Shown here piece by piece: positions 1 to 64,000 of a stretch of 64,000 nt of DNA; the stretch's first letter is position 1, and each line of letters starts with the position of its first letter. Under the pieces are notes generated by a model, which was not told where the DNA came from, ran no database searches, and saw only the letters and a list, made by a program, of their open reading frames with translations. The stretch is from Hydrangea macrophylla (lineage: Eukaryota; Streptophyta; Magnoliopsida; Cornales; Hydrangeaceae). Location: NCBI GenBank assembly GCA_033977485.1, contig CM066991.1, positions 30,315,850 through 30,379,849 on the forward strand, read 5' to 3'. Made by a program: the position numbers and the translations under genes.

Positions 1-379
1 TATTATCTACAAAATCAAACAAAAACATATTTTGGGCCTTTGGCCTTCTTTACTTCAAACACTCAAACCCAATCCTAAAAGCATGATATGATATGAACCC
101 CACATTGCTAAATTACTAGACTTTTTCACTCTTTTTATATACTTTCCTTTCATAAGATTGTAAACTTATGTTAGTGGAGAGGCTCTCTCACACGCGTGCG
201 TAGAAGGGGTGCAAATCACAAATTTGAACCGCCCAATTTGGTTTAAAAATCAAAACTTGCTCGTGCGTACGGAGCGTACATGAATGCTGCTCTATTTGTA
301 CCATCGCCATGTCAAAACTAGTTTAACTCATGTGACTATTGGGATGTTTAATCCCTTGTTTTAATATAGAGCACTACTA

Positions 380-530
380 GGCATACACACTTTTGCACAC
401 ACTTTTGCACACCCAGATTTTTAAATGCTTGTACCCTGTGCTATGTGAGTAGTGCATAGAAAATATAAAAAATTCAATCAGCACAAGGTACATGCATTTA
501 AAGCATAGTGTGTGCAAAAGTGTGTATGTC
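380..530. mobile_element. short MITE with long terminal inverted repeats
   Basis: The left end reads GGCATACACACTTTTGCACA and the right end, reverse-complemented, reads GACATACACACTTTTGCACA. This gives a near-perfect TIR of more than 20 bp around a 151-bp body. TA dinucleotides at 378..379 and 531..532 could be a TA target duplication, which would fit a Tc1/mariner-type MITE. The family is not identified. Confidence 0.6.
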
Positions 531-1160
531 TAGCATTATTGTTTAATACATGCATGTGACTGTTGGGAGCCTAATACAAAATGCTTTCTTCTCCCACTCA
601 GGTTTTGTAAAATTGTTTCTGAAAATTCTCTTCTCTGGTTTTGGAGCAATTCTGAGCGCTCATGCTCTCTTCAAATTTGAGTGCATGTTTGGAAGATTTG
701 ATTGCTGAATCCTAGAGAAGATAGCGTCGTGTTGAGACCTTCTGCATCAATTCACTGATTCCGAGGGAGCGAAATTATTTTTAAGGATAGTGCAACTATT
801 GCACGCCTCAATCAAAATCATAGTATTGTCCTTCTTATTTTCTATCACTAACAGTTTTAAGGAAGGTTGTCGTTTATTTAGTCCATCGATCTTGTTTTAC
901 ACTTACCTCGCATGTGTTCTATATATGCTAGCATTTGATCTATAAAAACTTATTTGATCTTGAAACGTGTGCATTCGAAGCTTCTCTCAATACCCTTTTT
1001 TGTCCAAATATAAAATAGAATATAAATATAATAGAAGTAATATATTAGCATGTATGCCATCTCATGGACTTGTATCTATCTTTTGGCATATACAAGCCCG
1101 ATTCTGACACTAAATAACAAAATAATCGCTTGAGAAAAGGTCCCAACTAAAATACACTTC

Positions 1161-1165
1161 CCTAT
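1161..1165. repeat. target-site duplication CCTAT, left copy
   Basis: CCTAT directly precedes the TG end of the left Athila LTR. The identical CCTAT follows the CA end of the right LTR at 61448..61452. Confidence 0.9.
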
Positions 1166-2547
1166 TGATGTTGTCAAAATCAAGATATAAAAGTGTACTT
1201 TACTTTTCTAAGGATTTGTAGTAGTGAAAGCAAAGGTCGAACCCACAGAGATTGAATTACTACGACTCTTAATTTTAAAACTTAAATCTAATTAATTATG
1301 AAAACGAGATTTTGATTTTGAATTTAATAAAACTAAGAACAATAAAATAAATCTAAATTATGAAAACGATTTAAAAGTGTTTTTATAAATATGTTTAAAG
1401 GAACCTAGGATTGCAAATTCACCACTAGCTTCATAATAGGAATATTTATGCATTCAATCAGATTATTAAGTTGGATGATAATGGGGAATTGTAGCTACAA
1501 GCCCAATTCCTCCGTCAAGAAAATAACCATGGTTCAAGCACCAACATAATCTATCTTCGGTTAGCACGAATTATCCCACACTAAACTAGGGTTGTGACAT
1601 AATCCGTCTAACCTAGGCATGGACTATTCGGATACTTGATAGCACAATTCAATAAAGCACCATTACATGTAAATAATCCATACAAGCACAGCAAATATAG
1701 ATAATTGAGCACATCACAGTCAAAATAGATCTAAGACAAGAATAGATTTTGAAAGTAACGATTTAATCAATAGAAGTACGATTTATTTATAAAAATCCTC
1801 GAAACATGTAACTGTCATCCATACATAATAAATCTAAAAGAAAAGCATAAAATACACCCTATTACTTGGCTAGGGTTTCATTGAGAGAAAAAGTCTCGCA
1901 CGATCTCTCGAAGCTAGGGAGTCTTTGGTACTTCCAACCAACCCTAGATCTAGGTTTAGTTGTCGATAGAAGCGGCGGATGGCAAGTAGTTGATGGAGGA
2001 GGCCATGGAAATCCTTGGTCTTCTTCTTCTTCTCCTTGTTTCCTCCCTTCAATGGCTGAAAGTGTGGTTGTATATTGTGTGTATAATAATTACCAACCCC
2101 TAAATTGAAGTAAAATAGGGTATATATAGGTTTTAAAACAAGTTTTGGAAGCTTTCCTAACCCGAAACGTACTAAAACTGCTTTATTTTGCAATCTGGAC
2201 GTAATTAGGCAGTTTCGTTCGCGTAGGAATCATCAGTACACTGAAATACGCAAGTTCTATTTTTACATAGGTCGCGCGAGCAGGCCACGCGAGCGCGATA
2301 TTGGGACCTCGCGCGAGTGGATCGCGCGAGCGATTTTGGTATTTTCGCGCGAGCAGGTCGCGCACACGATTGATTTTTTTCAGCTTCGTTCTTTGTGCTT
2401 TTTCACCCTGTTTAGCCTGGTATACTTGATTTCTTCCAAATCCTGTCAGAAAATAGAAAATAAAGTAAAAATATATAAAAACAGGATAAAAATGTACTAA
2501 CAAACACGCGTTAAGGCGTATAAATAGGATTTGTTCTCTCCCGATCA
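1166..2547 (-). repeat. Athila-like 3' LTR (left copy)
   Basis: This 1382-bp LTR matches 8309..9482 plus 61321..61447. A minus-strand TATATATA lies at 2121..2128. The right LTR lacks about 55 bp present here near 1880..1935 and has a shorter CG-rich array, so the two LTRs have diverged noticeably and this is an old insertion. Confidence 0.92.
2262..2366. repeat. array of CG palindromes (TCGCGCGA) in Athila LTR
   Basis: Four to five imperfect copies of a motif built on the palindrome TCGCGCGA lie in an otherwise AT-rich LTR. In the minus-strand direction of transcription they fall about 135 to 240 bp upstream of the TATATATA at 2121..2128, so they are in U3. A shorter version is at 9359..9430 in the other LTR. 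Confidence 0.8.
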
Positions 2548-2562
2548 CACCCCCAAACCTAC
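2548..2562 (-). other. polypurine tract of the Athila-like element
   Basis: On the minus strand the bases before the 3' LTR read GGTTTGGGGGTG, a typical plus-strand primer site directly abutting the LTR. Confidence 0.7.
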
Positions 2563-5125
2563 ATTTTGCTAGTCCTCGAGCAAAACTAAAATAAAAAAAT
2601 AAAATTCTAATAACATACTACTCTATTTTCGCATGGATCATGATTGCATTTACCATATGCAACAAGCCTTTTAAACCCCTAGGTGTCCCTAGTAGGACGA
2701 GTGAAGTCTCGTGAGGGTTCTCGTCAACAAGTCACCCACAACCATCTTTACTAACTTATAAAGAAAAGTTTTATTAAAACGAAAAACATAATATTCAATA
2801 CTCCTTATCATAGAACAATGATTTGAAATAGAATAACGAACAAGAAGAAACATAATGAAACGTCTACCTACATCATGAAAAACAATCCCAAGCACATGCA
2901 TCGTATAAATCAATAGAGTTTCTCATAAAATTGCACGTGTGTGATATGGCAGTCCAATGAACACGCGCATGCCATGAACCTGGAATATAATTCAGATAAC
3001 TCTCCAACTATGCTTCGACTAGGAATCTCACAATGTTAATTACAATCTAAAATGAAATCACTTCGAAACAGGCATAAACACTCATTTATATATATACGCG
3101 AGACAGAATTCTTATGCAAAACAAATAAACTCGCATATGACTCCCAACAACGTATGACACGACAAAAATAAAATAGTCTCATGAATAGATATCAATCATC
3201 AAGTGAATACCATTACTACCATGCTTATATTCCCTTTCCTTTATCGGTTCCATATTCAAATCATGTTTACATAGAATCAACTAGGACTTTATACGGGTTG
3301 TAATGTTGCTCGGCCAATGAAAAAGGATAGAAAGGATTCATTAGGCAGTTTTAGAATGGCTTTGTAAGGCATGTTCGATTTCTTTCATTCTCTCTTCCAC
3401 CAACTTCATCATTTCATTCTTCTTTTCATTCCTTTCAATTTTTTCTCCTTCTGTTTCTTTTTCTTTTTTTTTTTCCTTATTCTTTTCCTCCTCGTTACTT
3501 TTGAAACGAATATTCAATAAATAACAAGGCAATCACCCCAAACATCACCTTATTTTCTTTTTCTTCTTCTTCTCAATCACACATCGCCTTAATACCATTA
3601 AAAGTTGACGAATCTCTCAGTGGTAAACTCCAAGTTGGTCAAGTTGGAGCAAAAACAGGATAATGGTAATTAAAGAAAAAGCGGCATTTTAATGGCTCAA
3701 AGGGCGAACTAAGAAAATTTTTATCATTTTTCGGTCAGTAGCAAACAAAGAAGGCCTAAAATCATGTCCTATGGTTATATGGTTCTTCAACGTTTACGAC
3801 GGAAGATTATTTAGCATGGTAACAAATATTTTAACTTGACTATCAACCAAAACAAGAATAATGAGACTAAACAACGAGTTAATGCGCTATTTCAATGAAA
3901 TTCGACAAACACACAATGTACTTATAACCCTCAATAAAGAAGAATAGGCTCAAAAGCTCACCGGGTTTAGTCTCCACCTTGTGTTATCTAGAAATCCGAA
4001 TCATATTATAGTTCACATCAAACATGTATCCAAACGACTAAGTGCAGTGCATAAGTTTGTGTGCAAATCTATGATATAAAACTACGATTAGAATGATACA
4101 TAACTTAAAACGTTACATCATAACTTCAGTAAATGGTTAATCACATATTTCCTTGTTTACCATTCTATAACAATCAAAGTTATTTAACAAGAAGTATCGA
4201 ATCAAGGTTGCAAAAACGTCGGTAACATCGTTTATTTAAGCACAAATATCGAAAAAAAATTTAAAATTTTGGTGTATATAATAATGTGCATGTGAGTGCA
4301 TACCCCCAAACCTAAACCTTTTATTGTCCCCAATGAAGCAATAAAATGCAAGAAGAGAGAGTACTTCCGATATTACCTCGATCTCGTCATACACAAACCA
4401 GGTGAACGTACAATAATATGGAAATAAAGTTCAATGTTTCCTATTGCTCCTTGATAAAAGACAAACAAAGAAAATACTAAAAGCAGCTAAAAGAATTATA
4501 ACTAAGCTAAACGAAACGAAATAAACTATAAGACTGAACAAAATTATGAAAACAAAAAGATAATAACTATAAAAGAAAATAAAACATAACTATAAACAGG
4601 AAAACAACACATGACTTGATCTAAAAGTACCTAAGAAATAGAAACAAAAAAATTAAAAACTACTCAAACAGGTGGGGAGAAGGATATAGAAAACAAAAGA
4701 AAAAAATTAGGAAAAATGGGGGATCGCGCGAGCGGTCCACGCTAGCGACCGTCGCGCGCGCGAATCCAAATTTTTTTTTTATCTCGCACGAGCGAGACAG
4801 TCTCGCGCCCGCGAATCCAGGCGCGAGCAAAACCTGAGAGCTCATACACAAAAAGTAAACAAAAATTTCACTAAAGCACATTCTCGCCCGAGCGGCCCGC
4901 GCGCGCGAGAAGGGTATTTCTCGTGGCTCACTTATTTTATGTATATAAATTAACATAACTTTACTCCAACCCCGAAACCTGTCCAGAAACTCAAAAATAG
5001 ACCAAAACGACCCAAAAATAGTCAAAAATCATTAAAACAAACGCATTAAAGCTTGGGTTGCCTCCCAAGAAGCGCTATCTTTTACGTCTTCAGCTAGACC
5101 ATTCTAGCTCAAGATTTTATGGAGG
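2563..5125. other. non-coding 3' region of the Athila-like element
   Basis: The pol (and any env-like) region would be expected here, but no supported frame is present. The sequence is AT-rich with polypyrimidine stretches and a second CG-palindrome cluster at 4725..4920. Just beyond the end of gag-pro (about 5040..5085) the minus strand carries the GCGCTTCTTGGGAGGCAACC motif that I associate with Athila 3' regions. Pol therefore seems to be missing as a block rather than eroded. Confidence 0.7.
4725..4920. repeat. second CG-palindrome cluster inside the Athila-like element
   Basis: Repeated units of the type GGTCGCTAGCG / TCGCGCGCGCGA / CTCGCGCGCG are spread over about 200 bp of the internal 3' region. 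The same motif occurs in both Athila LTRs and in the Tekay LTRs. Confidence 0.75.
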
Positions 5126-7804
5126 CTAAAAATCGGACATTATACCCCTAAGGATTTCAGGAAGACTCCGGTGGAAAGCAGAAAGAACATCACTATGAGT
5201 CAATTCATTTAACGATTCATCTTGCTCATGTTTACATCGATTTCTCACCTTCCGAGTAAATTCATCGTTAGGGTCCAGGTTATTTGCATTCATCCTCTCA
5301 TTACTCACTATATTATTCCCCTCACTCATATGTAGTGCATTAGTAGGTTCAATTTGTCGCATAACCTCACTACCCTCCATACATAGATAATCATCATCTT
5401 TGGGAGGTTGATCAACAGCGTTAAACACGTTTAATTTTAAGTTCAAATTTCCGAATGACACTTTCATCACCCCCATTCGACAATTGACACGCACATTAGC
5501 GGTGGCTAAGAATGGACGACCAAGAATAACAGGGGTGTGCTTCCTAGTATCTAGGACAGGTTCAGTGTCAAGGACCATAAAATCAATAGGATAAAAACAT
5601 TGATTAACTTTAACTAAGACGTCCTCAATGATTCCTCTAGGTACTTTGACGGAACGATTCGCTAATTGAATAGTAGTGGCCGTATGCTTAAGTTCACCTA
5701 GTCCTAGTTGTTTATAGACGTGGTAGGGTAAAAGATTAACACTAGCTTTTAAGTCAAGGAGAGCCCTATGAATGACCGTGTCACCTATGACACCTGAAAT
5801 AGTTGGCGTACTAGGATCCTTATACTTCGGAGGTGAGTGTTGAAAAATTGAACTTACTTTTTTCGTGAGAAAGACCTTTTTAGGAGTATGACTACACAAT
5901 TTACGTTTTTGAGTGCATAGGTCTTTAAGACATTTAGCGTAAGCGGGAATTTGTTTAATAGCATCGAGGAATGGAATATTGATTTTAACTTGTTTAAATA
6001 CCTCGAGTATATCCTCAACCTTTGACCCTTTCTTTGGAAAATTTGATGGTTCAATGACATTTGGTGGAAAGGGCAATTTCGGTATATGATTAGTCAGGGC
6101 CGTTTCTTTTTCTTTCTTATTTTGGCTCGTGTCCTTACCCTTCTTTGTATTAGAGTTAATGTTCATATCCATCACATTCTCATTCAGAATTTCTATTACC
6201 TTTTCCTCTCGTGTAGTCAACCTAGTTGAGACGGCGTTTACTTGCTCATTTGACCACTTAACCTCGTATTGTCCCTTAGGGTTTTGAATTGTTTGACTTG
6301 GCAACGTCCCCTCGTTTCTACGGCTCATTGTATCAACTATTTGTCCCATTTAGGATTCAAGCTTCGCAATGGATTGTGTGTGAGAGTGCACTATTTGTGC
6401 TTGTGTTTGAACTTGCGTTTCAATAGTCTTAAGGGACGCCAACACCTTCTCCTCAAAAGCATTACCCCTTGAAGGGATAGGGTTATGGGGCAGTTGTTGG
6501 TATTGATTGGGTTGGAATTGCGGCCGATACGCATTTGGAAAATTAGTTGCCTCATTAGGATTATTATTATTATTTTTCCATGAGAAGTTAGGATGGTTTC
6601 TCCATGGCGCGTCCGGATTATTAGTATTCGAATTATAATTATTTCGTGGGTATTGTTGAGTAGAATTAATGTGTTGCTCCACGAATTCCGAAAATTGACT
6701 TGCCGATGGACATGCAAGGATAGAATGTGACGGATCGGAACATATTGCACATACTTCATGAGAAGGTGGAGTAAACCTATTTCCCATCCTCATAAGTTGG
6801 TCAAGTTTTTTATTTAATTCGTGGAATTCAATTGAATGACTTGACTCGAACTTTACCTCTCGCTTAGGTTGAAGGTATTCCTCAGAACGTGCCGACACGG
6901 CCTGGTGCATCGAGTTCTCGCCTAATGTTTCAAAAAATTTCCAAGCCTCATCGGCGCTTTTGTGTAGGAAGGTACCCGAACAAACGGCATCGACGGTATT
7001 ACGGACAGAGGGAATAAGCCCCTCGTAAAAGACCTGTACCAACTGCCACTTAGGAACCTGATGATGTGGAAAGGAACGTAATAATTCTTTAAATTTCTCC
7101 CATGTGTCATAAAGTATCTCCCCATCTTGCATCACAAAATTAGTTATAGATTTTCTTATCTGATTAGTTCTTGTGATTGGGAAAAACTTTTGTAAAAATG
7201 CGTTGTGTAAGGCTTCCCAAGTTTTAATCGTGTTTGGCTCAAGTGATTGAAGCCAATACTTCACTTTATCCCTTAAAGAGAATGGAAAGAGACGCAGTTT
7301 TAATTCATCATCAGTGAAATGTTGGATTTTTAAAGTAGAGCATATATCTTGGAAATCCCCTAAGTGCTGATAAGGGTCTTCATTTATACGGCCATGGAAA
7401 GAAGGAAGTAGCGAGATAGTAGACGACTTTATCTCAAAGTGAGATGTCGTCGCCTCCGGTAAGTCGATACATGTTTGTGGCGTGTAAGTCATAGGAATAA
7501 AATAATCTTTAAGTGGAGGAGGTGGCGGTATATTAGGGTTATTATTGTTATTTCCATTGTTTTGATTATTTCCAATCTCGGCCATTGGAATAGGTTCTAC
7601 GTTAATAAAGCGTGGTTTCTTTAGGTTTTTAAGGGTACTCCGTATTTCGGACTCAAACAACGACGATGGTTTTGGAGTTAATTCGCCGTCTATGTTTAAC
7701 CTAGTTCTAGAAGTTATGTTTGAATACTTGTTAATTCTTAATGTACGTTCAAGTTCAAGATCGCAAGGTTTTAATTCCGGTTTACTTGAGCGTGTACAAA
7801 ACAT
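5126..7804 (-). pseudogene. Athila-lineage gag-protease polyprotein, one internal stop and damaged protease active site
   Basis: One continuous minus-strand frame of about 890 codons runs from ATG at 7804 to a stop at 5126, broken once by TAA at 6350..6352. This is consistent with CAA to TAA, because the frame continues without a shift. The upstream part (484 aa) is gag: a retrotransposon gag domain around residues 120 to 300, then a zinc knuckle C-AI-C-SDPS-H-SILA-C near residue 355, then an Asn-rich linker. The downstream part ends in a retroviral-type aspartic protease that can be aligned through LLD...NLLPYHVYKQLGLGE and VILGRPFLA. Its active-site triad reads D-L-K-A-S where Athila relatives have D-L-G-A-S, so the glycine is lost and the protease is probably inactive. 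No reverse transcriptase follows. Confidence 0.9.
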
Positions 7805-8285
7805 AAACTAAAAGAAAATGAACTAAAAACAAAACTGACTCAAAAAAAATAAAAAATAAAAACAAATAGCAATCACGCAACTAAGATAACAAGCACTCAA
7901 CTACTGTTATGCATGTAAATTATCCTGTAATGTAGTGACCACGTCAATTCCCAACGCCCTGGGTGTCCTAGCTAATGCAGTGCAATTAACCCTAAACTAA
8001 TGCAAATAGTGCGTCACAGCGCCCTGACTTACAGTGGTTTAAAGCGAGTTTCACAAGAAGCAATTTATTTTATTTTATTTATATTTTTCGCGTAAGCTCC
8101 TTTGATGTGCAAAGCTATTCCTCCCGGAAACGCTAGAATTTTGAGTTCCTTAGAAATTACAAAAATAAAAGAAAAATTAGTAACTTAAAACAAAAACGAA
8201 AAAAATAAAAAAAGGAAAAAAAAACCTAATCTAATATTTACGAATTAACTAAACTAAGATTATAAAACCAAAGGTAGTAATGCAA
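7805..8285. other. Athila-like 5' leader, no gene
   Basis: About 480 bp lie between the primer binding site and gag on the minus strand. The sequence is AT-rich, with no frame I can support. Confidence 0.6.
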
Positions 8286-8303
8286 TCCCCGGCAACGGCG
8301 CCA
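8286..8303 (-). other. primer binding site, tRNA-Asp type
   Basis: Read on the minus strand, TGGCGCCGTTGCCGGGGA starts 5 nt inside the 5' LTR. This is the usual tRNA-Asp primer site of Athila-lineage elements and fixes the transcription direction as minus. Confidence 0.85.
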
Positions 8304-8308
8304 AAAAT

Positions 8309-9482
8309 TGATGTTGTCAAAATCAAGATATAAAAGTGTACTTTACTTTTCTAAGGATTTGTAGTAGTGAAAGCAAAGGTCGAACCCACAGAGATTGAAT
8401 TACTACGACTCTTAATTTTAAAACTTAAATCTAATTAATTATGAAACGAGATTTTGATTTTGAATTTAATTAAACTAAGAACAATAAAATAAATCTAAAT
8501 TATGAAATCGATTTAAAAGTGTTTTTATAAATATGTTTAAAGGAACCTAGGATTGCAAATTCACCACTAGCTTCATAATAGGAATATTTATGCATTCAAT
8601 CAGATTATTAAGTTGGATGATAATGGGGAATCGTAGCTACAAGCCCAATTCCTCCGTCAAGAAAATAACCATGGTTCAAGCACCAACATAATCCATCTTC
8701 GGTTAGCACGAATTATCCCACACTAAACTAGGGTTGTGACATAATCCGTCTAACCTAGGCATGGACTATTCGGATACTTGATAGCACAATTCAATAAAGC
8801 ACCATTACATGTAAATAATCCATACAAGCACAGCAAATATAGATCATTGAGCACATCACAGTCAAAATAGATCTAAGACAAGAATAGATTTTGAAAGTAA
8901 CGATTTAATCAATAGAAATACGATTTATTTATAAAAATCCTCAAAACATGTAACTGTCATCCATACATAATAAATCTAAAAGAAAAGCATAAAATACATC
9001 CTATTACTTGGCTAGGATTTCATTGAAACCCTAGATCTAGGATTAGTTGTCCATAGAAGCGGCGGATGGCAAGTAGTTGATGGAGGAGGCTATGGAAATC
9101 CTTGGTCTTCCTCTTCTTCTCCTTGCTTTCCTCCCTTCAATGGCTTAAAGTGTGGTTGTATATTGTGTGTATAATAATTGCCAACCCCTAAATTGAAGTA
9201 AAATAGGGTATATATAGATTTTACAACAAGTTTTGGAAGCTTTCCTAACCCGAAACGTACTAAAACTGCTTTATTTTGCAATCTGGACGTAATTAGGCAG
9301 TTTCGTTCGCGTAGGAATCATCAGTACACTGAAATACGCAAGTTCCATTTTTGCATAGGTCGCGCGAGCGCGATATTGGGACCTCGCGCGAGCGATTTCG
9401 GGATTTTCGCGAGCGCGGGTCCCGCTAGCGATTGGTTTTTTTCAACTTCTTTCTTTGTGTTTTTTCACCCTGTTTAGCCTGG
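8309..9482 (-). repeat. Athila-like 5' LTR, first part (interrupted by CACTA)
   Basis: It aligns with the left LTR from its TG end to the GTTTAGCCTGG at the CACTA junction. The remaining bases of the LTR resume at 61321 (TATACTTGATTTC) and run to 61447. A CG-palindrome array lies at 9359..9430 and a minus-strand TATATATA at 9209..9216. Confidence 0.92.
9480..9482. repeat. CACTA target duplication TGG, left copy
   Basis: TGG precedes the CACTA end. The right copy is at 61318..61320, separated from the TAGTG end by one extra G at 61317. The uninterrupted LTR copy (around 2411..2432) shows the empty-site sequence GCCTGGTATAC. Confidence 0.8.
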
Positions 9483-9511
9483 CACTACAACAAAAAAACC
9501 CTTATTATGAC
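9483..9511. repeat. CACTA left terminal inverted repeat
   Basis: It starts CACTACAACAAAAAAACCC and runs into TTATTATGAC. It pairs with 61289..61316, with a C/G difference at base 9 and a one-base A-run difference. Confidence 0.9.
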
Positions 9512-9690
9512 TTTAAAAAAGAGTCGTAAATGTATATTTATGACTTTTTTTTAAGCTTTTAAAATAAGTCATAACATTGCAGTCATAAAAAAGTTCGAGT
9601 TTGTTAAAAAAGTCATAAATAATTATTACTTTTACAACAATTCTAAAAAAATAGTCATAAAAAATGAGTGCTTTCAAATTGTTTATGACT
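9512..9690. repeat. left subterminal repeats of the CACTA, outer part
   Basis: Several TTATGAC and GTCATAA units in both orientations, the kind of array bound by TnpA in En/Spm. The array is cut by the Tekay insertion and resumes at 21237. Confidence 0.8.
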
Positions 9691-9695
9691 ATTTT
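9691..9695. repeat. Tekay target-site duplication ATTTT, left copy
   Basis: ATTTT immediately precedes TGTCACGCC. The right copy is at 21232..21236 after GGTTATTACA. Confidence 0.88.
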
Positions 9696-10385
9696 TGTCA
9701 CGCCCCGACGTAGCATAAATAAGGAAAGCGTTTAATTTCCTTTATGCACCCGTAGGTCGCGACAGTTTGAAGGATCGATTCCATCCCAAACGTCGAAACA
9801 ACAACACATAATAATCAGAGTAAAGCAATCAAGGCATACAAAAATTTTCTAACTTATTACATCTTATGATACGGGGTCAACTAAGGCACAGACCGCCTTA
9901 AAATAAAACAATAACTTAGTGTCTGTTACAGTCATCCTTATAAAACAAAACGGTTCAAAACTTAAAACATGTAATCAATAAACGGTTTTCTCATTTCAAA
10001 AGCAGCCATTCTCAATTTGCGTAGTCGTACGACTCCTCCTGGTTATAACCTGAAAAGCCTGAACACGAATGTCCAGGACGCATCAACGTCGTCAGCTTCA
10101 AGAAGCTGGTGAGTATTAAAAACATAACTTTGAATGTAAAATATACCCATTTACCTTTTCCATTATCAGTTTGTTAAATCAATAGTTAAACCGCAGAAAG
10201 AATTCATTTATAAAACAACAAGGAATATATTAAAGGTCGTTCATTCATAAAAACAGATACTCGTGTAATGAGACAATGCACCACACTCATCTTGCCGACT
10301 CTTTTCTCTCGACAGCCACAACAACCCACTATCTTACTCCTGGTATCCTTGAAACACTAAGATAGCCACACTTTAGCAACGGGGC

Positions 10386-10640
10386 GCCAGGGAGTGTCCA
10401 GTTTGCCTCACACTTTGGTCCGGGGTACCAGGGAGTGTCCAATGCCTCACACTTTGAATACCCTAACCGCCATGCAAATACCGGGGCAACCCCTCACGCA
10501 GTATCCAGACTCGAGTAATTGGGAGTGTCCATAGGCCACACTTTAGCACTACCATGGGTGCCAGGGAATGTCCGAGTTCGGCTTCACACACTTTAACGCT
10601 TCCATGGGCGTCAGGGAGTGTCCATATTTGCCACCGTCGC
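10386..10640. repeat. imperfect tandem repeat within the Tekay LTR
   Basis: Five to six degenerate units of about 45 to 60 bp, each containing a version of CAGGGAGTGTCCA followed by GCC-CACACTTT. The same block is at about 18931..19175 in the other LTR. Confidence 0.7.
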
Positions 10641-10660
10641 ATTTCAAAGATACCCTCTCC

Positions 10661-10760
10661 ACAACCACAACCACAACCACAACTACAACCACAACTCAAC
10701 CACAACCACAACTCAAACTCAATCATAACCACAACCACAACTCAAAACTCAAACTCTAAC
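10661..10760. repeat. (CCACAA)n-like microsatellite in the Tekay LTR
   Basis: Runs of CCACAA and CTCAAA units. The other LTR (19203..19322) has about 17 bp more, so it has changed length since insertion. Open frames on both strands here are low-complexity artefacts. Confidence 0.8.
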
Positions 10761-11046
10761 TCTTTTCACACTGACCATTACTCTTTTCCACACAGACTGA
10801 CACCCCCATGCATGTACCACTGACCCCACATGAATGATATGCACTTAAACGAAAGCAAAAATGCTGAATTAAAGGAACAACACGCGTACGGGGATTGATG
10901 AGTCATACTACAATGTTTTAATCATTCAAACATAACCAAATAGAGTTCTGATTTACTAAATTTCCCAAACAGAGCCTTAACAGTACTTAAAAGTTAAACC
11001 AAACAGTCCCTTAACATAAAACAAACAAAACCAGAATCTGCCAGAT

Positions 11047-11361
11047 ATCGCGCGCGCGGGCCGCTCGCGCGAAAAGTCGCTCGCGCGGGCCGCTCGCGCG
11101 ATATGCCCAAATTTTCCTTTTATAATATAAACTTTTCTGTCTGCTTGAGAAAGCCAAGGTCGCGCGCGCGGATCGCTCGCGCGAAGGGATTCTCGCGCGA
11201 CCCTCACTCGCGCGACCTGCCTAAATTTCAATATATATATATATATAAACTCTTCTGTCTGCCTGTGAAAACGAGGATCGCGCGCGCGGACCGCTCGCGC
11301 GAAAGATCGCTCGCGCGGGCCGTTCGCGCGATTCTCGCGCGCGCGATCGTTGCGCGAGTTT
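11047..11361. repeat. CG-palindrome array in the Tekay LTR
   Basis: About fifteen units of the TCGCGCGA / CGCTCGCGCG type lie in three blocks separated by AT-rich spacers. The minus-strand TATAAAAG at 11117..11124 lies between blocks, so the blocks at 11158..11361 are directly upstream of it in the direction of transcription. The equivalent array in the other LTR is 19611..19920. Confidence 0.8.
11117..11124 (-). promoter_or_regulatory. candidate TATA box of the Tekay LTR promoter
   Basis: TATAAAAG on the minus strand, also present at 19683..19690 in the 5' LTR. A second candidate, TATATATA, is near 11998. I cannot tell from sequence alone which is used. Confidence 0.4.
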
Positions 11362-12669
11362 TAGCAGAGCCTTCATCTTCTTCGTGGAGAATGCCCTGTT
11401 TCAGATTTTCAGGGGTCTATTGACCCATTTTGCAATTCTAGAGTATATAGGACATATAATATATGGATCTCTTTGGTTTTTCACAAGGATTTCAAATATG
11501 AAGTCAATTTTTCATGATTCTACACATAGCTTACCAATTTTATGAAAAACTAAAGAGTGTCAAAACTTAAATCTCAATATACTTTTCCATATGAATAAAT
11601 TAGGCTTTAATACTACAACTAGGTACTATACATACTCTAATCTATCATATTTCATTCAGAAAACAAGTTTTGATTAAGGTTCGCAAAATTATGATTTTGA
11701 AGCTCAAGCTTCCATGGATGAATTCAACAATGGTGGTCTATCAAACATACACACACTCAGTAACTAAGCATGAATTTACATTTAGAGTGAGTTTAAAATA
11801 CTCACTGTGATATAGATTTAAAGTGTATGTTGAGAAAGATAAAGAATTAAGCAATCCCAAGTGAAGCTCCTAGCTATGGTGGTTGAGCTCTTCTCTCTCT
11901 AAAATTTGAAGAACTCACTGTGTATCTCTCTCAACTCTCTCTGCAATACTAAATTGAAATTGTGCAGATTGTGTGTAATGGATGAGTGTATAAGGTATAT
12001 ATATAGACTTCCCAATTCTTGGGCTCCAAGTTCTATTATTAAGTCTTAACAATCTAACTTAACTCTAATTTCTAAACAAACAGCAAATTAAGAAACCTTA
12101 TACGTATATACAACTGATATAAACTCTCCAGACTCATCAAGGGTCAAAAAAATAGACTCCTAGGGGGCAACTAAGGTTGTTTGGGAATATTAGCTTATGG
12201 TCACATCAATACACACACACACCAAGCATTGCCAAACAAGGCCTAGGCCAATGATTACTTGCCATAAATGGCAATAAAGCAATTGTCCAAATCAGTCACT
12301 TCCAAAATCTGTGGAAGTTTAGCACAGCGCGGACAGTTTTGGACATAAACTGGTATTTTCGGGGCGCGGTGGTCACCACAAAAATACAGGAAATTCATTT
12401 TAACGTAGGAAGTGATTTTCTGGTTTCAAAAAAATACAGATTGAAATAAAAGAGAACATTTCCACCATTTTTGAAATACAGATTTGATATTCAATACAGG
12501 TGTTGCTAAATTTTATAAAATTTACAATTTAACCCCAACATGAATTTTAATAACACAAGGGATAATAATTAGAACATGAGAAATGTAATTAAATGAAGCA
12601 GTCAATACCAAATGAAATTTAATATGACAATGCAATTACAAATTAAATATGAAAATGCAGGTTATTACT

Positions 12670-12686
12670 CCCTTCCTCCCTTAAAC
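12670..12686 (-). other. Tekay polypurine tract
   Basis: On the minus strand AAGGGAGGAAGGGA directly precedes the 3' LTR. Confidence 0.8.
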
Positions 12687-12714
12687 AGGATTTCGTCCCC
12701 GAAATCAAGACTAA

Positions 12715-15700
12715 CTAGTCCTGAAATAACTCCGGGTACTTCTTCCTCATATCAGCTTCAACTTCCCACGAGGCTTCGTTTTCGTCATGGTGATTCCACT
12801 GAACCTTCACCAACGGGATATCTTTATTCCTCAATTTCTTGATACTCCGATCCAAAATCTTCACAGGTCTCTCCTTGTACGAAATGTTATGACTCGTCTC
12901 AATGTCGTCATAACTAACCACATGTGAGGGGTCGCGTATGTACTTCCTCAACATACTCACCTGAAACACGTTGTGAACTCCAGACATCTTTGGTGGTAGC
13001 GCCAATCGATAAGCTACTTTCCCGACACGTTCCAAAATCTCAAACGGTCCAATAAAACGCGGAGCCAACTTCCCTCTCTTGAGACCAAAGCGTACTACTC
13101 CTCGGGTTGGTGAAACCTTAAGGAGCACGTGATCTCCAACGCTGAATACCAAATCTTTCCGGCATCGATCAGCATAGCTCTTATACCGGCTCTGAGCGGT
13201 CCTCATTCTTTCATTGACCAAAGAAATCTTCTCGTTGGTTTCTCTAACCAAATCTGGTCCCAACAACTCTATATCCCCAACTTCTGCCCAACATAAAGGG
13301 GAACGACATGGTCGTCCGTACAATGCTTCGAACGGAGCCATCCCGATAATCGTGTGATAACTGTTGTTATAGGCAAATTCAACCAACGGCAAGTGCGTCT
13401 CCCAAGATTCTTCAAAATCGATAACACAAGCCCTGAGCATATCTTCCATTATCTTATTAACACGCTCAGTTTGTCCATCTGTCTGAGGGTGAAAAGCAGT
13501 ACTCATCTTGAGCGAGGTTCCCATAGCTTCTTGCAGACTTTCCCAAAATCCAGAAGTAAAACGTGCGTCACGGTCTGACACTATCGACACAGGTGCACCG
13601 TGAAGTCGCACAACTTGTTGTATGTACATCCGGCTCATCTTCTCTACCGGGTATGTCATACTATAAGCAATGAAATGAGCAGACTTCGTTAATCGATCCA
13701 CTATTACCCATATGCCGTCATGATTCTGCTGCGATCGAGGCAATCCTGCTACAAAATCCATCGTAATGTGCTCCCACTTCCAACCAGGAATAGGTAGCGG
13801 TTGCAACAATCCTGACGGTCTCTAATGTTCGGCTTTGACTTGCTGACATGTCAAACACTTGGATACGAATTCGGCCACGTCCTTCTTCATACCTTCCCAC
13901 CAGAAATTTCTCTTCAAATCTTTGTACATCTTCGTTCCTCCTGAGTGAACTGTATACCTTGATTTATGTGCTTCATCCAGGATATCCTTCCTTAACCCTC
14001 CATCACCTGGCACACATAATCTATTTCTACACCGATATCCTCCATCGATTCCCACCTTCCATTCGGTCGGGTCTTTATCTGACATCTTCACGAACCATGT
14101 CTGAAACTTCTTATCTTCTTTCTGTGCTCCAATAATGCGGTCGATATGAACAGGCTGTAGGATAAGACATCCGAACAATTGTCCTTCTCCTTCTTCAGCA
14201 CTCTGTACATCGAATTCTGCCAAAGTCTCCAAAGCTCGCCATTCTCTAACCATTAAGGATGCAATCGTCTCACGAGTCTGTCGACTCAACGCATCAGCGA
14301 CCACATTAGCTTTACCGGGGTGGTATTCTAATGTGAAGTCGTAATCTTTGATCAACTCCATCCATCTGCGCTGCCTCATGTTCAACTCTTTCTGTGTGAA
14401 CAAGTATTTTAGGCTCTTGTGATCAGAGAACAAATCAAACTTCTCACCGTAGAGATAGTGTCTCCAAATCTTGAGTGCGAAAACTACTGCTGCCAACTCC
14501 AAATCATGAATGGGATAGTTCAATTCATTCGACTTCAGCTGTCTGGATCCATAGGCTATAACTCTGCCATCTTGCATAAGTACACACCCCAGTCCTTGAT
14601 ATGACGCGTCACTAAAGATAGTGAACTTCTCATCCGGCTTGGGTATTGCTAGTACCGGTGCGGTTGTGAGTCTCTCTTTCAACTCTAGAAAGGCTCGCTC
14701 ATGCTTCTCTGTCCATTCGAACTTCAAATTCTTCTTCGTCAACCCTGTTAAAGGTGCTGCTATCTTTGAGAATCCCTCAACGAATCTACTGTAATAGCAT
14801 GCGAGTCCAAGAAAACTCCGAACTTCTGTAGGGTTGCTCGGTCTAACCCAATTCGACACAGCATCGGTTTTGGACGAATCCACTGAAATTCCTTGAGATG
14901 ACACCTTGTGTCCCAAAAATTTCACTTCTTGTAACCAGAACTCACACTTACTGAACTTGGCATACAACTGATGGTCCTTGAGCATTTGCATCGCAATCCG
15001 TAGATGTTGCTCGTGCTCTTCTCCTGACTTAGAATAGATCAAGATATCATCAATAAAGACGATAACAAACTGATCTAAATAAGGCTTGAACACTCTGTTC
15101 ATCAGATCCATAAACACTGCCGGGGCATTCGTCATTCCAAACGGCATCACCAGAAATTCATAATGACCATATCGGGTCCTGAAAGCAGTCTTAGGTATGT
15201 CTTCCTTTCGTACCCTCAACTGATGATATCCCGACCTTAGGTCGATCTTGGAAAATATCGTAGCTCCTTGTAGTTGATCAAACAAATCGTCGATCCGAGG
15301 CAAGGGATACTTGTTCTTGATAGTCACGCGGTTCAATTCTCTGTAGTCGATACACAGTCTAAGTGTCCCGTCCTTCTTCTTCACGAATAACACCGGTGCT
15401 CCCCAAGGCGATGTACTTGGACGTACAAAACCTAGGTTCTTGAGCTCTTGAACTTGTTCCTTCAATTCCAGCAGTTCTGTGGGGGCCATTCTGTAGGGAA
15501 CCTTGGTGATCGGTACGGTACCCGGTATAAGTTCAATACAGAACTCTATACTTTTCTCGGGCGGCAAACCAGAAACGTCTTAAAATATTTCTTTGAAGTC
15601 CTTGACTACAGGTATAGATGAAGCTGTCACCTCTGTACTGACGACTTCGACGTTGACTAAACATCTTGTGAGGAACATATCTCCCGAGGGGTTACATTGA

Positions 15701-16134
15701 AAATCAAAGGGTTGATTCTCATTGTCGGGGAATGTAATTCTCTTCCTCGCACAATCCAACTTCACTTGATTCTGAGAGAGCCAATCCATTCCTAGGATTA
15801 CGTCGAACTCCTTCATCGATAGGACAATCAACCCTGCAGGGATTTCACGGTCTCCTAACCGTAAGGGACAATCGTTGCACACATGTCCTAATCTGGCTGC
15901 AGCTCCTAGTGGCGAAGTAGCCTTCAAAGCTTTCTCTAATCGATGAGGTAAAATACCCAATCTCCGAATTGTATTAACAGATACGAACGAAAGAGCAGCA
16001 CCCGTATCAAATAACACTTTAACATGGGAGTTAAACAGAGTTAGTGTACCTTCTACTGCTTGCTGATCAGGTTGAGCTTCTCCATAATCTCCTTCATCGT
16101 ACACAGTTCCATCATAACCAGCGGCATCAGGCAT
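12715..16134 (-). pseudogene. Tekay pol: protease, reverse transcriptase, RNase H, integrase, degenerate chromodomain (two in-frame stops)
   Basis: One minus-strand frame from 16134 to 12715. Protease (15580..16134) has the active site LFDTGAAL. TAA at 15580..15582 interrupts it, consistent with CAA to TAA, since the frame continues straight into the reverse transcriptase. Reverse transcriptase and RNase H (about 14250..15567) include the catalytic FIDD box near 15050. The integrase HHCC zinc finger ends in [11 protein letters not shown], where TAG at 13822..13824 (CAG to TAG) interrupts; the core continues in frame with the expected D, D and E residues (MDFVAG, VSDRDARF, GQTERVNK), then a GPF module and a chromodomain-like tail ending at 12715. 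All enzymatic domains are recognisable but the product would be truncated twice. The frame overlaps the end of gag by 8 nt. Confidence 0.93.
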
Positions 16135-17142
16135 TCAAGCGAGTCTGTCCCTGTTGACCATAAGTCACCTGCTTAGGAGCAGTGCAGAACCTACTGATGT
16201 GACCTGGTTCACCACAGTTGAAGCAGACTATCCGTTGCTGAGCAGCACGCCTTGGTGCCTTGCAATCACGAGCTAGATGTCCAGGGTTGCCACAGTTGAA
16301 ACACTTTCCACTACTACTTCCTTCTCTTGCTCGGGGTTGAGTCGGATAGGTAATAGCCTGGGTCTTCTTGCTTCCGTCAAAATTCCTCTTCTGCCCTTGG
16401 GTACGATTCATTGGTGGTCTATTCCCAAAATTACCCCTTTGAGGCGGTCGGAAATCAAATTGCTTACGGTTCACTCGAGCATCCTCTTCCAGGTCGGTAG
16501 CCAAACCAACAAGTCCTTCAAACGATTTATCTAGGTGACCGAGAGTCAGGCGACGAATCTGCGGTATCAGCCCTTGGTTATACTTTCGGATCTTCTTCTC
16601 TTCAGTATCAACCAGGTGTGGAGCAAACCGAGACAGTCTTTCGAACTGTGTGGTGTACTCTTGCACTGACTTGGTTCCTTGCGTCAGATCCATGAATTCC
16701 TTCTCTCTTCTGTGCCTTTCCGTAGCCGGGAAGTACTTCTCCAAAAATCTCCCCTTGAACGCAGTCCACGTCATCCCCATTGCAGCTCCATTCCCGATAG
16801 TAGCTATGACCGAATCCCACCAATCTGCGGCAGCATCGGTCAACTGGAACGTAGCCAATCTCCTCTTGTCCATCTCGTTACATTGGACAGCTTCAAACAT
16901 GCGGTCCATCTGTCTTAACCATTTTCCGCTTTCCAGGGTTCCGCGGTACCCGCAAACTGTTCGGGCCTTAGGGCACGGAATCTCTCTAGCAACTTGTCTC
17001 CAGTTTGACGGTCTCTTCGGTTGTCATTCGTATTACCGATTCTTTCCAACCGTCTGATAAACGCTTCGAACATCCCTATAGGATCGGCAGCCTCGGGTGC
17101 TCCCTCGATCAGGTTTCTGTTCCTCCTGACTCCTCCAGCCAT
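16127..17142 (-). pseudogene. Tekay gag with one frameshift
   Basis: The likely start is ATG at 17142 (MAGGVRRNRN). The frame stops at about 16915 just after the conserved AEN segment, while the rest continues in another frame (W-L-R-Q-M-D) from the same point. One missing base near 16918..16924 explains both. Downstream are the gag core (WWDSV, FLEKYFP) and two zinc knuckles, [14 protein letters not shown] and [14 protein letters not shown], near 16180..16310. The last codons overlap the protease frame by 8 nt in a different phase, so either a programmed shift or a second mutation links gag to pol. Confidence 0.9.
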
Positions 17143-17446
17143 TCTATGCATGATAGTGGTAGTAGAATGAGACACATGCATGCAACAGTGCTATGAAGTA
17201 ATTTAAATGACAACAACATTCAAAAAGGGTATATTTTATATATATCACTTCTTGTCAAGTTGATACAAAAAGCATGTATGGTCAGATCAATGCCTACCCT
17301 ATCTGTATGGGTTAGGACGCATGCAAGAGTTAATGTTACAAAAATGGATCATCGCCCTACACTCTAATGCATGTAATTACAGCTTGCAAAAAGAGATAGA
17401 GCTAATAGTCAAAACAGTCAATATGTACAAGGCGATATCTAAACGG
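17143..17446. other. spacer between the leader ORF and gag
   Basis: About 300 bp of the Tekay leader with no frame or motif I recognise. Confidence 0.5.
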
Positions 17447-18052
17447 TCAGTCATCGCCGTAGGTAGCCATCAACAGGTCAAGCGAGTCGGCCTGATGCAG
17501 TCGCTGAACATGGGAGGGGCCTGCCCCAAAGTTACAGCTGTGAGAGGTCATCAGTGAAGCAGGTCCAGGGACATCTGCCTCAGGCAAGGCTGGCTCAAGT
17601 GCAAGTGCCTCCTCAAGGTCGACTGCAAAGTCGTCCCATCCCAAGCCATCCTCCTCGGCGTCCTCAGAAATAGGAGCGAACGCAATGTCAATGTCATCGT
17701 CATCCTCAACAGCGGGGATGATCGGTGGAGGTACCTCCAGCTGTGCAAGATGGGCCTGCACAACCTGAACCTCAAGGGGAAAATAGAAGGCATCGCTATT
17801 AACCAAGCGAACCATCTCAACGAGTACTAAGCGCTGGATCTCTATGAAGTAAAGAATCTCGAGGCGAGCACGAGACAGGTCGACCAGTCCTAATATGTGA
17901 ATCTGATGCCAGAGGTCTAGCTCGACGGTAGCAGCTGCACGCTGCCCAACAGCAGTGAAATAAAGGGTCGCCGAAGCCGGCACTATGGCTCCCACAGTAA
18001 CCCAATGCCCTCCAAAAGCATCAGGTACAAACAGGGGCTGAGATGGATCCAT
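17447..18052 (-). CDS. extra leader ORF of the Tekay element, unknown function
   Basis: A 201-codon frame from ATG at 18052 (MDPSQPLFVP) to 17447. The frame stays open upstream through the primer site to 18235, giving 262 codons if a non-AUG start were used. The middle is hydrophobic and Ala/Leu/Val-rich; the C-terminal third is strongly acidic (DDDD, EDAEED). No membrane segment, zinc finger or known domain is evident. It lies between the primer site and gag, where most chromoviruses have only a short untranslated leader. Unlike gag and pol of the same element it has no stop or frameshift. It could be a real accessory protein, or a chance frame in a GC-richer leader. Confidence 0.5.
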   Translation of the reverse strand: MDPSQPLFVPDAFGGHWVTVGAIVPASATLYFTAVGQRAAATVELDLWHQIHILGLVDLSRARLEILYFIEIQRLVLVEMVRLVNSDAFYFPLEVQVVQAHLAQLEVPPPIIPAVEDDDDIDIAFAPISEDAEEDGLGWDDFAVDLEEALALEPALPEADVPGPASLMTSHSCNFGAGPSHVQRLHQADSLDLLMATYGDD

Positions 18053-18221
18053 ACCTGAAAAGGTGCTACTTAAGTCAGAACAGAATAATCTTAGGCGTTT
18101 GGGTTCTGAGTCTATCCTCCCTGTCGTATCATCGGGTGTGTAACACTTAATGGAATATGGAATCGGGTCTATACTGGTAAACCCTAACCTGGCTAAACTA
18201 TCTTGAGATAAATAATAACCT

Positions 18222-18234
18222 GGCTCTGATACCA
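18222..18234 (-). other. Tekay primer binding site, initiator tRNA-Met type
   Basis: TGGTATCAGAGCC on the minus strand, 8 nt inside the 5' LTR, the usual tRNA-iMet primer site. Confidence 0.9.
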
Positions 18235-18242
18235 CTAAATCC

Positions 18243-21231
18243 TGTCACGCCCCGACGTAGCATAAATAATGAAAGCGTTTAATTTCCTTTATGGACCCGT
18301 AGGTCGCGACAGTTTGAAGGATCGATTCCGTCCCAAACGTCGAAACAACAACACATAATAATCAGAGTAAAGCAATCAAGGCTTACAAAAATTTTCTAAC
18401 TTATTACATCTTATGATACGGGGTCAACTAAGGCACAGACCGCCTTAAAATAAAACAATAACTTAGTGTCTGTTACAGTCATCCTTATAAAACAAAACGG
18501 TTCAAAACTTAAAACATGTAATCAATAAACGGTTTTCTCATTTCAAAAGCAGCCATTCTCAATTTGCGTAGTCGTACGACTCCTCCTGGTTATAACCTGA
18601 AAAGCCTGAACACGAATGTCCAGGACGCATCAACGTCGTCAGCTTCAAGAAGCTGGTGAGTATTAAAAACATAACTTTGAATGTAAAACATACCCATTTA
18701 CCTTTTCCATTATCAGTTTGTTAAATCAATAGTTAAACCGCAGAAAGAATTCATTTATAAAACAACAAGGAATATATTAAAGGTCGTTCATTCATAAAAA
18801 CAGATACTCGTGTAATGAGACAATGCACCACACTCATCTTGCCGACTCTTTTCTCTCGACAGCCACAACAATCCACTATCTTACTCCTGGTATCCTTGAA
18901 ACACTAAGATAGCCACACTTTAGCAACGGGGCGCCAGGGAGTGTCCAGTTTGCCTCACACTTTGGTCCGGGGTACCAGGGAGTGTCCAATGCCTCACACT
19001 TTGAATACCCTAACCGCCATGCAAATACCGGGGCAACCCCTCACACAGTATCCAAACTGGAGTATCAGGGAGTGTCCATAGGCCACACTTTAGCACTACC
19101 ATGGGTGCCAGGGAATGTCCGAGTTCGGCTTCACACACTTTAACGCTTCCATGGGCGTCAGGGAGTGTCCATATTTGCCACCGTCGCATTTCAAAGATAC
19201 CCTCTCCACAACCACAACCACAACCACAACTACAACCACAACTCAACCACAACCACAACTCAAACTCAATCATAACCACAACCACAACTCAACCACAACC
19301 ACAACTCAAAACTCAAACTCTAACTCTTTTCACACTGACCATTACTCTTTTCCACACAGACTGACACCCCCATGCATGTACCACTGACCCCACATGAATG
19401 ATATGCACTTAAACGAAAGCAAAAATGCTGAATTAAAGGAACAACACGCGTACGGGGATTGATGAGTCATACTACAATGTTTTAATCATTCAAACATAAC
19501 CAAATAGAGTTCTGATTTACTAAATTTCCCAAACAGAGCCTTAACAGTACTTAAAAGTTAAACCAAACAGTCCCTTAACATAAAACAAACAAAACCAGAA
19601 TCTGCCAGATATCGCGCGCGCGCGGGCCGCTCGCGCGAAAAGTCGCTCGCGCGGGCCGCTCGCGCGATATGCCCAAATTTTCCTTTTATAATATAAACTT
19701 TTCTGTCTGCCTGAGAAAGCCAAGGTCGCGCGCGGGGATCGCTCGCGCGAAGGGATTCTCGTGCGACCCTCGCTCGCGCGACCTGCCTAAATTTCAATAT
19801 ATATATATAAACTCTTCTGTCTGCCTGTGGAAACGAGGATTGCGTGCGCGGACCGCTCGCGCGAAAGATCGCTCGCGCCGGCCGCTCGCGCGATTCTCGC
19901 GCGCGCGATCGTGGCGCGAGTTTTAGCAGAGCCTTCATCTTCTTCGTGGAGAATGCCCTGTTTCAGATTTTCAGGGGTCTATTGACCCATTTTGCAATTC
20001 TAGAGTATATATGACATATAATATATGGATCTCTTTGGTTTTTCACAAGGATTTCAAATATGAAGTCAATTTTTCATGATTCTACACATAGCTTACCAAT
20101 TTTATGAAAAACTAAAGAGTGTCAAAACTTAAATCTCAATATACTTTTCCATATGAATAAATTAGGCTTTAATACTACAACTAGGTACTATACATACTCT
20201 AATCTATCATATTTCATTCAGAAAACAAGTTTTGATTAAGGTTCGCAAAATTATGATTTTGAAGCTCAAGCTTCCATGGATGAATTCAACAATGGTGGTC
20301 TATCAAACATACACACACTCAGTAACTAAGCATGAAATTACATTTAGAGTGAGTTTAAAATACTCACTGTGATATAGATTTGAAGTGTATGTTGAGAAAG
20401 ATAAAGAATTAAGCAATCCCAAGTGAAGCTCCTAGCTATGGTGGTTAAGCTCTTCTCTCTCTAAAATTTGAAGAACTCACTGTGTATCTCTCTCAACTCT
20501 CTCTGCAATACTAAATTGAAATTGTGCAGATTGTGTGTAATGGATGAGTGTATAAGGTATATATATAGACTTCCCAATTCTTGGGCTCCAAGTTCTATTA
20601 TTAAGTCTTAACAATCTAACTTAACTCTAATTTCTAAACAAACAGCAAATTAAGAAACCTTATACGTATATACAACTGATATAAACTCTCCAGACTCATC
20701 AAGGGTCAAAAAAATAGACTCCTAGGGGGCAACTAAGGTTGTTTGGGAATATTAGCTTATGGTCACATCAATACACACACACACCAAGCATTGCCAAACA
20801 AGGCCTAGGCCAATGATTACTTGCCATAAATGGCAATAAAGCAATTGTCCAAATCAGTCACTTCCAAAATCTGTGGAAGTTTAGCACAGCGCGGACAGTT
20901 TTGGACATAAACTGGTATTTTCGGGGCGCGATGGTCACCACAAAAATACAGGAAATTCATTTTAACGTAGGAAATGATTTTCTGGTTTCAAAAAAATACA
21001 GCTTGAAATAAAAGAGAAAATTTCCACCGTTTTTGAAATACAGATTTGATATTCAATACAGGTGTTGCTAAATTTTATAAAATTTACAATTTAACCCCAA
21101 CATGAATTTTAATAACACAAGGGATAATAATTAGAACATGAGAAATGTAATTAAATGAAGCAGTCAATACCAAATGAAATTTAATATGACAATGCAATTA
21201 CAAATTAAATATGAAAATGCAGGTTATTACA
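18243..21231 (-). repeat. Tekay 5' LTR (right copy)
   Basis: 2989 bp, TGTCACGCC to GGTTATTACA in plus-strand reading, with the ATTTT duplication immediately after it (21232..21236). Confidence 0.93.
19611..19920. repeat. CG-palindrome array in the Tekay 5' LTR
   Basis: Counterpart of 11047..11361, with a few transitions inside the CG units (for example TGCGTGCG at about 19839) that look like deamination. Confidence 0.8.
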
Positions 21232-21236
21232 ATTTT

Positions 21237-21662
21237 TTAATTGATACAGTCATAAATAATCTTCAAAAAAGTCATAAATAGCCTTTTAAAAAGTCATAAA
21301 TAGCTTTTTAAAAAAAATCATAAATAGCCTTTTAAAAAAGTCATAAATAATCTTCAAATTAGTCATAAATAACCATTTAAAAAGTCATAAACAATCTTCA
21401 AAAAAGTTATAAATAACCTTTAAAAAGTCATAAATAATCTTCAAATTAGTCATAAATAACCATTTAAAAAGTCATAAACAATCTTCAAAAAAGTCATAAA
21501 TAACCTTTAAATAGTCATAAATAATATTTAAAATAGTCATAAATAACCTTCAAAAGTCATATATAATCTTTAAATAGTCATAAATAATCTTCAAAACAGT
21601 CATAAATAACCTTTTAAAAAGTCATAAATAATGACACTATTTATGACTTTAGTAGAACTATT
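21237..21662. repeat. left subterminal repeats of the CACTA, inner part
   Basis: About twenty GTCATAAATA units spaced 18 to 25 bp apart, most in one orientation, ending with an inverted copy at 21640..21650. They continue the outer part at 9512..9690. Confidence 0.88.
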
Positions 21663-22208
21663 GCTAATTCATGATTGTTTTTTATGAAACAGTCATATAT
21701 AATATAAAACATATTTAAAGAAAAAAAATATTTTGTTGATAATCCAATAATCAAGATTACACAATTCAAATACATCAAAACATGCATGTTACACAATTCA
21801 GAATATATATACATATTCAAATCAACTCAAGGACCATATTCAAATATTATCTTCCTTCCAACCAAAATTTTTCATTAATCAATCTAATAATTAGTTATGT
21901 ACAAGAAAAATGTAACAGTAACCACTAAGTATGTATTAAACTAACAAACCAATAATGTATATATAATATTGTTAAAAAAAATAATAAATAAATAAATAAA
22001 AACAAGATTAGTGTCTATTTAAACTCTTCAATCACCGCTAGTACATCAACTTATTTGCAATATTTGTTCCATGTAGTCTAACCATGTGTAACACTAAAAC
22101 AAAAATGAAATCAATGTATTAGATTCTATATAACGAGTATATAATTTTCTTAAATTGTAAAAATATAGATTACCTGGAAAAAGGAAAAAACGTTGAAATT
22201 TTCAATAC
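21663..22208. other. CACTA 3' non-coding region
   Basis: AT-rich DNA between the subterminal repeats and the last Ulp1 exon, presumably the 3' untranslated region of TnpA-Ulp1. I see no separate gene in it. Confidence 0.6.
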
Positions 22209-23815
22209 TTAAATGTATTCTTGAATGAACTCAATGAACTCAAGTTGAAGTACATTTAGCTCGTGGCTTTCATATTTTACTTTTTGAGACAACTCTTTCA
22301 TCTGAAAAAGTTCAGGAAAGGATGAGATGTTAAGATGTATTCCCTCCCCACAACAACAACAATACCACCTCCAACACATGAAAAAAAAATTCCACAATTT
22401 ATGAATCAAAGTAAAGCAAGAAGAAGAGAAAAATTGGTGACACATTTATAAACAATACTATGATAATACCTTTATCTTGATAGATTTGGATGGATTCTCC
22501 ATTATCACTTTCATGAAAAGTAACATATAGTATCCACATTCATAATTTTCTGGTTGCTTTGGTCCCTATGAATTAATGCATAACAAATATTAGACAAACA
22601 TAAATTACTGTAATCACAAGTCGTGGTAAAACTAACTTATCTTGGAATGAATGTTGACCTAGAATTTCTAAAAATTTCGACAGAGTCTCCTCTATAAATA
22701 GAACCTCCCAAAAATTTCAAACAATGAAAACATACCCAGCAATAATTGAATAACCGCAACATACATTATATCACTACATTAACCATAACATACTAAGTAT
22801 AATTTAAACAACTACCATTATATCAACCATGTTTTTATTCAGATTTAATTACCTTTACGAATTGCCAAATTGGTTTTGGCCTTCTTTTCCCTTTGAAATT
22901 TAAAGCCTTGAGTCCACTTCAAGACAATATTAAAAGTTAAAATTAGATAATAAAACGTCACTTATAAACATGCAATAATACTTTACTCACATGTCTATTG
23001 ACAATTTTGCATCCCGATTAGGTTCTCCATGTAACGAATCCATCCAATATACTGAAGTTGAAGAAAAATCAATTACGACCAAAACCCAATGGTGCCTACA
23101 AGTTGACCATATCAGTATATTAGTAACCTAAGAAACTTAAACCTGCACAGATTTAACATGAATATACATACCTTGTGTTGAGTGGAATGACAAATATTTG
23201 ATTCTCTTTAGCCTCTCCTAATTCAGCAATAATAAATTTATCCAAGCTAAATTCATTATATGCATCTCTAGCAGACATTGGGTTGACGAATTTGACAAAT
23301 TCTCGACTGTTTTCAAATTTATCGTACAGGAATCTGAAAAAATGTAATATAAATTAGAGACAATAACTTTAAGATATTAAGCAAAACTAACTGCTCTCAC
23401 CTCATATATACAATAACTGCAGTGACATCTAACTCCTCCATGTTGCAAAATCTCACTAACTCGTCTTTTGGAACATATGCTGTATCATCACTCTCTCTAA
23501 ATATTCCCAATGGTATCGCTACAGTATTTTTTGACATGATCTTGTCTAGACTATCCGCGAAGGTCATAACTGCACCTTTTTTCCTGCCATGATCTTGATT
23601 GTTTTCGTTCTGAAATGATTTTAATGAATATATAATCAAACTTTGTAGTACACATTTCGTAGTGCAAACTTACTTTGTAGACAACATATTCATAGTTATT
23701 TCTAAGATGGAATTATATCATTCAACATTTAAAGTAAGTGTGAATTACCTCGACGTCCAATCGTACATACTTCTTCGGCCAAGCAACTTGTGAATTAAGT
23801 GCATGTCTAAGAGTT
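22209..23815 (-). pseudogene. TnpA-Ulp1 gene, 3' part: Ulp1/C48 cysteine protease domain (exons 7b to 13)
   Basis: Seven exons can be placed with GT-AG borders and matching phases: 23749..about 23815, 23401..23609, 23172..23333, 22991..23095, 22853..22916, 22470..22565, 22209..22301 (stop at 22209). The catalytic His is in HHWVLVVID and the Asp in YWMDSLHG (both in 22991..23095). The oxyanion Gln and nucleophile Cys are in KQPENYECGYYM (22470..22565). All C48 catalytic residues are therefore present and all these exons are open. Ulp1-type domains cleave SUMO or related tags, and they occur fused to plant CACTA and MULE proteins. The first of these exons is cut at about 23815 by the truncated CACTA insertion; the upstream half resumes at 26516. 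Confidence 0.88.
22646..22866. repeat. intron segment duplicated at 53531..53751
   Basis: Most of the intron between exons 11 and 12 plus about 14 bp of exon 11 reappears upstream of TnpD in the same orientation, with only a few differences. Confidence 0.85.
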
Positions 23816-24028
23816 ATCATAGAGACTTAGAGTTCTTTTTTCTTTCTTTATCTTTTACATTTAGTTCTGTGATACACTAAAATATTCTAGTAGGGGCACT
23901 ATTGTAATACTTTGGGATTTCTAGTAGGGTGAAAACATACATACTTTGCAGTTTTGTTTGCATAATGCAATAAACGTAAATTGCAAATTTGCAGTTTTGT
24001 TTCTTCTCATTATCTTTGTGACTTTTCT

Positions 24029-24130
24029 GCTTTGGTTACAACATTCAACCTTGAAATTGGAATTACTGGTGCCATTTTGACAAAGTTATATGGGGATTCT
24101 AGAGGTGGGGCAACTTTAAGTGTGAGAGAG
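24029..24130 (+). pseudogene. captured fragment of a chloroplast SRP54 (cpSRP54/FFC) gene
   Basis: Thirty-four open codons end precisely at a splice donor (GAG|GTAAGC at 24130/24131). The translation matches the G-domain of chloroplast SRP54 around the G4 motif: [12 protein letters not shown] then GDSRGG then SVRE. The G4 Asp that reads guanine (TKLD) is Tyr here (TKLY), so it would not be functional. cpSRP54 is the GTPase that targets proteins to thylakoids. No other exon of the gene is visible nearby. The coding strand is plus, opposite to the transposase genes. Confidence 0.85.
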
Positions 24131-24266
24131 GTAAGCCTCATTTGCTCAAGGCTATAATATTCAGCAAGTAATTTTTCTTTGCTGATAGTTCTTAAAAATT
24201 GCTACGCTTTTGGTTTGTCATGCTCTTATAGTACATGGTGGGACACATGATTGACATTTTACAATA

Positions 24267-24297
24267 CTAGTGTATGCACACACTTGCATTGCACGTG
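24267..24297 (-). mobile_element. Helitron-like 3' terminus (minus strand)
   Basis: On the minus strand an 8-bp hairpin (24281..24297, one mismatch) is followed by about 10 nt and then CTAG, with host T next. This is the canonical Helitron 3' end. The element would extend to the right, but I could not place its 5' end. Confidence 0.5.
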
Positions 24298-24866
24298 ATA
24301 TGTACTATGTACACAATATATATAGAGTCACAGAGATTTCAAGTTTGTCCAATCAACATATAAATTGAACTTTGTGAATGTGTACAGATTAGAAAAGGAA
24401 AATAAGCTAAACCTTTATAGGTGTTCAATAGGCTCAGGAACTCAAAATAAGCTGTGAACCTGTTTGGTGGAGCTTTTCAGAAGCAGTGATCAAGTAGTCA
24501 GTGGTGTTTGGTAACATAATCTATACTTGATTCTATAATTCAATTAATCGCATGTGCAAGGTAATTAAGTTTCATCACTTGAATAAATTTATATATTTGT
24601 GTGTATATGTATTTTTACACACTAATTTTGATGCATTGATTTTGTTGTAAGACACTAACTTTTTCATTGAATCTCATTCCAATCTTAGAGTTTCATGATT
24701 TTCATTTTCCTGTTGACATTGACCATTCCAGTAGCAACTTCAAAGCTTCTAATCATCATCAATTGGTAAGTACTTTGTGTTCTGTTTTGGTCAGGAGTTG
24801 GAGCAACACCACCACCGACCACTGCCTGACACTCTCTATATCCTTTAAATTGTTTGAAACCTCTAG

Positions 24867-24870
<4 letters not shown>

Positions 24871-24906
<36 letters not shown>
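24871..24906. repeat. (TC)n microsatellite
   Basis: An uninterrupted TC run of about 36 bp. Confidence 0.95.
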
Positions 24907-24909
<3 letters not shown>

Positions 24910-25740
24910 TGATCGACAAGAGCATTTACACTGTTTGGGCTATTTTAAGCTCTATTTAGGAGCTGAAAAAACTTGGGCGGTTGGGGGTGTTTTCATCTTT
25001 ATTTACGGGCTAGAAAAAAGTGTTGTTGGGGCTATTTAAGCTCTATTTATCAGTTGCAAAATTCAGCAAAATAGGATTTTTTTCATGAACTTTTTAAACC
25101 AAAAAAAAAAAAACAAGAGAATAGCCTATGAGTACGTGGGTTCGAAACCCAGCATGTTTCCCCTTCCCCCATTAATCTTCTTCTTTTCCTAGGTATCTTT
25201 TATTTTACTAAAGATAGTTATAGGAAGAAATGAAACTAAATACTTTGAAATCGGGACGACCACTTCGAGAAACTCACTTGTGCTTAAGCAAAGTTATAGG
25301 AAGAAACGAAATTGAAAATTGAGTCCCGTTTAGGGAGAATGACGCAAAAATGCATTTTGAAACCTAAACCCTTTCTTAAACGAATTGTTACACACTTTTT
25401 TTTTTAAAATATACTTTATTTAAAATTGATGTATGTATTGCAGATTTACGGGCATCTAGAGTGCATGAATGAAAATTATGCATGGTTTTGATCTCATTTT
25501 CTGGAGCAATTTACATTGATGTTTGGAGATATTATATTGCTTTTGGAATTTGTATTTTCTATATGGATTTTGGATATTTGGAGATATTGTGTTGTTTTGT
25601 TTGTTGGATTGAGTAGGTAATTTATTAAAGAATGAAACTTTTATTTGGTTGATATGTATGTTGTGGATGTTTTAGATTACTCGTTAGCAGGTGGACCTGA
25701 AAAAAAAGTGTGAAAAAAAAATATATTAAAAAAAAAAAAA

Positions 25741-26502
25741 GAAATCCTTTTAGCGACGAAATTGTTCGTCACTAATAGTCAAATTGTATTTTTTTAGTTT
25801 TACCTTTAGCGACGAAACTTTCGTCACTAATTAAACCTTTTTACTCATGAAACTTACTTCGTCACCAATGATTACTTTTTAGCAACGAAATATTTCGTTG
25901 GGAATAGAGATCTTTTACCGATGAAGCTTAATTCGTCGCTAATAGTAGGACTCTTTCGTGACAAAATTTGGTTCGTTGGGAAAAATATACCTTTTCTGAC
26001 AAAAAATTTTGTCACTAAAGGGTACTTTTAGCGACGAAATGTCATCGCTAATAGTAGGACTCTTTCGTGACGAAATTTGGTTCGTTGAAAAAAATGCACT
26101 TTTCTCGACGAAATATTTTGTCACTAAAGGGTATTTTTAGTGACGAAATTTCATCGCTAATAGTAGGACTCTTTCGTGATGAAATTTGGTTTGTTGAGAA
26201 AAATATACTTTTCTCGACGAAATATTTGTCACTAAAGAGTACTTTTAGCGACGAAATTTCGTCACTAATAGTAGGGTTCTTTCGTGACGAAATTTTGTTC
26301 GTTGGAAAAAATACACTTTGCGCGACGAAACATTTCGTCGCTAAATGTTACTCTTTGGTGACGAAATATGATTTCGTCGCGAAAGACCTTTTGCGTCGAG
26401 GAATTAGCGACGAACGTGCGACGAAATTTTTTTCATCACTTAAGACATTTAATGACAAAAATCTGACCTTTAGCGACGAAAATTTTCATCACTAAAAGTC
26501 AA
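25741..26502. repeat. subterminal array of the truncated CACTA (GACGAAAT units)
   Basis: At least twenty copies of TTTAGCGACGAAATTTCGTC-type units in both orientations lead up to the CACTA end at 26515. The motif differs entirely from the TTATGAC array of the host CACTA, so this is a different CACTA family. Confidence 0.85.
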
Positions 26503-26515
26503 TTTTCTTGTAGTG

Positions 26516-27545
26516 TGGTACCGGGAGTTTTGCGTCAGGTTGGTAAACAACATTGACAGATACATGTACATTGTCTTCTCCTAACCTCACATGGTGTACC
26601 GTATCATTTGGTCCAACTTTCTCAAAAACGAACCCCGCAGCAACAATTGTATTTGAATTCAAAGCCAATCTACATGGTTGTCCCTATAACGAGTACAATA
26701 ATGAAAGCATCATTGCAAATGGAAAAGGTGACATACAGTAAAGATTTGTAGAATAAAATATCACGCACCTTCCCAATATTAGGTTTAGGATTTGGGAATG
26801 AAAGGTGATTTTGTTGCTTCCCTTTGCTTTCGAACTATTTATACGTCAAGAGAGTTAAAATAAGCAACAATGTACACAAACGTAATTCAATGATAAAAAT
26901 TTTAAAAAGAAAGAATTATAACCTTCTCATTCGTCTTCTTGACCGGTGAATCACATGAATCATTTATATTAGAAGAAACCTTGACATATTTACTATTATC
27001 ACTTTTCTGAGTGTTTGATCCAACCTTCTCAATTGGAGCTGATGTTAATCCACTTTGTAACTTAATCAATTGTTCCTTCAACTTTTGCAACTCATTATCT
27101 TTTTCTTTGCATTTTTCCTCTTCTTCATGTAACCTAGACTCTAACTCACTAATATGTTTCTTAGAGCCACACCTAGAAATATGGAAATAAGTTGTGGGGG
27201 TGACTCCTTTTCCTATACCTCTAACCCGTCCACCGAGCTCGGCAGTACCCAAGGCCATAGTCAGGACGTCTGAGGTTCCTTCAGTGACCAAACTCCCATC
27301 TTCAACTTGGCTTTTCAATGTATCCTTGCAAATTGGCAAACGAGAAAAAAAATAACATATTAAATATATCATTAGTAGATGTATTTTATGCTAATGTTTT
27401 CAAAATAAAAATAAAAATAAAAAACATGGATTAAAACTCACTATTTTTTCACCAATTTGTTTTGCAACATCATCTCGATATTCCCCCTTTTTTATTTTGA
27501 CGAGCTGCTTTCCACAACAATGACCTATCAGCTTCATCAAATGAA
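26516..27545 (-). pseudogene. TnpA-Ulp1 gene, middle part (exons 4b to 7)
   Basis: Exons 27442..27545 (continued from 48568), 26923..27324, 26769..26834 and 26516..26683. The 134-codon exon has the conserved VLTMALGTAELGGRVRGIGK block of plant En/Spm-type (Ptta) proteins, then a coiled coil rich in Glu/Lys/Leu (ISELESRLHEEEEKCKEK) of about 50 residues. The exon ending at 26516 carries the linker before Ulp1 (QPCRLAL...VHVSVNVVYQ). A one-base excess in the AAAAAAGGGGG run near 27500 shifts the frame in exon 4. The Tat element sits in this exon at 27545/48553 and the truncated CACTA cuts exon 7. Confidence 0.85.
27541..27545. repeat. Tat target-site duplication ATGAA, left copy
   Basis: ATGAA precedes TGTGGATATC. 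The right copy is 48553..48557 after GTGTCTACA. Removing the element and one copy restores the length of the TnpA exon. Confidence 0.93.
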
Positions 27546-29851
27546 TGTGGATATCGCAGTTTTTCTTTCTTTTTACCCACAGCTTTTCTTTTAAAATTCT
27601 TTTCCAAAATTTCAAATTCAAAACAAATAAGTCGCCACTTAATTTTTAAAAGGAAAAATTAAGAAACCATTTGAAAGGAAACTGATCGTTTGCGAAACCA
27701 AAGATTAAACTAGGTCCGGGGATTATGGAATGAGAGAGGAAGGAGCCCGCCAGACTAAAACACCCTCTCTCATCCTATCTTGTGATAGGCCTCTACTCAA
27801 CATCCTTTTAATCAAATTTATTAATCTAAGCATGCCCTCAACTAATACATATATACATATACATCACAAAAGCATGTCCAAAGGGTGTAAAATTGTTAAT
27901 GGCAAAATATCATTCATAAACCACATATTTCAGGTAGCAAGCAATATGATATGCGATAAGGAACAAGAGAACTTACCCGGGATCCAGCAGCGATATTCAA
28001 ACGTGCGATGCATACAAACAAAAGAAAATCCTAAGAAAGAGTCTCTAATCATATATACATATAAGGCAAGCTCCTAATTCTAAGGTGTCGCGCATGAGGT
28101 TAAAAATCAATAAAATCAAGGAATGAAATAAACTAAAAGGGAGATGAGAAATTGTACCTCAAATGCGCTACAAAACAAAGATTAGTCCACATGTTTCGCA
28201 TAATAATATGGTATCAAACAATCAATCCTAATTTTCTAACTTAAGTCTATCTAGCATGAAATCCAACTTTATTCAATTACATAGTCCTAATTATAAGCGT
28301 TAATGTACATGAATGAATATGAACAAGGATAAGACATGGATTTATTCACTAATTTTGGCCACTTAACTTCTGGATTTAAGCTAAGTTATCATTATTCAAA
28401 GTATGATTTGGGTCCTAAAACATTAGGAGTCCATTTGAGTTGAGATAAACAAAATTAGACAAAAATAATAGCAGTTTTTCATGAATTACAGAGAGCAGAC
28501 CGGATCTAAAAAAAAGAAAAAACCATGCTTCCAACGGTTGGATCTTAATGATTTTTGGATACAATATGTCTTTGTGAGTCTAGTTTATAACCCAAAAATA
28601 AAATCAAGATTTGAACGGTTAGATCTCCGGGAATATGGAAAACACTAGGCATCACTCAGGAATCTGCAACTCTCTGTCCAGAGATCTTGTACGATTTTTT
28701 AAAAATAGCAAAAAGATGAGAAACACTTAGATCTTTTTAGAGGATCTCCCTAACGAATTAAGGTACCCAGAAATAATTATTAGACACTTCGGAAACTCCG
28801 TTAAAATTCGGATTTATTAGTTTCAAAACGGGTTTACTATTCTGAAATGTTGGACAGAATATTGCATGTACTGAAATCACAAGACCAAACCATCTTAGGC
28901 ATCAAAATCACCTTAATCCAAAAATCACAGTGGTAGAATATTGTGTTATTGACATTTTCCTGTTGGTTTCACTCGTTTTCAACGGTTAGATTTCGAACTA
29001 AAAATCTTTGATCAAAATAAGTTTGTGAACTCATTGTTTTCATTTATCAAGTTCAACTCTATTTGTTAACCCCAACTATTGAATCATGAAGTTGGGCTTA
29101 AACTAAACCATTTTCTCCTACCATTTGATGGTCATTGGAGACTAAAGACCTTCACATTTGTAGATTTCAAAGGAAGTATGAATAGACTTCATGAAATCTC
29201 AAGATGAGGACTCTAAACCATGGAGAAGGGCTTATCATCAAAACCATTTTCTCCTACCATTTGATGGTCATTGGAGATGAAGACATGACTAATACTCATA
29301 AGTTTCAAAGAAAATGTAGAAATGATTTCATGAAATACCAAGTTTAGAGGATCCAAGTCATGAGTATGGGCTTGGATTCATCTATTTGCTTGTGAAATGA
29401 AGTGATGATCAAATTTTGACTCTCATGTAAAGTATAAGCTTACATGGGATTCAAAGGATCATACTCAAGAGATTTCAAGGGAGATATTGAAGATCTCCAA
29501 GAATCTCAAGAGACGAACATAAACCAAAAGAAATACAAGAAGGACTAAATAATTAGAAACAATAACTCATAAGCTTACTAGACAAACTCTAAGATTTAAT
29601 CAAGAAGAACTAACAATGACTTGAAGATTAGAAGCTTAAAAAGAAAAAGAACACAACTAAAGGTTAGAGGGTCACCTCCAAACTATCCTCAAAAATCTTT
29701 CTTTTAAGGTCTTCCAAGCTCTTCTCTCTAATTCTCTAAACTCTCTCTTTTCTCTCAAGATGTTTTAGTGTAATGATAGTGATATCTTTGTATTTTTTTG
29801 GTGTATCTCTTGTGTATATTCCTTGCATATCTTCCAAGGAAGATCCTTCCT

Positions 29852-29859
29852 CTTTTATA
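29852..29859 (-). promoter_or_regulatory. candidate TATA box of the Tat LTR
   Basis: TATAAAAG on the minus strand. The palindrome cluster 29971..30294 begins about 110 bp upstream of it. Same arrangement at 47828..47835 in the 5' LTR. Confidence 0.55.
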
Positions 29860-29970
29860 GACAAAAAATACCAAGTATTTTTAGTGAATTCGGAGTAAAA
29901 GACAGGTGTAAATCTCTCATTTGGTGGTACAATACGTACTTCCTGAAATTAGACAGTCTGCTGCCCAGGG

Positions 29971-30294
29971 CGGCAGTCAGAATTCATCTACGGCAGTCCG
30001 TGGGTGCCGCTGCGGCACTCCGTGACTGCCGCACCGGCATTCCGTGACTGCCGTACGCCTCTCAGTGAGTGCCGCGGCAGATTGTTGATTGCCGGGTTTC
30101 CGTCAACCTTACTTTATCAGATTTTTGTTTTTATCCGCCTACACATACGTATTGTACCACAAAATACGGACTTGGAAAGCAAACGGCAGTCAGAAAATGT
30201 CGGCGGCACTCAGTGAGAGCCATTCCGGCATTCAGTAAATGCCGTACGGTACTCAGTGACTGCAGTTAACGCCGCGGCAATCTGCCGTGTGCCG
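29971..30294. repeat. cluster of 19-bp palindromes in the Tat 3' LTR
   Basis: About ten variants of CGGCACTCAGTGAGTGCCG, a perfect 9-bp inverted repeat around one base. Two groups (29971..30094 and 30184..30294) are separated by AT-rich sequence. Most units keep the CGGCA/TGCCG arms while the centre varies. Confidence 0.88.
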
Positions 30295-30563
30295 TTTTTT
30301 TCTGAACTTCCTCTTTTAGGTTTTTTCTTTTCTCCTTTTTTTCTTCTAAAAAATATTTTCGAAGATTTTCTCCAAAAATGGTGTTTTTTATACCTGAATT
30401 CTCCTAAACACCTGGTATTTTCTTCTTTCTGTGAAATTTTATCGCGTTTGGAGAATTTTCTGAAGAGCTTGGAATACTTCGATTCTTTCGGTCTTTATCA
30501 TCATCGGACGTGGAGGTGACGCTCTCCTAAATTCGACGGTCGGTCAAAATTGGGGTGTCTACA

Positions 30564-30577
30564 GTTTGCCCCTCTTT
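30564..30577 (-). other. Tat polypurine tract
   Basis: AAAGAGGGGCAAAC on the minus strand directly precedes the 3' LTR. Confidence 0.8.
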
Positions 30578-30730
30578 GACAGAGCTGGTGGGGCAACGCG
30601 CCCCATAAGTGAATGTTAAAGCCTGTGTGAAGACAAGCCTTTGACCAGACTGTCAAATTTAGGTAAAACAAAACCCGTTGCAAAAAAACGGCTTTACGAA
30701 CGGTTCATGTTGGTCGTGCTCAACGGTGAG

Positions 30731-30773
30731 CTGCCTACGTATCCCATCAGGAATCAGACCAAAGCGTAGTTCG
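30731..30773. other. conserved 3'-end motif, copy 1
   Basis: CTGCCTACGTATCCCATCAG followed by GAATCAG and GCGTAGTTC. It recurs with small changes at 37588..37629 just past pol. The function is unknown. Confidence 0.75.
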
Positions 30774-31008
30774 GGCAGGAACAAAACACACACAAGCACA
30801 AGTAATCATACGGATGAATGCACCTATCCTGTCGTGATGCGAGTGCTATGCAATGGTATTTTTCGAATTGACCTGGTCATACAAGCGCCATGCTCATCAT
30901 GTTTTCCCCACGCATTTTATGTGACGTGTTAGTTAGGGAAGATCACCTAATTCCGTGATTGATGCGAAGATCTCTTACAGGGGTCATGATGCTTTTGATT
31001 TGAAAACG
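30774..31008. other. Tat 3' untranslated spacer
   Basis: No frame or repeat beyond the first partial 60-bp unit, which begins near 31009. Confidence 0.5.
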
Positions 31009-32029
31009 AGGGTAACCGCAAATCTGTTGCGAGAACCGGGAATATAAATCTGTTATATTCCAAAAACGAGGGGTGAACGCAAATCTGTTGCGAGAACCGG
31101 GAATATAAATATGTTATATTCCGAAAACGAGGGTAAACGCAAATCTGTTGCGAGAACCAGGAATATAAATCTGTTATATTCCAAAAATGAGGGTAAACGC
31201 AAATCTGTTGCGAGAACCTGGAATATAAATCTGTTATATTCCAAAAACGAGGGTAAACGCAAATCTGTTGCGAGAACCGAGAATATAAATCTGTTATATT
31301 CCAAAAACGAGGGTAAACGCAAATCTGTTGCGAGAACCGGGAATATAAATCTGTTATATTCTGAAAACGAGGGTAAACGCAAATCTGTTGCGAGAACCGG
31401 GAATATAAATCTGTTATATTCCAAAAACGAGGGTAAACGCAAATCTGTTGCGAGAACCTGGAATATAAATCTGCTATATTCGAAAAACGAGGGTTAACAC
31501 AAATCTATTGCGAGAACCGGGAATATAAATCTGTTACATTCCAAAAACGAGGTGTGAACGCAAATCTGTTGCGAGAACCGGAAATATTAATCTGTTACAT
31601 TCCGAAAACGAGGGTAAACACAAATCTTTTGCGAGAACCGGGAATATAAATCTGTTATATTCCGAAAACGAGGGTAAACGCAAATCTGTTGCGAGAACCG
31701 GGAATATAAATCTGTTATATTCCAAAAACGAGGGTAAACGCAAATCTGTTGCGAGAACCGGGAATATAAATCTGTTATATTCGAAAAATGAGGGTTAACG
31801 CAAATCTGTTGCGAGAACCGGGAATATAAATCTGTTACATTCCAAAAACGAGAGGTGAACGCAAATCTGTTGTGAGAACCGGGAATATAAATCTGATACA
31901 TTCCGAAAACGAGGGTAAACGCAAATCTGTTGCGAGAACCGGGAATATAAATCTGTTATATTCCAAAAACGAGGGTAAACGCAAACATGTTGCGAGAACC
32001 GGGAATATAAATCTGTCATATTCCAAAAA
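31009..32029. repeat. 60-bp tandem array, about 17 copies
   Basis: Units start GAGGGTAAACGCAAATCTGT and end ATATTCCAAAAAC. The period is exactly 60 bp over most of the array, with a few 61-bp units. Copies are about 90 to 97 percent alike by eye. Long frames on both strands here are artefacts of a period divisible by three. Tandem arrays in this position are known for Tat-lineage elements and can seed satellite DNA. Confidence 0.95.
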
Positions 32030-32300
32030 TCTTTTTAATAATAATTTTTTTCAAAAATCGGGAGCCCACGTGCTCAAGTCTTTTTTCAATTTTCAAAATC
32101 GGGAGCCCACCGGCTCATATATACTCTTAAATTCTGAAATTTGTAGCCATTTTGAACCTAAAAATGACTCCGAGGGCTAAAAGTGTAATGAGGGCAAGTA
32201 TTTGGGGGCCTTAAATTTAATTTTCGGGACTTGATTTGAATTTTTGGGGCGAAATGAAGGATCTTTGAACCGACTTAAACCCGGCACACGCGGATTTTTG

Positions 32301-32405
32301 CGGCAGTCCGTGACTGCCGTGCGGCATTCACGGAATGCCGTTGCAGCACTCAGTGAGTGCCGCGTGGCAGTCCATCAACTGCCGAACACGGAAAACCAAG
32401 TGCCG
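32301..32405. promoter_or_regulatory. palindrome cluster upstream of the plant-mobile-domain gene
   Basis: Five units, the first CGGCAGTCCGTGACTGCCG, spaced about 21 bp, ending 243 bp before the ATG at 32649. A CT-rich stretch typical of plant 5' untranslated regions follows (32440..32520). No clear TATA box is visible. Confidence 0.7.
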
Positions 32406-32648
32406 CGTTTGAGCGACAGTGGCTAAAACCGCCGGGTTCAATACATTTCTTTCATTCTCTAGATCTTCTCTCTCTCGATTTCTCTCTGGAGAAAATTTTC
32501 CTTTTTCTTTCCTAGCTTGGATTGATCTATCAGGGGCTTATCAGGTTCATTCTACTTGACCGAAACTTGATTAATCTCGTTTATTTCCTTGTTTTTCTGA
32601 AATTTTCATGAATCTAACGCTCGAATTCTCTCTTTTCTTTGACAGATC

Positions 32649-35377
32649 ATGGCGAGTGGTTCTAGGAAGAAGAAGAAGGCCAAGTACACGGCCACTCATC
32701 ATCCTGATGCTACACTCCTTCTCCGGGATCCGGACGAGCATTTATCTGCCCGCGTATTCAAGCGCGAGGTAAACGTTCCTTTTTCTATTTTCAATTTTTC
32801 TCTTTTTAGAACGTATTGTGAATCATGACTTTGGATGTCTCATTTCAAAATGTAAATGCTATGCTTGCAGCGCTTTCACGCATACTTTATTCGTATTTCA
32901 TTTTACTTTTCTCGAGCTTCGTGAATATCATGCTCGATGAATCATAATTTATTATTCTCCCTCATGTGTACCGAACTCGTAAATTTTCTGGAACGTTCCA
33001 AACGCCTTTTATTATTCAAAATTGATTCTTGACCGCTTGTGACTCAAATTGCGCCTATGATTCTCACGAACTTCTCTTTTTAAAACTGCGCTTAAATTTC
33101 TTTTGCACCTTCGCATGTATTCCTGAAAACAAGTTATTCTTTTCTTTTTCTCTTTTTTTTTTTCGAAACCTTGCTAGGACAGCCGAACTGAACGCAAACG
33201 AGCGCCACGTTTGTACAATTTCTGCGAGTATTTCCAGATTTTTTATTTCTTTCTTTTTTTTCCCTTTATCGTCTCCTTTCTTTTTATTGCCATCTGTTTA
33301 TTTACCTTTCTTTTATCCAATTACTAATATCAGAAATCTTGTGATTCTTTCTTACAGCTGCAGCCCAAAGTGCTGAAGGGGCATGGCAGCCTCGCGCATG
33401 GGTATGAGTGGTACACACAGCTCAGTGAGACGGTGAGGGCCCTGGTTGATGCTGCCGGGTTTGGAGACTTCGTCAAACTCTTGACGAAGAGCTCCAACGA
33501 CTTACGGCAGATACACGCATTGGCCGAGCGGTGGTGGGATACGATGAGCACTTTTCATTTCGACTTTGCGGAGATGACGATGACTCCCTTGGATTTTTCG
33601 ATGATCACCGGGATCCCGTTCGGTGGAGAACCTCTGCGATATCTGACGGATCGGGAGTGGGACCAGGTGGAACCTTTGCTAGGAGTGGTCCTGGAGGATT
33701 CCCTGGTCACAGCTCGATGGTTTATGGACACATTTAGGGGCCAGCCGGATTTTACGGACGAGCAGATGGCCAGAGGTTTTCTTATGTACATGCTGGGGTG
33801 CTCTTTGTTGAGCACCAAGGGCCATCGAGTCCATGTGTCCCTGGTAGCATCGCTGGAGCGCCTGGACAGGGTCGACGAGTATGACTGGGCTGGTACAGGG
33901 TTATCTATCCTGTATAAGCATATGGGTGACATCTCCCGAGACAGGCCAGCCTCCACCAGTGGTTATTGGAGAGCGTGGGAGGTATACTTTTTCTATATTT
34001 TATTGCTTTTTTGCATTTTCAGAAATTTATTTAAATTGTGAGACTAACCCTTCCTTTTTATTATTGCAGATTTGGTCCCACGAGTATCTTCGCATGATGT
34101 CTCCCGAGACACGTGAGGCAGACGCCCTTATCATGCCCCAGGGGCTGAAATGGGCGAAGGATAGGGTTGGGCGGAAGACCGGGGCCCACGATTTCATTTT
34201 GATCAGGAACTTCCTGACGAATCTGAGGGAGCAGCACGTTCATTGGCAGCCTTGGCTTAGGGTGCTTCCCGAGGCTCGTGCGGAGATTCGAGAGTCGGCC
34301 GGATATGACCCGACAAGGCGACTCCTTAGCGGGCCAGAGGGCCAGGCGTGGTACTTAGGAGAGAGGGTGACTAGGCAGTCCCTGGCGACCCCTGGATTCT
34401 TTGTGCCATTCCCTCCTCCTGACTCTATGAGGGCCACAGACACTCTTCATGGTAGCGAGCTGACGACCGCTCTGATGGGCCTAGGTATTCACGGCTTCCT
34501 GGATCCCCCTACGGGATATGCGGCGTTCCGTGCCGCTAAGCTGATGTCGAACTTCCCTTTGATGGAAGTGACTCGGGTGAGTATATGATTCCTTTATTAC
34601 TACTTTATGAATTTCCTTTTATTCTCTATTCATGCTTTATTATTTTTTGTTTACAGCCTGTCCCGGCTACCACCCGTCCTCCTGCCTTGCCTGAGTGGGA
34701 TTGGACCATGTCGGCCGTCCCGTTTGGCGAGCCCTACTTGACGACGATCCCCCGACTCACACAGGGCGCCCCCACTATTCCTCTTCATTACGATGTTGTC
34801 CCGCGTGCCTACGCAGAGGAGGGCTTGGCGTACGCCCACAGCGTGCGGCAGTGGGTCCTCGGGCGAGACTGGATGGTAAGAAACTTATCCCTTCCTTTCA
34901 CTTTTACTTTGATTGCCCCTTCTTTTATGACCCTTTATTCTTGGTTCTTGTTTTCAGGCTGAGGGAGCTCGGGCGACTGCTGCGACTCAGTTGAGGGCCC
35001 AGGTATGATCTTTACACCCTTATTCTCCGTATTTTGATTGTCTTTTCAACACTATATGAATTTATCCTTTCTTATTTCAGGTGGAGGAGATCAGAGTCCT
35101 GTCCCAGCAGGTGGGGTATCTTCAGCAGAGGCTCCAGCAGTTCGGCATTCCCCTCAGCAACATTCCTGGGGATGGCGGTGCTGGACGAGGCATGGGACGA
35201 GGCGGTGGTAGCGGCGCTGGTCGCGGCGGAGGCGGTGGCGAGGGTACCAGTAGCGGCAGAGGCAGAGGCGGCGGTGGCGGCGGACATAGAGGGAGCGGTG
35301 GAGGTAGCGGGATAGAGTCGGAGGAGGAGCCCCTCAGGTGTACGACCCGCCAGACTCGCAGCCGGGGCCGAGGCTGA
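32649..35377 (+). CDS. intact six-exon plant mobile domain (PMD) protein, antisense in the Tat element
   Basis: Exons 32649..32768, 33358..33981, 34070..34576, 34657..34875, 34958..35002 and 35081..35377 all have GT-AG borders and all introns are phase 0. They give 603 codons without a stop. The start is ATG in ATCATGGCG followed by a basic run (KKKKAK). Exon 1 has the DPDEHLSARVFKRE lead-in. Exons 2 and 3 hold the PMD (PF10536, aminotransferase-like): FHFDFAEMTMTPLDFSMITG and the later MLGCSLLSTKG and YWRAWEIWSHEYL. Exon 6 starts with a short Gln/Leu coiled coil (QQVGYLQQRLQQFG) and ends in a Gly/Arg-rich tail (GRGMGRGGG, SSGRGRGGG). Host PMD proteins such as Arabidopsis MAIN/MAIL1 are nuclear and act in genome stability and transposon silencing; PMD genes are also carried by transposons. 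What this copy does is unknown. Being antisense to the element's genomic RNA, its introns are not spliced out during retrotransposition. Confidence 0.85.
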
Positions 35378-35742
35378 TCCTGCTCTTCTTTTTATTTCTT
35401 TTTGAGTGTTTTCTTGGGAGAATACATACTTTATTTGATGGATTGTATATATATGTTCACTCTTTTGATGAAAACGGCTTCATGGTAGCCAGTAGGATAT
35501 GCACTCTTTATTTTTACATTATTGTATTTCCCATTGATATTCACCGTATGTGGGGCCATGGCTTGGTCTCGTCTTTATTTTAATTTTGAATGCCTTGATG
35601 AAAATGAATGAATGAATGAATGTATTGATCCTTGTTGCACGTGCTGCATGAAGCGCATGTTTTATTGTCCTCTATGTAGTTTTCTGTTTGCAGGTGGGCT
35701 GAACGTGTTACAAACAAATCCTGGCCAATGAAAAACCCAGAA
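35378..35742. other. 3' flank of the PMD gene
   Basis: T-rich sequence with a short AATG-repeat at 35607..35622. It probably contains the 3' untranslated region and polyadenylation site. No separate gene. Confidence 0.5.
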
Positions 35743-35868
35743 CGGCACTCGGTGAGGTCTCCGCGGCACTCAGTGAGTGCCGCGACGGCAGTCAGTGAAT
35801 GCCGCAACGGCATTCACGGACTGCCGTACGGCATTTCTTTGAGTGTCGCTGCACTTTATCGAGTGCCG
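35743..35868. promoter_or_regulatory. palindrome cluster upstream of the second antisense gene
   Basis: Six units of the 19-bp palindrome, including a perfect CGGCACTCAGTGAGTGCCG near 35763..35781. The cluster ends 26 bp before TTATTTATA (35894..35902), a good TATA box, with the ATG 60 bp further on. Confidence 0.75.
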
Positions 35869-35893
35869 CAGGTAGGTAGGCAGCTTTATTCCC

Positions 35894-35902
35894 TTATTTA
35901 TA
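35894..35902 (+). promoter_or_regulatory. TATA box of the second antisense gene
   Basis: TTATTTATA lies between the palindrome cluster and a CT-rich leader, about 60 bp before the ATG at 35962. Confidence 0.6.
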
Positions 35903-35961
35903 CCCCTTCTTTCTCAAGGCTCCGAAAAACACTTCTCTTTTCTTCTTTATTTTCTTCCAAA

Positions 35962-37053
35962 ATGGCCCCCATCAGCTCCCAAATCCTTTTCCCCTGGATG
36001 GATACCCTTTTTGGCATTAATAGGCTCAACTTTGAGTGTTTCAGGCTGAATGATCTTTTCTCTTTCCGACGGATGAACTTGAATGAGGGCCTACTTCGAG
36101 TTGCCATCCAATGTTGGGATCCTTCTTCCAACGTCTTTCGTTTTGGCTCTCAGGAGATTTGCCCCTTGTTTGAGGAATTCAGCGCCATTCTTCACACCGA
36201 TCATTCTGCTGAATTGTCGGTTCCCCTAGTTCAGGCTGGGTATGTCCGTGATTTAGCCGCCCTTCTCCACATATCTCGGAATGCGGCGGGCTCTTTTGTT
36301 CATGACAGGTGAATCGACTTTGAGCGCCTTTCTTCTGTTTATGCTCCCATAAGGGACCCTTATAATGGTGAGTATTAGATCATCCGACGTAGTGCTCTGT
36401 CAATTGCTATGCTCTCTTACTTCCTCTTTCAATCATCTTCTGACACTCTTATACCCATTGCCTACGGTTTGCGGGAGATGAAAAGTGCTGTTATGCTGGC
36501 CCTTGGTGAAACTCTGATTGGATTGGGCCATGCTTATGCTACCGGGGCCACATTACATGTCGAGGCACCTTTTGTTCTGCAGATTTGGCTCATGGAGCGT
36601 TTGGACCTCTTTATACACCCCTCCCATCTTCGTGGATCACTTCCTTACGATCGTATGGAAATTCACAACTTATTTCAATCCGTCGATGCATGGCTTGGTT
36701 GGCTCCAGGGTCTCTCTTCTAGTGACATCAGCTGGGTTTGCCCGTAGTGGGCTTGCAGTTCTGTCGCCGTACGCCTTCCTGGACGTCCTGGCATCTGGTT
36801 GCTTGTCTTGCATGCTACTACTTTCTACATCCCTGGCCGTGTGGTCCGTCAGTTCGGACTTTTGCAAGATACTACTGAATCTGTGACTGCTGATTTCACC
36901 AGGGGGTCCTCTTTGCGCCCTTCTATCGCGAAGGCTTTCATCGAGGCTTGGCATAGTCGGATGGCTGTTCCGTGCCCGGGGATTCCAGCTCCGACTGTGC
37001 CTACTGCTAGGTACCTTCTAGAGATTCAGACCTTGGTTGCGAGACGAGCTTGA
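35962..37053 (+). pseudogene. second PMD-like (DUF7745-type) gene, single exon, three stop codons
   Basis: One frame of 364 codons from ATG at 35962 (MAPISSQILF) to 37053. The N-terminal part has RMNLNEGLLRVAIQCWDPSS and VFRFGSQEICPLFEEFSAIL, the pattern of the plant DUF7745/PMD-related family. Three in-frame stops interrupt it: TGA at 36310..36312, TAG near 36379..36381 and TAG at 36745..36747. No shift occurs at any of them, so the frame was once open. Two fit TGG to TGA or TAG, the third CAG to TAG. It lies head-to-tail after the PMD gene with its own palindrome cluster and TATA box. The family assignment is from memory of the pattern and needs a profile search. Confidence 0.7.
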
Positions 37054-37587
37054 CAAACGCAGGCATAATAAAGTAGACAAAACAGGGAAAATCTTGCCAT
37101 CTCACAAAACTTTCTGACAGACCCTGCCTACTCTTTTACGCTTTTGAATGTGTTTTTTGTTGTTTTTTTTTTTTTTAGGAAAATTTCTAACATGCTTAAT
37201 CAAAGTGCTCAATCTTTTATGAAGAATTCTCCTTTCAATGTCTTTACTTGGCTCTTTACTTTGCTTTTTCTTTTGCTTAAAGCTTTGCTTCTTCTGTATC
37301 ATGAATTCTCATTTGTTTCTTTATAGTACTTATTTGATAGCCAGGTGATCTAAAGAAAGGGGTCTTGTATCTGGGTTCTTCGGCTAGCAAACAAAGTTTG
37401 CCCCTGGTTTTAGGGCTGCGAAATGCCAATTTGCCTCTAGTTTAGCACGGTCTTTTCGAATGGACCGAGGGCTTTGGAAAGCCCGCCTACTTATCCCTGA
37501 GCGGGCGCCAGGTCCCAAGTAGTTCGACTTAAGGCTACAAAGAAGAGTGCTAATCAGGCAATTATTTATTGACCGAACCGAGTAGGT
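37054..37587. other. spacer between the antisense gene and pol
   Basis: Contains a second polypurine-like box (minus strand AGGGGCAAAC at 37396..37405). No gene. Confidence 0.55.
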
Positions 37588-37629
37588 TGCCTACGTATCC
37601 CCTAGCGGGAATCAGGTCAAGCGTAGTTC
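37588..37629. other. conserved 3'-end motif, copy 2
   Basis: TTGCCTACGTATCCCCTAGC then GGGAATCAGG and GCGTAGTTC. It lies 32 bp beyond the pol stop codon and matches 30731..30773. Confidence 0.75.
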
Positions 37630-37660
37630 ATCAAGGTGGGAGGTTTTGAAAGAAATGGTT

Positions 37661-40600
37661 TCAAGCAAAGTATTTCTTGAGGCGATCGAGGTTAATCAGT
37701 TGTTTAAATTCAACCCCGTCCAGGTCCATGAGATAGGCCGCTCCTCCGGAAAGGAGAGTCTTAATGATGTATGGCCCGACCCAGTTGGGTTTGAATTTTC
37801 CTCTCGGCTCATAAACAGGCAATTTCAGTTCTTTGAGGACCAGGTCACCCTCAGCAAGCTTCCTAGGGCGGACCTTTTTGTTGAAAGCACGAGCTATCCT
37901 CTTCTGGTACCCCCGAGTATGGTTGACCGCAGCCAGCCTCTTCTCATCGAGTAACATCAACTCCTCATATCTTCCTTGTACCCATTCTGATTCGGGGATC
38001 TCACATTCTGCCAAAACCCTAAGAGAGGGTATTTCTACCTCGACTGGGAGAACAGATTCCATCCCGTAGACCAATGAATACGGCGTAGCACCCGTTGAAG
38101 TTCTGACCGAGGTTCGGTATCCCCACAAAGCAAATGGCAGCTTTTCATGCCAATCCTTATATGTATCCGTCGTTTTCCCCAGGATTGCCTTAACATTTTT
38201 GTTTGCTGTTTCTACTGCTCCATTCGTCTGAGGCCTATACGGGGATGATTGGTGACGAGTGATCTTACACTTTTCCAAGAGCGGGATAACTTCTCCCTGG
38301 AAATGACTGCCATGATCGGAGATAAACTCATTCGGGACCCCATACCTGCAGATTATGTTTTTCTCGGTGAAACTCACCACATCTTTGGCTTTTAAAGTTG
38401 CATACGAGGCTGCTTCTACCCACTTTGTAAAATAATCAATTGCCACGATTATGTACCGGTGCCCATTAGAAGCCTTCGGAACTATCTCACCAATGATATC
38501 GATCCCCCACACAGAAAATGGCCAAGGGGTGGTCATGCTATAGAGCTGTGACGGCGGGGTATGCATCAAATTTGCATGAATTTGACACTTGTGACATCTT
38601 CTAACATATTCGCAACAGTCTTTGTCCAAGGTCGTCCAATAGTACCCCTGTCGGATGATCTTCTTTGCCAGTATGTGCCCATTCATATGGGGCCCACACA
38701 CTCCCTCATGTATTTCCTCCATCATTCTCTTAGCTTCTTTTCCATATAGGCACTCCAGATTATACCCAGTGTAGGATTTCTTCCATAGCTTATCTGCATA
38801 AATCACAAATTGGGCGGCGAATCGTCGAATCGCCTTTCTATCCTTTTCTGAGGCTCCTTCGGGGTATTCTCCTTCTTTAATGAACCTCCACACATCCACA
38901 TACCACGGTACTTCCTCTTCGTCTTCCATGGCCGCAACCATTTCAAATGACGGTTGATTCCTCACTTCTATGGATAGCGGGATCATGGCAGTTTTGGAGG
39001 GGATTTGGATCATCGAGGCCAAGGTAGCCAATGAGTCGGCTAGTTGGTTCTCTTCACGAGGGAGGTAGTAAAAAGAAATCCTTTGGAATTGTGCTTTCAG
39101 ACTTTCCAGATAATCATGGTAAGGTCTCAGTTTCTCATGCTTTACCTTCCATTCTCCTCGGACTTGGGATATGATCAAATTGGAATCTCCGAAGACATTA
39201 ATCCATCCGAATTTCAAAGCCAAGGCCGCTTCCATCCCAATTATGCAGGCTTCGTACTCCGCGGTGTTGTTGGTTGAGTTGTACTTGAGTTTGACAGCTA
39301 ATGGGGTAGGGGTCCCATTGGGTGCTATAAGAATGATTCCAACTCCGTAACCTAATTGGTTGGCTGCTCCATCGAAGTACATTTTCCACAAATCCTCCTT
39401 TACCTCCATTATTCCCTCATCCGGGAACTTGAATTCTCCTTCGTCCTCGGATTCTATGGCGAGGTCGGCTAAAAACTCAGCGACAGCCCTTCCTTTCACA
39501 GACTTGGTAGTGACATATTTGATATCGAACTCAGCCAGCATCATGGTCCAATGGGAAATCCTATTGGTCAAGACGGGTTTTTCGAATAGGTATTTTAGTG
39601 GGTCCATTCGGGATATCAGGATTACAGGGAAGGCTAGCATGTAGTGGCGAAGCCGACGGGTACACCAAACTAAGGCCGAACAAGCCTTTTCCAAGGGCGA
39701 GTACTTTAACTCATATCCGACCATTCTTTTGCTCAAGTAATAAATAGCTTTCTCCACGTGCCCCTCTTCTCCTTCTTGGGCCAGCATACACCCCATTGAA
39801 TTTTCAGATACGGAGAGATAAAGTAGCAGGGGTCTCCCAGGTGAAGGTGGTGATAGAATAGGTGGGTTTTGGAGGTAGGTTTTGATCTTATCGAAGGCTT
39901 GTTGGCAAGGGGCGTCCCATTTGAATTTCTCTCCTTTTCTAAGCAGTTTGAATAGTGGGTCGCAGGTTAAGGTGGGTTTGGAAATGAAGCGGCTGATGAA
40001 CTGTATTCTCCCCAAGAATCCTCTCAGTTCTTTCTCATTTTTTGGTGGGTTCATTTCGGTTATGGCTTTTATTTTGGTTGGGTCTACTTCGATCCCCCTT
40101 TGGATAATAAGGAACCCTAACAACTTTCCTGTGGTAACTCCGAAGGTACATTTCTGTGGGTTTAGCCTCATTTTGAATTCCCTCAATCTTTCAAAGAACT
40201 TTATCAAAGCCTGTAGGTGCCCTCCCCTCTCTTTGGATTTCACAATCATATCATCCACATAAACCTCCACCTCTTTGTGGATCATGTCGTGCAGTAAAGT
40301 GGTGGCAGCCCTTTGATAGGTCGCACCTGCATTCTTAAGTCCGAACGGCATAACCCTATAGTAATATGTCCCCCATGGAGTGATGAACGTGGTTTTCTCC
40401 CTATCCTCGGGTGCCATGAGGATTTGATTGTACCCAGAGAATCCATCCATGAAAGATAGAAGCTCATGTCCCGCAGTGTTATCGACCAACACGTCGATGT
40501 GGGGTAACGGGAAATCGTCTTTAGGGCTTGCCTTGTTTAAATCTTGAAAGTCAACGCAAACCCTAACACGACCATCCTTCTTTGGGACAGGTACAATGTT

Positions 40601-41419
40601 GGCAATCCACTCTGGGTACTCGGTGACCATCAAGAATCCAGCCTTTAATTGCTTTTCAACTTCCTCTTTCACTTTAAGTGCCCATTCTGGCCTCATTCGC
40701 CTCAATTTTTGTTTTATGGGTTTTGAATTGGGAAAGAGAGGGATGTGGTGTTGGACTATCTTTGGATCAATGCCTGGTATATCATTATAAGACCATGCAA
40801 AAACATCTTTGAATTCATTTAATAGATTGATTAGTTCTTTGCTTTCTTTATTGCCAAGTGTGGAGCCGATAAAGACATTTTGGGGATTACTTTCATTTCC
40901 TAGATTAATCGTTAGAGTGTCCTCAATGATTTTGCATGCAGATTCTTTTTCTTTTTCAATTAACTTTTGCAATTCATTAGGTATTTCATGATCATCACAT
41001 TCATCACATTCATTAAGCGCGTTCGAGTAGGCAGAATCAGTCGTACTTTCATTGATTTTGTTAGGAGTGATTACAACAGACATAGCAATAGTAAGACGCC
41101 TCATTTGGGCCATTACAGACTCTGGGTGAGGGGGATACTTATCATTAGACTCAAAGACCCACTCCTTGTTGACTCCCTGCTTGAGCTCCATAGTATTACA
41201 ACCTGGCAGTCCTTCGGATTCCGTCTTTTCTTCCTTTCCTGGCTTCGGCTCTTCTTCCGGCGCATCCTCATCACCCCCCTCTTCGACCTTGACTTCCAGG
41301 CCCTCGTCTTCTTTTTCCTTTTCTTCGGCTTTTGCCCCTTCTTCGCCCAACAGGTTCTGCATGACCGGTCCATCCAGTACACCAACCCAATCATTGGTGG
41401 TAGCAGACTTTTCAGGCAT
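37661..41419 (-). CDS. Tat pol polyprotein: reverse transcriptase, RNase H, archaeal-type RNase H, integrase
   Basis: An intact 1252-codon frame starting ATG at 41419 (MPEKSATTND). The acidic N-terminal 100 residues are followed by a linker, then reverse transcriptase with the catalytic YVDD near residue 386. The gypsy RNase H follows, then a second, archaeal-type RNase H beginning WKMYFDGAAN near residue 678. The integrase has an HHCC finger (from about residue 905; CHKCQIHAN) and core residues D (WGIDIIGE, about 973), D (SDHGSHF, about 1033) and E (NGAVETANK, about 1068), ending in a GPY-type module (NWVGPYIIK). The in-frame TAA just upstream (41420..41422) separates it from gag-protease. 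It is the only full-length retrotransposon enzyme in the window and could in principle act in trans. Confidence 0.93.
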   Translation of the reverse strand: MPEKSATTNDWVGVLDGPVMQNLLGEEGAKAEEKEKEDEGLEVKVEEGGDEDAPEEEPKPGKEEKTESEGLPGCNTMELKQGVNKEWVFESNDKYPPHPESVMAQMRRLTIAMSVVITPNKINESTTDSAYSNALNECDECDDHEIPNELQKLIEKEKESACKIIEDTLTINLGNESNPQNVFIGSTLGNKESKELINLLNEFKDVFAWSYNDIPGIDPKIVQHHIPLFPNSKPIKQKLRRMRPEWALKVKEEVEKQLKAGFLMVTEYPEWIANIVPVPKKDGRVRVCVDFQDLNKASPKDDFPLPHIDVLVDNTAGHELLSFMDGFSGYNQILMAPEDREKTTFITPWGTYYYRVMPFGLKNAGATYQRAATTLLHDMIHKEVEVYVDDMIVKSKERGGHLQALIKFFERLREFKMRLNPQKCTFGVTTGKLLGFLIIQRGIEVDPTKIKAITEMNPPKNEKELRGFLGRIQFISRFISKPTLTCDPLFKLLRKGEKFKWDAPCQQAFDKIKTYLQNPPILSPPSPGRPLLLYLSVSENSMGCMLAQEGEEGHVEKAIYYLSKRMVGYELKYSPLEKACSALVWCTRRLRHYMLAFPVILISRMDPLKYLFEKPVLTNRISHWTMMLAEFDIKYVTTKSVKGRAVAEFLADLAIESEDEGEFKFPDEGIMEVKEDLWKMYFDGAANQLGYGVGIILIAPNGTPTPLAVKLKYNSTNNTAEYEACIIGMEAALALKFGWINVFGDSNLIISQVRGEWKVKHEKLRPYHDYLESLKAQFQRISFYYLPREENQLADSLATLASMIQIPSKTAMIPLSIEVRNQPSFEMVAAMEDEEEVPWYVDVWRFIKEGEYPEGASEKDRKAIRRFAAQFVIYADKLWKKSYTGYNLECLYGKEAKRMMEEIHEGVCGPHMNGHILAKKIIRQGYYWTTLDKDCCEYVRRCHKCQIHANLMHTPPSQLYSMTTPWPFSVWGIDIIGEIVPKASNGHRYIIVAIDYFTKWVEAASYATLKAKDVVSFTEKNIICRYGVPNEFISDHGSHFQGEVIPLLEKCKITRHQSSPYRPQTNGAVETANKNVKAILGKTTDTYKDWHEKLPFALWGYRTSVRTSTGATPYSLVYGMESVLPVEVEIPSLRVLAECEIPESEWVQGRYEELMLLDEKRLAAVNHTRGYQKRIARAFNKKVRPRKLAEGDLVLKELKLPVYEPRGKFKPNWVGPYIIKTLLSGGAAYLMDLDGVEFKQLINLDRLKKYFA

Positions 41420-42967
41420 TTACAAGAACGGGTCTCTGTACTCGGAGAATTCATGGGAGAAAAAGATCTCGAACCCCGGCTTTAGACTTTTGTCCTTCTG
41501 GTCCATCCAAGGCTCTGGGAAGCCACAGAAGGGGAACTCCTCTCCTTCCTTTACAAAGTACCCATTGAGCATTTTTAGGTAAGGGTCTAGTGGCGCATTA
41601 ACAGCCTTTTTCTTTGTCCTTAGTTCCTTCTTCGTCGGCTGATACCCCAGGCCGTGAGTGTGAGTCTGAGTAGGAATTCTTGGAAACTCAGGCAGGCCCT
41701 GAAGGTTCTTTCCCAATCCTAATCCTGGAAAGAAACCCATCTTCTTCATGATCCCTGCGACCACTGGACTGGCATACTGATCGAAATGGAGCAGTAGAAA
41801 CTCTCTCGGCTTTTCTTCTTCCAACATGCTGATAAACTCGAACCCTCCCATTTTTGTTTCTTCTTCTTGCATCTGTAATTCCAGTACCGGTGCGCTTGAT
41901 GATGCTTCAGACAAACGAATCCAGTTGTCCCCGAGAATGTCGCAGACTTGGCCCTTCCAAACGCATTTGACCTTTTGATGTATGGTGGATGGTATGGTAC
42001 CTAAGCTATCCAACCATAGCCTCCCAAGCAACAGGTTGAAAGAAGGAGGAATGTCGATGACCTGAAATTCGGCTTCCTTCTCAAGTGGACTGACAGCGAG
42101 GTGAAGGAGAATTATACCCATGACAGTTCTCTGAGTGTTGTCGTATGCTCTCACCCTTTGCTCAGATGGTATGAATGTCGATTCGTCCAAGCCCATGCGC
42201 TTGGCCGTTCGGAATGGTCACACATTTAAGGCTGATCCATTGTCCACCAGACAGGCAGGCACAGTGTTTCCTAAGCATTCGACTGTGACATACAAGGGCT
42301 TGTTATGAACGGGCCCTCCGGGAGGTAGATCATCGGTTGAGAAAGAAATAGCGAGAGCTGGGATCCTACTAATCATCCCCACGAGGTCTCCTGGTGTTGT
42401 ATTGATAGAAACATCATATTGGTTCAAAGCATCCAAGACTGCCTGTCTGTGCTTTTTGGAGGCGATTAGCAATCCCCAGATGGTGATGTTAGCTTGTGTT
42501 TTCCTCATCTGCTTTAAGACCCTATCCTCTTCTTCTTCTTCTTCACTCATTTTCCATTTCCCTTTCTCCAGCTCCCTCCCCGAGTGATCTTCCTCTAGTT
42601 CATGCGGTTTGAAGTGTCTACCAGACCGAGTTAGGTGATTGATCTCCTCTCTTGCCCAAATGTTGTCAGTTTCTGAAACGATCTCCGAGCTTTCTTCTTC
42701 AACCTTTGCCTCTTCATCGCTTTGATACCACAGATCATCATCCCCTACCTGGTCTATGTTCCGATCATTGCCTTCTTGAATCCACCAATCTGACTGCCCC
42801 GTCACTTCATTTTCCCATATCTCTGGCTGGCTTGTAAGCATACAGATCCCCAGATTTTCTGGTAACTGATAAAACTTTCTTGGTTCCCCGACTTTTGTGA
42901 TTAGCTTGGATGGGTCAAATGTCATTCCTTCTACCCCTAAGAAATAAAGACCCTGCGGCGGCGGCAC
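41420..42967 (-). pseudogene. Tat protease region with stop codons
   Basis: The frame runs from about 43020 to 41423 on the minus strand, broken by TGA at 42218..42220 and ended by TAA at 41420..41422. The protease active site reads CLVDNGSALNV just before the TGA; relatives continue VCP, so TGC to TGA is likely. Downstream are the conserved LLLGRLWLDSLG segment and a G-patch-like block (GIMKKMGFFPGLGLGKNLQG). The TAA is immediately followed by the ATG of pol in the same frame, so it may be a natural boundary or a CAA to TAA change. Confidence 0.85.
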
Positions 42968-43022
42968 AGCACGATGGTTTGGCAGAGGATTCTTGGTGAC
43001 ATTAGGGGCTTTGACAGGCGAT

Positions 43023-44291
43023 TCAGATCACTTTATTGTCGATGAGGTCTTGGATTTCATGCCTTAACCTCATGCACCGATCCGTCGAGTGTCCTTTCTG
43101 CTGATGAAATTTGCAGAAGAGATCCCCTTGGAAATTCGGCGGAAGTGGACTTGGCAGAGGTCGAGGTTCCAACTGGCGGAGATGCCCCTTTGCTAACAAC
43201 CTGTCAAGAGCGGTCGATAATGATACTCCCAGATCTGAGAATTTTCTTGGCGGCTTATCCCCTCCTCCTCTTGGATGGTTTCTAGTGATATTAAATTTTC
43301 TCTCCGGCTCGCTAAGTGCATTGACATCGGTGGGGCCAGAGTGACCCCCCGAATGCCCCCCATTTGATCCATAACTGGGCCTCCGATATCGGTTCGGTGG
43401 TTCCTCCTTCTTGATTATTCCTTCTTGAATCGCATCTTCAATCCTTGTCCCCACATCGAACACCTCAGCAAAAGTGTTGATTGACTGAAACCTCATCTTC
43501 TCCTGATAAACTGGCTGCAGGTTCTTCATCGACATTCGGATTTGGTCTTTTTCTGATGGCCTCTGCACCATTTTCGCGGCTTTCCCTCTCCATCGACTCA
43601 GATACTCAGCAAATGATTCTTTGTTCCCTTGCCTGGTTGTTTCTAGATCTCGGACAGTGACGTCCAAGTCTTGATTGTACTCATACTGGGCCACAAATGA
43701 CTTCACGACTTCCTCCCAAATTCTGGTTTTGCCCGGCTCGAGAGTAAGATACCAGGATAGAGCAGCTCCTGTTAAGGTTTGCTGAAATAAGACAGACATC
43801 ATGGTAGTGCTCAGTCCACTAGGTTGAAAAGCTCCTATGCACATTCGGATATGACTGCGGGGATTCCCAGTCCCGTCAAACTTGTCAAAGATTGGCTTCC
43901 TGAACCCGGCGGGCAGGGTTTCGTGGACCCCGTCGTACAGACCTTCCAACTCCATCAAATAAGTGTCTACCCCTTGAGCCTTGCGCACTACCCTTTCCAG
44001 CTTCTCTATTTTCTCGGTTAGTAACTTCTATTTCTCAGCTTTTTCTCTTTCTCTATTGGCCCGCAGCGCATCAGTCCATTGCGCCCACTGATCATCAAAC
44101 CAATCGCCCTCTCCTCCTCCCAAAGGTGGGTCCATGACAGGTGGAACTTTCGGTGGTGGTCGGCGGTTCATCTCTTCTATCATTCCCATCATGCGGTTCA
44201 TGTTTTTGGCCTGTCGCCTCATTTGCTCCGCTTGTTGTTCTACCAGTATCCTTAATCCGGCTACTTCTCCGTTGTTTCTTTCTTCCATCAT
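43023..44291 (-). pseudogene. Tat gag, one stop and a frameshift at its end
   Basis: ATG at 44291 starts an N-terminal coiled coil (LVEQQAEQMRRQAKNMNRMM). TAG at 44028..44030 interrupts with the frame continuing unchanged (AEK stop KLLTEKIEKLERV), fitting CAG to TAG. The gag core follows (FDGTGNPRSHIRM, LTGAALSWYLTL), then a zinc-like C-KFHQQKG-H-STDR-C. At about 43023 a TGA appears, while the homologous sequence (E-S-P-V-K-A-P-N-V) continues in another phase into the protease frame, so there is a one-base insertion there or a two-base loss. Confidence 0.88.
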
Positions 44292-45465
44292 TTCAATGTC
44301 TTCTCTTCTTATCAGCCTTGCCGCGGGTCCCCTAAACCAGGTTGATGCTATCTTTGCTCCTACAAAAAGGTTTAATTTCGTTTTAAAAAACCTATGTATT
44401 TCTGTTTTAAAAGATTTTTGATAAAATAAAAGCCCCTTTTCTTATTTCAACGCATGTCATGCGGATGCAATGCATGCGTGCGTGTGTGCCTACTCTATAT
44501 GCCAGAAAGAAAAGAGAAAATCCTAATCCTAACACATAAACACATAAGCACATAAAATCCTCACCCATGACAAGTGCGCTGATTTCTCCTCTCATTGTGA
44601 TCCTGACCTTCTCAGAGGTTGGTCATTTCAAAATTTTTGAAGTTTATTTGGAAAGCATTTTGGATGCTAAAAAAAGGTTCTTGAGAATGCTTTAAACGCT
44701 CTTTTTATAAAAATGATTGGGCTTTTATTTGGAAGCTCATTCTTTCCCAAGATAATTTTTTTTTTCAAGATTTTTCGAATTTATTGTTGAAATTGAAAAT
44801 ATGCCTTAACAAAGGTTATTTTGGGAGCTTTACTTTGAAAGGGGAAATAAAGATTTTCCTTTTGGAATGGTCAAGTAAAAAGAATTTCTTCGGGTAGGGG
44901 GATCACATGACCGGATTATCACCGTACTTTCCATGAGTTTGGATACATACAAGGTCAATGATGCTTAGCTGGACATGATATAAGAAATATAATCCCATAA
45001 TCAAGGTTCGGCATGTTCTCCAAATGTCGCAGAACATGAGGAGAATTTGCTGAAAGGTGATTAAAAGATTATACATCTTTCATCAAATAAGTATCGTCAT
45101 CATCTCAAGTAATCCCTTCCGGGCACACAAAACTTCCTAACACATAATCCTAATCAAGAATTGATTTCCTAAGATTGAAAGGTTCTACAGAAACTATCAT
45201 GCACAGGCTGGGTTTTGGTCGAATAAGGGACCCTTGACACACACCTGATAGGATGCTTCATATACCAAATCATGGTACGAGATCAAGGGTGATCACACAG
45301 TCCCATGATGACTTGACCGACCGGGTTGCCCCGAGTCTCCAAGGTCATAGTTCCGTGCAATCGACTAGCTGGACATGCAAGTGAAATGCAACAGGCACAC
45401 AAAGATTAATTAATTTGATTAAAAGGATATAAGTACAATCCTCAAGTGAACCCAAAATCAGAATT
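44292..45465. other. Tat 5' leader, no gene
   Basis: About 1.2 kb between the primer site and gag with no frame I can support. Confidence 0.6.
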
Positions 45466-45515
45466 CTTGTCTGTGAAACCAGTGATTCTGGGTTCGATCC
45501 CCAGTAGAGTCGCCA
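45466..45515 (-). other. extended primer binding site derived from the 3' half of tRNA-Arg
   Basis: The primer site (minus strand TGGCGACTCTACTGGGGA, 45498..45515) lies 3 nt inside the 5' LTR. The plus strand here resembles the last 50 nt of a tRNA-Arg(ACG), from the anticodon region through the T-loop (GGTTCGATCCCC) to the CCA end, well beyond the usual 12 to 18 nt. It is not a tRNA gene: the 5' half is absent. Confidence 0.7.
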
Positions 45516-47827
45516 GATTGTGGATATCGCAGTTTTTCTTTCTTTTTACCCACAGTTTTTCTTTTAAAATTCTTTTCCAAAATTTCAAATTCAAAACAAA
45601 TGAGTCGCCACTTAATTTTTAAAAGGAAAAATTAAGAAACCATTTGAAAGGAAACTGATCGTTTGCGAAACCAAAGATTAAACTAGGTCCGGGGATTATG
45701 GAATGAGAGAGGAAGGAGCCCGCCAGACTAAAACACCCTCTCTCATCCTATCTTGTGATAGGCCTCTACTCAACATCCTTTTAATCAAATTTATTAACCT
45801 AAGCATGTCCTCAACTAATACATATATACATATACATCACAAAAGCATGTCCAAAGGGTGTAAAATTGCTAATGGCAAAATATCATTCATAAACCACATA
45901 TTTCAGGTAGCAAGCAATATGATATGCGATAAGGAACAAGAGAACTTACCCGGGTTCCAGCAGCGATATTTAAACGTGCGATGCATACAAACAAAAGAAA
46001 ATCCTAAGAAAGAGTCTCTAATCATATATACATATAAGGCAAGCTCCTAATTCTAAGGTGTCGCGCCTGAGGTTAAAAATCAATAAAATCAAGGAATGAA
46101 ATAAACTAAAAGGGAGATGAGAAATTGTACCTCAAATGCGCTACAAAACAAAGATTAGTCCACATATTTCGCATAATAATATGATATCAAACAATCAATC
46201 CTAATTTTCTAACTTAAGTCTATCTAGCATGAAATCCAACTTTATTCAATTACATAGTCCTAATTATAAGCGTTAATGTACATGTATGAATATGAACAAG
46301 GATAAGACATGGATTTATTCACTAATTTTGGCCACTTAACTTCTGAATTTAAGCTAAGTTATCATTATTCAAAGTATGATTTGGGTCCTAAAACATTAGG
46401 AGTCCATTTGAGTTGAGATAAACAAAATTAAACAAAAACAATAGTAGTTTTTCATGAATTACAGAGAGCAGACCGGATCTTAAAAAAAAAAAAGAAAACA
46501 CCAAGCTTCCAACGGTTGGATCTTAATGATTTTTGGATACAATATGACTTTGTGAGTCTAGTTTATAACCCAAAAAGAAAATCAAGGTTTGAACGGTTAG
46601 ATCTCCGGGAATATGGAAAACACTAGGCATCACTCAGGAATCTGCAACTCTCTGTCCAGAGATCTTGTACGATTTTTTAAAAATAGCAAAAAGATGAGAA
46701 ACACTTAGATCTTTTTAGAGGATCTCCCTAACGCATTAAGGTACCCAGAAAAAATTATTAGAGACTTCGGAAACTCCATTAAAATTCGGATTTATTAGTT
46801 TCAAAACGGGTTTACTGTTCTGAAATGTTGGACAGAATATTGCATGTACTGAAATCACAAGACCAAACCATCTTAGGCATGAAATCACCTTAAACCAAAA
46901 ATCACAGTGGTAGAATATTGTGTTATTGACATTTTCCCGTTGGTTTCACTTATTTTCAACGGTTAGATTTTGAACTAAAAATCTTTGATCAAAATCAGTT
47001 TGTGAACTCACTATTTTCATTTATCAAGTTCAACTCTATTTGTTAACCCCAACTATTGAATCATGAAGTTGGGCTTAAACTAAACCATTTTATCCTACCA
47101 TTTGATGGTCATTGGAGACTAAAGACCTTCACATTTGTAGATTTCAAAGGAAGTATGAATAGACTTCATGAAATCTCAAGATGAGGACTCTAAACCATGG
47201 AGAAGGGCTTAGCATCAAAACCATTTTCTCCTACCATTTGATGGTCATTGGAGATGAAGAAATGACTAATACTCATAAGTTTCAAAGAAAATGTAGAAAT
47301 GATTTCATGAAATACCAAGTTTAGAGGATCCAAGTCATGAGTATGGGCTTGGATTCATCTATTTGCTTGTGAAATGAAGTGATGATCAAATTTTGACTCT
47401 CATGTAAAGTATAAGCTTACATGGGATTCAAAGGATCATACTCAAGAGATTTCAAGGGAGATATTGAAGATCTCCAAGAATCTCAAGAGAGGAACATGAA
47501 CCAAAAGAAATACAAGAAGGACTAAATAATTAGAAACAAGAACTCATAAGCTTACTAGACAAACTCTAAGATTTAATCAAGAAGAACTAACAATGACTTG
47601 AAGATTAGAATCTTAAAAAGAAAAAGAACACAACTAAGGTTAGAGGGTCACCTCCAAACTATCCTCAAAAATCTTTCTTTTAAGGTCTTCCAAGCTCTTC
47701 TCTCTAGTTCTCTAAACTCTCTCTTTTCTCTCAAGATGTTTTAGTGTAATGGTAGTGATCTCTTTGTATTTTTTTGGTGTATCTCTTGTGTATATTCCTT
47801 GCATATCTTCCAAGGAAGATCCTTCCT

Positions 47828-47835
47828 CTTTTATA
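47828..47835 (-). promoter_or_regulatory. candidate TATA box of the Tat 5' LTR promoter
   Basis: TATAAAAG on the minus strand, about 115 bp downstream of the palindrome cluster in the direction of transcription. Confidence 0.55.
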
Positions 47836-47949
47836 GACAAAAAAATACCAAGTATTTTCAATGAATTCGGAGTAAAAGACAGGTGTAAATCTCTCATTTG
47901 GTGGTACAATACGTACTTCCTGAAATTAAACAGTTTGCTGCCCAGGGCG

Positions 47950-48291
47950 GTAGTCAGAATTCATCTACGGCAGTCCGTGGGTGCCGCTGCGTCACTCCGT
48001 GACTGCCGCGCCGGCATTCCGTGACTGCCGCACGGCTCTCAGTGAGTGCCGCGGCAGATTGTTGATTGCCGGGTTTCCGTCAACCTTACTTTATCAGATT
48101 TTTGTTTTTATCCGCCTACACATACGTATTATACCACAAAATACAGACTTGGAAAGCAAACGGCAGTCAGAAAATGTCGGCGGCACTCAGTGAGAGCCAT
48201 TCCGGCATTCAGTAAATGCCGTACGGTACTCAGTGAGTGCCGCGCGGCATTCACTGAATGCCGCGACAATCTGCCGTGTGCCATTTTTTGC
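47950..48291. repeat. cluster of 19-bp palindromes in the Tat 5' LTR
   Basis: Counterpart of 29971..30294 with one more complete unit (CGGCATTCACTGAATGCCG near 48244). The left LTR has a shorter, altered stretch at that position, so units are gained or lost. Confidence 0.88.
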
Positions 48292-48552
48292 TAACCTTCC
48301 TCTTTTAGGTCTTTTCTTTTCTCCTTTTTTTCTTTCAAAAAATATTTTCGAAGATTTTCTCCAAAAATGGTGTTTTTTATACCTGAATTCTCCTAAACAC
48401 CTGGTATTTTCTTCTTTCTGTGAAATTTTATCGCGTTTGGAGAATTTTCTGAAGAGCTTGGAATACTTCGATTCTTTCGGTCTTTATCATCATCGGACGT
48501 GGAGGTGACGCTCTCCTAAATTCGACGGTCGGTCAAAATTGGGGTGTCTACA

Positions 48553-49444
48553 ATGAAGCACCATTATCCTTTTTCTATTATCAATTTTCAATTGCATGTC
48601 AGTGCATAATGAAATGAGCTAGCATATCCCAACTTGGCAACAAAAAAAAATACAAATGCATACCATTTTTTCGGCAAGTCCGGCATAGCCCAATTTGCTT
48701 ATATAATGCGTGTACTTATTCTTTGCACGCTTTGTTACTTGCACATCACTTAACCTCTGATAAATGAACTGAATAAGCATACATTACAGATATAAATAAC
48801 CATATCATGAACAAAAATAAAACTTTAAATATACCTGAAAATTGTCAGAGAGTCTTGATCGAACAAATTCATCCCAGTCCTTCTGATCAATGAACTTTTT
48901 TGTACATATCAGGGTGCTTCTTAAGGTGATCTGGATCATCTCTGAATGGCTTGATGTATTGCTTAGTTAACTGTCCTTTGAAGTTCTTCCACAAGTAACC
49001 GATTTCAGATATCACCTTCTTCTTTGTGTTTGGATCTACATTAAATTTGGCCTACAAGTGAAAAATAAGGCATATTAGTTTTAAAGTCAACAAAATTTTA
49101 TTAAAAATAATAAAAAAAAGAATAAAAATACATATTTTTAATACCTGGATAGCAGTCCATAAATTCTCTTTCAAAGACTTTGGCACATGATGCCATGTTT
49201 TATAACTTATTACAACCATTGTCTTTGCCAAAAGTCCTTTGTAACTAGAAAAATCTGGTCTTGTAGAACCAATCGGCTGCCCGTACGAGTTGTAAACGAG
49301 TTGTGTCTTTTCACCATCATTTGTTTTAGTCAAACGTTCTAAAAATGCTACACCTCTTCCTTTCCTTATTTTACTAGTCGAATTTTGTTGTGATGGCCCT
49401 AAGCTTTCCGTGTTATGAGAATCAAATTCCTTTTCTTGTTCCAT
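48553..49444 (-). pseudogene. TnpA-Ulp1 gene, 5' part: TnpA-type (Ptta/En/Spm) transposase domain (exons 1 to 4a)
   Basis: Start ATG at 49444 (MEQEKEFDSH). Exons 49145..49444, 48835..49051, 48664..48756 and 48553..48568, with GT-AG introns and compatible phases. Exon 1 has the GRGVAFLERL and YNSYGQPIGS...FSSYKGLLAK pattern of plant En/Spm TnpA-like proteins; exon 2 has YIKPFRDDPDHLKKHPDMYK. A sixth A in the run at 48896..48901 (complement) shifts the frame right after MYK; one base fewer restores the exon to a multiple of three. The Tat element then splits exon 4. TnpA-type proteins bind the subterminal repeats. The ATG lies 199 bp beyond the TnpD stop, on the same strand. Confidence 0.85.
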
Positions 49445-49643
49445 GTCTACAACACAGTTTCAACACACAGCTTAACTTCGACACATAATTAAGATTCATG
49501 CTATCAAAAGAATGAAATTATGAATAACAAAATAACTCTAAAAAACCAATGTAATTAAGTAGAATAGAAAAAATCTACAAAATGTAGAAAAATAGAATAA
49601 ATCCTTTATAACTAGTATTACACCCTTGGAGGAACTATATTCA

Positions 49644-52600
49644 TCAATTTTTGTCGATCGAGGTCCCTTCACAATCTGCACGGGCATAAGTTAAAGGAGA
49701 TTCATCACTCTCGTCTTCAATATCATGAAATGCTCTGGTACAAATACGATCTTCAATTCCTCTAAATACATCATCATCATCAGCATATTCGTCGTAATTA
49801 TACACTCGTTGGGGAGGTACAAGAACAATTGACCGCTTAGGATCGAGTTGGTCAGGTACATAAAAAACTTGTTTTGCTTGAGAGGCTAAAATAAAAGAGT
49901 CATTTTTATGGCCAATTCTATCAAGCTCAACTATTGTGAAGCCAAGTTCATCTACCTTTATCCCATTCCCTATGTCAACCCAATCGCACTTGAAAACTGG
50001 AATCTTGAATGTTATATAATCAAGCATCCATATTTCAGTAATGACACCATAAAAACACACATTTGAAACCACAGGGTTCTTATCCTTTGCACTAGCAACC
50101 TGCATTGTTGTAGCTACTATGCTTACTCCACTATTTTGGTTGACTAGTTCACTGTCACGGTCCTTCGTATGAAAACGACAACCATTAGTATAATAACCAG
50201 AATATTTTACTACGTCTCGACGAGGACCTCGAGATACCCATTTCAAAATGTCAGAAACCTCATTGATGGCGATTTGTTGCTCTTGTTCAACCTGATTTTT
50301 TATTATAAAAAGTTAGTGATATTTATCAAATACATTTACAATCTAATGTTTAATGTGTTAATCATACCCTTTCACGAAGCCAACCAATTATGGTTTTATT
50401 GTGCTCAGCTTCTAACCACTTTTCGTTTCTTGACTTTCGGGGATGCTTTTGTCTTAAACTTGCCTTATGCATCCTATCAAGTTAATAATAGGAGATACAT
50501 AATTATTCATACGATGAAGAAATATGATTTCTTATTGAATTTGAAGTCAAAATTACGTCTTACTCGATATAAGGTTGGATATCGTCTGTATTTTGCAAGA
50601 CATAACGGTGTGCTTGCTCCCAAGAGAAATCATCTACTTCAAAGATAGTACCGCCCCCTATTGTTTTGCCATTGTAAATTTCATTATCACCAACATTTGT
50701 TGTCGTGTTTCTAGTAGAAGGAACTCCAATGCTCTCAAGATCAACTAAGAACTCTGAACAAAATTCCACTGCTTCTTCAGTAATGTAACATTGGGCAATA
50801 CAACCTTCCGGACGATTTGGATTCCGTACATAACCTTTTAATACCTTCATGTTTCTGAAAAAATTAAAAAGAAAGCACGAAATCATAAGACTTTACTATT
50901 TAATTATTGATCAATGACTTAATGTTTTGCATATGCTTACCTTTCAAATCCCCACATCGATCGAGCATAAACTGGACCACAAAGTTTGACCTCCCTGACT
51001 AGATGTACCATTAAATGCACCATGATGTCAAAGAATGAAGGTGGGAAATACTTCTCCAACAAGCATAGAGTGAAGACAATTTGTTGTTGAAGTTCATCCA
51101 ATTTCTCCACATCTACTACTTTTTTGCAAATAGCATTGAAGAAGAAGCAAACTCTAATAATTGCATAACGCACATGCTTAGGCAGCACTGATCGTATTGC
51201 TACTGGAAGTATTTGCTGCATTAATATGTGACAATCATGGGACTTGAGACCAATTAGTTTTAAATCTTTCATTGAAAAAAGGTTTTCAAAATTTGAAGAA
51301 TATCCATCCGGTACCTTGAGTTGATGTAATGTTTCACAAACCCTTTTTTTCTCTTCTCTGGATAATGTATAACATGCTGGTGGTAAGTAAGTCCGTTTTC
51401 CCTTAATCTGTGGTCTCAAATCTTCCCTTAAGCCCATGTCTACAAGGTCGAGACGACACTTCACCCCATCTTTGGTTTTCCCCGGAATGTTGAGTAAAGT
51501 GCCAATGATGTTATCACAAACATTTTTCACAATGTGCATGATATCCAAGTTGTGTCGAATAAGCAAATGTTTCCAGTACTCCAGATTGAAAAAAATAGAC
51601 TTTTTCTTCCATTATTTGGAGGCCTCATTGCCCACATCATTATTGACATCAACATCGTTATCAACATAATCATCAACATAATCATCATCTCTCTTCCTCT
51701 TCGAGCTTGTATTCCTTTTTGAACGTATCTTCTTTCCCCACGATACTCTAACACCTTCGACCTCACGTAATATTTGTTCACCACTCATTGGCTCTGGATT
51801 TTTTTCAAGCTCTTAATGTCCATTAAATGCCTTCTTTTGAAATCGAAAAGAATGATCATGTGGAAGAAATGTTCTATGCGATGTGTATACATTCTTTTTA
51901 AAATGTGGCAATCTACACAATTTTGTTTGTTCACCACAAATTGGACAAGCATAATACCCTTTCACAACACAACCGCTCAAATTACCATAGGCTGGAAAAT
52001 CGTTAATAGTCCACAACAGTACAGCCCTTAATGTAAAATATTCTTGGCGGTAGGCATCATAAGCTCGAACTCTGTCGTCCCACAAGGTTTGCAAATCTTC
52101 AATCAAGGGTGCCAAGTAAACGTCAATATCGTTTCCTGGCTGTTGTGGACCGGATATTAACATTGTTAACATCAAAAATTTTCTCTTCATGCCCAAAGAA
52201 GGCGGAAGGTTGTAGGTTGCTAACATAATTGGCCAACAACTGTACCTACTACTAAGGGTACTATGCGGGTTGATTCCATCAGCCAAAAGTGCCAGCCTAA
52301 GATTTCTCACTTCCTTTCCAAACTCTGGCCACTTAGTATCAACCAACTTCCATGCTGGGGAATCTGCGGGGTGATGAGATTTATCATTAACTTCTCTTCC
52401 ATTTACGTGCCACGTCAAATCTTTTGCAGACTGTACAGATTGATACGTCCTTTTAAATCTTGGAATAGGCAGAAAGTACCACAAAACTTTTGCAGGCACA
52501 CCTACTCGTTCCTCAGTCGAATTCTTCTTCAATTTATATCTTGAAGTTCTACAAGAAGGACATATAGTTGCATCTTTATACTCCTTTCTATAAAGTATGC

Positions 52601-53228
52601 AATCGTTAGGGCATGCATGAATTTTCTCATACCCCATCCCAAACACGGACAATGTCTTCATAGCCTTTTGCATAGATATGGGTAATTCATTGTCTTCTGG
52701 AAGCATTTCTGCAAACAACGCCAACAACTTTGAAAAGCTTGTATCCGTCCAACCACTCGTTGCTTTCAAATTGTAAAGTTTCACCAATGCTGATAGTTTG
52801 GTAAACTTCTTACAACCTTTGTACAAAGGTTTATGGGCATCTTCAATCAACTTTTTAAATGATCCAGGATTACCGGTAAAGTCCCCACGTGCAGTTTGAA
52901 CCATGTCTACTGTGGCCATAATGTCTTCTGGATTTTCCATCACGTCACCGTGATAGTCGAAGTTTTGTATGTTACCATTTGGCGAAGCTGCACTACGAGT
53001 ATCTTCCCCATGCCATATCCATGAACGGTAACTTTGGTCAATTCCGTTTATGTACAGATGGTCTTTAATTTCTTGTAAACTCGACTTAAAAAAATTCCCA
53101 CAATGAGAACACGGACATGGTATGAAATCCAGATTTTTAGCATTTCGTTTAGCAAATTCGAGAAAAACCTTTACCCCTACTTCATATTCTGCAGATAATC
53201 TATCCATGGACATCCAAGATCTATCCAT
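49644..53228 (-). pseudogene. CACTA transposase TnpD (tnp2 family), two stop codons
   Basis: Four exons with GT-AG borders: 50941..53228, 50564..50854, 50368..50473 and 49644..50291, together 1111 codons with phases that match. Start ATG at 53228 (MDRSWMSMDR, the usual start of these proteins); upstream in-frame codons to 53330 are probably leader. Domain order: transposase-associated zinc motif (CPCSHCGNF), tnp2 core (LLADGINPHSTLSSRYSCWP; WTINDFPAYGNLSGC), DUF4218 (KTKDGVKCRLDL; LKSHDCHILMQQ; FPPSFFDIMVHL) and DUF4216 (VCFYGVITEIWMLDY). TAA at 51813..51815 and TAA at 51612..51614 interrupt exon 1 without a shift, both fitting CAA to TAA. It catalyses CACTA excision and integration when intact. 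Confidence 0.92.
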
Positions 53229-53307
53229 TTCTAAAGATATAATTCTAACTATGAAATGCTGGATAGAATTTTCTTCTAGTCGTGAAAACGTCAAATTACC
53301 TAGACAC

Positions 53308-53371
53308 CATAAAAAATATGCATCCAACATTCAATCATATGTTAGGGTAGTCAACTAAATTTTGGTTAACA
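53308..53371. repeat. direct repeat upstream of TnpD, copy 1
   Basis: CATCCAACATTCAATCATAT and its surroundings recur at 53749..53813 with few changes. Confidence 0.85.
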
Positions 53372-53459
53372 AAAAGTGGTCATAGTTGTTACAATGTTAT
53401 ACATCGTCTTTGCTAAAAAAAATAGAAATATAATAGAGAAGCAATACTAACAATGTTTT

Positions 53460-53503
53460 TTTTTTTTTTTTGTTTCGTGCCCACGGGCACGGGTTATTAC
53501 TAG
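53460..53503 (+). mobile_element. Helitron-like 3' terminus (plus strand)
   Basis: Hairpin GTGCCC-AC-GGGCAC (53477..53490), then GGGTTATTA and CTAG at 53500..53503, with host T following. No 5' end was placed. Confidence 0.5.
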
Positions 53504-53530
53504 TACTAAGTATAATTTAAATAGAACCTC

Positions 53531-53751
53531 AATGAATGTTGACCTAGAATTTCTAAAAATTTTGACAGAGTCTCCTCTATAAATAGAACCTCCCAAAAAT
53601 TTCAAGCAATGAAAACATACCCATCAACAATTGAATAACCGTAACATACATTATATCACTACATTAACCATAACATACTAAGTGTAATTTAAACAGCTAC
53701 CATTATATCAACCATGTTTATTTAGGTCTTATTTACCTTTACGCATTGCCA
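53531..53751. repeat. copy of a TnpA-Ulp1 intron upstream of TnpD
   Basis: Matches 22646..22866 in the same orientation. It is bounded on the right by the second copy of the 53308..53371 repeat. Confidence 0.85.
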
Positions 53752-53813
53752 TAAAGAATATGCATCCAACATTCAATCATATGTTAGGATAGTCAACTAA
53801 ATTTTGTTTAACA
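53749..53813. repeat. direct repeat upstream of TnpD, copy 2
   Basis: Second copy of 53308..53371. It joins the intron-derived segment across the short shared sequence GCCAT/CCAT. Confidence 0.85.
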
Positions 53814-54625
53814 TGTCAAAATTAAATGAAAAAAAAAATCAAATAAATGGTCCAAGTCAATAACAATGGTATCCATCTATATTATCAAATCCATGTGAAA
53901 TGTGAACAGGACCGAATGAGATATACATGGAAAGAAAGAGTAAATTACCTTTATCCTGAAACTAGAAGACAGTGTTCTTGATTTGTCTGAATCCTAAATA
54001 CAAAGAACAAGATGAAACTTTTGTCTAAGAGAAATATCAAAACTGACAAGTTATTATCAATAAGCTGCTAAAAAGGAAACGTCCCAAACAATTTATAGGC
54101 CACAAATTCCTAAAACGCAAGCCAAATACCCAATTTTAAAAAAGAAATCACCCTATTCGGACATCCGAGCGCAAAGTCATAGCCTTTCAAAGGTTTGATG
54201 TTTTCCTAAATTTTCAGAAACTGACCTAAACAATTTACTACTTTGCAGACTAACCTACCCTTGATTCTCATCACAATATTTGCATTTATTGGAGGGCCCC
54301 ACACATGAGATGGCTCATTTATTTAGTAAACCAATTATTCGTGAATAAGAAATTAGTAAGTACTTTAGTTGGCAGCATTCCATTTTTTATCATTGTTGGA
54401 ATTGACCAAATCAAGAGGGCTTGAGTTATTTCTTTTTTACCAAAAAAAATATATATATATAAATTGGTGTTGGAAACATGATAATTAGTATCCCTCTTTT
54501 TCGTTATCTTCTTTATCGAGTATTTCACTGGGAGAATTTTACCAACTTCTGGACCGTTTCTTTACCCATTTACCCATTTAGCATCCTTTATCCTAACTAG
54601 ACTTGAAAGGAATTGTATGATAATT

Positions 54626-54627
<2 letters not shown>

Positions 54628-54656
<29 letters not shown>

Positions 54657-54681
54657 AAGAAGAAGAAGAAGAAGAAGAGGA
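54628..54681. repeat. (AAG)n microsatellite
   Basis: About 17 AAG units. Confidence 0.95.
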
Positions 54682-57399
54682 GAAGATATTTACAAGATGA
54701 CCTACTAAGAGAACAAATTAGCTAAAAACTTCAGGGAAAAACAACAAACGCTGGCTTACTTACTAGAATAGTCACTTTGGGGGCTGCCACCTCCAACAAA
54801 TGCCAACCAAAGCTCTATTATTGAAATCATACAATTCTCAATTCGAGTCACTATTAAGTTTGATACATGTCCTAAAGGATTCAGACATGTATGTAAAATT
54901 GATCTAGTAAAGTAATCCTATATGAGTTTATTGATTCACCGAAAGCTAGTTTTCCTCCTTTTAAAAAAAAAATATAAATTAATTAAAAAAATTATGTGTT
55001 TTTTAAAAAATATCAATTCCGAAACCTCTTTTAACCTCTTACGATTCACGACGCGATTCGAAGAAATGGTTTCGATTCACACAAGAATCCCGTTTTGATG
55101 ACTATGAATCAAACTACAAATTAATGGATTATGGGGAAAATTATAGAAAAAGAAAAAGAGAACGAGCTTAAATAGGCTACCATAGAAAGAAAAAAAAAAC
55201 TTTTTGGGATGACCTCCCACACTAAACAATCAAAATGGAGAACAAATGGACAACAAGAAATTGGAGCAAAAAGGGGTCTGGACGGTAGTGGGATACTAAG
55301 TGCCATGTATTCTCGACTTAGAGAGCTACAAAAAGCCTAAAAGTACAAGAAAGAGAGTAAAAAAGCTTGTGTGCTATCCAGTGGACAGAAACTGCTCAAT
55401 ACTTGCATCGTAGAAATATAAAAATGGAAAATGGGCTACTGCCCAAGTTGTAGGCTGCCACATGAAGGAGAAATAAAAGAAGATCAAGGGGAAAAGGGAA
55501 TTGCCGCTGTGACAAGCTACTGGGCCAAGTAACCTATTAAAGCATATGAAACTAACCAACAAGGAAAAACAAGAGGGGAATCTCCGGATGAATGGTGCGT
55601 GATGTTTTCTATAAGCTTCTAAAGAAAGGACCAATTGGAAAGGAAAGAAACCAATAAAGGAAAAGAAACTCGTGGGGTATCATATTTTCAAATAAAAAAA
55701 AGCAATTACGGCTGCTTTGTATAGCATTGAAGGCTGCTCAGGAAATCAAGAGGGACAGTGGGTGCTGCAAACAAGGAGTTTTGCATTGGTTCGAAGGTCA
55801 TCTTCTGAAGTGTCATTTCTTCTTGAATTATTGCACAAACCTCTCTTTCATTGTTCTACTCCCATACTTCATGTCTTAACCTACTATGCGTCCTTTTCTG
55901 CGATGGGAGTTTTTTCATTTTTGTGTCGAGTCTCTGTGAATGGGAGATACGGAAATTCCTCTTTTTCTAATTTCCCCTCCCTATTGTTAATCTATGTGTC
56001 AACATTTAATAAGGGAGTTTTGACAGGATTTTTTCTGCTGCTCTTCCGTATATAGTTATTATTTTCTACATTTCGTTGTCAGCTTGGTGAACATGTGGAT
56101 TGCACAGGGTTCTATCTTATTGGGCAGATTTTGTTGTAAGATTATTCTCAAGACCATGTGCAGATTTATCTAATTGGGCAGAACCCTTGTTACAAGGACT
56201 ATTCATAAGAGAAGAGTTTCGAAGGATAAAGGTCAGTAATCCATACATTCACACCATGAAGCTTTAAGCACTGCAATCAAAAAATGAGCAGCAGCAGACT
56301 CTGTCTCTGTGTTGAAAGAAACAACTAGAAAGCTGGAAATATTACCAGTCGACTTGATTATATTGGAAATTCAGTCACTCTAGAGTTGCAAACTGCTGAA
56401 CATGGGAAAGTTGAAGATAGCATAGCATTTTGGGTTGCTGTTTTTGTTTATACATGGGCTGATTGGGGGCTTCTTTGACAACATGCAAATAGTTTTTTGG
56501 AGGTAGCTTCTTTGTGAAATCAATGCATTTATATAGTTTTTTTCACAAAGATTTGCATCCCACAACAAGGGAATTTTTGTAATCAGTTCTCATTTAATAC
56601 AATTGCTCTCTTGATGTTCAAAAAAGAAAAAAAATAATAAAAAGTAAAAACATACCATGCATCTTGAATTTCAACAAGATACTCCCAATTAGTTTGAATG
56701 TTCACTTGCTAAATGAATTTATCAAATTTCTCTTCAATTCTACTTAGGAGAAAGGAAACTAACTTGTATCATAGTTCACAAATTGTCTAAACCTGTATTA
56801 ATTTTAATGGGGAACTTATTCAAAGGCAAAAGATTCAAATATCTCATTCTCAGGTGTTATGTCGTCTGATTTCAGCAGCCAGTGAGCCCTCCTCTAGGAT
56901 TTGTTTCTAAAAAAATTGATAAGTACCAAAATTATCAACATATTATTAGTTACTATAGAGTTGGAAAAAGAAAAAGCAACAACAAAAAGATGTTACCCTA
57001 CATTTACTTATTCTTGAAGTAGTTTCAAAGTGTTTTCAATGAAAATAGAAAATTAAATGGCTGATTCACCCAATGGGAGAAAGTGCCAAAGAACACTAGA
57101 TAATGAAAAAAAAACAGCCTGAGGGACTGAAAGAAGGCCCCAAGTATTTTGTTACAGCTTTTTTTGTTTTAAATAACCGAAGCTCGGGAGAGTAGTTACC
57201 CCAACGAAAAAAATCAGACCGTAAGAATTTGTTAACTTCTGCATGTCAGAACCACCAGCTAGCATGTATTACAAAATTTTTTTTTACTCAACTAGAACGA
57301 GGGAGGAAATTGACTCTAGTACAACTCAAGTTAAGCTTATGCTCACGTTCAACTTTGGCTATTAACAAAGCTGTATACATGGTTGTCAGAGTCCAGATT

Positions 57400-57555
57400 G
57401 CAGCACATAGCTGCAGCACACTGCCCAGCTGCACACACAGCTCAGGCAAGGTAGCACACTGCCTAGCTGCACACGCAGCACAGTCAAGACAACACACTGC
57501 CTAGTGCAGCACAGCAGCAGCACACAGGCTGCGTGCACACTGCTGCAGCAGCCAC
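57400..57555. repeat. GCAGCACA-rich degenerate tandem repeat
   Basis: Irregular units containing AGCACACTGCC(T)AGCTGCAC. The open frames on both strands come from this composition. Confidence 0.6.
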
Positions 57556-59224
57556 TCTCTCCCCCTCTATAGTCCACACCTCATTGATTATAAGTGATAA
57601 CTCTCCACTTTCTGCCGCCAATTTTGGTAGTGGATTGAGTTAACTATGAGACCAACCTTGTCACTAAACTTTAACATGTTTACATTTTAAGTTTGGAAGC
57701 GTATTAAGGGACAACTACAGAGTTAGTTTCCTGAAGATATAGCTGAGGTACTTTACTTCTGTGATGGTGTTTCTTATTGGGTAGAAATTAGAACAGGAAG
57801 AACAAAAACTGAACTGATCAATAATATTATGGTTTAATCTTCTTGAGTTATTAGGATGCTTGTAATAAATGTTGCTTGCTTATATATTTAGTAAAAACTT
57901 ATGGTCTGGACTTATGGACTGGACATATGGTTAAAAAGTGTTAGTTTGAAGGACCTTCAATTAATTTTCCCACAAAAGATTTAATTGAAGTCAAAACACT
58001 AAACGAGCCTTTCAAAACTATAAAGGAAGTACTTTCACAGAATCAGATTAGTCATATTGTTTCATAAAGGTTATTCTTTCACACATACTATGTACATATC
58101 CTTTTTGCCAATATTTCATCGCATTAATTCGTTATTTTTAATTTTAGCAAATTAATACCTCTTTTTTTTTAAATGAAGACCATATCCAATTCTGAGCGAT
58201 GTGCTTGATTAAGGTACCTTAAAATTGTTGTGACAAATTGTGTGTGGCTTGTATTAGTTTAGTTGGTTCAACATGTGGTTGGTTGTTAAGAGTTGTTGTT
58301 TACTCTTTAAAAGAGCTAGAGTCAGCTTTCTTTTGGTGTGCATTGACAGATTATAATTCCATTTTCTCTCTCTTCAAGGACCTTGAATCCCTTTACAAAT
58401 GCATCTCCATTAAGCACCCTTAGCCCTTCCAACGATGAAATTGTCTCACGTGACCATCAAATTCAAACTTGATGCCTACTACGTTTCAAGGATTCTGTCG
58501 TTTGAGAAATCGACTATCGTGTGTCATTCCCGTAATAATCAAATCACATCAATCATCACAAATGTGATAGTCACATAAATAATTTGGACACCACTTGAGG
58601 GTCCAATCAAATAATTTCTACTTATGAGTTAAAACTTACATCATCCTAAGAACAATGAAATAGTCTCAACCAAGTGTACCAATGCAGAATACTAAAACTT
58701 ATTCCATTTATTAGAACCTCACTAACAAAAACAGAATCATATTGTGATTTTGTCGATCACTACACTGTCAATTTGTCAAGGGCATCAGCCTAGCACTTCC
58801 CACCTGCCAATACCAGCAGAACAGGTTGTACAAGCCAGCAGCTTGTACAACTTCCCAATGCAGCACAGGTTGTAGAAGCCAGCAGCTTGTCCGTGCCGTA
58901 TTACACCAATTACCCACGTGGGAATCCAGTTTCATAATTGCCATGGAAATATTACATTAACCATAAAGAATCAAAAGCCCTACACTCTTTACCTACAAGC
59001 TTATGCCTTCCCTAAATTTCTTCCTAACGTACATTGGGGAAAAAAACAGGGCATGGGGGAAAAATTAGGCTAGGAATCTAAATTAAATCTATTTTACCTA
59101 CAAATTGAAAACTTCAATGACCATAAACAAAGATATCAGAAAGAGGATGATTGAATGGTGAAGAGTGAGCATCAATTTTAAAAATCTCAAATTTTGAAGC
59201 TTCATTATTGTAAAAGCTCGAGGG

Positions 59225-59225
59225 A

Positions 59226-59262
<37 letters not shown>

Positions 59263-59425
59263 CACACAAAATGGAAATATATATATATTTGCTTGCAAGA
59301 AAACGACAATATATATATATATGCACATATATATACCCAAAACTGCTATATATATGCACATACATATATATTCGAAACACACACACACACATACACAGAG
59401 AGAGAGAGAGAGAGAGAGAAAGAAA
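59225..59425. repeat. compound (CA)n-(TA)n-(GA)n microsatellite
   Basis: CA repeats at 59225..59253, several TATATA patches, CA again near 59378..59396 and GA at 59398..59419. Confidence 0.93.
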
Positions 59426-59429
59426 ACAC

Positions 59430-59580
59430 CTGGCCGGGAGTAGCAGGAAGTTGCGCCGGCGGCGAGGAGCTGTTGGAGGTGCCGGAATCAAGAGGGAGGG
59501 GTAGGGTTTGAGAGAGTGATTGAAACTGAGAGGGATTTGGGTTGGGAGGAGTCCTATAGCGTTTTTTCAACGCGCGAAAG
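59430..59580 (-). promoter_or_regulatory. GC-rich putative first exon and promoter region of the CACTA
   Basis: A short GC-rich island just inside the right subterminal repeats. On the minus strand it ends at 59430 in a splice donor (CCAG|GTGTTTTC), as expected for a non-coding first exon feeding TnpD and TnpA-Ulp1. En/Spm has a GC-rich control region at the same place. The ATG-initiated frame here is not convincing as protein. Confidence 0.5.
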
Positions 59581-59599
59581 TAGTCTTATTAAAATAGGT

Positions 59600-61288
59600 T
59601 TTTTCAAACATATATGGCATGTTTGAATAACTAGTCATAAAATGTCTGTTTATATATGACACTTTTAGAAACTCTGTCATAAATTTTTTTTTATTATTTA
59701 TGATAATTTTTAAAAATCATCTCTTATTATTTATGACAATTTTCAAAAACCATCATAAAAAATCTAATATGATTCGTAGTAAAATCTTAATTTATAACAC
59801 TAAAAGAAACTATACGTGTATATGCTAAGTGAAATTTCACTAACTATTTTTGTACAGAGGTCCTTTCTTTAATCAAGAATCTTAACTTTAAAAAATCTTA
59901 GCATATTATCTTTTTCATTATACTTCCCAAAAACGGTTCTTACGTTCGATTCTAGAAACTTAAAGAAAAAAGTCATAAAAATAAAAAATATTTATGACTA
60001 CCCAAAAATGTAGTCATAAAAGTCTTATTATTTATGACACTTTTCTAAATACTTATTATATATGACACTTTTCAAATATCTGTCATAAAAAATCTTATTA
60101 TTTATGACACTTTTCAAAAAAACTGTCATAAAATATGTAATATGATTCTTAGTAAAATCTAAAGTTATGATACTAAAAGTAACTATCAAATGTTAACAGT
60201 CCAATTTAAAAAATAAAATTCTTAACAACTAGTCCCTCAAAGATCGATTTAAGTGAAATTTCACTTAATATTCATGTACAGATTCAGTGAAATTTCATAT
60301 AATATTCGTGTATGCCAAGTCAAATTTCACTAAATATTTTTGTACAGAGGACCTTTCCCTAATCAAGAATCTTAATTAACTTTCAAAAATCATAGCATAC
60401 TATCTTTTTCAGTATTTTTCCCAAAAACGGTACCGATTTTAGAACTCAAAGAAAAAGAGTAAAAAAAATAAAGAATATTTATGACTACCCAAAAATGTAG
60501 TCATAAAAGTCTTGTTATTAATGACATTATTCTAAATACTTATTATATATGACACTTTTCAAAAATATGTCATAAAAAATCTTATTATTTATGACCATTT
60601 TCAAAAAATTGTCATAAAAAATCTTATTATTTATGACCATTTTCAACCAACTGTCATAAAAAAACATAATATTCGTATATGCCAAGTGAATTTCACTAAA
60701 TATATATTTTTATACAGAGGACCTTTCCCTAATCAAGAATCCTAATTACTTTAAAAAATCTTAACATACTATCTTTTTCACTATTTTTTCCAAAAGCGGT
60801 ACCGATTCTAGCACTCAAAGAAAAAGAGTCTTCAAAATAAAGAATATTTATGACTATCCAAAAATGTAGCCATAAAAGTCTTGTTATTTATTATAAATAC
60901 TTATTATAATGACACTTTTCAAAAAAGAGTCATAAACAATCTTATTATTTATGACCCTTTTCAAAAAACGGGCATAAAAAATCTTATTATTTATGACCAT
61001 CTTCAAAAAACGGTCATACCAAATCTTTCCAAAAACCTGTCATAAAAAATCTTATTATTTATGACCATTTTCAAAAAACTGTCATAAAAAATCGTATTAT
61101 TTATGACCATGTTCAAAACACTGTCATAAAAATCTTATTATTTATGACTAATAAAAAAATGGTCATAAATAAAACACCACTTACCAATCTTATGACTATA
61201 TTTGCAAAAAGAGTCATATATGTTAGAAAAAAATATTTGTTATGACTCTTTTTTTAAAATAGTCATTAGCCCAAAATAAAATAAAAAA
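59600..61288. repeat. right subterminal repeats of the CACTA
   Basis: Dozens of TTATTTATGAC / GTCATAAAAAATC units in both orientations over 1.7 kb, often as facing pairs. The array also contains three longer direct repeats of about 430 bp (near 59815, 60235 and 60670) that begin with AAGTGAA(A)TTTCACT. Confidence 0.9.
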
Positions 61289-61316
61289 GTCATAAAAAGG
61301 GTTTTTTCTTGTAGTG
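61289..61316. repeat. CACTA right terminal inverted repeat
   Basis: Ends GGGTTTTTTCTTGTAGTG and pairs with 9483..9511. Confidence 0.9.
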
Positions 61317-61320
61317 GTGG

Positions 61321-61447
61321 TATACTTGATTTCTTCCAAATCCTGTCAGAAAATAGAAAATAAAGTAAAAATATAAAAAAACAGAATAAAAAGGTACTAA
61401 CAAACACGCGTTAAGGCGTATAAATAGGATTTGTTCTCTCCCGATCA
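61321..61447 (-). repeat. Athila-like 5' LTR, second part
   Basis: Continues the LTR broken at 9482. It matches 2421..2547 and ends CCGATCA followed by CCTAT. Confidence 0.92.
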
Positions 61448-61537
61448 CCTATAAGCCCATGTATGAGTCTATTAACAAAAAAAATCTCAATCAATTCAGT
61501 CACTTTAAGAGGCCTTTCAACTTCCATAACAAATAAA

Positions 61538-61688
61538 AGAGTAATACTTTGGACACAACTTTCACACTACCTTCCTAGAAGATGTGTCTATCTCTCTTTT
61601 ACAGTGATATTACAAGAAAGAGAGATAGACACATCTTTTAGGAAGTTGTGTGAAGGTTGTGTGAAAGTTGTGTCCCAAGTATTACTCT
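61538..61688. mobile_element. fold-back MITE, 151 bp
   Basis: Almost the whole element is one inverted repeat: AGAGTAATACTTTGGACACA at the left and the complement of TTGTGTCCCAAGTATTACTC at the right, with a centre of about 15 bp. No coding capacity. Confidence 0.85.
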
Positions 61689-61750
61689 GAATGAAAGCCC
61701 AATTATCACTAAAAACCCAAAAGCCATAACTGCCCACTGTGTCCAACCAA

Positions 61751-61770
61751 TATATATATATATATATATA
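61751..61770. repeat. (TA)n microsatellite
   Basis: Ten TA units directly abutting the Helitron-like end. Confidence 0.95.
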
Positions 61771-62860
61771 CTAGTTGGAGCCTGTGCGTTGCGCGGAAAA
61801 TTTAATTGTGTCGTTTCGTGTGGTTAAGTGGTTGTTAAAAGTGTATAATAAGATGTTAAAACAGTTAAATAGGAAATTGTAAATGTAGCTATATTATCTA
61901 AAACTCTTCTTATGGAAGAAGTTGATAATTCTGACTATCTTGTAAATGAGTAGTAAAGGTACCTAATAAAGCACCACTAAAAATATGACACAAGTAGGGT
62001 ATTTCCTCTAATAATCATGAATGTGTTTGTAGATCTTAATTGATATTCGAATACAATCTATAAATCCTAAATTTGAGGAAAGAAATTGACCAAAATATAA
62101 ATATTAGTGACCAATTCATAATAGCCACTAAAATAGCCACTTTATTTGACATTTTAAATATCCCATAACTTAAATTTTAGAGAAGAAGTTGACCCAAATG
62201 TGAATATTAGTGACCAATTTCTAAATAGTCACTAAAATAGCCACTTTTTTTTTACTTTTTTAAAAGTGAATAATAAATATCCCAAAACTTGCCGACCCAA
62301 ATGCAATTACACATATTACAATATATGAATCCTAAATTTGAGAGAAGAAGTTGACCAAATTGTAAATATTAGTGACCAATTCCTAAATAGCCAATAAAAT
62401 AACTACTTTTTTTTTTACTTTTTTGAAGTGAATAATAAATATCCCAAAAATTATTGACCCAAATGTAATTAGACACAAGATTGTTGAATGAAACCTCATT
62501 TGAGAGAAGAAGTTGACCCAATTGTAAATATTAGTGACCAATTCCTAAATAGCCACTAAAATAGCCACTTTTGTTGACTGTTTTTGAAGTGAATAATAAA
62601 TATCCCAAAAATTGTTGATCCAAATGTAATTACACACAAGATTGTTGATTGAAACCTCATTATTATATTAAATAAAATTTCAAAATCTGACTTAGATGTA
62701 ATTATTTGTCTAAAATGACAGATTTACCCTCACACAAACCTATATATCCTTACGACGTATAGAAAGATGTATGAGTAATTGTGGTGTAGTGAATGGCAAA
62801 AGAGAAAGTTCATATTTTTTGACGTGCTAGCTTATTCGCTCTTATAGTATAAAACAATAT
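61771..62860 (-). mobile_element. probable non-autonomous Helitron
   Basis: On the minus strand the 3' end is an imperfect hairpin (61781..61796) followed by CTAG at 61771..61774 with host T next. The opposite end near 62850 has TATACTATAAGAGCGAAT, which resembles plant Helitron 5' ends. No Rep/helicase is encoded. The 5' border is approximate. Confidence 0.5.
62060..62665. repeat. four imperfect tandem units of about 100 to 170 bp
   Basis: Each contains GAGAAGAAGTTGACC, GTGACCAATTCCTAAATAG and AATAGCCACTTT, followed in most by GAATAATAAATATCCCAAAA. Confidence 0.8.
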
Positions 62861-63245
62861 GATTTAGAAAAAAAATCAACAGAGTTAAACATACTCTCTC
62901 TCTCTCTCAACGCCGACTCACACTTCACGGCTTTGCTAGTTGACGACTGAAGAAATAAGGCTTTTATTCAAAGTATAACATATTTATATTTATACTAATA
63001 GATATATGTAAATAGACTTCAGAAATTTTGCTTTTGGGGGTACTCTGCCCTTGAACCCCTGACCGTTATTTAAAGGGCCCCGTCTTCCAACCTCGCTTAG
63101 CGCCCCCAATTTCTCATGCCCTGGTCATATGTATAATATGCTTATATATATAGGACAAGAATATAAAGTTCATAGTAAATAAGGACTAAATCCAATTAAT
63201 TATGTAGCATAATATGTAACTTAATTACATGGTAATAAACCAAGC
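62861..63245. other. right flank, no gene seen
   Basis: AT-rich DNA with a short TC run; no supported feature. Confidence 0.5.
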
Positions 63246-64000
63246 TAATTATAACACCCGCTCCCGCGGTTTATATTTATTATTGCTTTAACATGCATAA
63301 TCATGAGTTAATGATAATTATAGTGTTATGTGACACATATTGGAGGTGGGATTAACCCACTAAGTTGATTATGGGTGTCCAGTTGGGAACCCAGTTATGG
63401 CTAGTATGGCAATTCCAAGTTGGGATGTGTGTTGATGGGTCCCAGTTGAGATGGGACAGTAATAAGTGGAACACCCTATGTGCCTAAATGTTTATTAAGG
63501 CTTCAATGACTTATTATTTTATTGTTGATAATATCATGTTATTAGGTAGTGACCACTTTTGGGGTCAATTAGGGGTACCTTTGTGAGTACGAATTGAACA
63601 CGTTATATAATTAGTAGGCTAATTAGCAACTTCATATAATTATATAGGACCACTTATGGGACCCATGCGAGACATAGACAAATACCCATTTAGGTTTGGG
63701 ATAGTTTTAATATAGTTTAATAATTAGTGGGGGTATAATTGTAAAACTAATAAAATTACGTGGAGGTGATGTTAAAATTGGAAATTGGTAAGTTAAAGCC
63801 ACGTATAAGATGAGTTTGACTCATCATTTTATTTCATTTAGATTTAGGTTTGCAGAGACGAGGACGTGAGTTGACGAATTTTGAAGGTGACGTTCTCGAC
63901 GACGGTTGTCGAGCCGAACGACGTTGGTTTTTAATTCTGATCACATATTCGGACTCTTGGGGGTGGGTCTAATCTATTGGTACTAATTTTATTGGGTTTT
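63246..64000 (+). other. possible start of another LTR, cut by the window end
   Basis: TATAACACCCGCTCCCGCGG near 63251 resembles the TGTAACACCC start of some Ty3/gypsy LTRs (with G to A at position 2). It is followed by 750 bp without frames. The second LTR is not in the window, so this is a guess. Confidence 0.25.

What the first reader, a model, noticed from the sequence alone, without database searches (positions are those of the whole stretch)
32649..35377. Intact, spliced plant-mobile-domain gene carried antisense inside a Tat retrotransposon
Seen: six exons with GT-AG borders, all phase 0, 603 codons, no stop, opposite in strand to gag-pol and inside LTRs with a clean TSD. Known: PMD genes occur in hosts and transposons, and some Tat-lineage elements carry antisense ORFs. 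Inferred: antisense orientation lets the introns survive the element's RNA stage, because they are not introns in the genomic RNA. The gene has stayed open while gag, protease and its neighbour broke, which suggests recent selection or recent acquisition. A PMD factor with an RGG-like tail might counter host silencing or control the element.
Basis: partly seen in the sequence, partly recalled or inferred. Interest (0 to 1): 0.9.

Follow-up and report, generated by a model that had tools for sequence, protein, structure and literature searches.

The report
Spliced antisense gene inside a retrotransposon
A large plant retrotransposon appears to carry, on its opposite strand, a complete intron-containing gene of a family used in transposon silencing, with the same short mirror-image DNA repeats upstream of the element's own promoter and of this gene; the gene model is solid, but what the protein does is a guess until other copies and RNA are examined.

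Summary
The six exons give 603 codons; a search free to use any ATG, phase and strong GT/AG pair returned the same model, while 120 randomised sequences reached at most 224 codons. Pfam PMD scores 111.9 bits, cut-off 34.9. The gene is antisense to gag-pol, between pol and the 3' LTR of a 21.0-kb Ty3/gypsy Tat element (27546-48552, TSD ATGAA, LTRs 97.1% identical), Ogre-like.

PMD genes in Gypsy elements, antisense ORFs in Tat elements, and the idea of TE-made PMDs as counter-silencers are in print. "Stayed open while others broke" is weak: neutral simulation leaves this gene intact in 15.8% of runs, and the 1,252-codon pol ORF is open too.

Added here: a 19-bp dyad motif, 23 sites (46 two-strand matches, 0.12 expected), all inside this element, in 20-22-bp arrays upstream of the LTR TATA box, the PMD gene and the broken neighbour gene. 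This suggests shared control, possibly by the element's own PMD protein.

The decisive test, other copies in this genome, could not be run: the genome search did not complete (21 attempts).

The parts
27546..30563 (-). 3' LTR of the element, with 8 dyad sites (29991-30265)
   Evidence: 97.1% identity to the other LTR; ends; dyads
45519..48552 (-). 5' LTR, with 9 dyad sites (47968-48263) upstream of a TATAAAA box at 47835
27541..27545 (.). target-site duplication ATGAA (left copy)
48553..48557 (.). target-site duplication ATGAA (right copy)
45479..45515 (-). primer-binding site, complementary to a tRNA 3' half with intact T-arm; tRNA-Arg by recall
   Evidence: sequence shown; tRNA identity recalled, not tested
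37661..44441 (-). gag-pol region in five pieces; RT, RNase H, additional RNase H (RVT_3) and integrase in an open 1,252-codon ORF; gag and a G-patch (22.9 bits, cut-off 22) in the interrupted part
31003..32029 (.). 60-bp tandem repeat, 17 copies, between 3' LTR and PMD promoter region
32301..32362 (.). dyad array (3 sites) 287-348 bp upstream of the PMD ATG
32545..32645 (+). candidate 5'-UTR intron: donor CAG/GTTCAT, acceptor just before the ATG
   Evidence: donor rank 9 of 134, acceptor rank 8 of 170; inference
32649..32768 (+). PMD gene exon 1 (lysine-rich N terminus SRKKKKAK)
33358..33981 (+). PMD gene exon 2
34070..34576 (+). PMD gene exon 3
34657..34875 (+). PMD gene exon 4
34958..35002 (+). 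PMD gene exon 5
35081..35377 (+). PMD gene exon 6 with Gly/Arg-rich tail
35743..35826 (.). dyad array (3 sites, plus one at 4 mismatches) ending 136 bp upstream of the neighbour's ATG and starting 366 bp downstream of the PMD stop
35962..37050 (+). second antisense PMD-superfamily gene, interrupted by three in-frame stops; first piece DUF7745 22.1 bits (cut-off 26), middle piece no match, last piece PMD 17.5 bits (cut-off 34.9)
   Evidence: (pieces searched apart)

Best explanation
This is an Ogre-like Tat retrotransposon, about 0.9-1.6 million years in place (rates recalled), that carries an accessory PMD gene as part of its own gene set. The gene is read from its own promoter on the strand opposite to gag-pol, spliced from at least six exons, and would make a probably nuclear protein (Lys-rich N terminus, Gly/Arg-rich tail; inference). 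Its introns persist because they lie backwards in the genomic RNA; so, unless they were gained later, the gene entered the element as DNA or unspliced antisense RNA, not from a spliced mRNA. Shown: gene model, domain, position, LTRs, TSD, dyad arrays upstream of the three starts. Inferred: transcription, splicing, presence across the family, and a regulatory role. Most likely mechanism: a factor binding the dyad arrays co-regulates the LTR promoter and both antisense genes; the element's own PMD (or DUF7745-like) protein is one candidate (about 0.2), a host transcription factor another (about 0.3).
For: Recovery of the exact model and nulls; splice-site ranks; PMD domain; homology changing frame across intron 2; four Ericaceae relatives (family checked for two species), of which P0002 and P0003 share Arg/Gly-rich C-terminal parts by eye. 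LTRs, TSD, PBS. Additional RNase H between RH and integrase, as in Ogre and Retand (PMC6317226). Pol relatives: Vaccinium 72%, then Tasmannia, Vitis, and others including legumes; 9 of the 120 listed (of 4,948 hits) bear DUF7745. Dyads: 23 sites, all in the element; 46 two-strand matches against 0.12 expected; spacing 20-22 bp within clusters; mirror bases at the variable position pair in 10 of 16 units, permutation 0.025.
Against: No RNA evidence. No second copy seen, so the PMD gene could be private to this insertion. Homology supports only intron 2 clearly; for intron 1 the alignment to P0002 is gapless but with one identity in the last five residues of exon 1 (by eye); introns 3-5 rest on splice-site strength and phase. 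The openness of the gene is not significant. Dyads differ between the two LTRs more than the rest does (8/175 against 59/2841). No evidence that any PMD protein binds this motif; the structure model was too poor to use (pLDDT 40).
Confidence: 0.6

Rival explanations
1. The PMD gene is a captured host gene carried as a passenger by this one copy or a small subfamily; it is decaying and has no role in the element's life.
For: No other copy could be examined; the remaining openness fits neutrality (15.8%); the nearest database protein is named MAINTENANCE OF MERISTEMS-like, a host-gene name (the other two are 'hypothetical').
Against: A second PMD-superfamily gene lies beside it in the same orientation (weak matches); PMD is reported in 57% of Ogre elements and in Gypsy-only clades PMD-A1/A2 (PMC6317226, PMC5418596); dyad arrays link its upstream region to the LTR.
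Confidence: 0.2
2. The antisense transcript matters as RNA: paired with genomic RNA it yields dsRNA and small RNAs that limit the element, whatever the protein does.
For: The transcripts would be complementary over about 2.7 kb; in tea (Ericales) 175 PHAS loci lie at PMD genes (PMC10673657); the idea is raised for antisense aORFs in PMC7264820.
Against: A 603-codon reading frame with strong splice sites is not needed for such a role.
Confidence: 0.1
3. A separate DNA element carrying the PMD gene jumped into a resident retrotransposon, so it never passed through the RNA stage.
For: The arrays on the two sides of the PMD gene match in inverted orientation, 89% over 65 bp, as terminal inverted repeats would.
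Against: Self-complementary units align inverted anyway; a search for exact flanking duplications of 7-12 bp gave one unconvincing 7-mer; the same motif is in both LTRs.
Confidence: 0.07
4. The gene model is a chance string of open segments.
For: No transcript evidence is available here.
Against:: domain match, homology changing frame across the intron, top-ranked sites, 120 null sequences far shorter.
Confidence: 0.03

Closest known systems
Ogre group of Tat Ty3/gypsy elements (PMC6317226, PMC6431247, PMC9289625: passages seen)
   Same: Large LTRs (3.0 kb here; 1.9-6.5 kb in PMC6431247), additional RNase H between RH and integrase, PMD-superfamily extra genes; G-patch in some relatives (8 of 120 listed).
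   Different: Internal region 15.0 kb here, 11-13 kb in PMC6431247. In three of the four relatives scanned, DUF7745 lies N-terminal to gag (P0050, P0101) or RT (P0122) in the same predicted protein, thus sense; the fourth, P0004, has none. Here two such genes lie after pol, antisense, one with five introns.
Retand and Grande antisense ORFs (PMC11963269 parts 1-3 of 5 and passages; PMC7264820 abstract and passages)
   Same: [quoted passage not shown] Grande's gene23 has its own promoter and a nuclear product.
   Different: Those encode mainly Transposase_28 (not found here); 'intron' does not occur in either main text, though PMC7264820 asks for a search for antisense and spliced transcripts.
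Gypsy-encoded PMD-A1/A2 and host MAIN/MAIL1 (PMC5418596, PMC7156037, PMC8616336: passages)
   Same: PMD domain; TE and host relatives known; host members act in silencing; PMC8616336 suggests TE-made PMDs as counter-silencers.
   Different: Clade of this PMD not tested; orientation and intron content of the known Gypsy PMDs not described in the passages seen.
VANC anti-silencing proteins of VANDAL DNA transposons (PMC5735166 passages)
   Same: TE-encoded factor whose targets are tandem arrays of a short motif in the element's noncoding regions: a functional analogy for the dyad arrays.
   Different: No sequence relation tested; the VANC motifs are 8-9 bases, not a 19-bp dyad; VANDALs are DNA transposons (class II, PMC8616336).

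Membership tests
LTR retrotransposon, Ty3/gypsy | paired LTRs, TSD, PBS, RT before integrase | tested here: met
Tat group | additional RNase H domain | tested here: met
   RVT_3 at residues 683-800, between RT_RNaseH and rve; Tat feature as in PMC6317226
Ogre subgroup | tRNA-Arg PBS | tested here: inconclusive
   tRNA 3' half evident; Arg identity recalled; Ogre PBS type from PMC9289625
Ogre subgroup | RT phylogeny with Ogre | tested here: inconclusive
   relatives include Lathyrus, Vicia and Cicer proteins with DUF7745; no tree with Retand references built
Ogre subgroup | PMD-superfamily extra gene ahead of gag, sense (as in the relatives) | tested here: not met
   PMD genes are downstream and antisense; no Pfam hit in 44031-44441 and no ORF of 120 aa or more listed beyond it up to the PBS. 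Hence 'Ogre-like', not filed as Ogre
Retand subgroup | antisense Transposase_28 gene after pol | tested here: not met
   no PF04195 match in the antisense gene or neighbour pieces at E up to 1
PMD family PF10536 | score above Pfam gathering cut-off | tested here: met
   111.9 against 34.9 bits
PMD-A clade (Gypsy) | phylogenetic position | not tested
   no reference sequences obtained
VANC-type anti-silencing factor | binding to the arrayed motif and loss of methylation | not testable with these tools
   needs EMSA/ChIP and methylation data

The most novel reading that the evidence does not exclude
A retrotransposon with its own gene-regulation circuit: an antisense, spliced PMD gene encodes a nuclear factor that binds 19-bp dyad arrays in the LTR and in front of both antisense genes, so that the element counters silencing of, or tunes, itself - a VANC-like strategy in an LTR element, using the same protein family that the host uses for silencing. 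TE-made PMDs as counter-silencers have been suggested in print (PMC8616336); the target arrays and the spliced antisense gene would be the new part.
Probability: 0.18. Interest if true: 0.86.

Novelty: new variant of a known kind. Interest (0 to 1): 0.55.

Why it matters
Antisense genes of Tat elements have no established function, and the authors of a review ask whether antisense and spliced transcripts exist (PMC7264820). This copy offers a precise spliced gene model and a candidate control site shared with the LTR, so function can be tested by standard binding and expression assays. If the PMD protein controls the element, it would bear on whether host silencing proteins MAIN/MAIL1 arose from, or gave rise to, element-borne PMDs, a question left open in PMC5418596.

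Tried and rejected
The genome search (own, PF10536) was sent 21 times and never answered, so copy number, presence in other copies and dN/dS are untested. Protein searches with the spliced protein (3 hits among 7,996 scored candidates) and with alignment A1 of four sequences (2 hits, one new, P0124) gave four proteins of Rhododendron and Vaccinium; the glycine-rich tail probably crowded the candidate list (inference). Viral contigs: 5 and 25 pattern matches, no PMD relative; six contigs with a single exact motif match each were not followed up. PDB: 13 matches at E 0.25 or weaker, none a PMD protein by name. AlphaFold of P0001 with alignment A2 gave pLDDT 40, so no fold search was made. The bacterial promoter scan is not informative for a plant. 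Terminal-inverted-repeat origin of the PMD block was considered and put low.

Literature was searched. Of the 11 papers holding both 'plant mobile domain' and 'retrotransposon', passages were seen of nine; PMC8298464 and PMC6419827 were not opened. PMC13317346 had none of the terms sought. The key 2011 survey of extra ORFs (Steinbauerova) is not held, so an antisense or spliced PMD may have been described there. In the dyad permutation the 8 sites of the 3' LTR were left out as copies of the 5' LTR and the 4-mismatch site at 35743 was included: 16 units.

Full report
Observation. The predicted gene is real as a reading frame. Splicing the six exons at GT-AG borders gives 603 codons and a stop, every exon a multiple of three. 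The minus strand gave 126 codons; 60 Markov sequences gave at most 224 and 60 block shuffles at most 177. The donors rank 1, 2, 3, 4, 6 of 134 and the acceptors 1, 2, 3, 4, 9 of 170 in 32500-35500 (matrices recalled and rough). The introns are T-rich on the + strand (44-55% T against 21% in exons), as plant introns are (recall).

Homology gives separate support, mainly for intron 2. Pfam PMD matches residues 75-351 at 111.9 bits. tblastn with Rhododendron vialii P0001 gives one piece (37.9% identity) that loses similarity at the end of exon 2, running 30 bp on, and another (30.5%) in a second frame that begins 3 bp before exon 3; P0001 itself is continuous there. With P0002 and P0003 the pieces overlap the intron more widely. 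The exon 1/exon 2 border aligns without a gap to Vaccinium P0002 (by eye), but with little identity on the exon 1 side. Introns 3-5 have no such support. P0002 and P0003 also have Arg/Gly-rich C-terminal parts.

The element. LTRs 27546-30563 and 45519-48552 differ at 67 of 3,016 aligned positions with five gaps, K2P 0.0226, or about 0.9-1.6 million years at recalled rates. The TSD is ATGAA, and a tRNA-like PBS follows the 5' LTR after three bases. Pol carries RT, RNase H, an additional RNase H and integrase in that order, which PMC6317226 gives for the angiosperm Tat groups Ogre and Retand. Searching with residues 180-680 of the pol ORF, the closest protein is Vaccinium darrowii at 72%, followed by Tasmannia, Vitis and others, with many legume proteins further down; of the 120 listed among 4,948 hits, 9 bear DUF7745 and 8 a G-patch. 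This element has a G-patch match at 22.9 bits, cut-off 22. I call it Ogre-like and do not file it as Ogre: no tree against Retand was made, and its extra genes are placed differently. The host is unknown; the best pol and PMD matches point towards Ericales, weakly.

What is known. PMD was found in 57% of Ogre elements (PMC6317226, passages), was the most frequent extra domain in another survey (PMC9289625), and forms two Gypsy-only clades (PMC5418596). [quoted passage not shown] Antisense genes between pol and the 3' LTR are the rule in recent Retand copies, mostly Transposase_28 (PMC11963269, parts 1-3 of 5). Four pol relatives were scanned: in P0050 and P0101 DUF7745 precedes gag, in P0122 (a model fused to tubulin) it precedes RT, and P0004 has none. 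So the arrangement here, two PMD-superfamily genes antisense after pol and one of them with five introns, differs from those. I found no description of a spliced antisense PMD in the passages reached through, but the 2011 survey that first described these ORFs is not held.

Selection. I simulated neutral decay at the LTR-derived rate (1.13% substitutions per copy plus indels). The PMD CDS shows no lesion in 15.8% of 1,500 runs (mean 1.95 lesions); the 1,252-codon pol ORF in 1.5% of 600 runs. The PMD gene's openness is therefore weak evidence for selection after insertion.

The dyad arrays. The pattern CGGCANTCNGTGANTGCCG with up to 3 mismatches gives 46 matches on the two strands; 100 shuffles averaged 0.12 and never exceeded 2. 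These are 23 places, all inside this element: 9 in the 5' LTR, 8 in the 3' LTR, 3 upstream of the PMD ATG and 3 upstream of the neighbour's ATG. Within clusters units follow each other at 20-22 bp, about two helical turns. In the 5' LTR they lie 133-428 bp upstream of TATAAAA at 47835; for the PMD gene 287-348 bp upstream of the ATG; for the neighbour they end 136 bp upstream of the ATG, before a TATA-like site at 35899. No canonical TATA was found between 32291 and the PMD ATG. At 5 mismatches stray matches appear elsewhere, so the claim rests on the 3-4 mismatch level. The variable base and its mirror position pair in 10 of 16 units (permutation 0.025; the 8 sites of the 3' LTR left out), which hints that the symmetry is maintained; the units are related by duplication, so this is suggestive only. 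The array before the neighbour is also 366 bp behind the PMD stop, so its assignment is an inference. Against constraint: the two LTR copies differ at 8 of 175 array positions and 59 of 2,841 others.

Mechanism. The gene is antisense, so its introns are not introns in the genomic RNA and survive reverse transcription; this follows from orientation, and retrotransposition reporters rely on the converse, an intron in the element's sense that is removed (PMC12786077). Unless the introns were gained later, acquisition was at the DNA level or through unspliced antisense RNA. The shared arrays suggest that the LTR promoter and both antisense genes answer to one factor. If that factor is the element's PMD protein, the design resembles VANC, which binds short motifs in tandem repeats of its own transposon and removes methylation (PMC5735166). 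This is an analogy of function, not of descent, and I give it about 0.2; a host transcription factor is at least as likely. A small-RNA role is possible: tea has 175 PHAS loci at PMD genes (PMC10673657).

Limits. No transcript data, no second copy, no usable structure, no PMD tree. The own-genome search that would settle family membership did not answer in 21 attempts.

Noticed in passing
window 29991-30265, 32301-32362, 35743-35826, 47968-48263: Arrays of a 19-bp dyad motif at 20-22-bp spacing in both LTRs and upstream of both antisense genes; none elsewhere in the 64 kb at up to 4 mismatches.
   Followed up: yes
window 32545-32645: Possible 5'-UTR intron: a strong acceptor ends just before the PMD ATG (acceptor rank 8 of 170, donor rank 9 of 134).
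   Followed up: partly
window 31003-32029: 60-bp unit tandem repeat, 17 copies at 93% match, between the 3' LTR and the PMD upstream region.
   Followed up: no
window 36309-36368: Two good splice-donor-like sites sit next to the first two stops of the neighbour gene; no convincing acceptor model was found.
   Followed up: partly
window 9696-21230: A second long repeat pair of 3.0 kb, 98.2% identical (9696-12668 and 18243-21230), with minus-strand RT, RNase H and integrase zinc-binding matches between: a second Ty3/gypsy-like element.
   Followed up: partly
window 49644-53330: Minus-strand pieces with Transposase_21 (tnp2), Transposase-associated and DUF4216 domains, as in CACTA/En-Spm elements (name recalled).
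   Followed up: partly
window 5126-7807: Two adjoining minus-strand ORFs, the 6350-7807 one with a gag match: another retrotransposon.
   Followed up: partly
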